In this document: in pieces, positions 1-64,000 of the stretch | How the letters are laid out: every line of letters begins with the position of its first letter | Position numbering within the stretch: the first letter of the stretch is position 1 | DNA from: a virus | Length of the DNA stretch: 64,000 nucleotides | Strand: one strand, 5' to 3' | Virus record (IMG/VR): IMGVR_UViG_3300012920_000031 | Location: 1-64,000 of that record | Translations under genes and position numbers: made by a program | Notes under the pieces: generated by a model | What the model saw: the letters and a program-made list of their open reading frames with translations, nothing else | What the model was told of the DNA's origin: nothing | Databases searched by the model: none

Positions 1-92
1 AACAGATCCCTATCGTTGAAAAAGTTATCAAACACCTCGTTGATAACTTGGTGGCCTAGTAGACCGGGTCGGTATGTAGTAATTGCATTCAT
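1..92 (-). CDS. Probable small heat-shock protein (Hsp20/alpha-crystallin), 5' end only
   Basis: Only the first 30 codons lie in the window; the rest is beyond base 1. The ATG at 92 follows a strong AAGGAGG Shine-Dalgarno sequence, and a TTGACA/TATATT promoter sits just upstream. The peptide begins MNAITTYRPGLLG and continues with an INEVFDNFFND stretch, which resembles the N-terminal arm of phage and bacterial Hsp20 proteins (an FDxxFND-type patch before the crystallin domain). Hsp20 proteins hold unfolding proteins for GroEL-type refolding, which fits the phage GroEL and GroES genes nearby. The crystallin domain is not visible, so the family call rests on the N-terminus and context and may be wrong. 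Confidence 0.5.
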   Translation of the reverse strand, partial: MNAITTYRPGLLGHQVINEVFDNFFNDRDL

Positions 93-163
93 TTTATATT
101 CCTCCTTATTAAGCAAGTTACATTTTGTAGCTCAGTCCCTTACGGCAACTTGGCTACATACAT

Positions 164-191
164 AATATAAACACAGTGTCTTGAGTGTCAA
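164..191 (-). promoter_or_regulatory. Sigma-70-type promoter for the hsp20-like gene
   Basis: On the minus strand TTGACA (186-191) is followed after 16 bases by TATATT (164-169). Transcription would start near 157, giving a leader of about 65 bases before the ATG at 92. The -35 box overlaps the stop of the upstream membrane-protein gene, so this gene can be expressed on its own. Confidence 0.75.
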
Positions 192-535
192 TAGAAAAGT
201 TGAATTAACATAATAATAATTGTTAGCCCTAAGCAAATCATCGTCTTTGTTGTAAGCATTGATTCACCCAGGATAACCCAGGTTAAGATAGGAAAAATTA
301 TAAGTCCGGCGCATGAAGCTATAAACCTTGCAGACCAGGCGGAACCAGTCTCTTCTACAACAAACTTCCACCCATACCAAAATAGAACTGAAGTTGGCAC
401 ACCCATCACAATAGCTGACAGCAAGGGTTTGTCTTTCCAATATTCTGTAAAAGATTGGACGTTTAGTTGAAACCATCCTAGAATTTGCCCTAGTAAAAAT
501 AAAAATATTCCTAAGTAAATCATCAGTGTGTCCAA
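188..535 (-). CDS. Small integral membrane protein, four predicted TM segments
   Basis: The 115-residue protein is almost entirely hydrophobic, with four likely membrane helices (about 3-22, 38-57, 68-88 and 95-114) separated by short polar turns. The second half has a layout reminiscent of one half of an EamA/DMT-type transporter domain, but I do not recognise a specific family. It overlaps the upstream 111-residue gene by 13 bases, so translation is probably coupled. It closes the operon that runs down from the groEL region, and its stop overlaps the promoter of the next gene. Function unknown; inner-membrane location is inferred from hydrophobicity. Confidence 0.75.
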   Translation of the reverse strand: MDTLMIYLGIFLFLLGQILGWFQLNVQSFTEYWKDKPLLSAIVMGVPTSVLFWYGWKFVVEETGSAWSARFIASCAGLIIFPILTWVILGESMLTTKTMICLGLTIIIMLIQLFY

Positions 536-858
536 AGACCTGAATTTGCGAGTGGGGCTCGATATGCCAACTCCGCTGTTTTTGATAAATCTAACAAAAG
601 TTGAAACTCTTTGTTTGGCAAGTAAAGAGTTTCAACATTGTGTTCTTTAATTTGACTCAAGTAGTCTAACATTAACAATTCAACAGTTGATGCTGCAGAG
701 CGAAACTCTAAAGCAGCAGTCAGCTCTGCTTGAGAAAGGGAAATAGTTTTGCTATAATAATCTTCAAGAATGGAATCCAGCCTGTATATGATAGGCTTCA
801 GGCCTTTATACAATACTTTCAAGACGCTAACTTTTACTGGGGTTGTTTTTTGATCCAC
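523..858 (-). CDS. Hypothetical protein, 111 aa, mostly helical
   Basis: Soluble, largely alpha-helical protein with no recognisable catalytic motif. Its start codon shares one base with the stop of the glutaredoxin gene (TAATG arrangement), and its end overlaps the membrane-protein gene, so it belongs to the same small operon. The middle is rich in Ala, Glu and Leu, suggesting helical packing. I do not recognise it. Its reality rests on tight packing between two coding neighbours. Confidence 0.7.
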   Translation of the reverse strand: MDQKTTPVKVSVLKVLYKGLKPIIYRLDSILEDYYSKTISLSQAELTAALEFRSAASTVELLMLDYLSQIKEHNVETLYLPNKEFQLLLDLSKTAELAYRAPLANSGLWTH

Positions 859-1100
859 TACAAATACTCCAACAAATCTGAATATCCACCTACTTTTTTA
901 GTATAACCTGTTTCTAAGTTATTTGCAAGGATAATCGGAACTGTTGGGTGATTGTGAAACTCCTTATATTCTTCTAAGATTTCAGGACTGCCAGCATAAT
1001 CCAGATATATTCTTTCTATATCTTTTTGCACGCAATAAGAGAGTGCCCTTATGCAAAATGGACAAGTAGATCTGCCAATAATAATAATTCTTTCAGTCAT
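858..1100 (-). CDS. Glutaredoxin
   Basis: An 80-residue thioredoxin-fold protein with the dithiol active site C13-P-F-C16 after the first strand, the cis-proline motif TVPII near residue 54, and a glycine-rich GGYSDL segment near the C-terminus that normally binds glutathione. Glutaredoxins reduce disulfides with glutathione; in phages they commonly supply electrons to ribonucleotide reductase, and this phage encodes an NrdJ-type reductase at 18585-20447. It lies in a chain of overlapping small genes downstream of groEL. The family call is firm; the physiological partner is inferred. Confidence 0.9.
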   Translation of the reverse strand: MTERIIIIGRSTCPFCIRALSYCVQKDIERIYLDYAGSPEILEEYKEFHNHPTVPIILANNLETGYTKKVGGYSDLLEYL

Positions 1101-1380
1101 TTAGCAGCCTTTTTCCCGAATGGTTATTGTCAATTGCTGCAAAAATCTGTTGTGCAGAGCCGAAAGCAATTATATCTTGTACACTACCTCCCTCATTTAG
1201 TTTTATGAGGGAGAATTCTTCTTTTGCAAGATTAGAATTTTCTCTGAGCAAAAATTTTTGTGCTCCGTGATAATCCGATATTGAAACTATACTAGTAGCA
1301 TTGACATACATTTTCTGTAACGATACATTTCTTTTATATCCGTCGTTTTCTACTAACAATCTTTTTATTTCTACTAACAT
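1093..1380 (-). CDS. Conserved-looking phage protein, 95 aa, unknown function
   Basis: The protein starts with a beta strand (VEIKRLLV), then a segment reading as strand-turn-strand around NATSIVSIS, and ends with an amphipathic helix. The order (strand, lysine-rich loop, short hydrophobic strands) is loosely like the small FlbD-type fold, but the resemblance is weak and I make no functional claim. It overlaps the glutaredoxin gene by 8 bases and is one base from the 88-residue gene before it. Confidence 0.7.
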   Translation of the reverse strand: MLVEIKRLLVENDGYKRNVSLQKMYVNATSIVSISDYHGAQKFLLRENSNLAKEEFSLIKLNEGGSVQDIIAFGSAQQIFAAIDNNHSGKRLLND

Positions 1381-1381
1381 T

Positions 1382-1648
1382 CTAAGATCCTATATTTTTT
1401 AGTATAAAAGCACCGATTAGACCAACCATTGTAGTGAACAATGTCCATATCATTCTCGATGAAGTTTTTTTCCACGATTCTAACTCTCTCAATCTAGCAT
1501 ACAGTCCTTGATCTGGATTATAAACCGCTTCTTTAATCTTACCAATATCATCAGACATCTGTTCTTGTTTGCCACTCATGACGTCGATGCCGTTGCAAAC
1601 TTTGTCTAGTTTTGACTGCATTTCCAACATGTATTCTTGCTCTACCAT
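1382..1648 (-). CDS. Coiled-coil protein with C-terminal membrane anchor (XhlA/holin-accessory-like)
   Basis: The 88-residue protein has an N-terminal coiled coil (about 1-40), a short linker with NPDQGLYARL, a second helix, and one C-terminal hydrophobic helix (about 65-84) followed by only a few residues. This helix-then-tail-anchor layout is that of XhlA-type haemolysin/holin accessory proteins and of tail-anchored phage proteins. A GGAGGG ribosome site precedes the ATG. A role in lysis or in membrane attachment is possible but not shown; it is far from the holin/spanin cassette at 59-60 kb. Confidence 0.7.
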   Translation of the reverse strand: MVEQEYMLEMQSKLDKVCNGIDVMSGKQEQMSDDIGKIKEAVYNPDQGLYARLRELESWKKTSSRMIWTLFTTMVGLIGAFILKNIGS

Positions 1649-1678
1649 AAGGAAACCCTCCGCAGTAGTAACTAGTGA

Positions 1679-3247
1679 CTAGCTGTGTACAATGCTATGG
1701 TTTGTTAATAAAAGAGTACCCGCAACTGAAACTGCATTCTTCAGTGCACATCTGGTAACCTTTGCAGGGTCCAACACACCTGTAACCTTTAGGTCTGCTA
1801 GTTCACCACAAGAAAAATTTATACCCATCCAACCCTCAGTGTCAGCTACCTTGAGATTGCTGACTTCTGGTGATAGCCCTGCGTTTGTTGCCATAGTTCT
1901 AAACGGTGCTTCCAATGCTCTTTTGAATATGGAAAGGGCTGATGATTGTTCCTCAGTTGCAAAATTTGGATTAATTGCATTAGATACACGTAGCAGAGTC
2001 ATCCCACCTCCAGGCACGATCCCCTCTTGCTGTGCTGACCTAACTGCTTCTAAAGCATCTTCAATTCGATGCTTCTTTTCAATCATCTCAACCTCAGAAG
2101 AAGCGCCAACACGGATGATAGCAACACCAGAAGAGAGGCGAGTAACACGGTCTTGGAGCCGTCCCGCTTCATGGATATCATCAGTTTGTTGTATCTCGAC
2201 TTTGATTTTCTCAATAGTCTCATCAACTTTTTCATAGTCTCCTTCACCATCAACAACCGTAGTGGTGTTTTTGGTGATCTCCACACTTGCTGCCTGTCCA
2301 AAATCAGTCAAAGAGACCTCAGTTAGCTTATGGCCTCTAGACTGTTGAAAAAACTTAGCACCTGTTGAGACCGCAAGGTCACTCATTATAGCCCTTCTTT
2401 CCTCCCCATACCGAGGAGCTTTCACGGCAGCGACCTTCATTGATCCCCGCATAGTATTCATAATTAGTGCGGCCAAAGCCTGACCTTCCACTTCTTCTGC
2501 AACAATAACGAAGGGGCGTCCCTCTCGTGCAGCTATCTCCAATGCGGGTAAAATTTGATTGACTTGGTCTACTTTAGTGTCGGTGATAAGAAACATTGGG
2601 TTTTCATACCGGCAGGCTGCCCTCCTATCGTCTGTTATAAACGCAGTGGCAGCATACCCACTATCAAATCGAAAACCCTCTACAAGATCCAAACTCGTCT
2701 CCAGAGAGCGAGCCTCCTCAATAGTGATTGAACCATTCTTTCCCACCTTGTCTACTGCTGTTGCAACAAGAGTTCCGATAGTTTCGTCGTTATTTGCTGA
2801 GATTGTCGCGATATGCTTTACGTCTTCTGCTGAAGAGATCGGTTGCGAGATCTCTTCTATTGCCTGTACAGCCTCTGCCAGACACTGCTCTAGTCCTCGC
2901 TTGATCTCAATAGGGGAAGTGCCTGATGCGATGTGCTTATTAGCTTGTACTAAGATTTCTCTTGCCAAAACCGTGGAGGTTGTGGTACCATCGCCTGCTT
3001 CTGCGTTTGTCATAGCAGACACTTGTTTTACCACTTCAGCTCCAGCATTCATGTGTGGGTCTTCAAAGCTGACGTTCTGTGCTACAGTTACTCCGTCCTT
3101 CGTCACAAATGGTCGTCGATCTTTTTTGTGAATTAGAACATTCTGTCCTTTGGGGCCAAGTGTTGTTGCTACATAATCCGCAAGAGTGTTTACGCCGTCA
3201 AGAACCTTGTTGCGGAGTTCGGTTCCGTGGCTGAGTTGTGTGGTCAT
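1679..3247 (-). CDS. groEL: Chaperonin GroEL (Hsp60)
   Basis: The 522-residue protein aligns by eye along the whole GroEL fold. Visible features are the N-terminal LGPKGQNV segment, the ATP-site GDGTTT motif (D86), the apical domain, the helix around EKKHRIEDALEAV whose Asp is catalytic in E. coli GroEL, and the GIVPGGG signature before the C-terminal equatorial domain. It is about 25 residues shorter than E. coli GroEL and lacks the glycine-methionine tail. GroEL makes a folding chamber closed by GroES; a GroES-like gene is at 17622-17945. It has its own consensus promoter. Phage GroELs are known but uncommon; substrates here are probably virion proteins (inference). Confidence 0.97.
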   Translation of the reverse strand: MTTQLSHGTELRNKVLDGVNTLADYVATTLGPKGQNVLIHKKDRRPFVTKDGVTVAQNVSFEDPHMNAGAEVVKQVSAMTNAEAGDGTTTSTVLAREILVQANKHIASGTSPIEIKRGLEQCLAEAVQAIEEISQPISSAEDVKHIATISANNDETIGTLVATAVDKVGKNGSITIEEARSLETSLDLVEGFRFDSGYAATAFITDDRRAACRYENPMFLITDTKVDQVNQILPALEIAAREGRPFVIVAEEVEGQALAALIMNTMRGSMKVAAVKAPRYGEERRAIMSDLAVSTGAKFFQQSRGHKLTEVSLTDFGQAASVEITKNTTTVVDGEGDYEKVDETIEKIKVEIQQTDDIHEAGRLQDRVTRLSSGVAIIRVGASSEVEMIEKKHRIEDALEAVRSAQQEGIVPGGGMTLLRVSNAINPNFATEEQSSALSIFKRALEAPFRTMATNAGLSPEVSNLKVADTEGWMGINFSCGELADLKVTGVLDPAKVTRCALKNAVSVAGTLLLTNHSIVHS

Positions 3248-3273
3248 TATGCCTCGCTTTCATTGATATGTAT

Positions 3274-3301
3274 ATTATAGCACACTTTATGGGTTTGTCA
3301 A
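3274..3301 (-). promoter_or_regulatory. Sigma-70-type promoter for groEL
   Basis: TTGACA (3296-3301) and a perfect TATAAT (3274-3279) are separated by 16 bases on the minus strand, 27 bases from the groEL start. The -35 neighbourhood CCCTTGACAAACC is identical over 13 bases to that of the promoter before the groES operon (18262-18267). Confidence 0.85.
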
Positions 3302-3306
3302 GGGGT

Positions 3307-4686
3307 TTATTGCAAATCATCTTCGACGGAAACTTCATCGGCCTGGACGTTCTCTTGAATTTCTTTCTGAATGACGCCGGTGTCAGTTATAGCTCTCTCA
3401 CCGGCCTTGATAGCCTGATCTCTTTTCGGGAAAGTTATATATTTATTGATGTTTTCGTTTAGGTCTGCGAAAGCTTTGAAAAGAATCATAAACTTTTCCC
3501 TTACAGTGTCCATGTGCATCGTAGCAACCTCGATAACAGTCTCTCTATTCTTTGGAAGCTCGCCAAGCTGAGCTAGTTGAATCACCCCCTCTCTAACCAG
3601 CACATCAATTTGTGTTGTGGATAGAGTCCACTGAGTTTGACTTGATTCTGTAAGCAGTCTTTCTCTTTCGCTGTACCTTCTGATTGCTTCATTTTGCATT
3701 TGTTCTGCTTCTTCCGGAGATCTTTCTTGTTCCTGACCCTGGTCTTGATCCTGTGGTTGTTTTTCCATTTGTGATAATTTACGAGAAAGTTGAGTGTACC
3801 CGGCAGTTCTTATAAGAATCTCATATTGTTCCTTAGGGCTAGCCTTCAGAGATTTCAATAGCGCTATAACGTTTTCTGCTGATCCGTCTTCAAGACCATA
3901 CTTTCGGACAATCTCTGGGTCTTTGATATTGAACAGAACTGCTCCTGAACTTTTGAGTTTCGTAGTTCCCTTTGCTCCACCCTGCAGGGTCATGAGGTCT
4001 ATAAAATTTTCCCTGTTGATGTCGAACCCTTCGATTGTAATATGATTTTCCAACTTTCTAGCTACAACATAATACATGCGGCCGCCGAACTCTGGCTCAT
4101 CAAAGAGAGCGTCAACCAAGTTGGTGTAACTTCCTTCAACCTTTGTCTTTGGGCTGAGTAGCTTCAAGCTCACAGGGACTGTGGGGGTACCTTCCTTAAG
4201 CTGAGTGAACGCGACAAGGTCTTGAATTGGTAGATTGCCCTTTTCTGTTCTTTCTGCTTCCTGTCTACCTTGAAGAAGGGCTGATAACCAGCCTTCAAAT
4301 ACAAAGCCCGCAGAAGCCTCATTGAAATCTGAAATGATGGTTGCTAAGGCTTCCAGCATTATTAGGGATGCAATTACTCTTCGAGGTGAGGTAATTCTAT
4401 TGTTCTCATCTGTGATTCTTTGAAGATACGCTAACTTTCCTTCTACGGAAGCGCCTCCGCCAACAACTGAAAAGATTCTACTGATAGTTTTTCTACTAGT
4501 TGACTGTGGATTGCCCCATGCTTCTGTTGGGGTAAACTTTGGAAGTGAAAGCAGGAACTTTTCAGCCTCTTTCTTCCTAGCCTTGTCTGACATTTCTGTT
4601 AAGACCTTGCCACCATTGGCCCAGTCCTGAAAAACCTCTTCAAAAAGGGAAAATAGATCATTTTTGTTTGATATAGTGTTTGACAT
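3307..4686 (-). CDS. Unknown 459-aa protein, probable virion-associated; possible PD-(D/E)XK-like core
   Basis: The N-terminal third is helical. Residues about 110-180 contain FEGWLSALLQG, then IQDLVAF, then PVSLKLLSP, and an NLVDAL helix follows. The order Glu helix, Asp, and a strand with xSLK resembles the divergent core of PD-(D/E)XK nucleases, but the acidic residue before the Lys is replaced by Ser, so activity is uncertain. The middle is Gln/Glu-rich (QDQDQGQEQE) and the C-terminal part is a long helix with an acidic end. It starts after a GGGAGG ribosome site, directly after the clpP gene. A virion or DNA-ejection role is a guess. Confidence 0.7.
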   Translation of the reverse strand: MSNTISNKNDLFSLFEEVFQDWANGGKVLTEMSDKARKKEAEKFLLSLPKFTPTEAWGNPQSTSRKTISRIFSVVGGGASVEGKLAYLQRITDENNRITSPRRVIASLIMLEALATIISDFNEASAGFVFEGWLSALLQGRQEAERTEKGNLPIQDLVAFTQLKEGTPTVPVSLKLLSPKTKVEGSYTNLVDALFDEPEFGGRMYYVVARKLENHITIEGFDINRENFIDLMTLQGGAKGTTKLKSSGAVLFNIKDPEIVRKYGLEDGSAENVIALLKSLKASPKEQYEILIRTAGYTQLSRKLSQMEKQPQDQDQGQEQERSPEEAEQMQNEAIRRYSERERLLTESSQTQWTLSTTQIDVLVREGVIQLAQLGELPKNRETVIEVATMHMDTVREKFMILFKAFADLNENINKYITFPKRDQAIKAGERAITDTGVIQKEIQENVQADEVSVEDDLQ

Positions 4687-4706
4687 GATAGAACTCCTCC
4701 CAATAA

Positions 4707-5390
4707 TTAGATAATTTCGTCCGCAATACCCATTTTAATTGCCTCCTCAGCCGAGATGTAAACATCCTTCTGAGTCTTTAGGAGCTTCTTTATCTTTGAG
4801 GGAGTCAATTTTGTATAACTGGCAAGAGTTTCAATATATCTTTCTTGCACCCACTTGATCTCTTCTAGTTCATTTTCAATTGAAAAAATAGTTCCGTGAG
4901 ATCCTGCCATAACATTGTGTAACATGATGCGACAGTTGCGACCCACCTTGCGCTTACCCTTTGTTCCAGCAGCAAGTATAGGGACACCGGCAGACATTAC
5001 CTTTCCAATACCAAATGTTTCAATATCGCAGGTCCTTTCCTTTACCATATCCATTACATCAAGAATAGAAAACATATCAGATGCAGTGCCACCATGTGTC
5101 GACACCATCATAGCTATTGAGCGCGCCACAATAACCTGTTCAGATTCTAAATCTTGCGGGTCCTTGTTAGTGACCGTATGTGATGTGTTCTCTAGATAAA
5201 GTAACGCTGCGACGACATCGGCTCCTTTGCGTTCAGAAATGTCTCCATACAAATTTATGGTTCTCAGCTCATTTTCATTTGCAGCGGGAGCTTGAATATT
5301 GTTAATAATTACAACTTGCTTATCATTGTCTTCAGTTGGGTCCTTTTTCTTTTTCTTCTTTTTCGGGGTTACCGAGATTCTGTTAGTCAT
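4707..5390 (-). CDS. ClpP-family serine protease
   Basis: The 227-residue protein has a lysine-rich N-terminal tail (TPKKKKKKKDP) followed by a ClpP fold. The catalytic triad is visible: Ser133 in GKVMSAG, His158 in IMLHNV and Asp209 in QKDVYIS, with spacings close to E. coli ClpP (25 and 51 residues). STHGGTASD matches the oxyanion-strand region. ClpP proteases form a barrel that degrades or matures proteins. A separate S78-type prohead protease exists at 52396-53001, so this enzyme is unlikely to be the main capsid-maturation protease; it may act in proteolysis or process particular phage proteins. The basic extension is unusual. It overlaps the upstream 85-residue gene by 8 bases. Confidence 0.88.
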   Translation of the reverse strand: MTNRISVTPKKKKKKKDPTEDNDKQVVIINNIQAPAANENELRTINLYGDISERKGADVVAALLYLENTSHTVTNKDPQDLESEQVIVARSIAMMVSTHGGTASDMFSILDVMDMVKERTCDIETFGIGKVMSAGVPILAAGTKGKRKVGRNCRIMLHNVMAGSHGTIFSIENELEEIKWVQERYIETLASYTKLTPSKIKKLLKTQKDVYISAEEAIKMGIADEII

Positions 5391-5640
5391 TTTCTACCTC
5401 TTTCATTTCTATTAAATTAGTTATTTTATCAGAATTTATAAATATTGACCAGTCTAGTTCTGATTCGAACTTTTTTTCGAATACGTAAATGTCTTCATTT
5501 GTTCTTGGTACATATCCATAGGAAACACATTGCCACCCAGGTAATACCTCTTCAAGTTTACGTTGTTCTTTATCTGTTTTTATTTGCAATCTTACTGTAT
5601 TGTGATCAATTCTCCAGTGTTCACCTTTTACTTTGTCCAT
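5383..5640 (-). CDS. Hypothetical protein, 85 aa
   Basis: A small alpha/beta protein: a basic first part with strands (NTVRLQIKT), a helix, then a tyrosine-rich middle and an aromatic C-terminal part. No known motif is recognised. It overlaps the 132-residue membrane-anchored gene upstream by 20 bases and clpP downstream by 8 bases, which supports it as a real gene in one operon. Confidence 0.65.
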   Translation of the reverse strand: MDKVKGEHWRIDHNTVRLQIKTDKEQRKLEEVLPGWQCVSYGYVPRTNEDIYVFEKKFESELDWSIFINSDKITNLIEMKEVEND

Positions 5641-6019
5641 TGTTTGTAAGCCCTCGCAGTTCTTTTATAAGAGCCTTGGCTTCAGGCCAGGATTTGTAGT
5701 TTATAAATTTTCTACCTGGCAGTGGCACTGACTTAGTGAATAGTAAAACATACAACTCCATGAATGTAGAAACCTTCAGACTCTCTTTCTCTAAATATTC
5801 CTGAGCAACAAAATCGTCTACTGTTTTTGTTTCGTCTCGAACAAATTCTAGAGAAGCTTCGTGCACTAAGTTAATATTATCAAGGGCTTGCAAGATAACT
5901 GATGACATAAAGATATAAAATTTTCTTTCTTTTATTTTTCTATCGAAATAAAAGACTGCGTGTGTTAAACCAACGCCGGCAAAGAACATTATAATTGAGT
6001 ATAATTGTATTTCATTCAT
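5621..6019 (-). CDS. N-terminally membrane-anchored protein, 132 aa
   Basis: One hydrophobic N-terminal helix (about 6-25) is followed by a basic stretch (RKIKERK) and a soluble helical domain, suggesting an inner-membrane anchor with a cytoplasmic body. No family is recognised. There is no good Shine-Dalgarno site directly before the ATG. Instead a TTGACT promoter with candidate -10 boxes ends just before it, so the message may be nearly leaderless. The gene follows a terminator and therefore heads the small operon that includes clpP. Confidence 0.65.
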   Translation of the reverse strand: MNEIQLYSIIMFFAGVGLTHAVFYFDRKIKERKFYIFMSSVILQALDNINLVHEASLEFVRDETKTVDDFVAQEYLEKESLKVSTFMELYVLLFTKSVPLPGRKFINYKSWPEAKALIKELRGLTNNGQSKR

Positions 6020-6025
6020 GCTATT

Positions 6026-6054
6026 ATAGTAGCACCTTTCTTACTCTGAGTCAA
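6026..6054 (-). promoter_or_regulatory. Probable promoter immediately upstream of the 132-aa gene
   Basis: TTGACT (6049-6054) is followed at 17 bases by TACTAT (6026-6031); an overlapping perfect TATAAT (6023-6028) lies at 20 bases. Either would start transcription at or next to the ATG (6019). It follows a terminator, as expected for a new transcription unit. Confidence 0.5.
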
Positions 6055-6055
6055 G

Positions 6056-6090
6056 TAAAAAGCCCCAATCACCTGAAGGTGTGGGGCTTA
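6056..6090 (-). terminator. Rho-independent terminator after the acidic protein gene
   Basis: On the minus strand AGCCCC (6083-6088) pairs with GGGGCT (6061-6066), with an inner CACCT/AGGTG stem, and is followed by TTTTA. It lies 27 bases past the stop of the 191-residue acidic gene. Confidence 0.8.
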
Positions 6091-6116
6091 GATAAGTGAT
6101 AACGTATTATTTTATC

Positions 6117-6692
6117 TTACTTTCTGTTCTTGAGCTTTTCAGCTACAAGTCTTTTGGTAACTCTCTTGAGCACCTCATTTACGAGGTCTTCTTCCTCTCC
6201 CTCCATCATTCCCATGGGGTCTCTTCCTGCAGGAGCTTCTTCTTCAGCTCCTGGCTCCATACCGCCCATATCGTCCATAGCGGCCATGTCATCTTCTGCG
6301 GCGCCATCGGTATCTTCCGCGGCGCCCATAGCCGAGGATAGTCTTTCGCCCAGATCAATCAACAACTGGGCCTCTTCTTCAGTGAGGCTCATGTCTGCTG
6401 CACCCATTTCTGGCTCTGCCGCGTCCGCTGGCTCCTCAGCATCCATTTCCATATCCATTTCCATGTCATCTTCGCCGGCGGGTGCACCAGCACCAAGCTC
6501 ATCTTCTTCTTGCTCTTCAACTACGTCATCATCAGACTCAAATGCCTCATCTTTTCGGTCTTCTTCATCAGCTTGAGCAGGGCTCTTACCGTAACCCATC
6601 TCATTCACGAAGTTGTCGCTAAACGCATCTGTGTTTGCGAGCTTCATAAAGCGTCTAATTGTGTTTTCTGCTAATAGTTTGTTATCACTCAT
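6117..6692 (-). CDS. Very acidic, low-complexity protein, possible virion core/scaffold component
   Basis: I place the start at the ATG at 6692 (MSDNKLLAENTIRRF), preceded by AAAGGAGA at good spacing, rather than 15 codons upstream. The 191-residue protein has an N-terminal amphipathic helix, a long Asp/Glu/Met/Ala/Gly-rich middle (DDMEMDMEMD and related runs) and a basic C-terminal helix (LVNEVLKRVTKRLVAEKL). An acidic middle capped by helices is typical of internal scaffold or core proteins that mimic DNA in proheads, but it lies away from the head module. Function is inferred from composition only. A strong terminator follows. Confidence 0.7.
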   Translation of the reverse strand: MSDNKLLAENTIRRFMKLANTDAFSDNFVNEMGYGKSPAQADEEDRKDEAFESDDDVVEEQEEDELGAGAPAGEDDMEMDMEMDAEEPADAAEPEMGAADMSLTEEEAQLLIDLGERLSSAMGAAEDTDGAAEDDMAAMDDMGGMEPGAEEEAPAGRDPMGMMEGEEEDLVNEVLKRVTKRLVAEKLKNRK

Positions 6693-6753
6693 TGTGTAAT
6701 TCTCCTTTTGAAAGTAGTGATTAGTGTAATAATACAACTATAATTAGTCTTTT

Positions 6754-6984
6754 TTATGAAGAAAGGTCAAATTTTATTCTCTTTGAAAGTTTCTTTAATG
6801 CTTCTTTCTCAATTTGAGACACCCTCACCAAAGAAATACCTAATCTCTTAGCCACTTGCTCTAATGTCATTGGGCCATTTTTGCGTATAGCTTCATAAAT
6901 GCAGTTATCATCTTCTGGATAATCTATCCAACACCTGTCATTCTCTTTGTTTTTACATTTTTTACATTTTTGTTCATCATTCAT
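6754..6984 (-). CDS. Sigma-70 region 4-like mini-protein with an N-terminal Cys cluster
   Basis: The 76-residue protein consists of a Cys-rich N-terminus (CKKCKN...C...C over residues 7-28, a possible zinc knuckle) and a C-terminal helix-turn-helix, TLEQVAKRLGISLVRVSQIE followed by a basic helix. The latter is nearly the canonical sigma-factor region 4 that reads -35 elements. No region 2 is present, so it cannot open a promoter alone. It could be a promoter adaptor, an anti-sigma-like factor or a late transcription co-factor (inference). It overlaps the upstream 111-residue gene by 8 bases. Confidence 0.85.
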   Translation of the reverse strand: MNDEQKCKKCKNKENDRCWIDYPEDDNCIYEAIRKNGPMTLEQVAKRLGISLVRVSQIEKEALKKLSKRIKFDLSS

Positions 6985-7312
6985 AGTCCTCTAAATCCAT
7001 TTCAATTAAATCATATATATTCTGCTTGTCAGAGTCTGTAATACCTAAGGCTTTCATAATGTCGTGACCATTTTGAATATCTTTGTTTGCTCTGTTGAGT
7101 TTTACTTTGCCCATAACTTGGGCGTGTTGTTTTACTTTGTAAATAACTTTCATCATATCTGGGTCATTCTCTAAATATAGTTTTGCCAACCCTGCAAACC
7201 AACTAACCTGAGTCAGATTGTCATTCCTTATTCTCAGCTTCAAGTCTGCAGAAGTCTTTTCAAACACAGAGAAGACAAACTTCACTACTTTATTGGGATG
7301 GTGCTCTTTCAT
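6977..7312 (-). CDS. Phage protein, 111 aa, possible ribbon-helix-helix regulator
   Basis: The N-terminal part reads as one strand followed by two helices (KFVFSVFEKTSADLKLRI, then VSWFAGLAKLYLEND), a pattern like ribbon-helix-helix DNA-binding proteins. A basic linker and a C-terminal acidic helix (IYDLIEMDLEDYE) follow. The resemblance is only structural, so the regulator idea is weak. The start overlaps the IMPDH-like stop (ATGA), and the gene overlaps the sigma-region-4-like gene, so the two are probably made together. Confidence 0.65.
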   Translation of the reverse strand: MKEHHPNKVVKFVFSVFEKTSADLKLRIRNDNLTQVSWFAGLAKLYLENDPDMMKVIYKVKQHAQVMGKVKLNRANKDIQNGHDIMKALGITDSDKQNIYDLIEMDLEDYE

Positions 7313-8346
7313 CTTGATAAGATATGTGTGCTGCTTTCATTCATTCCAGCTGGCGTTTGTCTTATAATTTTGGCTTTTTGTCTAAAATCTTTTAGAGTTC
7401 TAGCTCCAGAGTATGATAATCCAGATCTAATATTTTGATGCAAGTCCAGTAATATATTGCTGACACTACCCTTGTATGGTACTGTAGTGGCAACCCCTTC
7501 TAGTGAACTAGTCTTGCCTCTCCATGCAACCTGTGCCTCTCGGGATGCCATGCCTCTGTACGCTTTATACTTCTGACCTTGTGCATTCTGAAACACTTGT
7601 CCTGGTGACTCTTTAGTTCCTGCTAAAAGCGAGCCTAACATTACAAAGTCTGCGCCGGCGGCGAAACACTTAACTATGTCTCCCGCGTTTTTTATTCCAC
7701 CATCTGCGACCATCACGGCCGTATCAGATACCTGGTTACAATCATATACTGAATGAAAAGTAGGCACGCCATGTGCGGTTTGAATGCGAGTACTGCAAAT
7801 ACTGCCACCGCCGACTCCAACCCTGATAACATCTGAACCCCAATCTTGCAAATCGACAAAAGCCTCAGCCGTTGCCACGTTTCCTGCCATAATACTAACT
7901 CTGTTAGCAAATTTATCCTTTAAAGTTTTGATTGCCCTTTCAACATTTGTATGATGACCATGAGCAACGTCGATACATAATAAGAAAGCACCATTTTTTA
8001 TAAGAGCATCCGCCCTTTCTATAAAGTCATCAGTAACACCAATCGCAGCTGCGGCTGTGTTTGGTGGTACCTGTCTCAAAAGATCCACTTGTTCTTTTAT
8101 AGAATTATACCTGTGAATTATTCCAAAACCTCCATGGTTTGTCATAGTGGTTGCCATCGTCGGTCCTGTTACTGTATCCATTGGCGATGAAATAATTGGT
8201 AGAGCAAACTTCCTATCATTTATTTCTGATGTGAGATCGACCTCTTTCCTAGATTTAATGTCTGATTTCTGAGGTACAATCAATACGTCGTCAAATGATA
8301 ATGTCTTTTGCAATTTCTGCACCTGGACCTCCACTTTCTTCTTCAT
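7309..8346 (-). CDS. IMP dehydrogenase / GMP reductase family enzyme without CBS domains
   Basis: TIM-barrel oxidoreductase of 345 residues. Visible motifs are [10 protein letters not shown] and SSPMDTVT at the start, the catalytic loop GGGSICSTR with Cys184, the phosphate-binding ADGGIK and MLGSLLAG segments, YRGMAS and VPYKGS. These match IMPDH (IMP to XMP, the committed step to GMP) more than GuaC. However, the two CBS domains of cellular IMPDH are absent, and the flap between YRGMAS and VPYKGS is short and lacks an obvious Arg-Tyr dyad, so a GMP reductase or altered activity is possible. A GTG at 8322 directly after GGAGG is an alternative start eight codons in. Confidence 0.88.
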
Positions 8347-8560
8347 TGTAACAGTTCGTACATATTAAGTCAATTTTTTCTGAGTATTTATCAATATGCC
8401 AGTTGTCTATATTCTCACCTTGCTCTGGGTGTCTGTCACACACGGAGCAAACAACTTGTTTTTTAAACTTAGCCATAGACTTCTTGAAATCTTTCATAAA
8501 TTGCTTTTTTGCAGTAACCAATTGCTTTCTCTTGAGCCTTCTAATAAAACTGCCCATCAC
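8291..8560 (-). CDS. Small basic zinc-finger-like protein, 89 aa
   Basis: A very basic N-terminal helix (residues 1-35, many Lys/Arg) precedes a CSVC...H...CTNC arrangement (about 38-70) that looks like a treble-clef or zinc-ribbon site. Such small basic zinc proteins often bind nucleic acid, but the partner is unknown. It overlaps the dUTPase gene by 4 bases upstream and the IMPDH-like gene by 56 bases downstream; the long overlap suggests the IMPDH start may lie further in. Confidence 0.75.
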   Translation of the reverse strand: MMGSFIRRLKRKQLVTAKKQFMKDFKKSMAKFKKQVVCSVCDRHPEQGENIDNWHIDKYSEKIDLICTNCYNEEESGGPGAEIAKDIII

Positions 8561-9036
8561 TTATCTCCAGTTGAACCGAGGGCCCCGTCGCCTCTGGCTG
8601 TGTCTGAATCGTAAATCTTGTCTTCAAAGATAACTCTAAGTCTTGGTTTTTCTATCTTTACAAAAACTCCTTGTGCTATTTTTTGGCCAGGCTCAATATA
8701 TTGAGCAGTCTCTCCAATATTGTGCAGGTTTACAAAAATTTCTCCACAATAACCTTCGTCAACAACACAAGCACCTGCAATCAGCTTCTTTTTACTTGCT
8801 ATTCCAGATTTATTCATGACTTGTAGCATGCACCCAGAAGGTACTTCCATTTTAATACCAGTCTCTAATAATACGCTCTGGCCAGGGTCTATTCTTTTTG
8901 CAACCATGGATGTTGCAGGGCAAAAATAAAAATCCATTCCGGCGTCTGTAGAGTGAGCGCGCGTTGGTAACTTTGCTAGAGGATGAGTCATAAAAACTCT
9001 TACTTCGTTATATTCATCTACGTACGCCATGGTCAT
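8557..9036 (-). CDS. dut: dUTP diphosphatase (dUTPase)
   Basis: Trimeric-type dUTPase of 159 residues with all five family motifs in order: DAGMDF, NKSGIA, the ACVVDEGYCGE region, GQKIAQ, and the C-terminal RGDGALGSTG arm. It hydrolyses dUTP to dUMP and pyrophosphate, keeping uracil out of DNA and supplying dUMP for the phage ThyX (16928-17632). It starts at an ATGA overlap with the L,D-transpeptidase-like gene behind a GAGGTG site. Confidence 0.96.
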   Translation of the reverse strand: MTMAYVDEYNEVRVFMTHPLAKLPTRAHSTDAGMDFYFCPATSMVAKRIDPGQSVLLETGIKMEVPSGCMLQVMNKSGIASKKKLIAGACVVDEGYCGEIFVNLHNIGETAQYIEPGQKIAQGVFVKIEKPRLRVIFEDKIYDSDTARGDGALGSTGDK

Positions 9037-9680
9037 GACACCTCACATAGCTTTAGATCTTTTTCCTCCAGAAGAGTATATGTAAAGCTGTTGCCCCATT
9101 TATCCCTTGCATCTGAACAAATTTCCATAAACTCTGAAAAATCTACGCTGCTTTGAAAAACTTGACAACCTGCGGAAACTCCTCCTGTGTTGATTCTAGC
9201 GTCAGAGCCACGGTGTTTGTGGATATTAATACCATACCACCCTATGTCTTCAGGGCCGTGATAATCCGGCTTTGAATTTCTATTGTTGTCTCTCCAGACG
9301 CTAACCTGACCACCTCTTTGGCATAACGCCATGTGACCCCTGTCTCTACTTCCATGCCAGCTAATCTTGTAGGTGTTTCTATATTGCCCAGGTACCAAAA
9401 TTGCGGTACCTTTGTGCCTAACCTCTTTAATTGGCCTCTTCAAAATAGATGTACCCGGCTCTGTGGTTACTGGATAGGAGTCACAAACCCAAGCTCCATC
9501 GACCTTATATAGGACATTTATAAAGTCATCGAATTTTGAAGCATCTCCAGAATCATTCCTGACTCCGATAATATTTAGGTTGTAGTCTCCATTTTCGAAG
9601 AATGCAAACCCCTTGCCCTCTAGTGCTTTCTTGTATTGATCTGCCAAGACTTTTGCAGATAATCCTGTTAATTTAGCCAT
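9033..9680 (-). CDS. L,D-transpeptidase/YkuD-like putative peptidoglycan enzyme
   Basis: The 215-residue protein has no signal peptide. Its C-terminal third contains GINIHKH followed about 15 residues later by SAGCQVFQ, the His...SxGC pattern of YkuD-type L,D-transpeptidases, which use Cys and His on peptidoglycan cross-links. Similar proteins occur in phages as cell-wall enzymes. An endolysin role is plausible because no other muralytic enzyme is visible, but the holin/spanin genes are 50 kb away; alternatively it may modify the wall during infection. It has a good AAAGGAG ribosome site. Confidence 0.65.
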   Translation of the reverse strand: MAKLTGLSAKVLADQYKKALEGKGFAFFENGDYNLNIIGVRNDSGDASKFDDFINVLYKVDGAWVCDSYPVTTEPGTSILKRPIKEVRHKGTAILVPGQYRNTYKISWHGSRDRGHMALCQRGGQVSVWRDNNRNSKPDYHGPEDIGWYGINIHKHRGSDARINTGGVSAGCQVFQSSVDFSEFMEICSDARDKWGNSFTYTLLEEKDLKLCEVS

Positions 9681-9693
9681 ATTGTCTTCTCCT

Positions 9694-12600
9694 TTATGCT
9701 AATAGCTTAAACATCTTTCTCATACTAAAAGTGGAAAAACCCCACTGCTGATTATAATTCAATCTCGCCATGTATGGTCGATTGATGTGAACCACATCTT
9801 TATCGGGGTCGACACCCCAACATCTAATTACTGTTGTTTCATTGTTATCATCAATAACTTTTACAACATAAAAGTTTTTACCATTTTTGGACTTCTTCAA
9901 TTTACACTCTCTCGGTATAAACCATGTAACACCAAGCGATGGATCAAACTCTGAAATTGGTGGTATATAAAGTTCATCTAGTTTCTGCCTGACTCTTGGT
10001 GTAACCACAGCGTTTATAGGAAACACCCCTGTCAGATTGACGAGCTTTTCTAGTTTTTCTTCTTCGGACCAATCTCCCAGAGACGCAAATTTTTCAATGT
10101 TTTCTTCTAAGTTCTTTTGTTTTCTAGGTCTGTCTTTACAGACAGCTTGCCAAAAATGATAAAGGCCAGTAAATCTATCATCAACTAAATCATTTAGTGC
10201 CTGAGCTTCACAAAGGGCTATGAGTGACTTTTTGTTTAGTTTCGAATAGATAATCTTTTCATGAAATAAAAAATCTTCGATCTTGTTGAATGGTCGATGT
10301 TCAATTATCTGTTCAATCGCTTTTTCACCCAGGCCCTTGATTGACGTGAGCGGTTGAATTAGTGTGTTTCCGTCTTCTGTAATTTCCCAAACTGATCCAG
10401 AGGTATTTACATTTAGTGCACGAACATTGAACCCAAGTGACTTTGCAGTTGCAATGGCTCTTTCCTTTCTACTCTCTGGCTCTTTATCCAAGAATGCGGC
10501 TAGCCACTCGGCCGGATAGTAGTTAAGAAGATAAGCACATTGATAGGATAATACACAGTAGGATACAGCATGTGACTTGTTAAAGCCATAGCCTGAAAAG
10601 TATTCAAAAGTTTCCCAAAGTTCTCTTGCTTCATAATCTCTCATTCCTTTCTCGACGCAACCCCTGCGGAATTTGTCGAAGATCTTGTCTTTCTCAGCGG
10701 AAGCGGCACCAGTGCCCTTCTTAGTAAGTAGTTTTCTGAGCTTGTTGCCTTCATCCAATGTCAGATCTTTACCCAACTTGTGAGCCAACATAGCGATCTG
10801 TTCTTGAAAAATAAGGAAACCGTAAGTTTCTTGCGTCACTTCTCGCACAGTCTTGTTGATGTATTCGATATCTTCCGGATTCTCCTTTGCCCCAATGTAC
10901 TTCTTGTCCACATTTGCAGACAGTGGGCCTGGACGGTAGATAGAAGTAATCGCAGCCAAGTCAATGATGTTGTCAGGTTTGGCGTTCTTGCAAAACGATT
11001 GTGCTCCGGTTTCCGTGAATTGGAAGATGCCGGCCCACTTGCCTTTGTGGAAAATGTTTTGCCAGACATCCTTGTCTTCTAGATCAATGACCTCTGGGTG
11101 CAAGTTCTTGTCGTAGTAATCTTTGATGTCTGCGAATGTTGGATTAGTCATTCCATGATGACGTCGAAGGATGCGTTCAATGGCACCTTCAAGCATTCGT
11201 AGTGAAGCAAGACCCAGAATATCAAACTTGATAAAACCCATCGGCTCAAGATGGCGCACGTTCTGACCCTCAGACCATGGTGTTTGCCTAACTCCTCCTG
11301 AGTTGATTAGGGGCATCCACTTATCCAGGTTTTCACCCACAACAACACCACCTGCATGTCGAGAGGCAGAACGTGTCTGTCCATACAGTTTTTCAATGTG
11401 AGTCTTGATATGCGGATACTTTGCTAAGAACTTTTGCAGAGACTCTGAGAACTCCATCAACTCCTCGAATGTTGGTGCATACACACCAGCAGTAATACCG
11501 TGTTTCTTCTTTGCTAGTGGTGTTGCTTCATATACCATTTTACTGGTCACGTTGTTCACCTCAGTGAACTCAATACCATAGAACTTTGAAATATCTTTGA
11601 TAAGAGATCGAAGTTGCAGTGTATTCCAGTTAGTGATCGGGACAACAGAATCATCACCCCAAAGTTCAATAAGAATCTCCTTGAGGACCATAGGGTCGGA
11701 CACATCATAATCAATATCTGGGTAACCCGAGCCACCCTTAGTCAAGAATCTTTCGAACTGAAGTCCGTATTTGATAGGGTCGACCTGTGTAATGTTTAGG
11801 ACATACGCAACGAGGGAACCAGCAGCAGAGCCGCGGCCGGCTCCGACAAGTTGTCTATCGACGGCAACGTCAGCAATAGCTTTCATTGTTAGAAAGTATT
11901 TCGAAAAACCCCTGTCCTCGATAACTCCAACCTCATACTTGAGGCGATCCACATACTCTTGGTTGTTGCCGAGACCGAGTGACCGGAGACCCTCAACGCA
12001 GAGGGCAGCCAAGGTCTGACCAGCAGTTGATCCCTCTGGGACAACAAAGTTGGGTAAACGGACTTCGTTGTCTGGCAAGAAACTTTCAATCCTCTCATGT
12101 GCAATCTGGTGTGTCCTCTTGATCGATTCGAGTACCAAGTTATCATCATACTTTGCTCCACATAATTCTGAATACTTCTTGTATGATTCGAACATCTGGT
12201 CACCATTCTTTGGATAAAGCTCGTAACCGATTTCCTCGACTGATACGGGAAGCTCGTCAGATAAATAGTCTGGTTTACCTTTACCTAGCCAACCTAAACG
12301 CTTGTAAAGCTCACGATCTTTCCACACGTCTGCATTATAATAGTGTGAATCTGCAGTAGAGATAAGGTCAATACCAAATTCTTGATGCATCTGAATGATG
12401 TAGCGATTGAGTTCATGTTGCTCTGGGACATTGTTCCACTGAAGCTCCCCGTACCATCGGTCTCCGAAAATGTCCTGCATCTTCTGTGTAGTTTGGCGCA
12501 TTGCCCCGAGAATGGCATCAGGACCAATGTCTCGGTTCTCCCAGTAGTTGCCAGCATAGACGCCGCCGAGACAAGCCGAAGCAGCAATGACACCTTCATT

Positions 12601-13128
12601 ATGTTTCTTGAGGAGAGCATAGTCAACACGAGGATAACGATAGAAGTTATCTCCACTGTAGGAACGTGAGATCATCTTGAATATGTTCTGCAAACCAGTC
12701 TGGTTCATAGCCAGCAAGATAAGGTGACGGCGGCGGTTGAGGACAGACTTGATCTTCTTCTTGGAGGCGCCCTCGTCTTCAACCGTAGTGCCAGAGTTGT
12801 CTGCCTCGTAGTCGGATTTCTTTTTTGAAGCATTCTTGATCTCTTCGTACTCTTCCTTCCACTTCGCAACGGACGGAATAAAGTACGCCTCACAGCCAAA
12901 GATAGGCTTAAACTCTTTGCCGGCCTTCTTCATCTTCTTAGCGTGCAGCACTTGCCATGCCAAACCATTCATGTTGCCGTGATCAGTGAGTGCCAGGGCA
13001 TCCATACCATTCTCGTAAGCAAAATCCATATGCTCTGGTGGATATCCAAGTGCATCAAACGGAGACCCCGCAACTGAATGTGCGTGCAACCCCACAAATG
13101 GGATAGAGCTTTCTTTCCTAGAGTTCAT
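9694..13128 (-). CDS. dnaE: DNA polymerase III alpha subunit (PHP-DnaE, family C)
   Basis: Family-C replicative polymerase of 1144 residues from the ATG at 13128. The N-terminal PHP domain starts at GLHAHS and has ALTDHGN. Catalytic aspartates are in PDIDYD (the counterpart of PDxDxD) and KFDILGL. GRGSAAGSL, the helix-hairpin segment SIKGLGEKAIEQI, and a C-terminal OB domain are also present. It is slightly shorter than E. coli DnaE (1160 aa). It would replicate the phage genome with the phage DnaB-like helicase and gp32-like protein. A sliding clamp, clamp loader and primase are not in the window and may come from elsewhere in the genome or the host. A second, family-A polymerase is at 25812-26942. 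Confidence 0.96.
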   Translation of the reverse strand: MNSRKESSIPFVGLHAHSVAGSPFDALGYPPEHMDFAYENGMDALALTDHGNMNGLAWQVLHAKKMKKAGKEFKPIFGCEAYFIPSVAKWKEEYEEIKNASKKKSDYEADNSGTTVEDEGASKKKIKSVLNRRRHLILLAMNQTGLQNIFKMISRSYSGDNFYRYPRVDYALLKKHNEGVIAASACLGGVYAGNYWENRDIGPDAILGAMRQTTQKMQDIFGDRWYGELQWNNVPEQHELNRYIIQMHQEFGIDLISTADSHYYNADVWKDRELYKRLGWLGKGKPDYLSDELPVSVEEIGYELYPKNGDQMFESYKKYSELCGAKYDDNLVLESIKRTHQIAHERIESFLPDNEVRLPNFVVPEGSTAGQTLAALCVEGLRSLGLGNNQEYVDRLKYEVGVIEDRGFSKYFLTMKAIADVAVDRQLVGAGRGSAAGSLVAYVLNITQVDPIKYGLQFERFLTKGGSGYPDIDYDVSDPMVLKEILIELWGDDSVVPITNWNTLQLRSLIKDISKFYGIEFTEVNNVTSKMVYEATPLAKKKHGITAGVYAPTFEELMEFSESLQKFLAKYPHIKTHIEKLYGQTRSASRHAGGVVVGENLDKWMPLINSGGVRQTPWSEGQNVRHLEPMGFIKFDILGLASLRMLEGAIERILRRHHGMTNPTFADIKDYYDKNLHPEVIDLEDKDVWQNIFHKGKWAGIFQFTETGAQSFCKNAKPDNIIDLAAITSIYRPGPLSANVDKKYIGAKENPEDIEYINKTVREVTQETYGFLIFQEQIAMLAHKLGKDLTLDEGNKLRKLLTKKGTGAASAEKDKIFDKFRRGCVEKGMRDYEARELWETFEYFSGYGFNKSHAVSYCVLSYQCAYLLNYYPAEWLAAFLDKEPESRKERAIATAKSLGFNVRALNVNTSGSVWEITEDGNTLIQPLTSIKGLGEKAIEQIIEHRPFNKIEDFLFHEKIIYSKLNKKSLIALCEAQALNDLVDDRFTGLYHFWQAVCKDRPRKQKNLEENIEKFASLGDWSEEEKLEKLVNLTGVFPINAVVTPRVRQKLDELYIPPISEFDPSLGVTWFIPRECKLKKSKNGKNFYVVKVIDDNNETTVIRCWGVDPDKDVVHINRPYMARLNYNQQWGFSTFSMRKMFKLLA

Positions 13129-13315
13129 CAACTAAACCTTTCATTTCTTCTAGAGTTTCCATAAGGGCTGCTTTTACCGCTTCCCTATCAATATCGAACA
13201 TCTCCATTATAAACCTTTTCTGGTCGGATGTCAAGTTTATAAAGTTATCTGGTAAGCCAGCGTGTGCTTTTATCAAAGCTGGCATCATATTATAAGTATC
13301 TTCAATTTTATTCAT
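13118..13315 (-). CDS. Small helical protein, 65 aa
   Basis: Short, wholly helical protein with an acidic C-terminal half (ALMETLEEMKGLVDEL). It is translated between the nucleotidyltransferase gene (8-base overlap) and dnaE (11-base overlap), so its position suggests translational coupling to the polymerase. No family recognised. Confidence 0.6.
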   Translation of the reverse strand: MNKIEDTYNMMPALIKAHAGLPDNFINLTSDQKRFIMEMFDIDREAVKAALMETLEEMKGLVDEL

Positions 13316-14165
13316 TTTCTATCATTCTCCTATGGTGGTAAGGTTTCATAAATTCTCTTGTGGGTCTAGGTATCTTCATTTCCGAAGTGTAGTATTGCTG
13401 TAAGCTGTCCCAACTATCTAGGTCATAATACTCAGGCACTTCAACTTTCTTATCTATTGATATTACATCAACATTGAATATTTTGTCAAGAGTAAAATGA
13501 CGACTAGACCATCTTTCTTGAAAGGGTATATCTCTATTACCACCACTACACTGATTCTTTACATGATGTTTGAATTTTGGCCAGTCTTCCGGGAAAAATG
13601 TAAATCCCAAATATAAACCATCTCTTGCTGTTTGTCCTTGGTGGGATAAGAAGAAAGATTTTGGTCCCCTTATGGCGTCTCTATGATCTCTCACAATCCC
13701 TGTATGATAAAGGCCGTACGGAAAAGAAACAAAATATTTTGTTGGTAGCACCCACTGACTCATTTTGTCAGATATTTGAAATGCCATGAGCGCGCCGTGT
13801 AGTGCTGACCAACCCAAACTATCTCTTCTATCTCTATCTTTTTGCGATAAAGGCGTGTAGAAAATAGGTATCCATTTTTTATGATAATCCTTATTCTTGA
13901 CAAAATCTTTTTGTTCAAAATATTTCGGTGACATGACATAATCTCCCAATCTTTGCTTTACTATGGGAGCGATATCGTCACCGCATACAACCCATATTGA
14001 ATCACACCCAGCGTATGCGCATTCATATATGGATCGTTCAACAGCTAGCATACCCTGTCTAATGGGTTGTAGGTAATCTGGCCACGGAAAATCAAATGAT
14101 TTTTTTCGGCCGGTCAAGGGCACAATTCCTGCTACGTTCCTACCTTTTGGTGCTTTCTTCAACAA
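13308..14165 (-). CDS. Nucleotidyltransferase-like protein (GT-A/NTP-transferase fold)
   Basis: The 285-residue protein begins with VAGIVPLTGRKKSFDFPWP, then LQPIRQGMLAVERSIYECA, then DSIWVVCGDD. This is the order seen in sugar-nucleotide pyrophosphorylases (nucleotide-binding glycine loop, P/G-W-P segment, strand ending in an acidic metal ligand). The remainder is not recognised. It could activate a sugar or modify a nucleotide, but the substrate is unknown. The ORF opens with two consecutive TTG codons behind GGAGGAAA inside the upstream gene; no ATG is suitably placed, so a TTG start at 14165 or 14162 is likely. It overlaps the 250-residue gene by 26 bases. Confidence 0.7.
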   Translation of the reverse strand: MLKKAPKGRNVAGIVPLTGRKKSFDFPWPDYLQPIRQGMLAVERSIYECAYAGCDSIWVVCGDDIAPIVKQRLGDYVMSPKYFEQKDFVKNKDYHKKWIPIFYTPLSQKDRDRRDSLGWSALHGALMAFQISDKMSQWVLPTKYFVSFPYGLYHTGIVRDHRDAIRGPKSFFLSHQGQTARDGLYLGFTFFPEDWPKFKHHVKNQCSGGNRDIPFQERWSSRHFTLDKIFNVDVISIDKKVEVPEYYDLDSWDSLQQYYTSEMKIPRPTREFMKPYHHRRMIENE

Positions 14166-14892
14166 TTTCCTCCATAGAAAGATTCATGATCTTGACATTT
14201 TCTGTGTCTGCATATACGTTGTTGTCTTTTTGAAAGATTAATCTGTTTACATGCTTCACTTTTGGTTTTCGATACTTTGGCTTTCCACTTTTATAGTGTT
14301 TCATTAGACTACCATAAACCCCAACAGAGGTCAAGTATCTTTCGACCGTGAACCTAGCCATTGTATCTGAAAAATCAAAACAATTTATTTGTTCTTGAGT
14401 CAATTCTGATTCTACTATGCAGTCTGTAATATATGATGAGCCGTCTACTCGATCTGATGAATAAAAGTGTATTTGCTGTGCGAATCCCGGAGTAGATATA
14501 TTTGGTTGTATCTGTGTTCTAGGTGGGCCTAGTGTTGAAAGTTCAAAATCATCTAGTACAAGATAGGTTGTTTCGCGAGTTTCTTTAATTTCGTTTTCAA
14601 GTTGAATTCCCGTTGAATCAAACACAAAACACTTTTCAAATTTATATTTGTAAACTACATTTTGGGCTGTTATTTTTAGTTCATTGTCAACAATTCTTAT
14701 AGTTTCTGTTTTTTGAAAAGATAATAATTTTGACAACAAACCTAACATGAAGTTTAGCTTTGGCCAAGCTTCTACGTTTTCACGGTAAAATAAAGGGGGG
14801 CTCTCGCGAGTTGGTATGAAATAACACTCATTTATAAGGGCGTAGTGTACAGACTCCAACGACGAACCAATGACAACCTTGTCTAGTAGCAT
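14140..14892 (-). CDS. Unknown 250-aa protein, possible dinucleotide-binding N-terminus
   Basis: The first residues (DKVVIGSSLESVHYAL) form a strand-glycine/serine loop-helix like a degenerate Rossmann motif, followed by ECYFIPTRESPP. Later parts contain beta-rich segments (TYLVLDDFELSTL) and a helix with the basic KPKYRKPKVKH stretch. No catalytic signature is certain. It is sandwiched between the lipoprotein gene (10-base overlap) and the nucleotidyltransferase gene (26-base overlap), so the two enzymes probably work on the same compound (inference). Confidence 0.65.
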   Translation of the reverse strand: MLLDKVVIGSSLESVHYALINECYFIPTRESPPLFYRENVEAWPKLNFMLGLLSKLLSFQKTETIRIVDNELKITAQNVVYKYKFEKCFVFDSTGIQLENEIKETRETTYLVLDDFELSTLGPPRTQIQPNISTPGFAQQIHFYSSDRVDGSSYITDCIVESELTQEQINCFDFSDTMARFTVERYLTSVGVYGSLMKHYKSGKPKYRKPKVKHVNRLIFQKDNNVYADTENVKIMNLSMEEIVEESTKR

Positions 14893-16928
14893 ATTCTAAG
14901 TCTATAGTCATATCTTGGGTTAGTGGATGCAAACTGAAAACCCGGATGTAACACATTCATCCTCATACTTGATGAAGGTGGTGCTAAACAAATCTCATCA
15001 AGGATTGACATAAGGTCATCATACATTTGCTGTTGGTTTCTTGATAACTGAAACACTGAACCATTACCAGCATCAGCATAGTTGTCCCAAACCCTAGAAT
15101 TTCTCTCTGCAAATGCATAGAACTTTAAATTTGGAGTTGCTTCGAGGGCGTCCCAAACAACATCCGTATTGACCCGTGGTACTAGAAAAGATTGCGCAAA
15201 TTCGTCACTAAACAGTATTATGATCCTATCTGCATTTGGGCGCCAGTTTACCTTGAAAAATTTCAGCTCAGGCACTGACCCCATCCTGTTAGACCAAGTT
15301 GCACTTGCAAAATCATATTGAACATTTCCAGAAATATTTTGTAATGCGAGAATAATTGCATCCTTGAATTGCTCATTACCTGTCTGGTTATCAAATTGCC
15401 CTACATTTGCAAAAGCAGTTAGAAAATCTTCTAAATCTGCAATATCAGACTGCAATATCAGCATCTCCTGTATTCCCCCGGGACCAGGCGCAGCTTTAGG
15501 GCCAACAATCAGTCCCCACTTTAGCTTATCCTCTGCAGAAAAATCTTGAGCAAACCTATTCATAGCCATCCTAACAGCATTTATATAATTCTCCATAGAG
15601 CCTGACCAGTCAACTAAGAAAAGAATATCAGTTTCTGGTATCTCTTCTCCGTAATCAACAATACCGTCACAATCGTTGTCGGCGCCGTCGCAAATCTCTT
15701 CACTCGGCAATGTTTCACCTCCGCAAAAATCAACGACTTGGGCGCCCTGAGGAGTGCGGCCATACCACTGACCTCTATTGCAAGTTTGTTCTCCCATTGA
15801 GCATACTCCTACGTTTAAAGTGCCCTCAGGGCCGGTGTAACACTCTCTCGTTATACGTTCATCGGTAAGCAAGTCACAATCTTCGTCAAAGTTATTACAA
15901 ACCTCAGCGTCTATAGCTAGACCCACTAGAGGATCGCAAGGGGTATTTGGAGAGATCTCTGGCACCCAATGACATGCAGCAAAACACTCCGTCATTTGGG
16001 TAACTTCACACTCTTCTGTCAAACATTCGCAGGTTTTAAATCCCATACCACAAGTAAGAGGGGATTCCATACATGGAACTAAAGCTCCAACCATTTCAGG
16101 AGGGCATTGGCAGTTTAGACCCTCATCCACTAGGTTATCGCAATCATTATCCTCACCATCGCACTCTTCGTCAGCTGGACGTTGAGCTGTGCAGCCAATC
16201 CAATCTCCATTTCCACAAATCTCCAGACCTGAATTGCAAATGGTGGTACACTCTCTTATCAGTTGCTCGTCTACTGCACCATCGCAATCATTATCAAGGC
16301 CGTCACAAATATCCTCCGGCACTTGCCCACAGCCACCACAAGCATTCAGTTGGTTTTCATCCACATTCCCGTCACAGTCGTTGTCGTTACCATCGCACAC
16401 CTCCTCCTCTTCAAAGCAGGTCACACACTCTCCATAATACAAACGTCCTTTGTCACACCTGACTTGCTGAGTTCCAGATGTGCCGTCTATATCGCAATCA
16501 TAATACATGGTGAAATCCTCGTTGATACCAGGAGGACAATCAAAAGCATGCGTACAACCTGTCTCTTCAATAATCTCGGCAGGAGGACAATTTGGGTCTC
16601 TGTTTCTGTCACAGGGATTCATGTTCTCATCACAAATATCTAACACCGCATACTTTGCCTGTATTTCCACACCTCGCGGTGGACAATACCAAGTTTGTTG
16701 TTGGCAACAGTTCGGGTTGCAGTCGCAAAACCTAGGATGGGTATTTTGCAAATCCGCGCAGGGGTCGACCCAAGCGTCAACCGTAATGTCCGGTACTTGA
16801 ACTACCTGAACATCAACTGATGTCGAATCTGAGGTTAGAGTCCTGATACTTTCAGCATCTAAGCCTCCAGTCGTATTGCTGCTGTCTGAGCATGCAAATA
16901 AAAAAAGTAAAAGTGTTATTTTCTTCAT
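14883..16928 (-). CDS. Secreted lipoprotein with MopE-type metal-binding repeats and a VWA domain
   Basis: The start is the ATG at 16928 (MKKITLLLFLFAC), behind GGAG and overlapping the thyX stop. C13 closes a lipobox, so the 681-residue protein should be lipid-anchored outside the inner membrane. A Cys-rich region holds five repeats of the CDGxDNDCDGxVDE type (about 178, 208, 256, 344 and 413), the putative metal-binding motif of MopE-like proteins. A von Willebrand A domain follows from about 434 with the MIDAS motif DWSGS and a later FSDE. This architecture is common in predatory and myxobacterial-type surface proteins and surprising in a phage. A superinfection-blocking or surface-adhesion role is plausible but unproven. 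Confidence 0.85.
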   Translation of the reverse strand: MKKITLLLFLFACSDSSNTTGGLDAESIRTLTSDSTSVDVQVVQVPDITVDAWVDPCADLQNTHPRFCDCNPNCCQQQTWYCPPRGVEIQAKYAVLDICDENMNPCDRNRDPNCPPAEIIEETGCTHAFDCPPGINEDFTMYYDCDIDGTSGTQQVRCDKGRLYYGECVTCFEEEEVCDGNDNDCDGNVDENQLNACGGCGQVPEDICDGLDNDCDGAVDEQLIRECTTICNSGLEICGNGDWIGCTAQRPADEECDGEDNDCDNLVDEGLNCQCPPEMVGALVPCMESPLTCGMGFKTCECLTEECEVTQMTECFAACHWVPEISPNTPCDPLVGLAIDAEVCNNFDEDCDLLTDERITRECYTGPEGTLNVGVCSMGEQTCNRGQWYGRTPQGAQVVDFCGGETLPSEEICDGADNDCDGIVDYGEEIPETDILFLVDWSGSMENYINAVRMAMNRFAQDFSAEDKLKWGLIVGPKAAPGPGGIQEMLILQSDIADLEDFLTAFANVGQFDNQTGNEQFKDAIILALQNISGNVQYDFASATWSNRMGSVPELKFFKVNWRPNADRIIILFSDEFAQSFLVPRVNTDVVWDALEATPNLKFYAFAERNSRVWDNYADAGNGSVFQLSRNQQQMYDDLMSILDEICLAPPSSSMRMNVLHPGFQFASTNPRYDYRLRICY

Positions 16929-17632
16929 CAATGCTCCATTTTGTGTTTCATATAAGATCCTACAGAGTGAGGGAAATACTGCTTTGCGATTTTGAGGCAA
17001 GCTTTAGCAACCTGTTGAATTTCCCATTGAGCACCCTCATGGACCCTAAGAGAAACAAACTTCAGCAAGTTGTGTAAATTCACAGTGCCAAAGTACTGTG
17101 TATAAAGGTTTTGTGGTAAGACACCGCGGGCTTGTTCTCGACATACACCAGAAGATAATAAATTATCAAAAAGTTTCAAACACTCTTTGTGGTGCGCCCT
17201 CACCATTTCTGAAGCTAGCCCAGATACAGGTAGTCCTGACCTATTGTATTCCACTATAGGATCCACTAGCTCTTCTGTACTAGCTTGCCTATTGCTTTTG
17301 TGCTGTGTTCTAAACCGTTTTGGTTCGTAAAACTGAATGTCTACTGAGGTATAGCGTCTGCTAATTTCATTATAGGCCCAAGTACGGTGTCGATGATGCT
17401 GGGAACGTATAAATAAAGGCAAAGTGAATTTATAAGTCAACGCACAGTGTTCAAACGGGGAACTGTGATTGTGTTTCATCAGATAATTTATGAGTTTGAT
17501 GTCTTTTTCGTCGACGTCTTGCTTTTCTGATCCGAAAGAGACCCGCGCAGCATTAACAACTGACAGATCTGTACCCATATGTGAAACGTATTCAACCGCA
17601 CCTATATCGTCCCCAAATAAGTCAACTTTCAT
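16928..17632 (-). CDS. thyX: Flavin-dependent thymidylate synthase ThyX
   Basis: The 234-residue protein contains the ThyX motif as RHRTWAYNEISRRY, together with the upstream SSPFEH substrate/FAD segment and a C-terminal helix bundle. ThyX methylates dUMP to dTMP using methylene-tetrahydrofolate, FAD and NADPH. It works downstream of the phage dUTPase and ribonucleotide reductase. It overlaps the GroES gene by 11 bases and shares a base with the lipoprotein start (TGATG), so it sits in the operon driven from the promoter at 18239-18267. Confidence 0.97.
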   Translation of the reverse strand: MKVDLFGDDIGAVEYVSHMGTDLSVVNAARVSFGSEKQDVDEKDIKLINYLMKHNHSSPFEHCALTYKFTLPLFIRSQHHRHRTWAYNEISRRYTSVDIQFYEPKRFRTQHKSNRQASTEELVDPIVEYNRSGLPVSGLASEMVRAHHKECLKLFDNLLSSGVCREQARGVLPQNLYTQYFGTVNLHNLLKFVSLRVHEGAQWEIQQVAKACLKIAKQYFPHSVGSYMKHKMEH

Positions 17633-17945
17633 CAGGCCTCCTGTAGACTCCTACTACATAGTTTTCCAAAATCATATAATGAGTTTTGTCTTTCAAGGTT
17701 ACCTCTTGAATCATAGATTTATCTACAACAATCCTATTGTTATCGAGGTTACCATATCGAAGATGGCGGAACTGCTTATCGCAATCTGCGGCGATGTCAA
17801 TCACTGATGCTTCAATATATTGATCTTGTTCCGGGCTATAGTCCTCTGGTAAGATTACGCCAGTGGATGTTTCATTCTTTTTTACATGTGGTACAATAAG
17901 CAAATGCCTATTTACCGGCTTTAGCATTTCCACTCTAGAGACCAT
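17622..17945 (-). CDS. groES: GroES-like co-chaperonin (gp31-like)
   Basis: The 107-residue protein has the GroES layout: first strand KPVNRHLLIVPH, a flexible loop KKNETSTGVILPED matching the mobile loop that docks into GroEL, then beta strands ending NYVVGVYRR. It would cap the phage GroEL (1679-3247) or host GroEL, as T4 gp31 does for capsid folding. The ATG at 17945 follows GGGGAGG inside the upstream gene, and a second ATG six codons later could also be used. The gene overlaps both neighbours. Unusually it is 14 kb from groEL, but both units have the same promoter core. Confidence 0.85.
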   Translation of the reverse strand: MVSRVEMLKPVNRHLLIVPHVKKNETSTGVILPEDYSPEQDQYIEASVIDIAADCDKQFRHLRYGNLDNNRIVVDKSMIQEVTLKDKTHYMILENYVVGVYRRPDES

Positions 17946-18207
17946 TGATCCTCCCCACAGATCGCTGACACTTGTTCACATAGTCTGTTAAAATTTCCAT
18001 ATCTGTTTCAGATTTGTATAGTCTATACGCTTTTACAGCCAATCTCATTTCTTCTTTTGTAAGCCACCCGTTTTCATTATAGGATTCTCGTAAATCCTTT
18101 CGCTGTTCTTTGAATGGCTCCATTGCATCTTCAATGGCAACAAATGTCTTAATGTAATTTGCGAGGTGTTCCTCTTTGGTTAGTAGTCTATCGTCGTTAG
18201 AACTCAT
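17935..18207 (-). CDS. Hypothetical helical protein, 90 aa
   Basis: A mostly helical protein with a long amphipathic helix (AIEDAMEPFKEQRKDLRESY), a NGWLTKEE turn and further helices. The helix-turn-helix-helix layout faintly resembles GapR/DUF2312 DNA-binding proteins, but too little matches to claim it. It is the first gene after the promoter at 18239-18267, with an AAAGGA ribosome site, and overlaps groES by 11 bases. Confidence 0.65.
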   Translation of the reverse strand: MSSNDDRLLTKEEHLANYIKTFVAIEDAMEPFKEQRKDLRESYNENGWLTKEEMRLAVKAYRLYKSETDMEILTDYVNKCQRSVGRINGL

Positions 18208-18238
18208 AATTTATCCTTTCATGTTGAGTTGTAATACA

Positions 18239-18267
18239 ATAATAGTATATTTTATCAGGTTTGTCAA
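18239..18267 (-). promoter_or_regulatory. Sigma-70-type promoter for the groES-thyX-lipoprotein operon
   Basis: TTGACA (18262-18267), 17 bases, TATTAT (18239-18244) on the minus strand, ending about 30 bases before the first gene of the operon. The sequence CCCTTGACAAACC around the -35 box is also found at the groEL promoter. Confidence 0.82.
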
Positions 18268-18273
18268 GGGTTT

Positions 18274-18588
18274 TTAAATAGAAAAACTTTCTCCGCAGCC
18301 ACAAGTTCTTTTTGCGTTAGGGTTTACAAATTTAAATCCAGACTGATTAAGTTCATCTACAAAGTCAATCTCTGTACCCATAAGATATAGAAAACTTTTT
18401 GGGTCAAGATAAATCTCTATGTCCTTATCAGTAATGACCCTATCATTGTCCTTTTGATTATCAAACAATAATTTATAAGTAAAGCCAGAGCACCCGCCGC
18501 CCTGTACAGCGGCGCGCACACCTGTCTCCTCTTTTTCTAAAAGCAAGGTTTTCATTTTGTTGGCTGCAGATTCAGTTAAAGTAATCAT
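18274..18588 (-). CDS. A-type iron-sulfur carrier (IscA/ErpA/HesB family)
   Basis: The 104-residue protein has the three conserved cysteines of A-type carriers: one in GGGCSGFTY and two in the C-terminal RTCGCGESF. Length and layout match IscA/ErpA. These proteins deliver Fe-S clusters to target enzymes; similar genes occur in marine phages. Here it overlaps the ribonucleotide reductase stop by 4 bases, but class II reductases need cobalamin rather than Fe-S, so the client is unclear. Confidence 0.93.
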   Translation of the reverse strand: MITLTESAANKMKTLLLEKEETGVRAAVQGGGCSGFTYKLLFDNQKDNDRVITDKDIEIYLDPKSFLYLMGTEIDFVDELNQSGFKFVNPNAKRTCGCGESFSI

Positions 18589-20447
18589 ACAAATTTCACT
18601 TCACAAGCGCCTCCGGCGCAAGCAACTTCACCTTTAAGATCCGTATTATCCTCTTCTTCTGTGACCTTAGTAAGATCTATAGATGTCAAGGAACCCAAAA
18701 GCGCTTCATATGTCTCTTTCGAACAATCTTCAAAAGGAGCCTGCTTGTAAGTATGGTCTGAGAATGGAAGCACCGACAAACCATTATAACTACTTCTATT
18801 CTCCCACATCCACTCTCCCACATCAACCCATTCTGCATCTTTTATTGAGATAGTTGCCGAAATGTTGTGGGTGTTTTGGCCCTTGCGGAAACCTGGTTTT
18901 ACCCACTCATCTGTTACGTGTTTCACTCTTTTGAGAAGTTGTAGTGCTGATTCTGTCCTTAAAATAGACCCCTCTGGAGCCTTTTGCGGAATAGAAATAA
19001 CAGCCGTCGTGTGAGGGCTAAAGTATTCATCTTCAATCAGTTCTGGGTGATTTTCAGCTAAGTATGTATAGATTGGTTCATTCTTGCCGACTCGAACGCG
19101 TCGAATATAATAATCGTTGTGCCAAGCGTGAATACCTGAAGAGGTACCAAGAGTCAAAGACGTAGTGCCCGCGGGCTTTACACAAGTTGTTCTTGCGGCT
19201 GGCTTAATACCCAACAACTCAGCCACTCTAGTATTTTCTTGTTTGACGCAACTTGCCGCTTCTTTCATATCAAGTTCTAACACTGCACCGGAGGCAATAC
19301 CCGTCATTGAAACTCCAATAAGAGCATCTTTTTCAGTGGTCCTGCGCCAGATGTCGCGAAGATAATGGAAATCTGTATAGCTTGCCTGCAGGGTCCCAAT
19401 AAAAGTTGCTGCTTTTACACGTTCATTAAGATCTTCTTGGCTTTCCACATTTGAAACATTGACTTCAGTCAAGTTACAAAACTGGTATGGTCGTAAACCA
19501 ATCTCACAACAAGGGTTCGTGCCCCAGTCCTTATCATTCGAAAAATAGAAACCGGGCTCACCTGCTCCTGATGCTTTCACTCTGTCCCACAAATTCATGA
19601 AGTATTCTTTATCAATCTTGTGGCGCAGCAAAACAACAGAATTATTGGCTCTACCTCGTTGTGGATTGGTTTCCCACCAGTTACCTGTTTTTGCAGCAAT
19701 CATGTCCTCATCATCTGCCGAGAACAAAGAAATGAGAGCAGCCCGACGAATACCACCTGCCAGTACAGCGTCTGCTATATGACAAATCATATCGTGTACT
19801 TCGATTGGCGTTAGCTTATCTCCATTTTCCTTCTGTGAAAGCATTCCCTCTAACTTTACCAGGCACTCACGCAGGGGTTGAGGTCCTGGGGCCTTGCCTC
19901 CAGAAGTAATGAGAGCAGCACCCTTCGGGCGAATGTCCGTATAGTCAAAACGAAGCCTTGATCCTCCTCTAAAATAAGAATTGACCAGAGTCTTTACAGC
20001 ATCTGCCCAACCTTCAATAGAGTCATTGACAAGGAACCTTCTTGTACGATTCATGTTTGGTCTAGTAATTTCTGGTAATTTTTCAACGTGATGCTTTTGT
20101 ACAGAATACCCAACGCCAGTTCCGCCGAGAAGAAGAAACATTGCTTCTCCAAAGCATCTCCAGTCATCGGCTGGCATAAAAGCGCAGTTGAAAATTCTAT
20201 TTGGGGCTACTTCAATCGGCTTACCACCGAACTGCATTGATCGCATTGATGGTAATACTTTCTTATCAAAAACCATTTTATATGCTTTTCTAATTTGAAG
20301 TTCCAACTCTGGAAACTTCTTGAGATGCATGTTCATATTTCTAGTAACAAGTTCATCCCATGTCTCTCTTCTTTTCTCTTTTTCCAAGTACCTTGCGTAC
20401 TTCATGTGTACTGTGATCTCTGATAATATTTGATTTGATAGCTCCAT
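18585..20447 (-). CDS. nrdJ: Class II (adenosylcobalamin-dependent) ribonucleotide reductase, monomeric RTPR type
   Basis: The 620-residue protein carries the radical site NPCCE (C313, E315) and the redox pair C88 and C324. The spacing from the radical Cys to the second Cys (11 residues) equals that of the Lactobacillus leichmannii enzyme. GGSRLRFDYTDIRPKGA and the C-terminal CAGGAC pair (C610, C615), which passes electrons, are also typical. It converts ribonucleotides to deoxyribonucleotides with adenosylcobalamin, so no NrdB radical subunit is needed and oxygen is irrelevant. It would draw cobalamin from the host and electrons from thioredoxin or the phage glutaredoxin. The start shares a base with the helicase stop. 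Confidence 0.93.
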   Translation of the reverse strand: MELSNQILSEITVHMKYARYLEKEKRRETWDELVTRNMNMHLKKFPELELQIRKAYKMVFDKKVLPSMRSMQFGGKPIEVAPNRIFNCAFMPADDWRCFGEAMFLLLGGTGVGYSVQKHHVEKLPEITRPNMNRTRRFLVNDSIEGWADAVKTLVNSYFRGGSRLRFDYTDIRPKGAALITSGGKAPGPQPLRECLVKLEGMLSQKENGDKLTPIEVHDMICHIADAVLAGGIRRAALISLFSADDEDMIAAKTGNWWETNPQRGRANNSVVLLRHKIDKEYFMNLWDRVKASGAGEPGFYFSNDKDWGTNPCCEIGLRPYQFCNLTEVNVSNVESQEDLNERVKAATFIGTLQASYTDFHYLRDIWRRTTEKDALIGVSMTGIASGAVLELDMKEAASCVKQENTRVAELLGIKPAARTTCVKPAGTTSLTLGTSSGIHAWHNDYYIRRVRVGKNEPIYTYLAENHPELIEDEYFSPHTTAVISIPQKAPEGSILRTESALQLLKRVKHVTDEWVKPGFRKGQNTHNISATISIKDAEWVDVGEWMWENRSSYNGLSVLPFSDHTYKQAPFEDCSKETYEALLGSLTSIDLTKVTEEEDNTDLKGEVACAGGACEVKFV

Positions 20448-21826
20448 TAATTTTTTCCTCCTTCTTTTTTAAAAGCCTTATATCTTTCACGAAGACTATT
20501 GATCCTCGCTTCTTCACTCTTTTGGACAATATCATTTACTGTTTCACCTGTTTTGGGTAAAACTTTTATACATACATTGCTTGTATCCATGAAAATTGGA
20601 TACACTAATCCATCTGGACCATTGCGGTTCTTCGCCACGAAGATGCGGCCCTGGTTAGTATTCTTATCTTCTACAGTTCTCGACACTGTAAAGATAAAAT
20701 CTGCTACAAAGCATTTGTTGAACGCCTCAGAGATTGATTCCATAGTAATCACTTCAGCGTTGATTCCAGATCTGTTGGTTTGCGATGCCGTCCAGACAGG
20801 ACATTCGCAAATTTGAGCTATTCCTCTAAGCTCTTCGTAAATAGTTTCGAGTTGGTGCCTTTTCTCATCTTTTCTGCTATTTTCTGGTCGAATTAGGTCT
20901 CCGTAGTCTACAATGATCATATCTGGGACAAAATTACGCCTTTTTAGCTTCTCAATGTGATTTTTGATTGTTTGGATACTAGCGCTTCTTGTTGGGTATT
21001 CTTTGATGATTAGCTTACCATCAATTTCTCTGATTTCGTCGTAAATCTTTTCTTTGAAAACTGCTAGGTTCTTGAGTTCAACACCTGTGATAGCAGCATC
21101 ATAACGACCACCCACCACAGTATCCGCAAGCTCAAGCGTATAATGAAGAACATTTTTTCCGGACTTAAGAGCTTGAGCGCCGAGATGAACAAGGACCATT
21201 GATTTGCCAGCACCAGTAGGAGCAACAACAACGCCAAGCTCGCCTTTCCCAAGACCTCCTTTAGAAATTTCATCAATGTCTCTCCATCCTGTTGTTACAG
21301 GGTCTCTGGCTTTTTTTACAAACCTAGCTTCGAAATCCACAAGATAATCATAACCCAAAGTATTGTCTGATCCTAACTTTAGCGCGTCGTCTATAACTTT
21401 AGAAACTTCATCAAATGAAGAAGACTTTATTAGCTCTACAGACTTTATTAGGGCTTCTTTGAGTTTTTGTTTTTTACAAAAATCAAGAGCAGTATCTTTA
21501 ATGAAGTCAGCGCCGGCCGGAAGTTCACCGTTGGCCAACACTCTAGCATAGTAGTCTCTGATCCTCGTCTTGACTGACTCTTGCTCTCCCTCCAAACCTG
21601 TTCGTAAGATGGACAGCATAATGTTAGATGTGGGATGGACTCCATACTTTTCTCGATACTCCTTGATCTTTCTAATAAAGACCCGTAAATGCTTTAGTTC
21701 TAAAAAGTTCAAATCCAGCACTTCAAACATTTGGTCTGCAAATGTTCTGTCATTTAAGACAAGATGACACATGTCCTCTTGAAATGTTTTCCCGAACTTA
21801 GAAAAACTCTTCTTTTCTTGTTCCAT
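20447..21826 (-). CDS. Replicative DNA helicase, DnaB/gp41-like
   Basis: The N-terminal helical domain (1-150) is followed by a RecA-like ATPase core: Walker A VAPTGAGKS with K208, Walker B MIIVDYGDL, and the later SQTNRSG and KNRNGPDG segments of DnaB-type helicases. The length (459 aa) is close to T4 gp41 and DnaB. It unwinds the fork ahead of the phage DnaE polymerase. AAAGGA precedes the start, which lies 36 bases after the exonuclease gene. No primase domain is fused. Confidence 0.93.
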   Translation of the reverse strand: MEQEKKSFSKFGKTFQEDMCHLVLNDRTFADQMFEVLDLNFLELKHLRVFIRKIKEYREKYGVHPTSNIMLSILRTGLEGEQESVKTRIRDYYARVLANGELPAGADFIKDTALDFCKKQKLKEALIKSVELIKSSSFDEVSKVIDDALKLGSDNTLGYDYLVDFEARFVKKARDPVTTGWRDIDEISKGGLGKGELGVVVAPTGAGKSMVLVHLGAQALKSGKNVLHYTLELADTVVGGRYDAAITGVELKNLAVFKEKIYDEIREIDGKLIIKEYPTRSASIQTIKNHIEKLKRRNFVPDMIIVDYGDLIRPENSRKDEKRHQLETIYEELRGIAQICECPVWTASQTNRSGINAEVITMESISEAFNKCFVADFIFTVSRTVEDKNTNQGRIFVAKNRNGPDGLVYPIFMDTSNVCIKVLPKTGETVNDIVQKSEEARINSLRERYKAFKKEGGKN

Positions 21827-21862
21827 TAAGGTTCCTTTGTATGTATGTGACTATAACACAAA

Positions 21863-22825
21863 TCACTGAGAAAAGGAAGTAATAATATGGTTAAATCTTT
21901 GTTCCAAATCTGTGGTTGTCACAGTGAGTACTCCATCTTGGAGCATCAGTTTTCTGATTTCCGTTTGATTATAGTGTGGCTTATATTGCTCAAACGTATC
22001 GTCGATCCCTTGTTTAGCTTGTATTGATAGCATGGGTGAAGATAGCTGCATAATATCATAATTATTTTCTATTAACTCCTCGTTTTCTAAGATGTTTGTG
22101 TACACTTTCTGTTTGTTGTCTGGTTTTTCACATTCAGCGATAACATCAGATAAGTAGTATGTTTTTTCTTCTTTCAGAAAAGAAAATCGTTTTGCAACAG
22201 TTTCCATACCCACTCTGGGTACACCCGGTAGATTATCTGAAGAGTCTCCAACAATGGCTCTAGCAAGGGCAAAATTAGTTGGGTGGATACCAAACTTATC
22301 CACAACATTGTTCTTATTGAGATACTCTTTTTGAATTGGCCTGTGCAGGATAGTTTTATCATCTAAGAGTTGGATAAAATCTTTATCTGCGGATACAATT
22401 ACTTTTTGCCACTCTGAAAAAATGGGACTGTTTTTAATGTAAGATATCACATCATCAGCCTCCACAAGCGGCTCCATAAACTGGATTACTGGAGTTTGAT
22501 TGAAGTATTCGATTACACGCATTTGTTGCCAAACTTTATTTTCTGTAATATCTTCTTCAACCATTCCAACCTGAGACCAGTTGGTTCTCGGTGGTTTTCT
22601 TCCACCTTTGTATGACTTGTTCATGCTGCGGCGTTTCTTACTACCGCCCTTACCATCCCAAACAAGAACAAGTAGATCTGGCTTGACCTCTCTTGTCAGC
22701 TTGTTGAAGATATTGATAAAAGTGCGAATACCGCCGATTGGAGACCCGTTCGGGTTCTTGCTAGGATCTACTATATATCCGCGGATAAATTGATTGTACG
22801 CGTCTACTATCATTACTCTTTTCAT
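21863..22825 (-). CDS. 5'-3' exonuclease / flap endonuclease (Pol I N-terminal or RNase H type)
   Basis: I start the protein at the ATG at 22825 (MKRVMIVDAYN), just one base after the stop of a 31-codon reading frame; the longer reading from 22861 overlaps that small gene. Acidic metal-site motifs are present: VDAYN, LVWDG, VEADDVIS, SADKDFIQLL, and GDSSDNLPGVPRVG, the latter being the H3TH region that follows the second metal site. It removes RNA primers and flaps, complementing two polymerases that lack this domain. Length is 320 residues, typical of T4 RNase H or T5 flap nuclease. Confidence 0.93.
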   Translation of the reverse strand: MKRVMIVDAYNQFIRGYIVDPSKNPNGSPIGGIRTFINIFNKLTREVKPDLLVLVWDGKGGSKKRRSMNKSYKGGRKPPRTNWSQVGMVEEDITENKVWQQMRVIEYFNQTPVIQFMEPLVEADDVISYIKNSPIFSEWQKVIVSADKDFIQLLDDKTILHRPIQKEYLNKNNVVDKFGIHPTNFALARAIVGDSSDNLPGVPRVGMETVAKRFSFLKEEKTYYLSDVIAECEKPDNKQKVYTNILENEELIENNYDIMQLSSPMLSIQAKQGIDDTFEQYKPHYNQTEIRKLMLQDGVLTVTTTDLEQRFNHIITSFSQ

Positions 22826-22826
22826 T

Positions 22827-22922
22827 TTAGTTTCTCTTCCATTTATGTAGGGCCAATCCAATGATCAACATACCAACTGCAGTGTAAATAAAATTAGTAT
22901 CACTTAGTATTCCTTCAAACAT
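22827..22922 (-). CDS. 31-aa small membrane peptide
   Basis: An ATG at 22922 preceded by AAAGGAGG opens 31 codons beginning MFEGILSDTNF, with a hydrophobic stretch (YTAVGMLIIGLAL) and a basic tail (HKWKRN), then TAA one base before the exonuclease ATG. The ideal ribosome site, the single membrane helix with positive C-terminal residues, and the tight spacing support a real gene, probably translationally coupled to the exonuclease. Function unknown. Confidence 0.7.
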   Translation of the reverse strand: MFEGILSDTNFIYTAVGMLIIGLALHKWKRN

Positions 22923-22942
22923 ATTATTTCCTCCTTTAGATA

Positions 22943-22970
22943 GAAAAAAGCCCGGCATAGAGCCGGGCTA
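22943..22970 (-). terminator. Rho-independent terminator after recA
   Basis: On the minus strand AGCCCGGC (22962-22969) pairs with GCCGGGCT (22949-22956) around a 5-base loop and is followed by six T. It begins about 6 bases after the recA stop. Confidence 0.9.
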
Positions 22971-22975
22971 TAAGA

Positions 22976-24103
22976 TCACTCATTAGACGGGGAATCGTCT
23001 AACTCGTAAAAATCAGAAGCATTGCCTTCTCTATTACTGAACTTCATAATAACATCTTCGTCCATAATTGTCAAGACAGTTTTTCTGAAATTTTCATCCT
23101 GAAGCTTGTCGAGCCATTGCTTACGCTGGAACTTTGTTTCTGTTCCGTCGTCATGAACAATAGCGAACCAAGCACCAGACTGCTTCAGTCGCTCAGAGAT
23201 TTGGATCGCGTCGAACCAACTTTCCTCATCCTGAACACCTACAGCATCGTCACCCCAAAGAATCTTGAAGTTACAAGTTCGACCGGCTGTCCCGAAACGA
23301 GACTTTTCCAGCTTTACTTTCACCTCAGATCCAATGCGGTAACCATTATCATCAACAATAAAACTTGCCTTGGCTTTTCTAGCTGTAAGCCAGATTCGTA
23401 GTGAATACGAGTAAGGTAAAGCTTTTCCACCAGGCGTTACGTACGGTGTCGTCATTGCTTGTGCAGGTGTTCTTGCACCCAAGTTTGTCTTTAGTTGGTT
23501 CAAAACCAGCAACGTTGCATTAGCATCTGCAATCGGCACAATGAGCTTTGACATACCTTTCGCTAAGATTCTAGGCTTTACGGCCATTGACGACTGAGGG
23601 TTGAAGTCACCCTCAATGTCTGATATCGAAGGAGTCAAGGCTAAAGAGTCCCAAATAAACAACCACTTGTTTCCTGTGGCTAGTAACTCTTCGATTGTCT
23701 CTAGCACAAATTCTACTGACTCTGCCTGAACATACAAGAGCTTTTCGAGATCGCAATCAGCACGCTCTAAAAAAGAAGGGTCAATAGCTGACTCTGAATC
23801 GAAATAAACAACGTCGATCCCCATCTTTTGAGCGTTTGCTGCAATCTTAGCTGCCATAAATGACTTACCAGTTGCCTCAAGCCCTGCAATTTCAGAAACT
23901 TTACCAACTGGGATTCCCGCTAATTTGCCCTTACAGACAATAGAATCTAACCATCGAGACCCAGTAGGGATCCACTCATTGACTTCAGTTGGGTTATTAT
24001 CCTGAAGTGAGTGAGCGACTTCTCTGCCCGCTTTCTTGTTGATGATGCCCTTGATTGCTGAAATGTCAAGGGCGCCTTTTTTTAGTTTGGTTACTTTAGC
24101 CAT
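22976..24103 (-). CDS. RecA/UvsX-type recombinase
   Basis: The 375-residue protein has Walker A GLEATGKS (K80), Walker B LFIWDSLAL, the loop region around LNQLKTNLGARTP and TPGGKALPY, and an acidic C-terminal tail (YELDDSPSNE). It is nearer T4 UvsX than cellular RecA in its short N-terminus and ATP loop. It promotes strand exchange for recombination-dependent replication and repair, with the gp32-like protein (7 bases upstream) and the SbcDC-type nuclease. A terminator follows directly. Confidence 0.93.
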   Translation of the reverse strand: MAKVTKLKKGALDISAIKGIINKKAGREVAHSLQDNNPTEVNEWIPTGSRWLDSIVCKGKLAGIPVGKVSEIAGLEATGKSFMAAKIAANAQKMGIDVVYFDSESAIDPSFLERADCDLEKLLYVQAESVEFVLETIEELLATGNKWLFIWDSLALTPSISDIEGDFNPQSSMAVKPRILAKGMSKLIVPIADANATLLVLNQLKTNLGARTPAQAMTTPYVTPGGKALPYSYSLRIWLTARKAKASFIVDDNGYRIGSEVKVKLEKSRFGTAGRTCNFKILWGDDAVGVQDEESWFDAIQISERLKQSGAWFAIVHDDGTETKFQRKQWLDKLQDENFRKTVLTIMDEDVIMKFSNREGNASDFYELDDSPSNE

Positions 24104-24110
24104 AACCTAC

Positions 24111-24860
24111 CTACTGATTCAACAGGTCGCTGAACGCGGCCTCAACTGAATCTGTCTCGGTGTTGTTGGTACCAAACTTTTCAACCTCTTGATTACCAGT
24201 GTCACCAGCCATAAACTGATCAAGGATTGATTGTACCTCTTCAGTTGTTTTTCTTTCGAAGATCTCGTCGAAGTTTGGAATCGTTTCCAAAAGCTCCGCG
24301 CAGCGGTCATCGCCGCCAACTGCTTCGTCACAAAGAACAGTCTTTCGAGGACGTGGTCGGATATCCGTGCGAGGGAAGCTAGCTCCGGGGAGCTTACCGT
24401 ACATTAGCTTTAAATCGTTCCCTGTCTCTGGATCTGTAATGTCTCCATAGTCGGGATCAAGGACGATTGTCAAAAGCTTTTCGTAGGCCATCTTGCCATA
24501 CCCCCAAACACGGATACCCTCCTGTTCTTCACCTCGGACGAGGACCGGGGAAAAGAATCGTTGCTTTGCAAACATTTCCTTTGCTTGTCTTTTACTTTCT
24601 TCTGTGCCTTCGTTCCACAGTTTATTTGCAAAGTTGCATACAGGACAATCATCTCCAAAGTTTCTCTTTGGGCAAAGAAATGACTGGCCGCCAACTCCAT
24701 AGTGAAAAAAGCGTTCCTTGAACGGATCGCCATCTGGTGTCGAAACAATACGGATATTGCTCTCTCCATCTTCAGGTCTCCAGAAGTTTTTCTTCCCTCC
24801 TTCGCCCTTTCCATTAAGTTTATCTAACTTCGCTTTCATCGCGTCTAAATTAAGTGCCAC
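24111..24860 (-). CDS. Single-stranded DNA-binding protein (T4 gp32-like)
   Basis: The start is a GTG at 24860 (ALNLDAMKAKLDKL follows), 7 bases after AGGAGG; the longer reading from 24896 has no ribosome site. The 249-residue protein shows a basic N-terminal arm, a core with a zinc site of gp32 type (H-x9-C-x8-C-x2-C across HYGVGGQSFLC...CPVC) and an acidic, flexible C-terminus (NNTETDSVEAAFSDLL). It coats ssDNA and recruits replication partners. Its leader carries a strong promoter and a hairpin, so autoregulation as in T4 gene 32 is possible. Confidence 0.9.
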   Translation of the reverse strand: MALNLDAMKAKLDKLNGKGEGGKKNFWRPEDGESNIRIVSTPDGDPFKERFFHYGVGGQSFLCPKRNFGDDCPVCNFANKLWNEGTEESKRQAKEMFAKQRFFSPVLVRGEEQEGIRVWGYGKMAYEKLLTIVLDPDYGDITDPETGNDLKLMYGKLPGASFPRTDIRPRPRKTVLCDEAVGGDDRCAELLETIPNFDEIFERKTTEEVQSILDQFMAGDTGNQEVEKFGTNNTETDSVEAAFSDLLNQ

Positions 24861-24912
24861 TATAATACCTCCTATTGGTTTGTTGTTTTTTTGCACACTC
24901 TCGGCTATAGCA

Positions 24913-24932
24913 GGTCAGCGAATATCCTGACC
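24913..24932 (-). promoter_or_regulatory. Leader hairpin of the ssb gene, candidate autoregulatory element
   Basis: In the roughly 76-base leader a perfect 6-bp stem GGTCAG/CTGACC encloses an 8-base loop (minus strand 24932-24913). It ends about 53 bases before the GTG start, and there is no T-run, so it is not a terminator. T4 gene 32 is controlled by a leader pseudoknot bound by gp32; a similar role here is inferred. Confidence 0.45.
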
Positions 24933-24942
24933 AACTGTTTAT

Positions 24943-24971
24943 ATAATATCTTATTTTTTATTCTGTGTCAA
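24943..24971 (-). promoter_or_regulatory. Sigma-70-type promoter for ssb-recA
   Basis: TTGACA (24966-24971), 17 bases, TATTAT (24943-24948) on the minus strand. The -35 box lies inside the last codons of the tubulin-like gene, allowing high independent expression of the ssDNA-binding protein and recombinase. Confidence 0.85.
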
Positions 24972-25815
24972 GTTTTATTTGCTGAATTTTTGGAGAAAAT
25001 AATTCCACATAAATGTAGTCATCTTCATATTGTGTTGGATAGATCCCGAAGGAGACCTTTCTTTCTTCAGTGATTTTTGATTTTACATTATTTGTTATTT
25101 TTCTAAACAAATTTTCTTCTGTCCTGAGCTTCTCTTCATTTATACCATAATAATACACCATTTCAACTTGATTTTCAAGAGGAAAAAACAACTTTTCTGA
25201 TTCTCCTATTGATCCCAGTCCAATGGTCGTGATTCTGCAAGATTCTTTTGGTCTTTTGAATGTTGATGTTATAGGCTTTGTATTCTTGAACACATCCATC
25301 ATGTAATAAGTTGACGTAAATACATGATTTATTTGATTGTAATAATCAAATACATTTGTCGATCCAGCTAAATCTTCTAAGATGATGTTAGACACCAAGC
25401 ATATCTTATCAAATAAGCCACTTCGAGTAAAGTTTTGTAATATCCCCATAACAGAACGCTCATGTAAGACTTTTGTATCAGATAGTACATCTGTTTCGGG
25501 AACAAAATAAACAATATCCATTTTTATGTCTTTTTTATGCAAATGCTCTAATGCGCGCAAGGTCAATCCGGTTGAATCTGATGCTCCGCACAAAAAAACT
25601 GTACAATGGTCATTTATTTTATCTAACCACTTATGAAGCCGTGACAGATCCATGGATTCATACTCTTCAGGGCCCTGCTGTACTGGTAGGCTAAACTTGA
25701 ATTTAGAAGTTTTATTATTTTCGTTTGAAATGTAGTAGCATTCATACGTAGGGTATTCTGAAAGTTGTTGCACCACATTGCAGCCTGCAGTTCCTATGCC
25801 TAAAAGTTTTTTCAA
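24958..25815 (-). CDS. Divergent tubulin/FtsZ-superfamily-like protein
   Basis: The 285-residue protein starts at a TTG (25815) behind AAGGAG, overlapping the polymerase stop by 4 bases. The order of elements follows FtsZ: GIGTAGCNVV (T1 nucleotide loop, residues 6-15), YYIS after the second strand, FLCGASDSTGLTLRALEHL where FtsZ has GGGTGTG (T4 loop), a strand IVYFVP, then DKICLVSN with N143 at the nucleotide-contacting position. Helices then lead to a C-terminal domain beginning ITTIGLGSIGE. The T4 loop is degenerate, and the NxDFAD catalytic T7 motif is not visible, so GTP hydrolysis is doubtful. It might be a polymer-forming or a regulatory relative of PhuZ/TubZ. Confidence 0.65.
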   Translation of the reverse strand: MKKLLGIGTAGCNVVQQLSEYPTYECYYISNENNKTSKFKFSLPVQQGPEEYESMDLSRLHKWLDKINDHCTVFLCGASDSTGLTLRALEHLHKKDIKMDIVYFVPETDVLSDTKVLHERSVMGILQNFTRSGLFDKICLVSNIILEDLAGSTNVFDYYNQINHVFTSTYYMMDVFKNTKPITSTFKRPKESCRITTIGLGSIGESEKLFFPLENQVEMVYYYGINEEKLRTEENLFRKITNNVKSKITEERKVSFGIYPTQYEDDYIYVELFSPKIQQIKLDTE

Positions 25816-26942
25816 AGATTCAGCTCCTTTAAGTTAGAGAATGTTTTGCCAACCTTGCATGTGCTGGTAAAATTACCCCATCGCGTTTTCTCAAATTGCG
25901 ATTTGATATCTCGTAGCATTATAACATCTTCTTGGCACATGTCAAGTATAATTGAGTCATGGAGTGTAAATGCTATGGTAGATTTTTTACCTTTGAGCAT
26001 TTTTTGAATTTTATATGCGTTTTCCAATACTTGGTCCGACGTTGTTGATTGTAGTAGATAGTTTTGTGCTTTTCTTTCCTCCACCACTAGTTTACGACCA
26101 AATGGCGTTGTAAGGACGCGGTCTTCAGAAAAGTAAAAATCTCGAAAAATTGTCCGCGAAAAAATTTGGTCAAATCGACTTTTTGAGTTCGAAGGATTAT
26201 ACAGCCAGGCGAACAACTCTATCTTGGCCTGAGACCTCTGAATATTATTTTGAAATACATTTTTCACTACCCATTCGTGTATATCTCCTTGAGGCTGTTC
26301 TTTTCCAGACAGTGCCATTAGCATTCTGACCTCTGCGGCATTTAGATCTAGTTCTACAAACGCATCGTTTTGAGGTCTTAATAATTGTCTCTGTTCTTTC
26401 TTTAAAGTTAGAACCGGAATTGAATCTCTTCTTGTTGTTAGCCTGCCGGTGGCTGAGCCAAAGATGTTGTATAACACTCTTCCTTTCCTATTTCCAAACT
26501 GTACAGTCTGTCTTGCAATGTTTGATGTCAAGACATGTATTTTATGCAGAATCTCATAATCCTCTTCTTTTTTTGTCGTCTTATAGAGATTCTCCAGGGC
26601 TTGCTGTTTTATCTGAAACCACTTCACTAGTTGATGCTCTGGTAATAGATCGAAAAAACACTGATCCTGTAGACTTACCTTTGCAGATATAGCTGCTTTT
26701 TGGTGTGCCTGCATTTTTTTACTGTATAAGATAAAGGCTTCAGGATCTTGACAGTACGGAGACAAATCCTCTTCTTTCACAGAAAGAAAAAGATAGTGAA
26801 AATTTTCATCTTCTAACAAGGGCGAGTGTTTCCAAGCTAGCGTATACTGATTCGCAGTTGATTCTACGTCATCAAATAAAAAAGTATTGTTATGAAATAT
26901 GCCGCGGCAGTTATCTTTTATATCTAGAGTTTGAAGAATCAC
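25812..26942 (-). CDS. Short family-A DNA polymerase (Pol I palm/fingers only)
   Basis: The 376-residue protein contains the polymerase core motifs: SATGRL (about 163-168), motif A LDLNAAEVR with D199 and E204, motif B R236...K240...Y248, and motif C LHDSIILD with H328-D329. Both metal-binding aspartates are present. There is no 3'-5' exonuclease domain and the thumb is reduced; full Pol I is about 930 aa. It could fill gaps or act in repair or recombination. It is embedded in the tail-gene operon, starts at a GTG overlapping the upstream stop (GTGA), and coexists with the DnaE replicase, which is unusual. Confidence 0.85.
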   Translation of the reverse strand: MILQTLDIKDNCRGIFHNNTFLFDDVESTANQYTLAWKHSPLLEDENFHYLFLSVKEEDLSPYCQDPEAFILYSKKMQAHQKAAISAKVSLQDQCFFDLLPEHQLVKWFQIKQQALENLYKTTKKEEDYEILHKIHVLTSNIARQTVQFGNRKGRVLYNIFGSATGRLTTRRDSIPVLTLKKEQRQLLRPQNDAFVELDLNAAEVRMLMALSGKEQPQGDIHEWVVKNVFQNNIQRSQAKIELFAWLYNPSNSKSRFDQIFSRTIFRDFYFSEDRVLTTPFGRKLVVEERKAQNYLLQSTTSDQVLENAYKIQKMLKGKKSTIAFTLHDSIILDMCQEDVIMLRDIKSQFEKTRWGNFTSTCKVGKTFSNLKELNL

Positions 26943-28156
26943 ATAAAATCCTTTATGGTTATGTTTTGATAGGAGTTTATTCCTTTTTTATTTTCGTATA
27001 TTGTTTTTAGATATTCTGAAGTATACAATCCAATTTTCCCTAAAGCCGGCTTTACACTGTAACCATTTTTATTATATTTTACACCATATATATCTTGTAA
27101 GTCAAGAACTAATTGCTTTCTTTCTGATAATTCATCAGGCGTAATATTTATCCCTAGTTCTTTGTGTCTTATTTCGACCAATTCTTGTATCCACCAAGAG
27201 ACATCATACTTAGCTTCTATTTGTGGACGTAGTTTAAGAGTTCTCTTAGTCTCTAAGGATGTTGAATCTGTTTGGGCCTTTTCGAAAAAAGGATTCTGAT
27301 CGACAAACTCGTTGTAAAGACCAGTAAAAAATCTCTGTATACTATCCAAATCATCATAGTGAGTTTTAGTTCTGAAAAGTCTAGAGAGTATATTTTCTGT
27401 GCTTGTATCTCTAAAATATTTTAAAATGTGATTTTGCATAACTGAGGATTCAAGGTTGGCTATCAATCTTGCTGGATAGTTTTTGTCCACGTAAAAGCCA
27501 GCTTGATTTGCGACATCAGCATAACACTTAAATTCCTTTGTTTGTACAATCTTACCTTTTGTAAAATCTTGATCATAGGGCTGGTTTGATAGTTCTATAC
27601 ATAAACCAGAAACATTGATAGGACAATCTAAAGAAAGAAGAAACCCTGATTTTGTTATGGGCGCAAGTTTTAATTGTGTATATAATTCTTGTCGACAATG
27701 CTTCATAAAATCACCGAAGTTGTAAATACTACGCTGGACAGAAGTGATTCTAGACAGCAAAGACTCTGCTATACGTGTTATATACTCTGAATAAGAAGCT
27801 TGAAAATCTACGTGAGCTTTCTTAGGTACCAAATTTTCCAAAAAAGGAGGAAAACTAATCGATGTTTCTTGTACTATTGAAAGGTAAGAGTCTCTAAACT
27901 GATTGAATGCGCTTACAGCAAAAGATACAGCATAAAGATTAGGGTTTGCATAATCACCAAAATTTGACATGGTGGAATCTTTGTCTTCCGCCAATAACAC
28001 TACAGGCTCAAAGTCAGCATTATACAATCCATAGTTTGGCTTTTCATACCAAAGGTCTATGAAATCTACTTCTGGAATATCCATGTTTTGTTTGTACTTT
28101 TTTCTTTCCATGAATGCCAACCTAGAGGGTAAACCATTACTTCCTAAAAAATCCAT
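26939..28156 (-). CDS. Virion structural protein, 405 aa, probable baseplate region
   Basis: No family is firmly recognised. The protein has mixed helix and strand content, a cysteine-poor body, a segment rich in Tyr/Phe early on, and a C-terminal domain with LGINITPDELSERKQLV. It shares a base with the 923-residue gene stop (TAATG) and overlaps the polymerase gene by 4 bases. Its position directly downstream of the tape measure, gp53-like and 923-residue genes suggests a baseplate or tail-tip component; this is contextual. Confidence 0.6.
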   Translation of the reverse strand: MDFLGSNGLPSRLAFMERKKYKQNMDIPEVDFIDLWYEKPNYGLYNADFEPVVLLAEDKDSTMSNFGDYANPNLYAVSFAVSAFNQFRDSYLSIVQETSISFPPFLENLVPKKAHVDFQASYSEYITRIAESLLSRITSVQRSIYNFGDFMKHCRQELYTQLKLAPITKSGFLLSLDCPINVSGLCIELSNQPYDQDFTKGKIVQTKEFKCYADVANQAGFYVDKNYPARLIANLESSVMQNHILKYFRDTSTENILSRLFRTKTHYDDLDSIQRFFTGLYNEFVDQNPFFEKAQTDSTSLETKRTLKLRPQIEAKYDVSWWIQELVEIRHKELGINITPDELSERKQLVLDLQDIYGVKYNKNGYSVKPALGKIGLYTSEYLKTIYENKKGINSYQNITIKDFM

Positions 28157-30927
28157 TAGTTACTAGCCTCCGTTTTTATGCTTATACTATTATTTTCACC
28201 AACTGAGACTGTAATATTAGGTGCCCCACTGCGGCGCCTTACTAGATATTCTCTACCTTGATTCACAACTCTCCTTGATGAAGTGTTGTTTTCTGCAAAA
28301 CCATTTGTCAATTCTGCTCTAATGATGTCATTCTTTTCATCTTCAGTGAGCAAGGTTGAAGATCTTATAACATCATAATCTGAAGATTTTTTGCTTTCAT
28401 AATTTGGTGCGTCATAAGATGGAGCATCATCTGTAGATTTAGACTCAGGATTTTGATCAGGTGCTTTAGGTTTACTCTGGGTTATCTCCGCCAGGAATGA
28501 AGAGTCAGAATCTGCCCAAGAAACATAAGATGTTGACAAGCTAGTTGAGAATGCTGACCCATTAAAATTTGTACTTACAGTTATAACCTGGTAATAACCT
28601 CCCAGGCCCAATCTAAATGCTGCAGAATTTTTAGACCTGGGGTCTCCAAATCCAATACTAGAAGGGTTCAGATAAATCATCATACCGGGGAGGAAAAAAT
28701 TGTTACCAAACATTTCAATATTTGCAGTGTACGGCATCTTTAATTCATCGTATAAAGATACAGACTCTAACATCAGCGACTCTTTCCTGCCGGGAATATC
28801 GTATTTACTAAATGACACATTCTTCAGCATGCCTCTATTTTTACCTATTTGCAAGTGGTAGATTCCATCTCTAGCGTCTTTTTTTGCATCACCCGAAAGA
28901 CCCGATGGTGAATCTTCAGTTGCCTCTGAATATACTATATAATAATCATGGTCATCAGCAGATCGAGTACTGGTGCCAGCCTTATGAAAGTCTGGTAAGT
29001 CATCAATGTCTATCACATCTTTTTTGCCTTGTAGTTTGTTTGATTTTGGACCTGTGACCAACAAAGATCTTATGGCAATGTTTGAAGACATAGTAGGTAC
29101 ATCTTCAGAAATATTAGAAGAAAGCGCTTTCGCGATTAGCTTACAACACAAGTCATCTAGAAAACTTTTTACAGAGAACTTATTTTTTGACATTTGTTCT
29201 ATTTCATCGAAAAAATGTTTACCTAGTATACTCAACTCTATGGGTACATCAGCAATATTAATGACCTTAACACCATTTGGGGTATTTATTGGCACTGTCG
29301 AAAAAAGAATTTTCATAGACTTCAGCGAAAGAAGTGATTTCTGAAGCTGCTCTATGTGCGATTTCCGATCCAGGCCCTGCATTGCTTGATCACGGGCCTT
29401 AGTTATGGCAAAATCTAAATTTCTCATAATGTTAAAAGAGATGGACTCTACGACATCACCAACATAAACATAGCTAATAGATTTATTTTTCTGGCGGTAT
29501 CTATACAGTTCGTCAAGTTCTTTCAGGTCCTTGTTGATATCTTGTCTCGCCCTAAGGGTCTCATCCGCTAGCTCTTTTGATTGTGATACAAGGGTGCTGG
29601 TATCTTGAGACCCAAAGCCGCCAGTCAAATCGAAGTTTCCAAGACTTGTGGCAGTGCCTCCGCTGCCGCCGGCGGATGGGCTACTAAGATTTATTTTTTG
29701 CTCCAGTACCTTTTGCGTTTTAGCTTCAAGAGCAGCTTGAATCTTGATCTGCTCTAGAGATCTGCCAAACTGTTTCTCTTCTTTTTTAGCGACTTGATTT
29801 TCTAGCATTTTTGCGGCCGCATCTGTTTGCGCGGTGAGCTTGTCAGAATCTTGAAACATTCTGAATGCGGACATGTCCAGAGAGCTAAGACTCATATCGT
29901 GTATTCTTTGCTTTGAGCTTTTTGGATTTTTATCATCAGTTAGATAAGTAAATATTCTTCTTAGTTTTGATACAAGGCGCGCGCGGGATGCCCTTTGTTG
30001 TTCTTCTTTTTCTTCTTCAGAAATATCGTCTGGTTTTTTGTCTTTTTTTGCTCCAGATTTGAAGCCGGCTAGTATTACCAAATCTGATGGTTCCCTCATT
30101 ACATCATACATACTATCATGCAAGGCGCCCTCCAGTCTACCAATGTAACTAATATCTATGGTGGCTGTACCATCTTGATTTACATTTATAGAGTGATCAT
30201 AAAGTGTCATCCTGATGGTTACATTTGTTTTTCTAATTGCTTCTTTTTCGGCCGCTGTAAATATGTTACTTCTTTCTGGGAAACTGTAACCCATCCTCAT
30301 AGCTATCTCGAAACTACTAGCATCCTTAGTCTGCTCTGAAGACACCTCTTTTGAGACACCGGAGCTTACTGATTTAGACGATCTTCTGGATATGGTAAAT
30401 AAGTCTGCTAACTTTGCAAAACCAGGAGGTACTTCTTTGAAAATGTTTTCTAAATTATCAACAAAAATGCTTAGATTGCAATCTATTTGCTTATCAAAAG
30501 AAAAGGGATTGTTTCCTGTGTACTGTACAGACATGCTCTTTATGCCGGATGCACCGATGCCTGTTCCGGGACCTAGCATGCTTTCTCTTGTTACCCTTTC
30601 TGCTGCTATGGGAAAATAAAATGGTATATAATTCGAGTTTTGTACCTTGTACAGGGTTAGACTTGGTTGTAAAGAAGATAGCTTATGTGTTTCTAGGTCT
30701 AGAAAATGCCTGTAAGCATTTACATTCTTTGGCTTGTATAGCTTTGATACAAAACTTATCGGAGTATAGTCTCCGTCAATTTTATATACCCCAATTGAAT
30801 TCTTTATAAGATCGTTATTTATTCTTGATCCGTTTTTTGTATCAGATTTGGCTCTTCTGTTTTTTGCATACTTTTCGTATACAACATAACCCTGGTCATT
30901 GAATTTTCTTGTCTTTATGCTAGCCAT
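28156..30927 (-). CDS. Large baseplate/hub-region structural protein, 923 aa
   Basis: The N-terminal third is beta-rich. A Ser/Lys-rich, then coiled-coil middle (about 310-470, with EEEKEEQQRASRARL and LEQKIN) follows. The region about 690-830 contains ANIEMFGNNFFLPGMMIYLNPSS and RLGLGGYYQVITV, a beta-barrel pattern seen in tail-hub proteins (strands linking a PGMxIYxNP loop with a LGLGGYY turn). The C-terminus is flexible. The gene overlaps the gp53-like gene by 8 bases. I interpret it as a tail-hub or baseplate protein, without a firm homologue. Confidence 0.65.
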   Translation of the reverse strand: MASIKTRKFNDQGYVVYEKYAKNRRAKSDTKNGSRINNDLIKNSIGVYKIDGDYTPISFVSKLYKPKNVNAYRHFLDLETHKLSSLQPSLTLYKVQNSNYIPFYFPIAAERVTRESMLGPGTGIGASGIKSMSVQYTGNNPFSFDKQIDCNLSIFVDNLENIFKEVPPGFAKLADLFTISRRSSKSVSSGVSKEVSSEQTKDASSFEIAMRMGYSFPERSNIFTAAEKEAIRKTNVTIRMTLYDHSINVNQDGTATIDISYIGRLEGALHDSMYDVMREPSDLVILAGFKSGAKKDKKPDDISEEEKEEQQRASRARLVSKLRRIFTYLTDDKNPKSSKQRIHDMSLSSLDMSAFRMFQDSDKLTAQTDAAAKMLENQVAKKEEKQFGRSLEQIKIQAALEAKTQKVLEQKINLSSPSAGGSGGTATSLGNFDLTGGFGSQDTSTLVSQSKELADETLRARQDINKDLKELDELYRYRQKNKSISYVYVGDVVESISFNIMRNLDFAITKARDQAMQGLDRKSHIEQLQKSLLSLKSMKILFSTVPINTPNGVKVINIADVPIELSILGKHFFDEIEQMSKNKFSVKSFLDDLCCKLIAKALSSNISEDVPTMSSNIAIRSLLVTGPKSNKLQGKKDVIDIDDLPDFHKAGTSTRSADDHDYYIVYSEATEDSPSGLSGDAKKDARDGIYHLQIGKNRGMLKNVSFSKYDIPGRKESLMLESVSLYDELKMPYTANIEMFGNNFFLPGMMIYLNPSSIGFGDPRSKNSAAFRLGLGGYYQVITVSTNFNGSAFSTSLSTSYVSWADSDSSFLAEITQSKPKAPDQNPESKSTDDAPSYDAPNYESKKSSDYDVIRSSTLLTEDEKNDIIRAELTNGFAENNTSSRRVVNQGREYLVRRRSGAPNITVSVGENNSISIKTEASN

Positions 30928-31267
30928 TTTCTCTTTCTGCGTAATACAACACTTCTTCTAAGGGTAGAGGAATGTGTACAGTATCTCCTATATTGTACAA
31001 ATTGTCAATAGGTTTTTTATTGAACCAGCCAATGACCCACCAGTAACTTGTGTCTCCATAATATTCATGCGCCAATTTAGAAAGACTATCACTAACAGTA
31101 AATATATGATCAATGATGTCAAGGTCTTTCATCTCAGAAGAAGTTATTTTTCCAAACTTCATTTTCGATAAGTGTCTAAAAGATTTTATACCCCTTTCTT
31201 TGAGAAAGGATTTATACAACTTATTTTCATTTATAAAAATATCTCTATTCTGGTTCCTGTCTACCAT
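30920..31267 (-). CDS. Baseplate wedge-type protein with LysM-like domain (gp53-like)
   Basis: The 115-residue protein has a basic N-terminal half and a LysM-like C-terminal half, HIFTVSDSLSKLAHEYYGD, YWWVIGWFN and GDTVHIPLP, as in T4 gp53 and LysM proteins that join tail sheath and baseplate. No signal peptide is present, so it is a virion part rather than a wall enzyme. An AGGAG ribosome site precedes it, next to the 224-residue tail gene. Confidence 0.8.
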   Translation of the reverse strand: MVDRNQNRDIFINENKLYKSFLKERGIKSFRHLSKMKFGKITSSEMKDLDIIDHIFTVSDSLSKLAHEYYGDTSYWWVIGWFNKKPIDNLYNIGDTVHIPLPLEEVLYYAERENG

Positions 31268-31268
31268 A

Positions 31269-31943
31269 CTAGTCTTCTCCTGTTATGATGTCCTGGCGAG
31301 CGGAATTGACATCAGGGTTACTGGTGTTTTGAGTATTTTCTGGTATTGATTGGTTTTTTGTATAAGGGAATCTTCTTGTAATAAACCTGTTTCTTTCAAA
31401 CCCTAATTCGTGTTCATGTTGTGGGTCAAAATTGAAAGAAACATTAAAGTGTTTTGCCAAAATTTCTTCATCATCAATAAAAAATCCGACTTCACGATTT
31501 GGATCAAAAGTTAAGCCGCTGATACACCCAAGCAAACCTCTCTCAAAATTATCACCTGAGTTGTTAGTTATCAAATTCATGAATTGCACTCTCAACAGAG
31601 GTGGTGCTGCTAAGGTCCTACCTTTACCCAGCCTACCTGTGAGAGGTGCTGAATAAACGGGATACAACATTTGTATAAACTTACTATAGTTTGCCATATT
31701 ATTACGTGCTTCAGCTAATGAGGGTGATAGAACGTCAAATCCGATGGCGATGGTTCTTGTCGTTCCGTTATATGTTTGAATTGGATCCATACGGCCATAG
31801 ACAGACTCCGGAGTCCACCCGACACTGTACTGGTCACTAAAATTTGTTAGAAACGCTGGGAACTCTACTCGCAGATCTGTAGAGACGCTGTGTATTTTTA
31901 TAACTGTCTTTGATCCTTTTGCTACGTCGTTGAATGATATCAT
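31269..31943 (-). CDS. Tail/baseplate structural protein, 224 aa (tube-associated)
   Basis: Beta-rich protein with the segment FLTNFSDQYSVGWTPESVYGR, followed by TYNGTTRTIAIGFDVLSPS. This resembles tail-tube-cap or baseplate proteins of myoviruses that continue the tube fold. The C-terminus is disordered (Asn/Thr/Pro-rich). The start overlaps the tape-measure stop by 4 bases, which fits a baseplate tube initiator encoded beside the tape measure. The call is structural only. Confidence 0.65.
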   Translation of the reverse strand: MISFNDVAKGSKTVIKIHSVSTDLRVEFPAFLTNFSDQYSVGWTPESVYGRMDPIQTYNGTTRTIAIGFDVLSPSLAEARNNMANYSKFIQMLYPVYSAPLTGRLGKGRTLAAPPLLRVQFMNLITNNSGDNFERGLLGCISGLTFDPNREVGFFIDDEEILAKHFNVSFNFDPQHEHELGFERNRFITRRFPYTKNQSIPENTQNTSNPDVNSARQDIITGED

Positions 31944-33640
31944 TTACCGTATGTCTCCCCTAGTTTAAGTTTTTTATTTAGTATATCAGTGCTTTCATTC
32001 TTAGTTTGCATGGTCCCCTGCATCTGGCCCATTGGAGTATTTATAGTGATAGACAATCCACTGCTAAGATTTTTATTCAATTTATCCAATTCTTTGGTAT
32101 TCTTTTTAGTTTCAACTGTTACACCGCTCAAGTCACTGGTATCGCCCCGGGGCTGATCTTTGAACCCACCAATCGGTACCAGATTTGATATTACCTTTCT
32201 TATTGCTTGAGCCGTGCCTTTCACGAGATTTGCAGCTGTCTGTCTGGGTTGATCTTCCATACCTAACGCCGCGCGTCGTCGGTCGATGTCCTGTTGTTCC
32301 CCTCTGGTTAGCTTCATTTCATTTCGCAACTTATCAAGAATGCTTGTAAGGTCTTGGGATTTAAGTGCAGCACTTATTGCTTCTTTGTCTAAATTTACGG
32401 CCCCAGCCGAAATTTTACTCATTACACTGAGTAGTTTTTTTTGTGTTTCGGGGTTGAAACCGGCTCTCGTACCGGCAGCGACCACCCTCTCTGTCAGAGT
32501 GGTGAGATTTTTAACGCTGGTATCAGTGACACCAAATAGCGCTTTAATCTCGTTTGTAAGTGCCATCTGGGTTTGAGATTGCATCTCCACTAGAAACCTT
32601 GTCGACTCGGGACGAAATGCATCAAAAGATTTTTTTAGATCCTCGATACTGGTTGTATTATCTTGTAGTGCTTCTGTGGTAAGTCTTTGTGCTTTTGTCC
32701 TTGGGTCTTCTTTTCCCTTCATAACCTCTTCAACAGTGGCTTTTCCCGACAATAATCTTCTTGTTTCATCTGGTGTTAGCCCTAAACCGTCGGCTACTGC
32801 TTTTAGCTGGAACTTGTTTTGCTTAAGTGCTTCAACATTTACATTCTTTTTAACACCTGCAATGATTGTTTCCACGCGGTCGGCTTCTGATTTACCCAAT
32901 AAATCAATTGAATTGAAGACAGACTTTCCTAATATAGCATTTAGACGACCAGCTTTTTCAGAAGATCCCTGAAACGTATCCATAGATTCACCAAAAGCTT
33001 GTGTCAAGCTGGAAAAAGAAACACCAGTCTGCGATGATGTAGCTTGTAATCTCTTGAAAACATCCATTATCTTTGTGGAATCATACAATAAACTTTGTTG
33101 TGCGTTTCTAAAATTTTCAGCAATCTGACTAGCTTGACCTGGAAATTTACTTACAATACCACCCAGCTGAGCAGTAAGCCTTGTTAGTTCTTCTTGGTTG
33201 GCGCCGAAAGAAAGTGTTGCTGTATCCATGATGCCTGCCATAGTGTCAGTGTTAACACCAAAAGCTTTCATTGTCATGGCTGCATCTACTAGTTTTGCTG
33301 ACGCTTCAGCTGTAAAGAATGAGAAAGACTGCATGCTACTACCTAGCTCATTAAGAGTTTGCATACCTTCTGCGGTTGTGCCAAATAAAGATCTTGACGC
33401 TTCCTCAACATCTTGAAATTGATCTATAAGATCTGTTGATGCCACACCTATTGATCTAAGGAGTTCTAATCTTGTTTGATTTCTTTTTTCCATGTCGTCA
33501 GGAATTCCTGCAACAGAAGAGAATGGGTTTGCAGAAACGCCCGAGGTACCTAGGACCTTGCTCATTCCTGCCTTGAAAGCAGTAAGGTCTTTTCCTTTGA
33601 GCTTTTTAATTTCATCCAGCAGATCTGTGACTATAGACAT
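31940..33640 (-). CDS. Tape measure protein (gp29-like)
   Basis: The 566-residue protein, from the ATG at 33640 with AGGAG ten bases upstream, is almost entirely helical with long amphipathic segments and many small residues (FSFFTAEASAKLVDAAMTMKAF and similar), as in tail tape measures. Its length is close to T4 gp29 (590 aa), which suggests a tail of T4-like length. It lies between the baseplate assembly protein and the tube-associated protein. Tape measures set tail length and help DNA enter the cell. Confidence 0.8.
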   Translation of the reverse strand: MSIVTDLLDEIKKLKGKDLTAFKAGMSKVLGTSGVSANPFSSVAGIPDDMEKRNQTRLELLRSIGVASTDLIDQFQDVEEASRSLFGTTAEGMQTLNELGSSMQSFSFFTAEASAKLVDAAMTMKAFGVNTDTMAGIMDTATLSFGANQEELTRLTAQLGGIVSKFPGQASQIAENFRNAQQSLLYDSTKIMDVFKRLQATSSQTGVSFSSLTQAFGESMDTFQGSSEKAGRLNAILGKSVFNSIDLLGKSEADRVETIIAGVKKNVNVEALKQNKFQLKAVADGLGLTPDETRRLLSGKATVEEVMKGKEDPRTKAQRLTTEALQDNTTSIEDLKKSFDAFRPESTRFLVEMQSQTQMALTNEIKALFGVTDTSVKNLTTLTERVVAAGTRAGFNPETQKKLLSVMSKISAGAVNLDKEAISAALKSQDLTSILDKLRNEMKLTRGEQQDIDRRRAALGMEDQPRQTAANLVKGTAQAIRKVISNLVPIGGFKDQPRGDTSDLSGVTVETKKNTKELDKLNKNLSSGLSITINTPMGQMQGTMQTKNESTDILNKKLKLGETYGK

Positions 33641-33682
33641 TTTAGACAAACTCCTACGATACTAATTATCATAAAAAGTATT

Positions 33683-33829
33683 TTATTGCTTGTTTCTTTC
33701 TTCTAGGACTTGTAAGTTTTTTTCTACAAACCAAGTTCTGAGTCCCACAGGTAAGGAGTAGCATTCACTAAAAGAAAAATGTCCATAATGCATAAGGAAA
33801 AATATTTCCTCATACACTGAGTTTTTCAT
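33683..33829 (-). CDS. 48-aa tail-region small protein
   Basis: The ATG at 33829 lies 4 bases after the stop of the baseplate-assembly gene and opens 48 codons, beginning MKNSVYEEIFFLMHYGHFSF and containing YSLPVGLRTWFVEK, then a helical lysine/glutamate-rich tail. An FxLMxxGxxSFxEx...LPxxLRxWFxE pattern is typical of small phage tail-assembly proteins. No strong ribosome site is seen, so coupled translation is likely. Function is inferred from position between gp26-like and tape-measure genes. Confidence 0.7.
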   Translation of the reverse strand: MKNSVYEEIFFLMHYGHFSFSECYSLPVGLRTWFVEKNLQVLEERNKQ

Positions 33830-33833
33830 ATAC

Positions 33834-34697
33834 TCAGACGTCAGGCCAAAAGAAGCCCAACGAAAAGGGCACCTCGCTTTCCGATTCCTCTCCGCAGGAA
33901 CCGCAAGCGACTAATTGCTTAGTGGATACATCTGGTGACAAATTATTGCAAACATTTCGAATCTTTCTAGAATCAATTGCTGGTAGCACTTCAAATAATT
34001 GATTTAGTTGTGTCATATCTGTCACCCCGTTTACAGACACAACTGCAAGCCTAAAAAGATTTATAGTTTTATTGTTAGAAAGGCCCAAAGATTCTGCTTT
34101 TTCACTTTGCTTTTTTAGATACTCTTCGTGTTCAGCTGTTAAGATTCTGACAGCTGTTTCCATTTTGGACTTTGGCAACTCAAACTTAAAAAACCCAGAG
34201 GATTCTTCATATTCAACTCCCTTTGGCAACTCATGAACACTTTCTATTTTTGACAAGTCAAATGTGAACTCGGTGACCTTTCCACAGTGCTCGCAAAGCT
34301 TTTTAGTCTTATATTCGTTTCCATACCCAGTGCATCTAGCTGCTAAAAGTATTGCATTTCTATCGCCGGCAAGAAAATGGCTTGGGTTTATCGACTTATC
34401 TACGATAATCATTTTCAACAACCTAGTGAACATTGAACCATCAACCAAATATTGTTGATTTGAAAGCAGGTCCTCTTCTCTCGCGGTGAGGTGCTTGATT
34501 TCAATTTCAGAAACTCCATGCAAGGAAGATCCTTCTTCATAAAATCGGCCGCCGGATGGTAGTTTTACAACTTCCGTCGCGGCGACCAAATCTATGTTGA
34601 AAGGGTTTGCCATTTGTTGCATAGGCGGAATACCTGGTGCATTGGGTGGTTGTGGTATGTTGTGGTTGACAGAAGTTCTTTTAGAATTTCTTGACAT
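33834..34697 (-). CDS. Baseplate hub assembly protein (T4 gp26/gp51-like)
   Basis: The 287-residue protein has LPSGGRFYEEG and IEIKHLTAREEDLLSN, the hallmark of the phage baseplate assembly family, and a zinc site built from CEHCGK (about 144-149) and CGSCGE near the C-terminus. Proteins of this family help assemble the baseplate hub rather than remain in the virion. It follows the tube gene by 16 bases with a clear AGAGGA site. Confidence 0.8.
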   Translation of the reverse strand: MSRNSKRTSVNHNIPQPPNAPGIPPMQQMANPFNIDLVAATEVVKLPSGGRFYEEGSSLHGVSEIEIKHLTAREEDLLSNQQYLVDGSMFTRLLKMIIVDKSINPSHFLAGDRNAILLAARCTGYGNEYKTKKLCEHCGKVTEFTFDLSKIESVHELPKGVEYEESSGFFKFELPKSKMETAVRILTAEHEEYLKKQSEKAESLGLSNNKTINLFRLAVVSVNGVTDMTQLNQLFEVLPAIDSRKIRNVCNNLSPDVSTKQLVACGSCGEESESEVPFSLGFFWPDV

Positions 34698-34713
34698 TAT
34701 TTCCTCTTTTCAT

Positions 34714-35301
34714 TTATGTTGTAGTTGGCGTATTTATAGACCATGTTCTAGCATCAGTTCTTTCTGGTATACTCAAAAATGCCCAGTCATACTTCAAAGT
34801 GATACCAATCTTAACTAATTCATCGGAGCCATATGTAAGTTGGCCAAAGTCAACACCGGTCAGTTGCGGGTTGTTGATTGTCCATTCTTCCAACACACTC
34901 TCTGTTTGGTCTCCGGTGTTAGCACCGAATTGTACAAGCTTTATTTGACCACCTAGTGAATCAACCATTGCTTTCTTAGAGATAGTCTTAGGAAAACCTG
35001 CTTGTGAAGTGTATTGATCTGGTACAACATAACCTGCAGCTTCTAAAATTTTTACCAGGGATGCTGCCGAGTCAGGCTGTACGGGATCTACTATGCTAAA
35101 GGTAACGTCTGTCCAGGTTACTTTTCCAGGATAGTAAAATTCATAATTTAAGAATGTATGAGCTTGAGAAGCTATATTGAAACCAGGTTTCTTTACATCT
35201 GTTACGATAAACTGTGGCATACCAGACAAATACAAAAGCCATCTAAACTGTCTTTTGGGCTCTATACTTGCTTGGTTCCAGAACTGTGAATTTGTAGGCA
35301 T
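34714..35301 (-). CDS. Tail tube protein (gp19-like)
   Basis: A 195-residue protein with N-terminal strand FRWLLYLSGMPQFIVTDVKKPGF and later WTDVTFSIVDPVQ and KIGITLKYDWAFL segments, matching the myoviral tube fold. Hexamers stack inside the sheath. It comes directly after the sheath gene with GGGAG before the start, the usual gp18-gp19 order. Confidence 0.9.
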   Translation of the reverse strand: MPTNSQFWNQASIEPKRQFRWLLYLSGMPQFIVTDVKKPGFNIASQAHTFLNYEFYYPGKVTWTDVTFSIVDPVQPDSAASLVKILEAAGYVVPDQYTSQAGFPKTISKKAMVDSLGGQIKLVQFGANTGDQTESVLEEWTINNPQLTGVDFGQLTYGSDELVKIGITLKYDWAFLSIPERTDARTWSINTPTTT

Positions 35302-35353
35302 ATTATATTGTCTCCCTAATATTATATATCATGTTAAAAGCTTTTTTCAAAGA

Positions 35354-38170
35354 TTAATCTTCAAAAGAAGCGCCTGTGTTTGTTATAACGAAATCAACTG
35401 CAATAAACTCAATAGCTCTGGCTGGCTTTAGGAAAATCTTAGCATACATGACATTTCGATCAATAAGATCTGGTGTTGTTGTAGTCTCATCTAAAATGAC
35501 CTTATAGTCAGACAAGCCAAGCCTAGTCTGTACGCTCTGCAAGAACGGATTCACTTGGCCTAAGAAACGGTTCCAGGTAGCCGGAACGTTCTGGTCAAAA
35601 AGAAGCCCATTAGCAATTCTGGAAACTTCCTTCTTTATAAAAATAAGTAATCTACGGACATTGATGCGATCAAGTGCAGATTGTGTTGTTTGTAAAGTCT
35701 TCTGTCCAAATACCACGATACCTTCTGTAACAAATGATGCAATTGGATTGATATTTGCCACATAAAGCTCATCTCTCTGTTTCGAAAGCAACTGTTCAGA
35801 TACTTGAAGGACTGGCAAACCGGCATTACCTTCGTTAAGTCCGCCTCTGTTAAACCCAGCTGGCGCAAACCAAACTTCCTCTCTCTCTTCTGTGTAAGCC
35901 AAGATGCCCAAAGCTACAACTGAAGGTGGTACCCATACATCTGACGTGTTCTCTGTATCTCTAATCTTAACCCATGGATAATAAGATGCACCATAGGAAG
36001 AATTTATCTGCCTAGCTTTCAACGCGGTGGCTGCTGCCTTGGGTGTGGTTCCAATTCTATCTTGGAAGTTTTCACAACGAGTTTCATGAGGTGGCTTATA
36101 AACATTTGGTAGGTCGATGATAGCCATCGAGTCTGCGCGTGCCTCGCATTTTTGAACCAGTTTCAAAGTGAGGGCCTCTGTGGTAATGCCGGGCAGAACT
36201 GCTAAATTATGCTCGATCACTTCAGGGTCCTTAATGAGTTCAATTGCTCTATCTACAGAAGCGAACGCATAACTGTTTGATGTTGTCTTTCCTGCCATAA
36301 CATTATTGTTGAAAGGGTCTGCTTCGATAACATTGACGCCATCAAAGCCACCAACTAGTGGCATTTGGAACTTGTCAAACCCTAACTCAAGCAGTGTTTG
36401 CACTGAGCCTGTCTGAGTGTATGCTTTGTTAGTGTCCGACTTTCTTGATCCCGATAGGAAAAAAGCGTCTGTTACGTTCGCTGTTGACAAACTAGCTAGG
36501 CCACTACCCTTTAGAACAACTTCATCTAAAGAAAACACAAATGAGTGTTGCATGTTACTTCCAGAAAGACCTGAAGTCTGTAGACCTGTTAAGCCTTCTG
36601 GCATCTTTCTAATGTAATCTATGTAGCCAGGGTCAACCTTGGAAGTGATGGTTCCTGATGAATCTTTCTTATAAATTGCTGCTCCGAAGGGCTCCTCACC
36701 CCTAACGGATGCCGACACAACAAAAGGAAGTGCTGGCCAGTTTACTGTCAATCCACCGGTGCGACGAGCGGCGGATCCGACTGTGTTTGCCGGAATTGCA
36801 AGTGTCGACTCTAAGAAAGACCCCGAGAAAGCTGATTGAGTTCCGCCGGCGGCTTTGATGCCTATAGTGCAAGGACTAGGTATTACGGGCCCAAAAAAGC
36901 CAAATGGAATCTTGGACGGGTTTACTAAACCATTGTCAACATCTGCTTTCATGTCCATTCTAATGTATCTTGACTGATTAGGATAGTTGCCGTACACCTT
37001 ATTTCTTTTCTCTGAAGCTGACCATACTTGGTACTGATCCCCAACTTGTCTTGCTACATAATTTTGTGAGTTTGGATTGAGATTACACCCAACAAAACTT
37101 TCAACTACCTCGACTCTTGTTCCGTAAATTCTCTTTACAACAACAGTAAATGAGCCATAAGGATCTGTATCGCCATCTTCAGGAATCCTTATATCTTCAA
37201 TACCTACGACTATTTCTTTGGATGCGTTTTCACCTTCATGAAGTGCCTTTACTCTAAAAAGTTTTTGTTGATTTTTTGCATGATAAACAGCTCTATTTCC
37301 AGAGTCTTGTGCAAAAACCCATCCCGATTGAGCTTCACCTAGTTCGTGGGAAAAATCCCCCATGTCTATAGTATTATCTTTTCTCAGTCTAGAAATAAAG
37401 CCGAATAAAGGACCAGAAGGTACAGATTCTTCAAAAGTTTCCCCTAGCCAGTATTTGTGAGCCACTGTGCCAGATGTTGGATAAGAGATTCTATTATTAG
37501 TTGCAATTGGATTTGTATTTAGTGCTTTTCGAATATAATCCCTATTAGCAGTATTGAAAGAAATTTTTCTCTCAGAAATTGAACCGCTTGCATCACCACA
37601 TAAATGTACTGTAAACGTGCTATCACTATTTTCCTTGAATATAATATCGTTACGTCCTGTCAATGTTGACCCTGTTAAGTCAGTACCAGATAATGAAGCC
37701 GTAAAGTCTGTTTCTCCATAAAATATTGCTGCAAGGGTCGACCCAGAAAAAGCTCTCTGATCAGATCCTGATTGCATAACAAAAAGACCCCAAGCCTGAT
37801 GCGCAGTCCAACCGGCGGCGCCGGCATCCGTAGCATTATCTCCGGTGACACCCAGCAATCTAACCACTGTTACCGGGGAATCGATATCTGCAGCCATGTA
37901 AGCCTTAGCTGCATAGTGGGCATATGCTGGCGCTAGAAGACCATTGCCTTCTCTCCAGGTGTCATCTCCTTGTCCACCGGGAACAGGCTCCCCAAAAATT
38001 TCTACAAAATCTGCATATGAATTTACAGTGACCGGTTTCATTGCCGGACCTTTTCTGGTTCTTCCTATTACTACAGGTCCGATTGGTCCTGGTAGTTTTG
38101 GTAACTGGGAGTTATCAATCTCTTTTAGAAAAACTCCGGGAGAAACGAATTTAAATTTTCTGGCTGCCAT
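35354..38170 (-). CDS. Tail sheath protein (gp18-like), 938 aa
   Basis: The start FVSPGVFLKEID is the classic sheath N-terminus, followed by VVIGRTRKGPAMKPVTV and a domain with insertions. The C-terminal region (residues about 760-938) contains TTQSALDRINVRRLLIFIKKEV and RNVMYAKIFLKPARAIEFIAVDF, the conserved handshake domain. At 938 residues it is longer than T4 gp18 (659), suggesting extra surface domains. It forms the contractile sheath. AAGGAG precedes the start. Confidence 0.95.
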   Translation of the reverse strand: MAARKFKFVSPGVFLKEIDNSQLPKLPGPIGPVVIGRTRKGPAMKPVTVNSYADFVEIFGEPVPGGQGDDTWREGNGLLAPAYAHYAAKAYMAADIDSPVTVVRLLGVTGDNATDAGAAGWTAHQAWGLFVMQSGSDQRAFSGSTLAAIFYGETDFTASLSGTDLTGSTLTGRNDIIFKENSDSTFTVHLCGDASGSISERKISFNTANRDYIRKALNTNPIATNNRISYPTSGTVAHKYWLGETFEESVPSGPLFGFISRLRKDNTIDMGDFSHELGEAQSGWVFAQDSGNRAVYHAKNQQKLFRVKALHEGENASKEIVVGIEDIRIPEDGDTDPYGSFTVVVKRIYGTRVEVVESFVGCNLNPNSQNYVARQVGDQYQVWSASEKRNKVYGNYPNQSRYIRMDMKADVDNGLVNPSKIPFGFFGPVIPSPCTIGIKAAGGTQSAFSGSFLESTLAIPANTVGSAARRTGGLTVNWPALPFVVSASVRGEEPFGAAIYKKDSSGTITSKVDPGYIDYIRKMPEGLTGLQTSGLSGSNMQHSFVFSLDEVVLKGSGLASLSTANVTDAFFLSGSRKSDTNKAYTQTGSVQTLLELGFDKFQMPLVGGFDGVNVIEADPFNNNVMAGKTTSNSYAFASVDRAIELIKDPEVIEHNLAVLPGITTEALTLKLVQKCEARADSMAIIDLPNVYKPPHETRCENFQDRIGTTPKAAATALKARQINSSYGASYYPWVKIRDTENTSDVWVPPSVVALGILAYTEEREEVWFAPAGFNRGGLNEGNAGLPVLQVSEQLLSKQRDELYVANINPIASFVTEGIVVFGQKTLQTTQSALDRINVRRLLIFIKKEVSRIANGLLFDQNVPATWNRFLGQVNPFLQSVQTRLGLSDYKVILDETTTTPDLIDRNVMYAKIFLKPARAIEFIAVDFVITNTGASFED

Positions 38171-38223
38171 GTTATAAGGTCTCCTTGAATATTGAACAAT
38201 AGTAAAAAATTATTATTTTACTT

Positions 38224-38233
38224 AGTAAATAGT
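38224..38233 (-). promoter_or_regulatory. AT-rich motif AACTATTTACT upstream of the sheath gene
   Basis: Minus-strand core ACTATTTACT ends 54 bases before the sheath start. It matches the motif at 50949-50958 over the core. Candidate late promoter or mRNA-processing site. Confidence 0.4.
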
Positions 38234-38263
38234 TTTTCTTCCAGCTAAAGGAATAATAAAAGG

Positions 38264-38287
38264 AAAGCCCGGTGAAAACCGGGCTTT
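38264..38287 (-). terminator. Terminator between fibre and sheath genes
   Basis: A perfect 10-bp inverted repeat AAAGCCCGGT/ACCGGGCTTT surrounds a 4-base loop. It lies 27 bases past the fibre stop. T-runs flank both sides, so it can act in either direction; the minus strand run is short. Confidence 0.8.
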
Positions 38288-38313
38288 TTGGTGAGATGAA
38301 TAGGTGGGATATA

Positions 38314-41300
38314 TTATTTCTGTACATAGCGGACAATAAGAACATCGTCCGAATCAAGTGCGTCTGCCATAAGAACCTTTGTAGGAGCTGTATAGCTATC
38401 CAGTCTATAGTCAAAAATCGAGTTTCCGCCGGAACCAAGATTAGCAGAACCGGAACGTGTCTGCAATAGACCGTTCAAGAATACCATCAAAGAACCAGAC
38501 AATACTGGGCCATCGAGTGAAGCAGTATGTGCATGACCTGTCAAAGAAGAAGACATAAAAGATTCCTCTTTCTGTACAATGTGAAGCTTACCTTGGTGTA
38601 CCTGTAAGCCGCCTCTTGTACCAGCAGCACCGGTGATGTGCTGTATAAGGTCAGTTACGCTTTCTTTCTTAACGTAGTTGTTGTCACTGTCTTGTACAAG
38701 TAAGAAGTGGGTGCTATCGTTTGAATCAAGTGCCATACCGTCAAGGTTCAATAATTCAATCTGATTTGATCGGAACTTAGTATTCTGATTACCCACATCA
38801 AGTGCGCCACTGACAACAATAGCATCAGCACCACTGTCACCAAGATTTGCACCTCCAAGAACTGTCAAGGCTCCGTCTACATTTACTGCAGCACCGAAGT
38901 CAGCTGTACCACCGATATCAAGACCACCAGAGCCAGAAATTAGACCCTTAGCAGTAATGACGCTCGGTGTGAAGAAACCCAAAGAAGCAGATACTGCACC
39001 GGCTGACGCTGTAATGCCAGCTGTACTTCTAACAAGAAGTCTACCAGACAAGGTTGATGCACCAGCAACTGTCAAGACACCAGAACCAGAAATCGGTCCT
39101 GCGGAAGCTGTAATACCAGCTGTGCTTCTAACAAGAAGTCTGCCAGATAATGTCGATGCACCTGCAACTGTTAGGATACCAGAGCCAGAAATCGGACCAG
39201 CAGAAGCTGTAATACCGCCTGTTCCATTTACCAAAACAGTTCCAGCTGTTGTAACATTACCAGAACCAGAAAGTGGTCCGTCCAGTCTGAGACCTAGGTT
39301 ACCAGAGATAAATGTACCAAGACCACCAGAAAGAGCAAGTCTTGCTGTTGTCTTCATCTTCATTGTGTGAGCTTCACCAGAATCGGTGTACACTTCAATC
39401 TCACCAGCCTTGAAGCCATTGTTGTGATACTCTACACTTTGTCCTGTGCCAGATGGTGTGCTAAGTACCAAAGCCGTGCTGTTGAGAGTAATTCTGTGAT
39501 GTTCGCCGGTTCTACCAAGACGGAAAGTTTCTGAACCAGTTGGTTCAAGTGCAGACGCCTTGAGTCCGTTTGTGCTTGGGTTGTACATCAAAGAGCCACT
39601 GTTGATGAAGAATGATCCTGCAGAAGCTGCGCCTGAAGCGAAAGTCAACTGAAGATCAAGATCGTTTTTTGCCGCGGCAACAACTTCTGCACCAACACCA
39701 GTGAGGCCGGAACCATCACCATGGAACGTAGATGCAGATACTGGGTATGCAGAGAAAGAAATGTTTCCAGTTGCTCCAGCAGAAGCTGTTCCGACATTTG
39801 CAAAAACGAATCTATCTGTGCTTTCATCCCAAAGCATAGCAGCGTTTGCGCTATCACCACGCTCAAAGATAAAACCTTGATCATTTACAGGTGTACCTGT
39901 AGCACCCGAACTCAAAAGTACCAATGCATCTTTTACTGCAAGGTGTGTGCTGTCAATCACAGTTGTAGTACCATTTATTGTAAGGTTACCTGCAACTGTT
40001 GCATTACCACCAATCAAAAGATTGCCAGAGCCAGAAATATTACTCTTACCGACTATTGCACCGGTTACCGCAAGTGCTGATTTGAATACACCCTGTCCAC
40101 CCATCAAAAGATTTGATGAACCAGAAATAATACCACCGTTCAAGCCATCGTTAAGCAAAATAGCTGTCTCGCCGGTGTTGCTTGGATTCTTCAACTTAAT
40201 ATCAGCTGTGCTTGCATCGTACAAGAATATTCCGGTGCTACTGCCGCCACCAAACTCGATGTCACCATTCTCGCGAGCGGCGAAGATATCTTGATTAGAG
40301 TTGTTTGTTACTCTAAAAAGCTCATTAGCAGTAAGTTTGAACTGACCAGTACCTTCTACAAGAACAGAGTTATCTGTAGCTGAAGCTTTAGAACGAGCAT
40401 TAACAGTCAATGTTTCGCCAAGAACTGTTGCTCCACCGATGCTGAGTGCACCAGAGCCTGAGATTGCTGAAGAAGCCTTGATTCCACCGGTGACGTTTAG
40501 TTCCGATGCTTTTATTTGTACATAGCCCTTAGTAATGATCAAGTTATCATCAACTGTTGCAGAGCCGGCAATTGTAAGGTCGCTAGAACCAGAAATAGCT
40601 GATGATGCTTTGATGCCACCTGTAACGTTTAGTTCAGATGCTTTGATTTGTACATAACCCTTGGTAACGATCAAGTTGTCATCAACAGTTGCGCTGCCAG
40701 CGATTGTAAGGTCGTCAGAACCAGAAATAGCTGATGATGCTTTGATGCCACCGGTGACATTTAGTTCGGATGCCTTAATCTGTACAAAACCCTTTGTAAG
40801 AACCAAGTTATCATCGATGGTTGCATTACCTGCTATTGTAAGATCTCCAGATCCAGAAAGGTTTACACCCTTCAACATATCTGTCGATGGATTATACTTA
40901 AGACCGGCGTCGACTGCTAGGCCGATATCAGCATTATCCGAAGGACTAACAAAGGTCACTCTCATGTCCGAGTTGTCCGAAGAAGCGGTAACTGATACGA
41001 GACCGCCAAAGTATTCTGCCATTTGTGAAGCAGATACATGATAGGTTGTTCCGTTAGACTTGTCTTCGATCAAGAAGAGGTCATCTGCTGCAACTGTTCT
41101 ATCTTTAAATGAGTTTGTACTTCCTGAAATTTGTATGGAAGTACTTGCTACCAAATCTGTGGTAGTGAGTGTTGCTAATTGTGAATTACTTAATTTTGTT
41201 CTAGCCACGTTTATTCCTCCTAAACCAGCGTATTCGCTGAATCGTGTTGTGTTTATTGTAATTGTTGTCCCTGAAGCTGACCAATATGTACTTGGGAGCT

Positions 41301-43041
41301 GATACCACTGAGTGTAATCACCGTCGTGAGAATCTCTCTTCCAAATTGTTAGGTCAGCAGGAGCTGAATCTAACTCAAACTGAACTTGAACTGCTGAATT
41401 GAACTCTGTACCGTGAGGTGTCAATCTAACTATATCACCAACAAAGTGAGCGCCGGCAGAACCCGCCTCTTTCTTTATTGCTGTTAAGTTTTGTGCCTTT
41501 ATTGAGGCATCTGAAATTACCGCTGCAGTAAGACTGGTATTACCGTCTAGATCTCCCGATCCAATAGTTACTGTTATTGTTGGTGAATTTTCAGTGCCGC
41601 CGGCCTTAACCGTGCCGCCACCAGCACCAACAGTTTCTGTAACACTGTCTGCAATTGATGGGTTTGCGCTAATTCCTGACAACCTTCTCCAAGCATAGAC
41701 TCCGTCAGCCGTGGTGTTTCTGCTGGTACCAGTAGTACTAAACGAATCTTCTAAACTGGCATCGCTAGTACCTGCAGGGTCAGCCGATGACGTAAAATAA
41801 CCATTATCTGCTAAAATACCAGCAGGTGTTATAGCAAAAGACGGGCTGCCGACGCTGACACCGCGGTGCGCACCAACGACACTTAATTTCCAACCTGATG
41901 ATCCAGACTCTAAACATTGGATTACACCATTTCTGCAGCTGGCGCCTGAACCGTTGCCAATCGATCCAAAGAATATTCTGTCCTGACTACCATTTGGATC
42001 TATATGTTGGTTGGTAAAAGCAGCACCCATAGTTCTAACACTAGATGTAATAACTGTACCATCAGTATAAGAACCAATTCCGGCGGCGTTGTCGGCGCGG
42101 ACTGTGTGGTTGAAGAAGCCTTGACTGGAAGAGTCAAAGTATCTAATCTCGTTCCCGGATGTTCTCAACGCACCGTTACCGAAGTTGGTTAGCCTCGAAG
42201 AACCAACAATTACACGGTTCGATGCAGTGTGATAATACAATACACCATCACCCATGCGTGGGAAAAGTGTCGCGTTACCTTCACCTGAGTCGCCACCAAA
42301 CGATCCACGAGTGTTACGTATGTAACTACTGTCTTCCGCAATCTCGACAACCTTTACTCTACCCGCGCTGCTTTGCATTTCTCCGGCTGCGACAAAGATA
42401 TATCGACCATCAAAATTGGGCGTAGCATTTGACAGGTTAGGTGTAATGTGTATATTTGATACCTCTGCATCAGAGCCATTTCCAAAATGTACTTCGAAAC
42501 CAGCAGCTGGAATAGTTGATATTCTATCCCATCTACCTGGGGTTGTTTGAGAAGCAGAGCTAAAGACTGCTATTTTATCTCTATTACTTGTGCTTGTGAC
42601 ACCAGGAAATGTGACAAACCATTTTCTATCGGCACTCAAACGACCTTCAGTAAATGATGAATGGGAAGTGCCGTACGAGTTAGTGTCGAGATCGTTGAAT
42701 CCGGAAGCTCCCGAGATAAAACGATACGGAAGGGTTCCGTTAGTTCCAATAGTAGCCCAAAACTCAGTATCACTAATCCACCAAATATTATTTGGGAGCT
42801 GGGTACCAGTATCCACTGAATCTGCTCGAAATATACCAGATGAATTAGAGTGAAATATGTCGACACCGTACTCAGTACTACCATTACCGTCACCGCCGCC
42901 ATGAGCAATTGATGGTGCTGCCCATATGGTACCCGCAGGATTCGGTATCGGATTATACACTTGCGGGAACAGGCCACCAACATTCGAAGCTGTAAAAAAT
43001 TCCGCTAGCGATACACTACCGGAAAATACTTCATAAGCCAT
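38314..43041 (-). CDS. Large repeat-containing tail fibre or adhesin, 1575 aa
   Basis: The N-terminal 460 residues form repeated beta strands with many Ser/Gly/Asn, suggesting a propeller-like head. A beta domain around 475-610 contains RLTPHGTEF, VQFELD and RFSEYAG, resembling the ZU5 type. Then come 44-residue repeats (KASSAISGS, TIAGSATVDDNLI), an irregular beta-stalk and 33-residue repeats (ITASAGPISGSG). The C-terminus ends with GSLMVFLNGLLQTRSG and YRLDSYTAP, a fold seen at fibre tips. It is expected to recognise the host. A AGGAGG site precedes it and a terminator follows. Confidence 0.8.
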   Translation of the reverse strand: MAYEVFSGSVSLAEFFTASNVGGLFPQVYNPIPNPAGTIWAAPSIAHGGGDGNGSTEYGVDIFHSNSSGIFRADSVDTGTQLPNNIWWISDTEFWATIGTNGTLPYRFISGASGFNDLDTNSYGTSHSSFTEGRLSADRKWFVTFPGVTSTSNRDKIAVFSSASQTTPGRWDRISTIPAAGFEVHFGNGSDAEVSNIHITPNLSNATPNFDGRYIFVAAGEMQSSAGRVKVVEIAEDSSYIRNTRGSFGGDSGEGNATLFPRMGDGVLYYHTASNRVIVGSSRLTNFGNGALRTSGNEIRYFDSSSQGFFNHTVRADNAAGIGSYTDGTVITSSVRTMGAAFTNQHIDPNGSQDRIFFGSIGNGSGASCRNGVIQCLESGSSGWKLSVVGAHRGVSVGSPSFAITPAGILADNGYFTSSADPAGTSDASLEDSFSTTGTSRNTTADGVYAWRRLSGISANPSIADSVTETVGAGGGTVKAGGTENSPTITVTIGSGDLDGNTSLTAAVISDASIKAQNLTAIKKEAGSAGAHFVGDIVRLTPHGTEFNSAVQVQFELDSAPADLTIWKRDSHDGDYTQWYQLPSTYWSASGTTITINTTRFSEYAGLGGINVARTKLSNSQLATLTTTDLVASTSIQISGSTNSFKDRTVAADDLFLIEDKSNGTTYHVSASQMAEYFGGLVSVTASSDNSDMRVTFVSPSDNADIGLAVDAGLKYNPSTDMLKGVNLSGSGDLTIAGNATIDDNLVLTKGFVQIKASELNVTGGIKASSAISGSDDLTIAGSATVDDNLIVTKGYVQIKASELNVTGGIKASSAISGSSDLTIAGSATVDDNLIITKGYVQIKASELNVTGGIKASSAISGSGALSIGGATVLGETLTVNARSKASATDNSVLVEGTGQFKLTANELFRVTNNSNQDIFAARENGDIEFGGGSSTGIFLYDASTADIKLKNPSNTGETAILLNDGLNGGIISGSSNLLMGGQGVFKSALAVTGAIVGKSNISGSGNLLIGGNATVAGNLTINGTTTVIDSTHLAVKDALVLLSSGATGTPVNDQGFIFERGDSANAAMLWDESTDRFVFANVGTASAGATGNISFSAYPVSASTFHGDGSGLTGVGAEVVAAAKNDLDLQLTFASGAASAGSFFINSGSLMYNPSTNGLKASALEPTGSETFRLGRTGEHHRITLNSTALVLSTPSGTGQSVEYHNNGFKAGEIEVYTDSGEAHTMKMKTTARLALSGGLGTFISGNLGLRLDGPLSGSGNVTTAGTVLVNGTGGITASAGPISGSGILTVAGASTLSGRLLVRSTAGITASAGPISGSGVLTVAGASTLSGRLLVRSTAGITASAGAVSASLGFFTPSVITAKGLISGSGGLDIGGTADFGAAVNVDGALTVLGGANLGDSGADAIVVSGALDVGNQNTKFRSNQIELLNLDGMALDSNDSTHFLLVQDSDNNYVKKESVTDLIQHITGAAGTRGGLQVHQGKLHIVQKEESFMSSSLTGHAHTASLDGPVLSGSLMVFLNGLLQTRSGSANLGSGGNSIFDYRLDSYTAPTKVLMADALDSDDVLIVRYVQK
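39008..39205 (-). repeat. Two 99-bp tandem units in the fibre gene
   Basis: Two adjacent 99-base units (39008 and 39107), each encoding 33 residues around ITASAGPISGSG and TLSGRLLVRST, with a divergent third unit from 39206. Near identity at the DNA level suggests recent duplication or recombination of fibre stalk modules. Confidence 0.8.
40463..40858 (-). repeat. Three 132-bp tandem units in the fibre gene
   Basis: Units begin at 40463, 40595 and 40727, exactly 132 bases (44 residues) apart, encoding VQIKASELNVTGGIKASSAI and TVDDNLI-type strands. Third-position differences show they are old enough to have diverged. They extend the fibre stalk in whole modules. Confidence 0.85.
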
Positions 43042-43187
43042 ATATTTTTCCTCCTATATATGAATTTTCACAATGAAAAAAAATATAAAACATTAAGTAA
43101 AATTATAAAATAGGAAGTTATAGTATATGAGGAAATGTTATTTAAGTGAATGTAACGAACGTATGCTGTAATTAGTTTTTGGCGCCG

Positions 43188-43400
43188 TCAAGAGAACAGA
43201 ATTTTTTTGAGGTTTCTTACATTATTATCAAATTTACAAAAATCTGAATCTAAAAACTCAAGAGACAAAGCTTGACACTTTTGCTCTGGATCTTCAAATG
43301 CAAAATGAAACTTTCCAGATTCTAATCTTTTACATTGCACCAATTTTACGCCTCTAAGCTGCAAAAAAGCAGCTATTCCTATATCGCTTGTAGTATACAT
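43188..43400 (-). CDS. DUF5659-like small protein, 70 aa
   Basis: The protein starts TTSDIGIAAFLQLRGVKL and continues with a beta pair (FHFAFEDPEQKC) and a C-terminal helix ending NVRNLKKILF. This layout is that of the small DUF5659 family in phages and bacteria, whose function is unknown. It lies before the fibre gene; the 146-base gap between them holds the fibre leader. Confidence 0.7.
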   Translation of the reverse strand: MYTTSDIGIAAFLQLRGVKLVQCKRLESGKFHFAFEDPEQKCQALSLEFLDSDFCKFDNNVRNLKKILFS

Positions 43401-43421
43401 ATTGTCCCTTCTCTCTCACAC

Positions 43422-43431
43422 ATATAAATAG
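43422..43431 (-). promoter_or_regulatory. AT-rich motif CTATTTATAT upstream of the DUF5659-like gene
   Basis: Coding-strand CTATTTATAT lies 22 bases before the ATG. It is a variant of the ACTATTTAYT motif found before other late genes. The opposite strand reads TATAAATA, the T4 late -10 sequence, but points away from the genes. Confidence 0.3.
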
Positions 43432-43436
43432 GGCGC

Positions 43437-43751
43437 TTATTGGTCTTTTCGAATGAAATAACCTTTTTCTCCCTCAGAAACTGGTAACTTTAGCTCATAA
43501 GTCACATCCTCAGATATATCTTTTTCGGTTCTGAGTTGTTTAGCTAAATTTATCATAGAAGACTCATAGCTGGATATCATATTCATAATTTCTAATTTTC
43601 TTTTTTCAAAATTTAAACACATTGTAGAAAAATGAGTCTCAATATTGGTTAATTCTTCTCTCAATTTGTGTATTTGAGAGATCTCCTCCCACTCTATTTC
43701 TATGATTTCTGAGGTTACTTGTTGTGTTTCTTCGTTTTGTTGTTCTGACAT
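43437..43751 (-). CDS. Coiled-coil protein, 104 aa
   Basis: Glu/Gln-rich start, then a long coiled-coil helix (about 20-80) with a leucine/isoleucine heptad pattern, and a short beta-like C-terminus (ELKLPVSEGEKGYF). No family known. It sits between the sheath-stabiliser-like and DUF5659-like genes, so a tail or fibre assembly helper is possible. Confidence 0.65.
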   Translation of the reverse strand: MSEQQNEETQQVTSEIIEIEWEEISQIHKLREELTNIETHFSTMCLNFEKRKLEIMNMISSYESSMINLAKQLRTEKDISEDVTYELKLPVSEGEKGYFIRKDQ

Positions 43752-43762
43752 TTTTTCTCCTT

Positions 43763-45004
43763 TTAGTTCTTTATGTATGTCGCATAAACGTTATCATCTG
43801 TTTCTATATTGTATGTAAAAGTTATTGTGCGGCCACTAATAGTGTAATCGTTATCTGCACCTAGTGATTGTATTGCACCGTTCACATAAATAGATTCCGT
43901 ATTATCTTTTGGAAGATTAGATAATGTAAAAATTGTTGCTGGTGATGGTGGGTCGTCCCCATTCTCTTTCAAAACCTCTCTTATAATAAGATTTTCTTTT
44001 AGTACCTCTGAAAAGTTGCTCCTAGTTACTGCATTTGCTGCGGATCCACCACCACCTCCGCCACCGGAGGCTGCAGGGGCATTTGCTGCTGCCACATTAG
44101 AAAATAATGATGCACCTTTGCTCTTTTCAAAAATGGCACTAATAGGAATACCAGCCAAGCCAAAATAAGATCCAAATTCATGTTCTGGCACTTCTGATAG
44201 TGAGATTCTTTCTCTTGGTATCTTAACTTCTACTGCATTTTCCCTAATAGCATAATGAGGTCTTGTTGCATTACCGCCTTCACCAACCAAATATCCAATA
44301 ACTTTCACTTGTATTTTTGTTTCAAACTTTCTTTCATCTGATGAGAAATCAGATACATTATGGGAATCTGAAAAACTTCCCTGTATAAATGCTTCGTATC
44401 GATGCTCTCCTTCAAATAACCTTTGGTAGTTTATTGTACCAGGTTTTGTAACAAAAGGCAATAATAATTCATTCATTTGTTGTTGATATTCTGTTCTCAA
44501 TACAATCTCGTACATGACGGTGACATTTACTGGCATGGGAGCAGTAATAGTCCTATAAACTATCTTACCATTACCTCTTGGATAATTCAACTGCCCGTTC
44601 AATCTTTTTGCATCGGCATTTGCAAATTTTGTGGTTTTTTCTTGGTACAATACTCTAGAAACTGGCAATGACCCACCTTGCTCGTCTCCTGACCTTGGTA
44701 CTCCTGCCTGAAAAACACCCTTACTTGTCATATCTTTTTCTATCGATCCCCTAGAAAGAGTAATTATAGGCATAATTAACATGCCCTGTGAATCTCTTAT
44801 GTCTTTATCATTTTTTGACTGAAATGATCTTTCGGCTGAGCCCCATACCACAGGAACTTTTCTCCATCCCTTGTTTGTATCAGTATACAAATTTAGACTT
44901 TTTACATAATTGAGCATCGCTCGATCAATTGTTTCAATTGTTGAAGCCTCAAAATGAAGTTTTGCAATCAAAGATGGTTCATCATTTATATATTTATCAG
45001 ACAC
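43763..45004 (-). CDS. Tail sheath stabiliser / tail terminator (gp15-like)
   Basis: The 413-residue protein follows the gp15 layout: RKVPVVWGSAERSF, LIMPIITLSRGSIEKD, then PVNVTVMYEIVLRTEYQQQM followed by LLPFV and a long IQVKVIGYL strand. T4 gp15 is 272 residues; the extra C-terminal part starts with an Ala/Gly linker (AAANAPAASGGGGGGG) and a beta domain with ESIYVNGAIQ. It caps the tail end that joins the head. It overlaps the gp14-like gene by 8 bases. Confidence 0.8.
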   Translation of the reverse strand: MSDKYINDEPSLIAKLHFEASTIETIDRAMLNYVKSLNLYTDTNKGWRKVPVVWGSAERSFQSKNDKDIRDSQGMLIMPIITLSRGSIEKDMTSKGVFQAGVPRSGDEQGGSLPVSRVLYQEKTTKFANADAKRLNGQLNYPRGNGKIVYRTITAPMPVNVTVMYEIVLRTEYQQQMNELLLPFVTKPGTINYQRLFEGEHRYEAFIQGSFSDSHNVSDFSSDERKFETKIQVKVIGYLVGEGGNATRPHYAIRENAVEVKIPRERISLSEVPEHEFGSYFGLAGIPISAIFEKSKGASLFSNVAAANAPAASGGGGGGGSAANAVTRSNFSEVLKENLIIREVLKENGDDPPSPATIFTLSNLPKDNTESIYVNGAIQSLGADNDYTISGRTITFTYNIETDDNVYATYIKN

Positions 45005-45485
45005 TGAATAATCCCTCCCTTGCTCTCACGCAAGATGCCGCAATTTCAAACTTTGATTCAACTTGGCCGAAAAGCCACTTAGGTTCAGTAAGACTCAGTA
45101 TCTCATACAGCTTGTCGCCATACTGAATAAAGTCTCCTTCTCTGACAAAAAGGTCTTGATCTTCTGTTAGCCTCCTTTTATGAAAGGCAACAGAGATTTT
45201 TTCAACCCTGTCAACTCCAAGGGGAGTTGTTGAGGTAGATTCGCTCTCGTACTTAACCATAGCATAAACTCTAACCGGATTTAGAAAGTTCTTATCAACT
45301 GCTTCTCCATATATATCATGAAAGTTTGTGTGTTCCAAACTTATTGGATAATATACTATGGTTTGCCCGACAACTCTTTCAATAACCTCATCGTTTATTT
45401 GCTTGACAAAATCTTTTTCTTTCTTGCCAGTAAAAAGTGGAGGTGGTGGAGCATCAGGTTGTGACCATTTATTATCATCTGACAT
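44997..45485 (-). CDS. Neck protein (gp14-like)
   Basis: The 162-residue protein has a proline-rich start, the strand VVGQTIVYYPIS, NFHDIYGEAV, then VREGDFIQYGDKLYEI and FGQVESKFEIAASC, the order seen in T4 gp14 (FIGEDLQN...GDLIYFPMDN...LGQNAIRKI). It is shorter than gp14 (256 aa). Gp14 forms part of the neck between portal and tail. It is encoded between gp13-like and gp15-like genes as in T4. Confidence 0.75.
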   Translation of the reverse strand: MSDDNKWSQPDAPPPPLFTGKKEKDFVKQINDEVIERVVGQTIVYYPISLEHTNFHDIYGEAVDKNFLNPVRVYAMVKYESESTSTTPLGVDRVEKISVAFHKRRLTEDQDLFVREGDFIQYGDKLYEILSLTEPKWLFGQVESKFEIAASCVRAREGLFSV

Positions 45486-45490
45486 CTAAA

Positions 45491-46747
45491 TTACCCCACA
45501 AATATGTAATTTGGCACCTTCTGTAGTACCTTGTCTGCGTTGTCCATCATTGCGCCGTCTTTCTCAACCATCTTAGCATATGTAAGCTCAGCTAAGGTCT
45601 CTTTTAGTTCTGTTCTGAGTTTTTCTTGCTCGTCTTTGCCCTCTGATATGAGTGCTGAACCATTTAGTGTTACAGCTTCTCCTGGAATTGGCACAGTTGC
45701 AAACTTTGATCTAATTTGGCCCAGTGTTTCTTTACTTAGTGCTAATGCAAAACGTCGAATCCATTGCTTACCAATAGAATTTATGTTTTCGAATGGTAAA
45801 TTGCCGATTGGTAAAGTGTTCATATTGTTTACACCAGAAGTTTTCTTATCGGTGTTTTCCCAAACATCTTCTGGAATTGAAAAATCTACCCACATTTTCG
45901 ATGGACCCCTAGTATATGGTATAGGATAAATTCTAAGTTTATTATTTCTCAACTCGTAAGAAAAATGAGACATTCTTGTATATATCGCATCTTCAAAAGC
46001 CATAGCTTGTGCTTTGTTGTGCCAAGCGGGTATCAACTGAAATGTTGAGTCGTCCGAAAACTGTCCATAATTGTGTAAATTACCTACAACATTTAGGCCA
46101 CCATAATATCCATAAAAACGCCACATAGCATGCGGTGTCTTATAATAAACTTTCTTAATTAGAATCGTTTTACCATCAACCGATGCTGATAAATTAGAAG
46201 AGTTTATAATACTTTGCAAGTCATAATCTTGCGTCCCCTCGACAACATCGAAGGACCCTGAATACTGCACTGAGCCATTCAGACCCACTTCAGATCCCAC
46301 ACCGTCTGCCATTCTTCTGGTCAAACCATAATCAAACTTTGGATACTTTAACGCAACATGGGAACCAGATAGTGAAGAAGAAAGAGAGCCAGACATAATA
46401 TTGCCTTTTGAGTCAAAAGACCCGGTTGTATTTCCAAGTGCGTTTGACAGCATATTTGTAGCCTGATGTAAATTTACAATATAAGAATACTCTAATACTG
46501 CTTCTTCATATGCAGCATATACATTCCCTTCTGTAAGTTCTATATCTAAAACATCTCCTCCGAGCTTTTTGTAAACAAATGAAACCTGATCTACTGCTCC
46601 TGACAGAAACTGAGAAGAGTACATTGGAGATGTTTCGTCTGAATATATTTTATAAGGAAGAGACGAATTTATATTTGAAGCGGTACCGGTGATTGGCAAT
46701 ACGATTGCCGACAATGTACTCGCTGGTGTTAATGTAGGTAAAGACAT
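45491..46747 (-). CDS. Neck protein (gp13-like)
   Basis: The 418-residue protein contains the gp13-type C-terminal helix run (IGKQWIRRFALALSKETLGQI, then KFATVPIPGEAVTLNG and EELRTELK-like segments). The N-terminal half is beta-rich with Ser/Gly linkers. In T4 gp13 joins the connector to the tail. Upstream, a 49-base hairpin covers its ribosome site (46753-46801), which may restrict translation. Confidence 0.78.
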   Translation of the reverse strand: MSLPTLTPASTLSAIVLPITGTASNINSSLPYKIYSDETSPMYSSQFLSGAVDQVSFVYKKLGGDVLDIELTEGNVYAAYEEAVLEYSYIVNLHQATNMLSNALGNTTGSFDSKGNIMSGSLSSSLSGSHVALKYPKFDYGLTRRMADGVGSEVGLNGSVQYSGSFDVVEGTQDYDLQSIINSSNLSASVDGKTILIKKVYYKTPHAMWRFYGYYGGLNVVGNLHNYGQFSDDSTFQLIPAWHNKAQAMAFEDAIYTRMSHFSYELRNNKLRIYPIPYTRGPSKMWVDFSIPEDVWENTDKKTSGVNNMNTLPIGNLPFENINSIGKQWIRRFALALSKETLGQIRSKFATVPIPGEAVTLNGSALISEGKDEQEKLRTELKETLAELTYAKMVEKDGAMMDNADKVLQKVPNYIFVG

Positions 46748-46752
46748 TCATG

Positions 46753-46801
46753 GTCCCTCACAAGTTATAGTTTATCAATATAACTAGTTGTTCGAAGGGA
46801 C
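46753..46801 (-). promoter_or_regulatory. Hairpin covering the gp13-like ribosome site
   Basis: On the minus strand GTCCCT (46801-46796) pairs with AGGGAC (46758-46753), with inner ACAA/TTGT and GTTATA/TATAAC stems. The 3' arm contains GAGGG, the likely ribosome site, a few bases before the ATG at 46747. Opening or cleavage of this stem could set translation. Confidence 0.5.
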
Positions 46802-46808
46802 AAATAAC

Positions 46809-47156
46809 CTAGGTGTCTGTTTTAGTTTTGGTGGTTCGTCTTTTACGCGTTGTAGAGGTGGTTTTCTTTTTTCTTGTCGCGGGCTTTTTTCTTGTGACCT
46901 TTGGCTCTTCAATCTTTGATTCTTCAACCTTTGGTTCTTCTTCGTTGACAAACTTTAAAGCATTGATTCTTTCTTGAGTCTGATCAAGAACTTCTTCTGC
47001 TTTTTCCGCGACGTCAACTGCCTTTTCCAAAACAACTTCAACTGCCTCTTCTACTACTTCTTTTGCTTGCTCTTTCAGGCCAAACACGGCCTTTCTAAGG
47101 TTTGCATACTTCTTTGCGTATCTATCTAGCGTAAGACGCTTTCTTCGTTTACCCAT
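46809..47156 (-). CDS. Basic/acidic coiled-coil protein with histone-like C-terminal tail
   Basis: The 115-residue protein has a basic N-terminus (GKRRKRLTLDRYAKKY), a heptad-patterned acidic helix (VVEEAVEVVLEKAVDV), acidic linkers and a C-terminal run of Lys, Arg and Thr with PATRKKK and TTRKRRTT segments. The tail resembles histone H1 or bacterial DNA-compaction proteins, hinting at an internal head protein that touches DNA. No family assigned. A terminator lies directly upstream and AAAGGAG precedes the ATG. Confidence 0.65.
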   Translation of the reverse strand: MGKRRKRLTLDRYAKKYANLRKAVFGLKEQAKEVVEEAVEVVLEKAVDVAEKAEEVLDQTQERINALKFVNEEEPKVEESKIEEPKVTRKKPATRKKKTTSTTRKRRTTKTKTDT

Positions 47157-47177
47157 GGTAACTCCTTTCGTTTATGT

Positions 47178-47187
47178 AATAAATAGT
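47178..47187 (-). promoter_or_regulatory. AT-rich motif ACTATTTATT upstream of the histone-tail-like gene
   Basis: Coding-strand AAACTATTTATTACA ends 22 bases before the ATG, directly after the terminator of the previous gene, so a promoter or processing site is expected here. Confidence 0.4.
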
Positions 47188-47195
47188 TTAGAAAT

Positions 47196-47228
47196 AGAAA
47201 AACCCCTTTCCTGTTGGAAGAGGGGTTT
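47196..47228 (-). terminator. Terminator after the decoration-like gene
   Basis: On the minus strand AAACCCCTCTTCC pairs (one mismatch) with GGAAAGGGGTTT around an AACA loop, followed by TTTCT. It is 25 bases past the stop of the 147-residue gene. Confidence 0.8.
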
Positions 47229-47252
47229 GATTCTATTGTAAGGCGAGTATTT

Positions 47253-47696
47253 TTATGTGGTTGAACCAAATGCAGCTGCAGCGCCAGTGGTCTGTCCCGT
47301 TACAAACCATGAGGTACCGTCGCTAACACATTCAACAAATGAACCTGCTGTTGTGGTGGCTGCTAAAGTTACCTTATCGTCAGTTCCATCACTTGCTGCA
47401 ACATCTCCTGAATCGGCCATATCGTCAACCAACAATATTACCTGTCCGAACATTGCTGTTGTCTTGTCGGCTGCCGAGATAACAATACTTTTGCCGCCAC
47501 CGACGACCTTACTTACAACAAACTTAAAGTATGCGCCTGCCTTGTGAGCCGGAAGTGTAATTGCGATGTCATCAGTTCCATCACAAAAATAAACCTCACC
47601 TGTCTCTGCGTCAGTAATTACCTTTGTTGCTCCTGCAGCGATATTCTCTACTCTAAGCAAAGATGCGTTTCTTGATGCTCTTCCTACTTTTGCCAT
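47253..47696 (-). CDS. Probable capsid decoration protein, 147 aa
   Basis: Small beta-rich protein with repeated Thr/Ala/Gly/Asp strands (GEVYFCDGTDDIAITL, YFKFVVSKVVGGG, FVECVSDGTSWFVTG). It is encoded just after the major capsid gene and is flanked by terminators on both sides, so it forms its own unit, suiting high expression. This matches head decoration or trimer proteins, though no homologue is certain. Confidence 0.6.
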   Translation of the reverse strand: MAKVGRASRNASLLRVENIAAGATKVITDAETGEVYFCDGTDDIAITLPAHKAGAYFKFVVSKVVGGGKSIVISAADKTTAMFGQVILLVDDMADSGDVAASDGTDDKVTLAATTTAGSFVECVSDGTSWFVTGQTTGAAAAFGSTT

Positions 47697-47748
47697 TTTA
47701 TATGATCTCCTTTTATATGTCTTAAAGGTATAGTTCGCCTTACCTTTT

Positions 47749-47766
47749 CATTATAACTAGTTTGCC
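47749..47766 (-). promoter_or_regulatory. AT-rich motif AAACTAGTTATAAT upstream of the decoration-like gene
   Basis: Coding-strand AAACTAGTTATAATG is a variant of the ACTATTTAYT motif, 53 bases from the start codon, downstream of the capsid terminator. It contains a perfect TATAAT but no -35 box is visible. Confidence 0.35.
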
Positions 47767-47767
47767 G

Positions 47768-47806
47768 AAAAAAGAAAAGCCCCACCAAGTTAATGATGAG
47801 GCTTAT
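47768..47806 (-). terminator. Terminator after the major capsid gene
   Basis: AAGCCTCA (47797-47804) pairs with TGGGGCTT (47777-47784) on the minus strand with one G-T pair, followed by TTCTTTTTT. It lies about 36 bases past the capsid stop. Confidence 0.8.
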
Positions 47807-47841
47807 TCTTTTCGCTAACGCGAGTTATTGTTCAAACTCTA

Positions 47842-49608
47842 TTATGAACCTGCCTCTCCAAGAAGGCCACGAACAATAACAAGACCGTACATATCAGGTC
47901 GTACCATCTTCTTAGCGTAACGAGTCATGACACCCTTACGTGGTACGAAGTCTTCCGTACCGAAAATGGTAGGTGTTACCTGCAATGGTACGTAAGGAGC
48001 GTATACAAACCCGCTCTCAAGGAACGAGCTACCCTTACGACCTACAAGAAGTACGTTGCGCAAGAAGTAAGGATCAACGTAAACGTCGAACTTCTTGCTC
48101 AAGCTACCAGCGCGGACTGCACCGATTGTGCCTCTGTCCTGGTCAGCAGTTACGCTTGCGCGGAAACCACTTGTGAACTCAAGGATATTAGCAACCTCTG
48201 GAGAACAAACAACAAAGTTTGCACCGCCACGAAGTGTCTTTCTGTGGATCTGAGCGCTCACGTCATTGATTGTCTCAATGAGAGTCTCGTACCACTCGCT
48301 AACTGTACCAGTGAAGTCAGGAGCTGCTGAAGTTGCACCAAGCTCGTTACCGTTAGAATCAACGAATAAACCTGGAGCGCGTGACCAGTAGCGTGTACCA
48401 GCAGTTGCGCCGTTTACAAGCTCACCGAGAAGCTCACGGTCAATTTCCAAAGCAATCTGCTCTGAAAGAATACCGGTAAGTTCTACCTCTGCATCCAAGT
48501 TGTGGTATGCGTTGAGGTCTTGACCAAGCTCTGGAGACCACTTAGCCTTCAACTTCTTGGTTTGTGCGGTAACTGCGATTGAGTCAACCTTGATATCAAT
48601 CTCTGCAATCTGCTGCTTTCCAGTTCTGGCTGCTTCAGATGTGTTGCCAGTTGAAGGCTTTGGCTCTTCAAGGCCCCACTGATCCTGTCCAATAACAGAT
48701 CCCAAACCACCACCGGGCTGGAAATCGTCCTTGACTGGTACGTTTATGCGGACGCTTGCGCCGGCGCCGAAATCGGTCACGGTGTCTTTGTCGTGGAATG
48801 TCAATACGATTCTATCCTTGACAATTCTTGTAAGTCTTCTAACAAGAGTACCATTCGCGAGCGCTACATTGAGACCTGCGAGGTTGCCTCTATCAATCGG
48901 ACTTCCAAGTCTTGTTTCCATAGCTGAAACTGCACCTGTCAACTGAACAACGTGTACAGTACCACCCGCGGCAAGGATATCTGCATCGTAACGAATAGCC
49001 TTCTTTTGTGCTTCAGTCAAAGTAGCTACTGCTGCAGCTGAAACGGCTGTTCCACCAAGTGCAGTGAGAGTATCACCAGTTATAGATACAATACCGGTTG
49101 ATGCCTGATCCAAAGAACCTGTGGTACCTGCTGCGGCTTGGCTACCAAGCTCATAGTGACCACCAGGACCAGAAGCATCTGGAGACCCTGCAAGATCAAC
49201 ACCACCAGTGATCTGCTTAGCTATGACGTTACCACCATATAGTGATCCTGAAGGTGCACCTGTTTCACCAGCTTCGTGTGTGAAGTCAAGGAAGAAAATG
49301 AGACCGGATGGCAAGCTCATTGGCTGAACCGATACGAGATCATTTGCTATAAGTCCACCGAATACACGACGAACGATTGGGAATGCAACTGCAGCGAAGC
49401 CTTCGACATCACCTGCAGCCATGGAAGAAGCTTCTCTAAGAAGTTCCTTCGCTTGGTTTTCGAGAAGTACCGCCATTCCCTGCTTCTGGTTCTCGTTACC
49501 GAGACCTTCAAGCAAGCCAGTAGCTTCCCACTTGTTAAGAAGTGCTGCACCTTCTGCGCGGAGATCGCGAGACTGTACGCCTTCTGTTAATTTTTGTAAA
49601 ATAGACAT
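47842..49608 (-). CDS. Major capsid protein (gp23-like)
   Basis: The 588-residue protein has a helical N-terminal region (about 1-75, with LLENQAKELLREASSM) that is probably cut off by the prohead protease, then FPIVRRVFGGLIANDLVSVQPMSLPSG and later GANFVVCSPEVANIL, as in gp23-type HK97-fold shells. It has a strong AAAGGAGG site, and a terminator follows, supporting very high expression. It folds probably with help of the phage GroEL/GroES pair. Confidence 0.93.
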   Translation of the reverse strand: MSILQKLTEGVQSRDLRAEGAALLNKWEATGLLEGLGNENQKQGMAVLLENQAKELLREASSMAAGDVEGFAAVAFPIVRRVFGGLIANDLVSVQPMSLPSGLIFFLDFTHEAGETGAPSGSLYGGNVIAKQITGGVDLAGSPDASGPGGHYELGSQAAAGTTGSLDQASTGIVSITGDTLTALGGTAVSAAAVATLTEAQKKAIRYDADILAAGGTVHVVQLTGAVSAMETRLGSPIDRGNLAGLNVALANGTLVRRLTRIVKDRIVLTFHDKDTVTDFGAGASVRINVPVKDDFQPGGGLGSVIGQDQWGLEEPKPSTGNTSEAARTGKQQIAEIDIKVDSIAVTAQTKKLKAKWSPELGQDLNAYHNLDAEVELTGILSEQIALEIDRELLGELVNGATAGTRYWSRAPGLFVDSNGNELGATSAAPDFTGTVSEWYETLIETINDVSAQIHRKTLRGGANFVVCSPEVANILEFTSGFRASVTADQDRGTIGAVRAGSLSKKFDVYVDPYFLRNVLLVGRKGSSFLESGFVYAPYVPLQVTPTIFGTEDFVPRKGVMTRYAKKMVRPDMYGLVIVRGLLGEAGS

Positions 49609-49642
49609 TATAAATTCACCTCCTTTTCTATAAATTTTAGAA

Positions 49643-50893
49643 TTATTTTGTCTTTATTCCTGCCAATGTTTGCATTCTATTGAATAAAGGATTGGCATCC
49701 TTTGTAGATTGCTCTTTTCGAGCCGCGACAAGTAACGATGACTTCCTCGATACCATTTCACTTAAAGTAGCTTCCCTCTTCACGTCTGAAGTAGTAGCAA
49801 CTGTATCGTTCATAGTTTCAAATACAATCTTTGCTTCTTGTACTGTTTCGGCTTTCGAAATGGCTTCGACAATTTTTCTTTTTTGTCGCTCATTCAAGGA
49901 GGCATTCTCAAGAGCCTGGTTAATATACAGCAACTTTGCGTTAGAAACATTCATGGTTTCCAACTTTTCTTGCAGAGTTTCAAATGCTGCACTATATTCT
50001 TTGTTTTGTTCCTGCAGCTTTGTTGCCGCAGAAGATAGTGTCTTGTTTTCTTTTTGAAGAGCGGCAACATTCTTGCGAAGTTCCTCATTCTCTTCTTTTA
50101 CTTTGCTGTCTTGCTCTCTTGCAAGCAGCATTGATTCATATTCTTGCATAATCGATTCTGGTGTTCCGGCCCAGCCAGACTTTTGAGGGGTGCCTTCAAC
50201 TCGAACTCTTTCCATAAGCTCATCAAGATCAATTTCTTCTTCTAGCTCATCTATTTCTTCTTCGAGTTCTTCTTCGTTCAATGCATCCTTCAAAGCGTCA
50301 GTAATTATTTCTTCCAAGGCAGCGGCTGACATTGGAGAGTCACCAGTAATATCTATTCCAACATCACCTCCACTAGCTATCATGTCATCTATGGCAGTGT
50401 CAAAATCTGAGTCTGCTGCTATATCTTCATCACTCTGGAGATCGATTCCTATTTCATCATCTGCTAGTTCATCATCCCCACCAAATAGACCGATATCCTG
50501 GTCATCATCGTCACCAATCTCGTCCTCAAGAGAATCAAGCTTAATTTGAATAATTTCATCTTCATCAGATGCAAACGCATCAGGGACCTGAGCTTCAACA
50601 TCATCTGATTTTATAGTTGGTTCTGCTTCTTGTTCTTCACCCGCTTCTTCAGGCGCGGCGGCTGCAGCCTCTGCTGCTGGATCTGAATCTTCTAGTCCAG
50701 CGAGAGGGTCCTCTCCTGTATTATCGCCAAACAAATCTGCCATTGCGTCGGCACCCTCTTGCTCTAAGAGCTGATTCATTGCTTGCTTTACTTCTAAAGA
50801 ATACTTTTCAATAACGAGCTGTTCTGCGTTCTTGAGAGCAGCATCCTTCAAAGCCGTAGCATCGATGATGGCTCTTTCAAGTAGATTTGACAT
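49643..50893 (-). CDS. Prohead core scaffold (gp22-like)
   Basis: The start is the ATG at 50893 (MSNLLERAI) after AGGAG; the longer frame starts at a TTG. The 416-residue protein is helical at both ends with an Ala/Asp/Glu-rich middle (DDDDQDIGLFGGDDELADDE) and a long coiled coil (about 270-340, EENEELRKNVAALQKEN), typical of the head scaffold. It lies right before the major capsid gene. In T4 gp22 is cleaved away by the prohead protease. A AGTAAATAGT-type motif sits 56 bases upstream. Confidence 0.75.
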   Translation of the reverse strand: MSNLLERAIIDATALKDAALKNAEQLVIEKYSLEVKQAMNQLLEQEGADAMADLFGDNTGEDPLAGLEDSDPAAEAAAAAPEEAGEEQEAEPTIKSDDVEAQVPDAFASDEDEIIQIKLDSLEDEIGDDDDQDIGLFGGDDELADDEIGIDLQSDEDIAADSDFDTAIDDMIASGGDVGIDITGDSPMSAAALEEIITDALKDALNEEELEEEIDELEEEIDLDELMERVRVEGTPQKSGWAGTPESIMQEYESMLLAREQDSKVKEENEELRKNVAALQKENKTLSSAATKLQEQNKEYSAAFETLQEKLETMNVSNAKLLYINQALENASLNERQKRKIVEAISKAETVQEAKIVFETMNDTVATTSDVKREATLSEMVSRKSSLLVAARKEQSTKDANPLFNRMQTLAGIKTK

Positions 50894-50948
50894 GTTTTTG
50901 ACTCCTAACAATTTATACGTATAAAGTGGACAAACGAGTTTGCCTCTT

Positions 50949-50958
50949 AGTAAATAGT
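50949..50958 (-). promoter_or_regulatory. AT-rich motif ACTATTTACT upstream of the scaffold gene
   Basis: Coding-strand CACTATTTACTAAG lies 56 bases before the ATG. The preceding GTGCCCTAGCAC is a short inverted repeat. Candidate late promoter or processing site. Confidence 0.4.
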
Positions 50959-50998
50959 GCTAGGGCACAGCAAAGGGAAGGAAAAAATTTTTGATGTA

Positions 50999-51724
50999 TT
51001 AGAAGGTAGAAATAGCTGCCGACAATTTAACATCTGCGTCGTTCGCTTCAGATGAAACAAAATAGACCTTATCTATACCTGCTATTGGCAGGATGTGGGT
51101 TCTTGCTGTGTTTGCCGCGGTAAATATAGCATCCACATAAGCTAACTCTGCAGTTGTGTGTGCTCCATTCTGTACACCAACGGGTAATTGAATTACACCC
51201 CACTCTCCAAATGCATAATTGTACCCATACACTGTGATCGTTACGCCGCCACCGGTGGAGTCGTACAGCCACAAATGCAGGTATCTTGCATTCTCAGTTC
51301 GAACCCCATCGACAGTTTGTTGAACTAGGGTACCTCTTGCACTTAAAGTCAAACTATTCAGTACGTGCTGGCTAATATCTCCAGGCACTGTAACTACAGT
51401 TTCATTAGCTGCATCATTGGTGCTAATAATGTTGAGAGGCTTTCCGTCCACAAGTTGATGAAACCCACGCGTTATAACTACTCCAGAAGCGCCGTCGAAT
51501 ACATTTGTGCCCAAACTATCGGCCGTAGTGAGTGTTATTCTCCGCGTTGCGGCGTTCAGTGCTACTCCACTAATTGTTTCTCTTTTATCGTTATCTGGTG
51601 CGGCACTATCAATTATCGTAGTATCTGAAGTTGCGGCTGATGTAACTCTGGTTCCGTCTTCTCCTAAAATATTTTTTGGTCTGCGGACCCTGCCCCACGC
51701 TGAGTGTCTATGAAATTGTGACAT
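50999..51724 (-). CDS. Virion structural protein, 241 aa, beta-rich
   Basis: Apart from an arginine-rich N-terminus (HRHSAWGRVRRPKN), the protein is a run of beta strands with Ser/Thr/Gly (GVALNAATRRITLTTADSLG, VTITVYGYNYAFGEW). This suits a head decoration or head-fibre protein. It sits between the ribosomal-protein-like gene and the scaffold gene. No family assigned. Confidence 0.6.
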   Translation of the reverse strand: MSQFHRHSAWGRVRRPKNILGEDGTRVTSAATSDTTIIDSAAPDNDKRETISGVALNAATRRITLTTADSLGTNVFDGASGVVITRGFHQLVDGKPLNIISTNDAANETVVTVPGDISQHVLNSLTLSARGTLVQQTVDGVRTENARYLHLWLYDSTGGGVTITVYGYNYAFGEWGVIQLPVGVQNGAHTTAELAYVDAIFTAANTARTHILPIAGIDKVYFVSSEANDADVKLSAAISTF

Positions 51725-51735
51725 TATCTGTTCTC

Positions 51736-51972
51736 CTAATCAAATTTATTAAACTTGTCTTTCATCTTTTGGGTTGATTTTTGGGACAACCTCTTTTTAT
51801 TTTCCCGTTTTTCTTTTCTTTTTAGAGACTTAGATTTAAAATATCTTCTATTCCTTGTCTCTTCAAAAATGCCAACTTTCTTGCATTTTCTTGTAAACTT
51901 TTTTATCATTCTCGCCACTTGACTTTGATCTGTAATCACTATCTCAACATGGCATGGTTTTCCTCTGCTCAT
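51736..51972 (-). CDS. Ribosomal protein bS21 homologue
   Basis: The 78-residue basic protein contains MIKKFTRKCKKVGIFEETRN, then RRYFKSKSLKRKEKRENKKR, matching the bS21 core (RFKRxCEKAGIxxExRxRxxYEKPSxxRK). The N-terminal strand HVEIVI matches the short start of bS21. Phage copies of bS21 are known and are thought to enter host ribosomes and favour phage mRNA initiation. Here it is encoded in the head module with AAAGGAGA before the ATG, implying late expression. Confidence 0.85.
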   Translation of the reverse strand: MSRGKPCHVEIVITDQSQVARMIKKFTRKCKKVGIFEETRNRRYFKSKSLKRKEKRENKKRLSQKSTQKMKDKFNKFD

Positions 51973-51982
51973 CGTTTCTCCT

Positions 51983-52399
51983 TTACTTTAGAGCGTTCCA
52001 CTTCTGACCTGCTAAACTAAACAAACCGCTGATATCAACACCAGCATCATTAGGGTCTCTGCCAGCCATAGGGCCTTGAGCCGGCGTTGCTCCCGGCGTG
52101 CCACCCTGTTTTAGAGGCTCAGTGCCTTCAAATACATTTGCCATCTTTGAATTACCCATAGCGTCTAGCATTTTACGCTTTGTTTCAAGCATCTTTTTTC
52201 TTCTAGACTCCAGTTCTTTCTCTCTGGCTTCTTCCAAAACCGCTGGGGATGACTGTACAGCTTTTGTCTCTACTAAGGTACCCTGAGCTTTCGTAATGCC
52301 AAAAGCTACCTCTGCTACAAGATTAGACAGCACTCCTTCTTCAAAAAGGACCTCCTTGACGCATTCCTTGATTATACTTTTCAATTCTGACTTTTTCAT
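51983..52399 (-). CDS. Prohead core-like protein with MKKSEL N-terminal module
   Basis: The 138-residue protein starts with an amphipathic helix (MKKSELKSIIKECVKEVLFE) that recurs, in variant form, in the 76-residue protein at 63429-63659. A helical middle with many Lys/Glu and a Pro/Gly-rich C-terminal part (GGTPGATPAQGP) follow. It is encoded between the prohead protease (4-base overlap) and bS21, where T4 places small core proteins (gp67, gp68), so an internal head protein cleaved by the protease is plausible. Confidence 0.6.
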   Translation of the reverse strand: MKKSELKSIIKECVKEVLFEEGVLSNLVAEVAFGITKAQGTLVETKAVQSSPAVLEEAREKELESRRKKMLETKRKMLDAMGNSKMANVFEGTEPLKQGGTPGATPAQGPMAGRDPNDAGVDISGLFSLAGQKWNALK

Positions 52400-53001
52400 T
52401 TTTCTCCAAACTTGTGCAAGAAATTATTTAATGCACGGTCAATTTTATCTTCTTTAGTAAAAATGTTTGTTGGACTCTTTGCCTCTGTCATCATAAACGC
52501 ACCTGGTGTAGATGGGTCCGAAACCATGTCAAAACAAAGAAGCTGGAAATCATCTTCTACCATGGTAACACCATTTCGTTCCGAGACTGAGCCCATACCT
52601 CTAGAAGAGATGCCTAGTTTTACTCCTGATTCCACAAGAGAGCGAAGAATTTGTCCAGATGGAGTATTCAAAACCCGAATAGTTCCCATACACTGGTTGC
52701 CTTCCATCCAGATTCTTGTCACCATATGAGAGGCGTTAGCGAGATTTATAACAGAACTATCTGGATGATCCAACTCGCCAAGGGCGCGCCTGTCGTTTAC
52801 AAGTCTAGCATAATTTTTTACCTCTCTTTCTAAAATTGGAAAAGGATATATTCTACCGTTTCCGTTTTTAGTTTCTGCACACTGCATCAAGCCTGAAAGC
52901 ATCATACCACCGTCTTGTACAAACTTTTTATCTGCTTCTGTTAAAAGGTCCTGGCAAACACCGCCTTCACATAATTCAAAATATTCTCTAATAATCTTCA
53001 T
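52396..53001 (-). CDS. Prohead core protease (gp21-like, S78 type)
   Basis: The start is the ATG at 53001 (MKIIREYFELC), with GAGAGGAC upstream. Active-site motifs are ELDHP (H79) and LGISSRGMG (S132/S133), as in the T4 gp21/herpesvirus-type serine protease. A strand NGRIYPFPILEREV precedes them. It cleaves scaffold and the capsid N-terminus during head maturation. It overlaps the core-like gene by 4 bases. The same frame is open upstream to an amber codon that closes a 21-codon ORF (53044-53109). Confidence 0.88.
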   Translation of the reverse strand: MKIIREYFELCEGGVCQDLLTEADKKFVQDGGMMLSGLMQCAETKNGNGRIYPFPILEREVKNYARLVNDRRALGELDHPDSSVINLANASHMVTRIWMEGNQCMGTIRVLNTPSGQILRSLVESGVKLGISSRGMGSVSERNGVTMVEDDFQLLCFDMVSDPSTPGAFMMTEAKSPTNIFTKEDKIDRALNNFLHKFGEK

Positions 53002-53043
53002 AATCGTCCTCTCGAAAATAATTGCGGGGGCCACCCGCGTCAA

Positions 53044-53109
53044 CTAGCAACCATTCTTGCAGCGTCGAACTGGTCTGAGCATTCTCTTTATTGTAACCAA
53101 ATTTCTCAT
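53044..53109 (-). CDS. 21-aa Arg/Lys-rich leader-like peptide
   Basis: The ATG at 53109 overlaps the upstream membrane-protein stop as ATGA and is preceded by AAAGGAG. Twenty-one codons beginning MRNLVTIKRMLRP and ending in a TAG follow. The peptide is very basic with two cysteines. A GC hairpin (53024-53038) lies just beyond the stop, and the prohead protease continues in the same frame, so it could be a leader peptide, a coupled small protein, or the front part of a rare readthrough product. Function unknown. Confidence 0.55.
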   Translation of the reverse strand: MRNLVTIKRMLRPVRRCKNGC

Positions 53110-53417
53110 TTTGTCTCCTTTACAAGATGTTCTATCTTTATTCCGTCGTCTCCAAAAACCATATTTCCTATATAAGATGCTGCAGAACCAGCAAATCCCA
53201 AAAGAAGTCCGGTAATAAACGAATTATCAAAAGTAAATAGTTGTGTATAGTCCTTTACGGACCATAAAAATAGGCCTACCCAAAAGCCAGTGCACATAGA
53301 GCAACTAAGCAATTGCCCTAACTTTCCGGACTTTGGTCGGATTGGGTCGAAGATTTTTCCGTAAACGAGGATCTGAGTTAGGCCGTATGAAATAAGGCAA
53401 AACCAAATAAATGTCAC
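53106..53417 (-). CDS. Integral membrane protein, 103 aa (DUF1360-like)
   Basis: Hydrophobic protein with an N-terminal membrane helix, a conserved-looking LLSCSMCTGFWVGLFLW segment with the CxxCxGFW motif of DUF1360 membrane proteins, and a third hydrophobic stretch (SFITGLLLGFAGSAASYIG). Family function is unknown. It overlaps the 182-residue gene by 4 bases and the 21-codon gene by 4 bases. Confidence 0.75.
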   Translation of the reverse strand: MTFIWFCLISYGLTQILVYGKIFDPIRPKSGKLGQLLSCSMCTGFWVGLFLWSVKDYTQLFTFDNSFITGLLLGFAGSAASYIGNMVFGDDGIKIEHLVKETK

Positions 53418-53962
53418 GAATCCTCACTTTCATTCCCCTCTCTTACAAGGGAATAGTTATACATAAATCCATATGGACGAACAGAAGGGTCGTTAGTACC
53501 CTTCTTAGCAGCGTGTGGGACATCTCCAAGCTCTGTAGAATCTTCGGGAGATGGACGAAGCATTGCGTCAAGTCTATCCTCATCGTATTCCGCGGATGCT
53601 TTAAAATATGGACGCTCACCAGTTATGTATTCATGAATTGAAAATAACAATGCTTGATTATAATCTACACCAGGAATTTTTGATTCTAACATTTCCGCCT
53701 CTAAAGAACCAAAAACGTTGCCTCCTCTAACTGAAGATGCACTTATGAGGCCCTTCTTGGATAAAAAGTGAAACATTCTATCCTGAGCATAATATACCTT
53801 TTCGGACATTGTTTTTTTTGGGAAAGTTATACATTTTCTTTTATCTTTCAACAAAACGATATCAATATCTTCATGATCAAGAATAATAATATTTCCATCT
53901 ATCGTTCGACGAGCTTTTAGCTCAATTCTAGGATCTAGTTTTATTTCTATATCAATCGCCAT
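53414..53962 (-). CDS. Structural/core protein, 182 aa
   Basis: From the ATG at 53962 (MAIDIEIKLD). The N-terminal half has beta strands (GNIIILDHEDIDIVLL) and the C-terminal half helices with IHEYITGERPYF. It is encoded between the helical prohead-core-like gene (11-base overlap) and the membrane gene. The location in the head module suggests a virion or assembly protein; no family assigned. Confidence 0.65.
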   Translation of the reverse strand: MAIDIEIKLDPRIELKARRTIDGNIIILDHEDIDIVLLKDKRKCITFPKKTMSEKVYYAQDRMFHFLSKKGLISASSVRGGNVFGSLEAEMLESKIPGVDYNQALLFSIHEYITGERPYFKASAEYDEDRLDAMLRPSPEDSTELGDVPHAAKKGTNDPSVRPYGFMYNYSLVREGNESEDS

Positions 53963-54779
53963 TGTTCTCAAACTCTTCCAAAATTTGCTGTGTTGTCAAA
54001 ACTATTTCTAAAGTCTCGGTATCTATTTCTCTATTCTTGGTCTCATCTAAAACAGCATAGACCTTCTGTATTTTTTGCTTGATATCGCTATCAATATTTT
54101 GTTGAGATTCAGTTATCTCTGAAAGCTTGTCTTTTATTCTTCCTATTTCTTCATTAAGGTATATCTTTAGTTCCACTTGATTATCATCAAATGATGAAAT
54201 ATAATTGTTGAGAAGCTTTTTTTGATTTTCGCTAAGCATCTCTGAATATTCTTCATTGAATTTTGTAACAAATGTACTGTATATTATCGAGTCCATTGGT
54301 TGTTGAGATTCTTGTTTTGTTTGAACAGATGCTGACATTTGATCTACTATGTTCTCTTCCAACAAGACTCTATCTTTTACTGGTAGCGCATCTTGAAAGA
54401 TAGAATATACTGATGCTATTGTTTTGTAGTTAGGTACAAAGTTGCTGTAAACTTTATTTGACAGTGTTCTGTTTATTTTACTAATCAATGCTGATTGTTC
54501 TAAGAACAATTTTCTCTTATCAAGGGAATCATGCTCTTGCTTTACTTGCACAACAATCTTCTCTGCTGTTGTTTTCTCAATATGTCTGGTTTCATATATG
54601 GTCTTATAAAGTTCTAACTCTTTTTTCAGTACGGAATCACCAGAAAAGTGCTCCTTTATAATAGAAACAATTTTATTTTGCTTATTCTTATTGTTCTTTA
54701 CAACAGATTCTGTAAGTTCTCTTACGAGTGCCTCATAAACAAATGCAGTGTTTCTTTTTTTATTATGCTTCAGTCTCAT
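53952..54779 (-). CDS. Helical head-module protein, 275 aa
   Basis: Basic start RLKHNKKRNTAFVYEALVRELTESV is followed by helices and coiled coil throughout, with Gln/Glu-rich segments. A protein of this start and position next to the portal recurs in marine myoviruses in my recollection; its function is not known to me. A role in portal or head assembly is inferred from position. It overlaps the portal stop by 17 bases. Confidence 0.65.
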   Translation of the reverse strand: MRLKHNKKRNTAFVYEALVRELTESVVKNNKNKQNKIVSIIKEHFSGDSVLKKELELYKTIYETRHIEKTTAEKIVVQVKQEHDSLDKRKLFLEQSALISKINRTLSNKVYSNFVPNYKTIASVYSIFQDALPVKDRVLLEENIVDQMSASVQTKQESQQPMDSIIYSTFVTKFNEEYSEMLSENQKKLLNNYISSFDDNQVELKIYLNEEIGRIKDKLSEITESQQNIDSDIKQKIQKVYAVLDETKNREIDTETLEIVLTTQQILEEFENNGD

Positions 54780-56790
54780 TCTTTTCGTCCCTCGCTTTTA
54801 GACTCTTGAAAAGAGCATCCAACTCTTTTTGCTCTTTAAGGATTTTAGATTCCTCTACTTTATAATTAGTTCCATTTGATTCATAAATGCTTGTTCCCCT
54901 CGCTAAACTTGAAAGCTCTCCCATTCCAGGGAACATCTTTCTGATTGTTCCGGTTTCTGGTGAAGCTGCTCTGTTCATGTTTTTCTTTCGAGGGCCTGAT
55001 CCTTTTCTCCTGTCGCCGCCTGCCTTGAGGCCGCGCGGTTCATACCATCCATGAGATTTTGCAGTGGTAGTTCTACCTTTTGAGTCTTCACGCTTACCTG
55101 GTGGAGCTGCTAGAAGATCTCCTTCTTCTGCGCCTCCTCCGGGGGCTGCTGCGGGGGTATCTCCTCCTGCTGCAGCGCCAGCGTCACCGCCAGCTCCTGC
55201 GCCAGCATCAAGACCTGCAGTAAGATCAGGCTCAGCACCTACAGTTCCAGTACCACCAGGCGTGCCTGTATCACCGCCGGCGTCAAGTGCGTCGACTCCA
55301 GCATCAATTCCAGCGGTCATTTCAGCCTGCTCAGCTTCACCAACAGTCTCCAAGGCTGCTTCAAATCTCTTGTCATAAAACATTTCTCTTCTATTCCTAA
55401 TAAATTCTTCATCAGACATGCCAAATAAAGTCTTAGCCAACCATTGCTTAGAGAAAAACCCTTCCGTTGCGGATCCGACAATATCAAACTCAGTTTTCCA
55501 ATGCTCTAGTTCTTGCATCTCTGCAATCTTCGAAGGATTGTTCAAGTGACAGGTAAAAGAAACTAAATCCTCTTCTCTATATCCTAAAGTGTAAAGATGA
55601 ATGATTCCAATCTTTTCAACTTCTGTTATAATCGATCTTTGTAGTCTCTGTACAGTTCTCGCAAATCTAATATCTTTTTGCGCGAGAGTTGTTTTATCTT
55701 CTACAGCTTTTTCTCCATCTGAAGATATATAAGCTGCCGGCACCTTGAGGGCTGAAAACAACTTATCTCTTAGATACTTTACATCGTCAATATCCCCAGT
55801 GTATTTACCACCACCGACAGGCTCAATCTTTGTTGAGCTTTGACCGCGCACAGGAATAAAGTAATCTTCTTCAATTGACAAAGGGTTATATCTTAGGTCA
55901 ACCCGGCCGGTAGTTGGATCAACTACTTGATTCCTCTTCATTGTGGTCATAACTTTCTGCATATACTGCTCAACATCTTGTGGTGGTATATTTCCTACAT
56001 CAATATAGAATGCTCTTCTATCAGGTGAGCGAACGATTCTGTATGCCATCATAGCATCTTCCAAGAGCGTCAACTGTCTCCATATTCTTCTAGCCGGTTC
56101 CAAAACAGAAGTTCCATATGGGTTGTATTTGTCTTGGCCTAGAATCCTAAAATGTCCAATTTGCCAGTTTTCAAATGTCATGCCAGCAGAATTCCATTGA
56201 TATTGAACATAGTTTGGATTTGTCTTATCTTCTCCTTCTATCCTTTCTAATTCTTGTGTTGGTAAACCAATAACTGAGGTGATACCTAGTTTATCATCCA
56301 AGTCTAAGTACAAAAAGAAGTCTCCATACTTACACATGGTTCTACACCATGAAAATAAATTGTGCTCTATATTCAAAACATTCTGATACAAAGATTCCAG
56401 TATTGCTTTTATTTCTTCATTATCGCAACTGACCGAAAGCATAGGCGTCAGGCTAGAGTATGTTGTCATTTCATCTGCATAAATATCTAGTGCAGATGCG
56501 ATTTCAGGGGTGTATTCCATCTGATCAAAGTCAACATATCTTTCAGTTCGTTGCTGAGATGCCATGTATCCAGACTGTAAATTATCATAAGGATTATATG
56601 CTGTCTTTTTAAAATCTCTTCCAGATGCTGATGTAAACTTACTGGCATACTTATCCAGTTCTATTCTACGAAGTCTGTGGTTGTTTTGAGTCCTGTACTG
56701 TGTTAGGGGGCCAGAAAGAAGTCTAGTCAACCTTCTAAACAGTAAGCTCTGCGGGTTTCTTGTATTGTTCTTGTTGTTTTTACCTGCCAT
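54763..56790 (-). CDS. Portal protein (gp20-like)
   Basis: The 675-residue protein has a basic start, then YVDFDQMEYTPEIASALDIYADEMTTY and FLYLDLDDKLGI and PDRRAFYIDVGNIPPQ, which are portal hallmarks, as is LRDKLFSALKVPAAYIS. The C-terminal part (from about 480) is Ala/Gly/Asp-rich with no clear fold and a basic RKKNMNRAAS segment, longer than usual. Twelve copies form the DNA channel at one vertex. It follows the terminase gene directly, as in T4. Confidence 0.93.
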   Translation of the reverse strand: MAGKNNKNNTRNPQSLLFRRLTRLLSGPLTQYRTQNNHRLRRIELDKYASKFTSASGRDFKKTAYNPYDNLQSGYMASQQRTERYVDFDQMEYTPEIASALDIYADEMTTYSSLTPMLSVSCDNEEIKAILESLYQNVLNIEHNLFSWCRTMCKYGDFFLYLDLDDKLGITSVIGLPTQELERIEGEDKTNPNYVQYQWNSAGMTFENWQIGHFRILGQDKYNPYGTSVLEPARRIWRQLTLLEDAMMAYRIVRSPDRRAFYIDVGNIPPQDVEQYMQKVMTTMKRNQVVDPTTGRVDLRYNPLSIEEDYFIPVRGQSSTKIEPVGGGKYTGDIDDVKYLRDKLFSALKVPAAYISSDGEKAVEDKTTLAQKDIRFARTVQRLQRSIITEVEKIGIIHLYTLGYREEDLVSFTCHLNNPSKIAEMQELEHWKTEFDIVGSATEGFFSKQWLAKTLFGMSDEEFIRNRREMFYDKRFEAALETVGEAEQAEMTAGIDAGVDALDAGGDTGTPGGTGTVGAEPDLTAGLDAGAGAGGDAGAAAGGDTPAAAPGGGAEEGDLLAAPPGKREDSKGRTTTAKSHGWYEPRGLKAGGDRRKGSGPRKKNMNRAASPETGTIRKMFPGMGELSSLARGTSIYESNGTNYKVEESKILKEQKELDALFKSLKARDEKNETEA

Positions 56791-56793
56791 ATC

Positions 56794-58380
56794 TTATCCC
56801 TTAAATAACCAAGGAAAGTTGGTTACGTTATGTTGATGCTTGTTCATTTGATCAGTCATCTTTAGTTTTTGGGTACCTACCATACCCTTTATTCTAGTAT
56901 CTAGTTTATTGGAGTTCCTTGTTATAGCCCCAACAAAAGCTTTTGCATATTCTGCGTCTCTTTGGTTCACTGATAATGCCGTATCTCTGACCCAACATCC
57001 TACTGCGCATGCCATAATAAGGTCATCATTATAAGATCTCATAGCTTCAGCGCGTCCATTATTCCAAACAAAAGTTCTCATTTCAGAAAGCAGTCTCTGT
57101 GAATATATCTTAATTAGACCATTTCTTATGAATTCTTCCATCTTAGCAACTATTAGAGGTCGAGTCTTTGAAGTTGTGGAAAAGCCCGCAACGGCATTTG
57201 ACATCTGATCTGCTTGATATTCTTCTACAAATTCATGAGTCGATTTTACTGAATGGTACAAATTTGGGTACCTCATCTCCTTGAGTTTATCAAGCACTGC
57301 AAATCCAACGGAGTTGTTTTCCACTACCAAAAGACCATTCCCGTATTCCTGACCCATATCGTAAAGTACTCTAGAAAATACATCTGGTGTACACTTTCCT
57401 TGGTACTCAGCTACCATCTCCATTGTTTCTAATTTAAATACATGACAAACCGAATAGTCTTTACCGTCGCCTCTTGCAACATCAGCAGAGAGCAAGTAGG
57501 TATTCTCTTGCTTGCGTTCTTCCCATATCCAAAGATTTCTATCAAAACCGGTCCTATATTTAGGTTCTTTAGTCATGTCGTGGTAAATTTGCATATCTTC
57601 CGGTGAAAAGACTGTTTCCCCTGACATGTTGAAGTTGCACTCAAGTTCTTGCGCGATCTCTCTTCGAGACATGTTTCTTGTTTCTTTTTCGAACCAATCG
57701 TCATCACGGTCAGGATGTACATCCCATGGCAATTTTGTTGGAAAAAAATCATTTGTTTTGTTATCTGCTTCTGTATATATCTTGTGAAACCAATTACCTA
57801 CACCGTTTGGTGTTGACAGCGCGATACAGCGTCCACCAGTTGATAATGTAGGATAAAGACCCATCCATAAGTCGTCTAAACCTTCAACATGTGCAGCTTC
57901 GTCTATTACCAGTAATGACAATGCCTCTGATCGGCCTGCGTCTCCAGAGGTCGAAGAGGCCTTGATTTGCGAGCCATTAGATAAAACAAATGAAGTTCTG
58001 TTATCTATATCTACTGTAGAAATTCGTAACCATTCTGGTAGGTTTTTTATAATTGCTTTAACTTTCTTTACTAAATTTGCTGCAGTGTTGAATTTTGTTG
58101 CTATCACGAGAACGTTTTTTTCTCTATGAAACATCATCATCCAAGCTACATAAGCAGCCGTGACTGTTGAAATACCTAACTGTCGCGCTTTCAGTATAAC
58201 ATTAAATCTATGATCTTCAAAGTCTTCTAGTAATTTTTCTTGAAATGGGTACAAATGAAAAGGTATAAGACCTTTCATTGGGTGTGTTATTTTTGCATAC
58301 GTGTGAATGAAATATTCAGGTTTCTTGCCGCAACGGACAATCTCTTTCATTATTTCTTGCTTGGTAAGTTTTATTGGCAT
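56794..58380 (-). CDS. Terminase large subunit (gp17-like)
   Basis: A packaging ATPase-nuclease of 528 residues. The ATPase part has KARQLGIST (Walker A, 64-72) and LLVIDEAA (Walker B); the nuclease part has SADVARGDGKDYS, VENNSVG and YNDDLIMA with the metal-binding acidic residues. It pumps DNA into proheads and cuts the concatemer. No recognisable small terminase is adjacent; one of the neighbouring unknown proteins might serve. Confidence 0.96.
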   Translation of the reverse strand: MPIKLTKQEIMKEIVRCGKKPEYFIHTYAKITHPMKGLIPFHLYPFQEKLLEDFEDHRFNVILKARQLGISTVTAAYVAWMMMFHREKNVLVIATKFNTAANLVKKVKAIIKNLPEWLRISTVDIDNRTSFVLSNGSQIKASSTSGDAGRSEALSLLVIDEAAHVEGLDDLWMGLYPTLSTGGRCIALSTPNGVGNWFHKIYTEADNKTNDFFPTKLPWDVHPDRDDDWFEKETRNMSRREIAQELECNFNMSGETVFSPEDMQIYHDMTKEPKYRTGFDRNLWIWEERKQENTYLLSADVARGDGKDYSVCHVFKLETMEMVAEYQGKCTPDVFSRVLYDMGQEYGNGLLVVENNSVGFAVLDKLKEMRYPNLYHSVKSTHEFVEEYQADQMSNAVAGFSTTSKTRPLIVAKMEEFIRNGLIKIYSQRLLSEMRTFVWNNGRAEAMRSYNDDLIMACAVGCWVRDTALSVNQRDAEYAKAFVGAITRNSNKLDTRIKGMVGTQKLKMTDQMNKHQHNVTNFPWLFKG

Positions 58381-58388
58381 ATGCCCTC

Positions 58389-58874
58389 TTACGACTTCAG
58401 GCCGCCGAGTTTTGTAAACTTTTCAAATTCAGGGTCTATTTCCTTCTCAGGTTCAGCCGGCACTCCGCCAATTTGATAGCACTTATGAACTTTTACAGTT
58501 GTACGCACACGAGAGATATATTCGACGAGAACATCAACCTCGCTTGGGTCCGAAAGAGAAAGAGAAGATTTGGTTACCTTCCTGTATTCCTTCTGCAGGA
58601 AAGACTTTACCTTCTCCACCATTGATTCCATTTCTCCTTCGAAACCATTTGAGTGAACTTCTTTTAGCGGTATCTCTGCATGATACTTAATATGTAAACG
58701 GTTCCCAACTATGCAGGCACTAAAGCCATCCATAATCCTGTGGTCAACAAGAGGGTTCCCCTCCTCCCTTCTCAAACCAATCTTAATTGGTTCGCCGGAC
58801 TCATCAAGTGCCCCGTCATATGTGTTCGCGAGTACCTGCGAGATACCATTTATAATTTCTAAAGTTGTTGCCAT
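58389..58874 (-). CDS. Unknown protein, 161 aa, upstream of terminase
   Basis: The protein has an alpha/beta N-terminal half (EIINGISQVLANTYDGA, MDGFSACIVGNRLHIKYHAE) and a helical, Lys/Ser-rich second half. Its gene precedes the large terminase by 8 bases with AAGAGGA before the ATG. A packaging or head-completion role is suggested by position only. Confidence 0.65.
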   Translation of the reverse strand: MATTLEIINGISQVLANTYDGALDESGEPIKIGLRREEGNPLVDHRIMDGFSACIVGNRLHIKYHAEIPLKEVHSNGFEGEMESMVEKVKSFLQKEYRKVTKSSLSLSDPSEVDVLVEYISRVRTTVKVHKCYQIGGVPAEPEKEIDPEFEKFTKLGGLKS

Positions 58875-58892
58875 TATGTATAATCCTCTTGC

Positions 58893-58902
58893 AATAAATA
58901 GT
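58893..58902 (-). promoter_or_regulatory. AT-rich motif ACTATTTATT upstream of the packaging genes
   Basis: Coding-strand AAACTATTTATTGC lies about 19 bases before the ATG at 58874, with a second AACTATTTAAT copy at 58911-58921. It is the most terminase-proximal member of the recurring motif. Confidence 0.4.
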
Positions 58903-58919
58903 TTGCTAATATTAAATAG

Positions 58920-59294
58920 TTAGTTGTTTGGTCTCCAGCCCGATTTCCAGCGTTCTTCTCTACCTTCAATGTATTGTATATAACAACTAAAACAACAATT
59001 AAACTTTGTCATATATACATCATCGTTCAAAGAAAATGAATAGGAGCCACAAACTGGGCATGTTCTATCTACCTTGTGCGAAGTTTTCTTTTTCTTGACT
59101 CGAATATCTCCCACCATTTCTGTATTCTTTTTGCGTGATGACCTTTCGTAAAAAGCCTTGAGTTCTTCCAAATACTTAGCTTCTTTCTCTTTTGACCAAG
59201 ATCCCTTAGGGTTTTGAATTGCCTCTTCTCCATACTTCTCCTTTATAGCTTTCTCTATTTTAGCTATTTGATTTAGATCTTTTTCTTTGCTCAC
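58920..59294 (-). CDS. Zinc-ribbon-containing protein, 124 aa
   Basis: The start is a GTG at 59294 that overlaps the previous stop as GTGA. The first part is helical (EKDLNQIAKIEKAIKEKYGEE) with an NPKGSW turn, and the C-terminal part holds CPVCGS and CCFSCYIQY, a four-cysteine zinc ribbon. Such a helix plus ribbon might bind nucleic acid; a small-terminase-like or regulatory role is possible but not shown. Confidence 0.7.
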   Translation of the reverse strand: MSKEKDLNQIAKIEKAIKEKYGEEAIQNPKGSWSKEKEAKYLEELKAFYERSSRKKNTEMVGDIRVKKKKTSHKVDRTCPVCGSYSFSLNDDVYMTKFNCCFSCYIQYIEGREERWKSGWRPNN

Positions 59295-59725
59295 ATCGTC
59301 ACCAGAAAAAATGACAGTGCGCCTACAAGAATACCAATAGAAGCTGGAGCTATCCATCCAAACTTCTGCTGTTGTATTAGGGCGTTTTCTATTTTAAGAT
59401 TTTCTGACTTTAGAGCTTCAATAGTATCTTCTCTTGTTTGTACTTCATATTGCATCTCTGCTTTTAGTTTCCCTACTTCCAAGTCGTATGTTGCCCCTAG
59501 TTCTTCAGCTTGTCGCAATAACTTTATTCTACACCTAGCTTCTTGCCCTTCTCTCTCCACTAGGATTGAAGCCATGGCTTCTGCATCGAAACACCATCCT
59601 GACCAGGGTATTATCTGACCCTTCCCAAGTTGAACATATTTGCCGGGCTGTGCAAAGGCTGCAGTAGTAAAACTAAGAATCAGAAGTAAAACCAAACAGG
59701 TCTTCAATCTTTTTGCTAATTTCAT
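59291..59725 (-). CDS. Exported coiled-coil protein with C-terminal TM, spanin-pair candidate
   Basis: From the ATG at 59725 (MKLAKRLKTCLVLLLIL), with AAAGGA upstream. A signal peptide ends in AFA, then a periplasmic region with KGQIIPWSGWCFDAEA, a long coiled coil, and a C-terminal hydrophobic helix (WIAPASIGILVGALSFFLV). It overlaps the spanin-like gene by 53 bases, as in Rz/Rz1 arrangements. A classical lipobox is absent, so if it is a spanin it is an unusual type. It follows the holin-like gene. Confidence 0.65.
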   Translation of the reverse strand: MKLAKRLKTCLVLLLILSFTTAAFAQPGKYVQLGKGQIIPWSGWCFDAEAMASILVEREGQEARCRIKLLRQAEELGATYDLEVGKLKAEMQYEVQTREDTIEALKSENLKIENALIQQQKFGWIAPASIGILVGALSFFLVTM

Positions 59726-60062
59726 CAGGTTTTTCCTTTGCTTGTTTGACAATTTCTTTTACTCTCTTCTTTTCTTTTCTAGAAAGTTCTTGCTCTTTCT
59801 TGTTATACTTTTCTTCTATTTTAGCAATAGTTTCTCTATATTTTAAATTTAGTTCTTCTATTTTTTCACGTTCGATCTTGTGCTGCTTTTTCAAAGAATT
59901 GATCTGAGCCTCGTAAGATTCCTTGTTAGCCTCCATTGCAGCGATTGCGGCAGATGAATTTCTCCTAGAAATAATCCAAACTATGATCGACCACACTGCT
60001 AAAGCAGCAGTCTTCCAGTTTTTTTTGAGACATGCCCAAAATATTCTTAGCTTCAGTATCAC
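59673..60062 (-). CDS. Inner-membrane spanin-like protein (Rz-like)
   Basis: The GTG start at 60062 overlaps the holin-like stop as GTGA; the longer frame to 60140 lies inside that gene. One N-terminal membrane helix (about 20-32, WSIIVWII) is followed by a long, charged coiled coil (about 40-110), the i-spanin layout. I-spanins join an outer-membrane partner across the periplasm to break the cell envelope. Confidence 0.7.
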   Translation of the reverse strand: MILKLRIFWACLKKNWKTAALAVWSIIVWIISRRNSSAAIAAMEANKESYEAQINSLKKQHKIEREKIEELNLKYRETIAKIEEKYNKKEQELSRKEKKRVKEIVKQAKEKPDEISKKIEDLFGFTSDS

Positions 60063-60259
60063 TGTTTGCCATGCTTCCACTGTACTGCAAGATCGACCAA
60101 TGCTTGTGATCCAATGTATGCTAGCGTTACCGCTACCCAATCACCACTAGTCACTGTTCCATATACACAGAGTGCAGTTGCCGTTATCCAAGCTAAGAAC
60201 TTACGAGAGATAAATCTCTCTGTATATTTGTCTGCGAATGCTTTTATTGCTGTCACCAT
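60059..60259 (-). CDS. Holin-like small membrane protein, 66 aa
   Basis: Short protein with a basic N-terminal amphipathic helix, one clear membrane helix (about 22-38, FLAWITATALCVYGTV), a TSGDW turn and a second weaker helix (AVTLAYIGSQALVDLAV), matching small phage holins. It is the first gene of the lysis block, directly before the spanin-like genes. Confidence 0.65.
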   Translation of the reverse strand: MVTAIKAFADKYTERFISRKFLAWITATALCVYGTVTSGDWVAVTLAYIGSQALVDLAVQWKHGKQ

Positions 60260-60267
60260 GAATCCTC

Positions 60268-63200
60268 CTATATGTTTACGTGCGCATAGCCGTTTCTTTT
60301 CTCGATATTTATCTGCATATCTACACAGTCCTTTAGACTGTCTAAATGCGAAATAAGAAGAACAGTCTTGAAATAACCCTTGACCATATCTAAAATACGT
60401 ACAAAGCCTTCCATATTTTCTTCATCGAGAGCAGTTCCTGGCTCGTCAAGTATAAATAGGTCGGACTTTGGTAAACTGGACACAGTTAAGAACGCGAGGC
60501 GAATTGCCATGCTTGCAATAGTCTTCTCTGCTCCGGACCCCATCTCCAATGGACGAGGGTCGTGACTCGGATGTTTAATGAAGATGTCTAACTTGTCCTC
60601 GTTGTTAGAAATGAATACCTCAAACTCTACAATATTAGTCAATATCTTAGATATCTCTTGATTGATATAAGGCAACCTTTCTTTAATAATTTCATAAGAA
60701 ACTCCGTTAGGATGACAACAGACCATAAAAAGATGATAAGCTGCAAAGTCTTTTTCTAGTTCACGGAATTCTTGCTGCTGCTCTTGTGTGTGCGATAGCT
60801 TCTGCTCAGAAGACCCGTGCTTCTTATGCAGCTGCATAATCTTCTGCTCGCATAAGTTCATTTCTTTCTCTTTATCTCTGGACTGTTCTTCTAGTTTCTC
60901 TCTGTCTGACATCAATTGTTTTAAATTTTCAATTGCTTCTTTGTTCTCCTCATACTCTGTTGCTTTGTTTTTAAGTTGATCAAGTTCAATCTGTTCCTTA
61001 AACAAGAGACTATCTGCTCGTTCAATAATTAAATTACTAGTTGTTATCGAGTTTGCAAGATTATCTCTTTTTTCAATTAGAGCATCGTATTTCTCTATGT
61101 ATTTATTTACCTTGGTCATTTCTTCATGAGAGATATCTTCGCCAATGGCATTGATTTTTTGCACAACTGAAGATATTTCTTCTGTTTTTGTTTCGATGGT
61201 CTCCCCAATAAGTGGATGACAACTAGTACAAACCTTATCTTGCTCTGTTACTAACAAACTTTTCTGCAAAGATAAACTTTCTAAAAGTAAAATTAACTCA
61301 CTTAACTCGTCATTGACCTTTGTAAAAGACTGTTTCTTTTTCTTATACTTTTCTATCTCAAAATCTTTTAAGAAGTCTTCAATCTTTTCATACTTGGTTT
61401 TATCCTCATCGATGTTTTTTTGCGCGTCAGTTTTCTTGGCGTTTATCTGTAGGATAGCTTTCTCTTTTTGCGATATCTTGTTAGCCGTCAAAACAGGATC
61501 GATAATTTCTGCAGGTACTGAAGATATCTTGTCTTCCAGCAGGCCAACTTCTTTCGTCAACTCTGTCATCTCTTCCTTAAGAGAAATACAGATTGCCTTG
61601 TTCTTTTCAATGGCCAATTCGCTTTTGATAATTTCAGCCTTGATATCTTTAATATTTGTATCAAAGTCGATACCCTCTAGACGCCTTAAGGCAACCTTTA
61701 TATCGGCCGAAGCTTCTTTTGCCATCTTAAACTTCTTATCAAAGATTTCTAGGTCTAAAAACTTTGCAAGAAACTCTTTCCTCTTAGTCGAACCTTCATT
61801 GATGAATGAGAGGGAGTCTAACTGAGAAGCCATTGAAGTTGCTAAAAAGTCTGGTAGTGTGCCAAAATACTTTCTTACATTCTTGTCCGTATCTTGCCTA
61901 GACGTGCCATTTAAGCCTGTGTGGTTACCAATAGAGTCTTGCGAGTAAAACTCTAGGTCAGTTGTTGCTTCTTGCGTCTCAACGCCCTTTAAGCGCTTTG
62001 TATACTTATTAGACTTACGTTCAATAATATAATTTGTATCATCTACTTTGATTGTTGCAGTTGCGGTGCAATTATCTTTATTTTGATTAATAATGTTTAG
62101 ATTTTTACGAATAGATTTGGAAGTAGAGTTATACATAGAATAGAGTAAAGTATCTACAATAGAAGACTTACCCGAGTAATTCTTTCCAAAAATACCTACA
62201 ATACCCTCTAATTTTGTAAAGTCTATAGTATTACCTTCTCCATAATTGAACAGATTGTCCCATTCTAAACTTTGAAGAGACCAGTTAACGTTCCGCATGA
62301 CATCTTCATTTTCTTCAATCTGCTTATTGAATTCCTTATTTAGTTCATAGACTTTCTCTAAAACTTCCTCTGTCGCTTCATACTCTTTTAGGTATTCGGA
62401 CATTAGAGCTTCCTGAGTTTTCAGGTCTCGCAAGTCTTGTTTCTGCAAGCCTTCAGGAGCAGCAACTTTGATTTGTTTACCGGCTGCTCGATTAAGATAA
62501 GTCACTGACTCTGGATTGTACTTAAACTTTGCTATATCTACAGCCTTACGGACCTTGTCTAAGGATACATTACTTTCAGACACAATACGAAGCCTAGCTC
62601 CCTCTGGTGGTTTCGCCCTGGGGAGATTACCCTTCTCGCTTAGAGTAAGTGTGACGAAAGGCTTGGGGTTGTCAAAAGTAATAAGTTTAGTAGTGAATTC
62701 ATCCTTGCTTTCAATATCCCAAAGCAAATAGCCTTTGTCCAAAGTCTCTCCAAAGTTTTGCTGTACTGTTGAACCTGCATACCAAATGCGACCTTCTTTG
62801 TCTAGCTGCTGAGTCTTGTGAATGTCTCCTAGGAAACCAAAGTCAAACTCTTCAAAGATTTCGATACTATGGTCTCCCCCTAGAGTCCAATTACTGTCTG
62901 TCTTTGACTTGTCAATAGCTCCGTGATACAAAGCAATGTTGATAGCATCATAGTCAGATGGTTCTACCCAGTTCTCCTCGTCGAACACAGATAAAACATT
63001 CAAACAAAACTTATCATTGATCTTTACCTCTCCAGCATTCTTCAGTAGAATAAGGTTAGGATTATTGATAGCTTTTGCAATAGGAGACAAAGCATCCTGT
63101 CTTGACCCATTGCGAAGGTTACCATCGTGATTACCTAAGATAACATAGGTCGGTGCGATGGCAGCTAAGTTCTCGAAGAAGTCCCTGCACATATCAACGA

Positions 63201-63366
63201 ACTCTGGTGAGATCTGTGTCTTGGTGTGTGCAATATCTCCGCAGTGAATAATGTAATCCACTTTTTCTTGTTTTAATGATTTGTATAATTGTTTGAATAC
63301 TTCTTTGTATTCGAAGTGATATTTTAGATTTCGGATATGGGTATCCGCAATATGAGCAAATCTCAT
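60268..63366 (-). CDS. Single-chain SbcD-SbcC (gp47-gp46/Mre11-Rad50-like) nuclease-ATPase
   Basis: One 1032-residue chain joins two proteins. The N-terminal 220 residues are Mre11/SbcD-like with D8, H10, D44, N79/H80/D81 (GNHDG) and a later GDIHKTQ. From about 385 the Rad50/SbcC ATPase begins: Walker A GIFGKNYSGKS (K400), long coiled coils around a zinc-hook CTSC, then MGSGAEKTIASMAIRLA and LDEPGTALDEE near the C-terminus. Normally these are separate subunits (T4 gp47 and gp46). The enzyme resects DNA ends for recombination-dependent replication. It has its own promoter and an ACGGAGAA ribosome site. Confidence 0.95.
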   Translation of the reverse strand: MRFAHIADTHIRNLKYHFEYKEVFKQLYKSLKQEKVDYIIHCGDIAHTKTQISPEFVDMCRDFFENLAAIAPTYVILGNHDGNLRNGSRQDALSPIAKAINNPNLILLKNAGEVKINDKFCLNVLSVFDEENWVEPSDYDAINIALYHGAIDKSKTDSNWTLGGDHSIEIFEEFDFGFLGDIHKTQQLDKEGRIWYAGSTVQQNFGETLDKGYLLWDIESKDEFTTKLITFDNPKPFVTLTLSEKGNLPRAKPPEGARLRIVSESNVSLDKVRKAVDIAKFKYNPESVTYLNRAAGKQIKVAAPEGLQKQDLRDLKTQEALMSEYLKEYEATEEVLEKVYELNKEFNKQIEENEDVMRNVNWSLQSLEWDNLFNYGEGNTIDFTKLEGIVGIFGKNYSGKSSIVDTLLYSMYNSTSKSIRKNLNIINQNKDNCTATATIKVDDTNYIIERKSNKYTKRLKGVETQEATTDLEFYSQDSIGNHTGLNGTSRQDTDKNVRKYFGTLPDFLATSMASQLDSLSFINEGSTKRKEFLAKFLDLEIFDKKFKMAKEASADIKVALRRLEGIDFDTNIKDIKAEIIKSELAIEKNKAICISLKEEMTELTKEVGLLEDKISSVPAEIIDPVLTANKISQKEKAILQINAKKTDAQKNIDEDKTKYEKIEDFLKDFEIEKYKKKKQSFTKVNDELSELILLLESLSLQKSLLVTEQDKVCTSCHPLIGETIETKTEEISSVVQKINAIGEDISHEEMTKVNKYIEKYDALIEKRDNLANSITTSNLIIERADSLLFKEQIELDQLKNKATEYEENKEAIENLKQLMSDREKLEEQSRDKEKEMNLCEQKIMQLHKKHGSSEQKLSHTQEQQQEFRELEKDFAAYHLFMVCCHPNGVSYEIIKERLPYINQEISKILTNIVEFEVFISNNEDKLDIFIKHPSHDPRPLEMGSGAEKTIASMAIRLAFLTVSSLPKSDLFILDEPGTALDEENMEGFVRILDMVKGYFKTVLLISHLDSLKDCVDMQINIEKRNGYAHVNI

Positions 63367-63396
63367 TTATTCTCCGTAAATGGTTATAGTATCTTT

Positions 63397-63425
63397 ATTG
63401 TATCAAAGTTGGTGTGTGGTGTCAA
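63397..63425 (-). promoter_or_regulatory. Sigma-70-type promoter for the SbcDC-like gene
   Basis: TTGACA (63420-63425), 17 bases, TACAAT (63397-63402) on the minus strand, ending 30 bases before the ATG at 63366. Confidence 0.8.
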
Positions 63426-63428
63426 GTA

Positions 63429-63659
63429 TTAATTCCAAGCGTCTGGGCATTGCATTTTAGATTGCATAATTAACATTGCTCGTGTCTGTTTGCGTACTTC
63501 ATCTGTTTCCTTAGCTTGTTCTCTTTGAAGTCGGGCCCGAAGTTTGGGATCTTTACACAGTCTATCAGTAAACTTATTTTGCATTTGTGCAGTAGTTTGT
63601 TCTGTTAATACGCTTTCAATCTCTTCTTTTATAATCTTAATAAGTTCTGACTTTTTCAT
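63429..63659 (-). CDS. Small helical protein with MKKSEL N-terminal module, 76 aa
   Basis: The protein begins MKKSELIKIIKEEIESVLTE, an amphipathic helix very like the start of the core protein at 51983-52399. A Lys/Arg-rich helical tail with KDPKLRARLQREQAK follows. The upstream gene's last codons provide GGAGG. The shared helix may be an assembly or targeting tag. Confidence 0.65.
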   Translation of the reverse strand: MKKSELIKIIKEEIESVLTEQTTAQMQNKFTDRLCKDPKLRARLQREQAKETDEVRKQTRAMLIMQSKMQCPDAWN

Positions 63660-63660
63660 A

Positions 63661-63831
63661 TCAAACCCTCCTTAGCCCCATCTCTTCCAATTGCTTTGGT
63701 GTAAGCTTTTCAAGGATAATCTCGAATGCTTTCTTTTCTGCTTCGGTAATCATGTTGAGATCACCTGTTTCTGCCAAGTGGTTCATCTCTTCTGCGATGA
63801 TTTCTTTTAGTCTTCTTTTTGTAAGTTCCAT
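63661..63831 (-). CDS. 56-aa helical protein related to the MKKSEL family
   Basis: The ATG at 63831 is preceded by AGGAG and overlaps the previous stop (TAATG). The protein begins MELTKRRLKEIIAEEMNHL, again an amphipathic Lys/Glu helix, and ends EEMGLRRV. It is followed one base later by the 76-residue gene. Too short to place in a family. Confidence 0.7.
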   Translation of the reverse strand: MELTKRRLKEIIAEEMNHLAETGDLNMITEAEKKAFEIILEKLTPKQLEEMGLRRV

Positions 63832-64000
63832 TATTGTGCTCCTGTTTTTGAGTCGATACTTTGCAAAACGGCAAGAATTTCTTTTAGAGTATCTACCATG
63901 CTCCTGTCGTTGAATTCATGACGTTTGGCGGCGTCACCCCTGTTGCCTGTGGTACCAGAGTACTCTTTTAGTACGAGTTGCTTTTGTAATTCTTCTTTTA
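63831..64000 (-). CDS. 3' end of a gene running out of the window
   Basis: An open frame enters at 64000 and ends at the TAA shared with the next ATG. The visible 55 residues include QLVLKEYSGTTGNRGDAAKR and an end TLKEILAVLQSIDS. It is a helical, unrecognised protein; an internal ATG at 63899 is possible, but the open frame beyond it suggests a longer gene. Confidence 0.6.
   Translation of the reverse strand, partial: KEELQKQLVLKEYSGTTGNRGDAAKRHEFNDRSMVDTLKEILAVLQSIDSKTGAQ

Follow-up and report, generated by a model that had tools for sequence, protein, structure and literature searches.

A divergent tubulin/FtsZ-like protein predicted from a core gene in the replication operon of Far-T4-related phages

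What kind of protein is encoded between the DNA polymerase and the single-strand DNA-binding protein of a T4-like phage? The window, which is the whole stretch of 64,000 nucleotides analysed here and most of a 68,060-base virus record (IMGVR_UViG_3300012920_000031), raises this question at a reading frame that an initial annotation, made from the letters of the DNA, had taken for a tubulin/FtsZ-like gene. The frame lies on the minus strand, which that annotation did not give, and its features are collected in the table together with those of its neighbours. Taking all the evidence together, we consider it rather probable that the product is a divergent and reduced member of the tubulin/FtsZ superfamily, encoded by a core gene of its clade and with a role in replication that we infer.

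Table. Positions of the tubulin-like gene, its motifs and its conserved neighbours; positions are those of the window unless another locus is named
Feature	Positions	Strand	Remarks
Predicted tubulin/FtsZ-superfamily protein, 285 aa	24958..25815	minus	TTG start; stop included
Overlap of 4 nt, TTGA	25812..25815	minus	polymerase stop TGA and tubulin-like gene start TTG
T1 loop, residues 6-13	25777..25800	minus	GIGTAGCN (FtsZ GVGGGGGN)
T4 position, residues 76-83	25567..25590	minus	CGASDSTG (FtsZ GGGTGTG)
End of H5, residues 127-132	25420..25437	minus	QNFTRS; Q127, R131 and S132 nearly invariant, family-specific
T6 asparagine, N143	25387..25389	minus	aligned with FtsZ N165; conservation 0.97
Start of H7, residues 158-163	25327..25344	minus	YYNQIN; Y/F159 and N163 aligned with FtsZ F182 and N186
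H7-S7 connector, residues 178-195	25231..25284	minus	site expected for T7 and H8; no NxDxxD, no H8
Baseplate wedge subunit (phrog_7145)	30920..31267	minus	tail end of the module
Conserved 923-aa protein	28156..30927	minus	between baseplate gene and 405-aa protein
Conserved 405-aa protein	26939..28156	minus	upstream of polymerase
Compact family-A DNA polymerase, 376 aa	25812..26942	minus	motif A DLNAAEVR, B RSQAK, C HDS
gp32-like single-strand DNA-binding protein	24111..24896	minus	
UvsX/RecA recombinase	22976..24103	minus	
5'-3' exonuclease	21863..22861	minus	
DnaB-type replicative helicase	20447..21826	minus	named by synteny with immuto136C_7
Ribonucleotide reductase	18585..20447	minus	from position and sequence appearance only
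129-151-aa orphan family, example	L315:1346-1798		
129-151-aa orphan family, example	L316:5675-6061		
129-151-aa orphan family, example	L149:10215-10601		

Successive searches of IMG/VR with growing alignments raised the number of relatives from 18 to 45, then to 76 and finally to at least 583 loci, with identities down to about 32%, and when a second scan was started from a distant member, 598 of its 600 candidates were confirmed. Some of these loci are one virus in several assemblies, and 184 distinct full-length sequences were gathered. In the four pairs with measurable dS, synonymous change lies far above non-synonymous change (dN/dS 0.05-0.07), and the gene is under purifying selection. 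Given so many homologous loci, this low dN/dS and a conserved gene order, the frame is not a chance open reading frame, and treating it as a real gene was correct.

Direct database searches did not name the family. Neither Pfam nor NCBIfam gave a match at gathering level, PHROGs gave none that was convincing, phmmer and hmmsearch against the PDB with the window protein gave none that was usable, and a relative turned up neither with tblastn against NCBI phages nor when contigs of bacterial and archaeal genomes were scanned for a pattern. The tubulin model PF00091 stayed below its gathering score with weak matches only (E 0.13 and 0.0085), some of them to single relatives, and TIGR00065 stayed below its cut-off, its sole partial match being to one relative, L111, over T6-H7 (E 0.063). 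PDB profile matches to designer PPR proteins were discarded as repeat artefacts, made up of eight domains of 1-4 bits each.

It is at the level of predicted structure and of profile-profile comparison that the family becomes recognisable. AlphaFold2, given the window protein and 28 relatives, returned a model with a pLDDT of 88.8 and a pTM of 0.88, three of the five models lying close together; for L111, with a broader alignment, the values were 94.9 and 0.92, and all five models scored above 94. Every one of the best 50 PDB matches listed by Foldseek for the window model is an FtsZ or a TubZ (best E 2e-13, probability 1.00, TMq up to 0.71, identity 11-16%), and those listed for L111 are nothing but FtsZ and TubZ entries and a single gamma-tubulin complex (TMq up to 0.75). 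In the viral library BFVD the window model finds a phage FtsZ at the top (TMq 0.76), followed by a set that includes PhuZ. Both models have a nucleotide-binding domain, a central helix H7 and a C-terminal domain, with the elements in the order S1-H1-S2...S6-H6-H7-S7...S10; in the window model these are S1 then H1 (2-18), S2 (24-30), S4 then H4 (70-94), S5 (98-105), S6 then H6 (137-150), the long helix H7 (158-177) and S7 (195-201), the first strand of the C-terminal domain. The peptides from which the fold had been read at the outset (GIGTAGCNVV, YYIS, FLCGASDSTGL, IVYFVP, VSN and ITTIGLGSIGE) are all present in the frame and sit at the claimed fold elements in the predicted model.

Comparison of profiles agrees with the models. 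Against nine PhuZ sequences the family profile reaches a probability of 85.7% and an E-value of 5.5e-6, in an alignment that pairs T1 (LGQAGCNIA with CGGAGFRIG), T2 (KID with YID) and T4, and against seven FtsZ sequences, over a collinear stretch between T1 and H7, it reaches P ~6e-4; eight phage families used as controls gave P of at least 0.07 against the family and of at least 0.058 against FtsZ. As far as profiles can tell, the closest family detectable by sequence is thus PhuZ and not FtsZ. The predicted models confirm a tubulin/FtsZ fold with both domains, and the superfamily membership proposed by the initial annotation holds. That annotation had also named the outcome that would count against it, a structure without both domains or a best match to an unrelated Rossmann enzyme; both domains are there in the model, and the PDB matches listed for it include no other Rossmann enzyme.

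How much of the nucleotide pocket is kept was read from the profile alignment and the order of secondary structure elements, and motif counts refer to 185 aligned sequences, namely the 184 distinct relatives and the window protein. A loop of the G-x-G-x-A-G kind occupies T1 in 184 of the 185, the strict GxGxxGxN in 92, among which the window's GIGTAGCN fits, and G8 has a conservation of 1.00 among the 184. In FtsZ, N165, F182 and N186 are the residues that grip guanine; at the aligned positions the family has N143 (0.97) in T6 and, on H7, Y/F159 (0.89) and N163 (0.97). The initial annotation had described T4 as degenerate and T7 as not seen, and this extends to the whole family: neither GGGTG[ST]G nor N.D..[DE] occurs in any of the 185 sequences. 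T4 is replaced by CGASxSxG in the window's subclade and by G-[AS]-G-x-[IV]-S-G in distant members (for example GGSGxISG). No helix H8 lies between H7 and S7 in either predicted model, helix H9 of the C-terminal domain is missing, and so is the C-terminal tail, the proteins ending no more than about 20 residues after the last strand. Family-specific invariants are found at the end of H5, which by fold topology would face away from the nucleotide, and at Y24, E50-x-Y52-E/D53, L86 and Q278.

A base pocket that is conserved and T7 acids that are missing fit the earlier proposal of a reduced protein that may bind nucleotide without the usual hydrolysis. Judged from these alignments, the protein probably binds a guanine nucleotide, and hydrolysis by the canonical mechanism with T7 acids is very probably lost. 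Because N13 of T1 is just 57% conserved and D30 of T2 is missing from the window's subclade, nucleotide binding could also be weakened or lost. The sole partly conserved acid in the connector, at position 191 (77%), could act as a substitute catalytic residue.

The phage that carries this gene is T4-like: it encodes the terminase, portal and major head protein as well as sheath and baseplate components. The nearest relatives of its capsid and terminase are in LR756508, Flavobacterium phage immuto and Microcystis phage Mel-JY01, with RM378 as a further one for the capsid. These are phages of the Far-T4 group, as described in passages of PMC4360716; passages of PMC7198788 tie the group to Bacteroidetes, and a Bacteroidetes host for the window virus is only a suggestion. 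The conserved gene order runs from the baseplate wedge gene through those for the 923-aa and 405-aa proteins and the family-A polymerase to the tubulin-like gene, and from there through gp32, UvsX, the 5'-3' exonuclease and the helicase to ribonucleotide reductase.

The small DNA polymerase to which the initial annotation coupled the gene is indeed there, as a compact family-A enzyme (PF00476, E 3.4e-11) with invariant motif residues, and it is apparently catalytic, as far as its motifs tell; it is not the only polymerase of the phage, however, as the window also encodes a full one of the Pol III alpha type (9697-13131, minus strand). The compact enzyme, about 376 aa long, is nearly unmatched in NCBI phages, with one record. 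Elsewhere on the minus strand of the window there are a phage-encoded GroEL chaperonin (1682-3247; phrog_5725, E 4e-143), a 705-aa protein with MopE-type copper-binding repeats (14886-17000; PF11617) and a 1032-aa frame (60271-63366) in which an Mre11/SbcD-like phosphoesterase is fused to a Rad50/SbcC-like SMC ATPase, whereas T4 has gp47 and gp46 as two genes.

Within its clade the tubulin-like gene is a constant companion of these replication genes. It is present in 79 of 79 loci that were found via the polymerase alone, and where a locus found via the tubulin-like gene includes enough upstream DNA, the polymerase is nearby (144 of 144). The TTGA overlap claimed for the window is borne out by the junction sequence; among 188 loci, 95 have the same 4-nt overlap and 50 more have either a different overlap or a spacing of no more than 30 nt, so that the two genes overlap or abut in 145, and some loci have other genes inserted between them. 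As gp32, UvsX and the other neighbours co-occur with the gene equally, this co-occurrence shows core status and not a physical partnership with the polymerase. The gene is a core gene of one large Far-T4-related clade of environmental phages that had not been described.

The closest capsid and terminase relatives nevertheless lack it. In the sister lineage of immuto, Mel-JY01, LR756508 and the IMG/VR relatives of immuto, which includes a phage of 484 kb, none of 68 loci with the polymerase followed by gp32 has the tubulin-like gene at E < 10, nor was it found in the whole records of LR756508, immuto, Mel-JY01, RM378 and LR756511. Immuto and Mel-JY01 share with the window phage the order of polymerase, SSB, RecA, exonuclease and helicase, but in both, and in LR756508, the slot between polymerase and gp32 is filled by a conserved orphan family of 129-151 aa, found in 51 of the 68 loci. 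A PHROG search with this family gave nothing clear (best E 0.0075, to a family of unknown function). It is absent from the loci of the tubulin-like clade and from the window, and 13 large contigs that carry the tubulin-like gene hold none but one marginal match elsewhere (E 0.003). Homology between the small protein and the C-terminal domain of the tubulin-like protein was considered and rejected on profile comparison (P 0.39-0.74). The tubulin-like gene has replaced an unrelated gene of the sister-phage slot. This replacement looks like a single event, with which the recombinase tree, having an outgroup of just two rows, both with very long branches, is compatible.

What might such a protein do? 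Of the roles considered, the likeliest, which we hold only tentatively, is that of a filament or scaffold that gives phage DNA replication its spatial or structural order. It is rather unlikely that the protein is a cytomotive filament of the PhuZ or TubZ kind, which would polymerise, hydrolyse nucleotide via non-canonical residues and position phage DNA or capsids, even though PhuZ is the closest family by profile, TubZ and PhuZ are both among the structural matches and the acid at 191 offers a candidate catalytic residue. PhuZ retains the acids of its T7 motif LDxxDI (D201 and D204 are invariant in the PhuZ alignment), for which the family has no equivalent in any sequence, just as it has no H8. 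PhuZ phages also encode chimallin, and none was detected in 11 large contigs, which may be incomplete, in a search that found the control RAY and missed the control jumbo phage Serratia 2050HW. PhuZ has a C-terminal tail that it requires for polymerisation (PMC3678025), and the family has no such tail. With the T7 acids and the tail missing and no chimallin in these contigs, a PhuZ-like spindle is less favoured. A pseudo-GTPase that does not polymerise and that physically assists the compact family-A polymerase, or the complex of SSB and UvsX, seems to us unlikely to about the same degree. It would account for the invariable operon, the overlapping or abutting junctions, the lost bottom interface of T7 and H8, and the strong invariants outside the nucleotide motifs (Q127, R131, S132, Y24, E50-x-Y52-E/D53 and Q278), but a coupling specific to the polymerase does not follow from co-occurrence when every neighbour is equally conserved and sister phages have the polymerase without the tubulin-like gene, and since other genes intervene in some loci, physical coupling is not required.

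A mimic that caps or poisons the division ring of the host during infection is improbable. The fold is FtsZ-like, and small phage proteins are known to attack FtsZ, for example lambda Kil in the passages of PMC3961180; but structural alignments give only 11-16% identity to FtsZ, the elements of the bottom interface are missing, and such a gene would be expected to be patchy and to track the host FtsZ, whereas this one is an invariant core gene. Last, the GxGxAG loop attracts weak profile matches to shikimate dehydrogenase, TrkA_N and YjeF_N, which could indicate a Rossmann-type enzyme that binds NAD(P) or another dinucleotide and merely resembles FtsZ. We regard this as very improbable, as the arrangement of H7 and C-terminal domain is specific to the tubulin superfamily, the profile match to PhuZ points the same way, and the listed PDB matches of both models belong to that superfamily; the three NAD(P) readings were rejected on both fold searches.

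Preferring a scaffold or filament for replication, one can sketch how it might work. The protein would be produced together with the replication proteins; nucleotide binding may set its conformation, which is a specific guess, and an interface centred on Q127, R131 and S132 at the end of H5 may stand in for the lost contact of T7 and H8. A still more specific version, in which the protein lacks both GTP hydrolysis and the classical protofilament interface, has become a permanent component of the replication machinery, acts as a nucleotide-gated scaffold with the set of family-A polymerase, SSB and UvsX, and has taken over the function of the 129-151-aa protein, is unlikely.

Among known systems, PhuZ is alike in being a phage-encoded protein of the superfamily, but it belongs to phiKZ-like, nucleus-forming jumbo phages and not to a Far-T4-related lineage. 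FtsZ provides the best structural matches (E ~1e-13, TM ~0.7), with its T6 asparagine and the aromatic residue and asparagine of H7 aligned, yet it is a division GTPase of bacteria and archaea with GGGTGTG, NxDxxD, H8, an H9-type helix and a C-terminal tail, all of which are absent from this protein of a phage replication operon. TubZ/RepX (structural matches 4ei7 and 2xka) is likewise encoded on an extrachromosomal element; TubZ is about 100 residues longer and partners TubR in partition. The best viral structural match, A0A6J5RW92 from an uncultured Caudovirales phage, has 452 aa and only 12% identity. With the T4 and T7 signatures missing, none of the names FtsZ, TubZ and PhuZ fits the protein. 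Divergence of this kind has its nearest precedents in FtsZl1 and FtsZl2, themselves diverged members of the superfamily. In FtsZl1 the T6-H7 elements are likewise not recognisable, and it may not assemble into standard filaments; both families keep GGGTG(S/T)G, are cellular and larger and occur in vWA or other contexts (PMC2875224, Makarova and Koonin 2010), whereas the present family is viral, keeps T6 and H7 and lacks the T4 and T7 signatures. Jumbo phages, huge phages and marine relatives of phiKZ are known to encode tubulins; the open-access text passages searched contain no mention of a tubulin-like gene in a Far-T4 phage. Relative to the literature searched, the family is a new, widespread and divergent variant within the tubulin/FtsZ superfamily.

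The PhuZ-like and TubZ-like tubulins known from phages belong to jumbo phages that form a nucleus and to partition systems. With the present family they are joined by a large clade apart from those phages, where the gene for a protein of predicted tubulin fold is part of the core of the replication operon. As it lacks H8, the acids of T7 and the signature of T4 but keeps the base-binding side, the family offers a test of the tubulin fold without canonical hydrolysis, and the slot exchange provides a shared, genetically testable context for both genes, this one and the 129-151-aa orphan. A predicted FtsZ/tubulin fold without the residues for GTP hydrolysis, fixed between the genes for a polymerase and an SSB, suggests a stripped-down tubulin adapted to organising phage replication.
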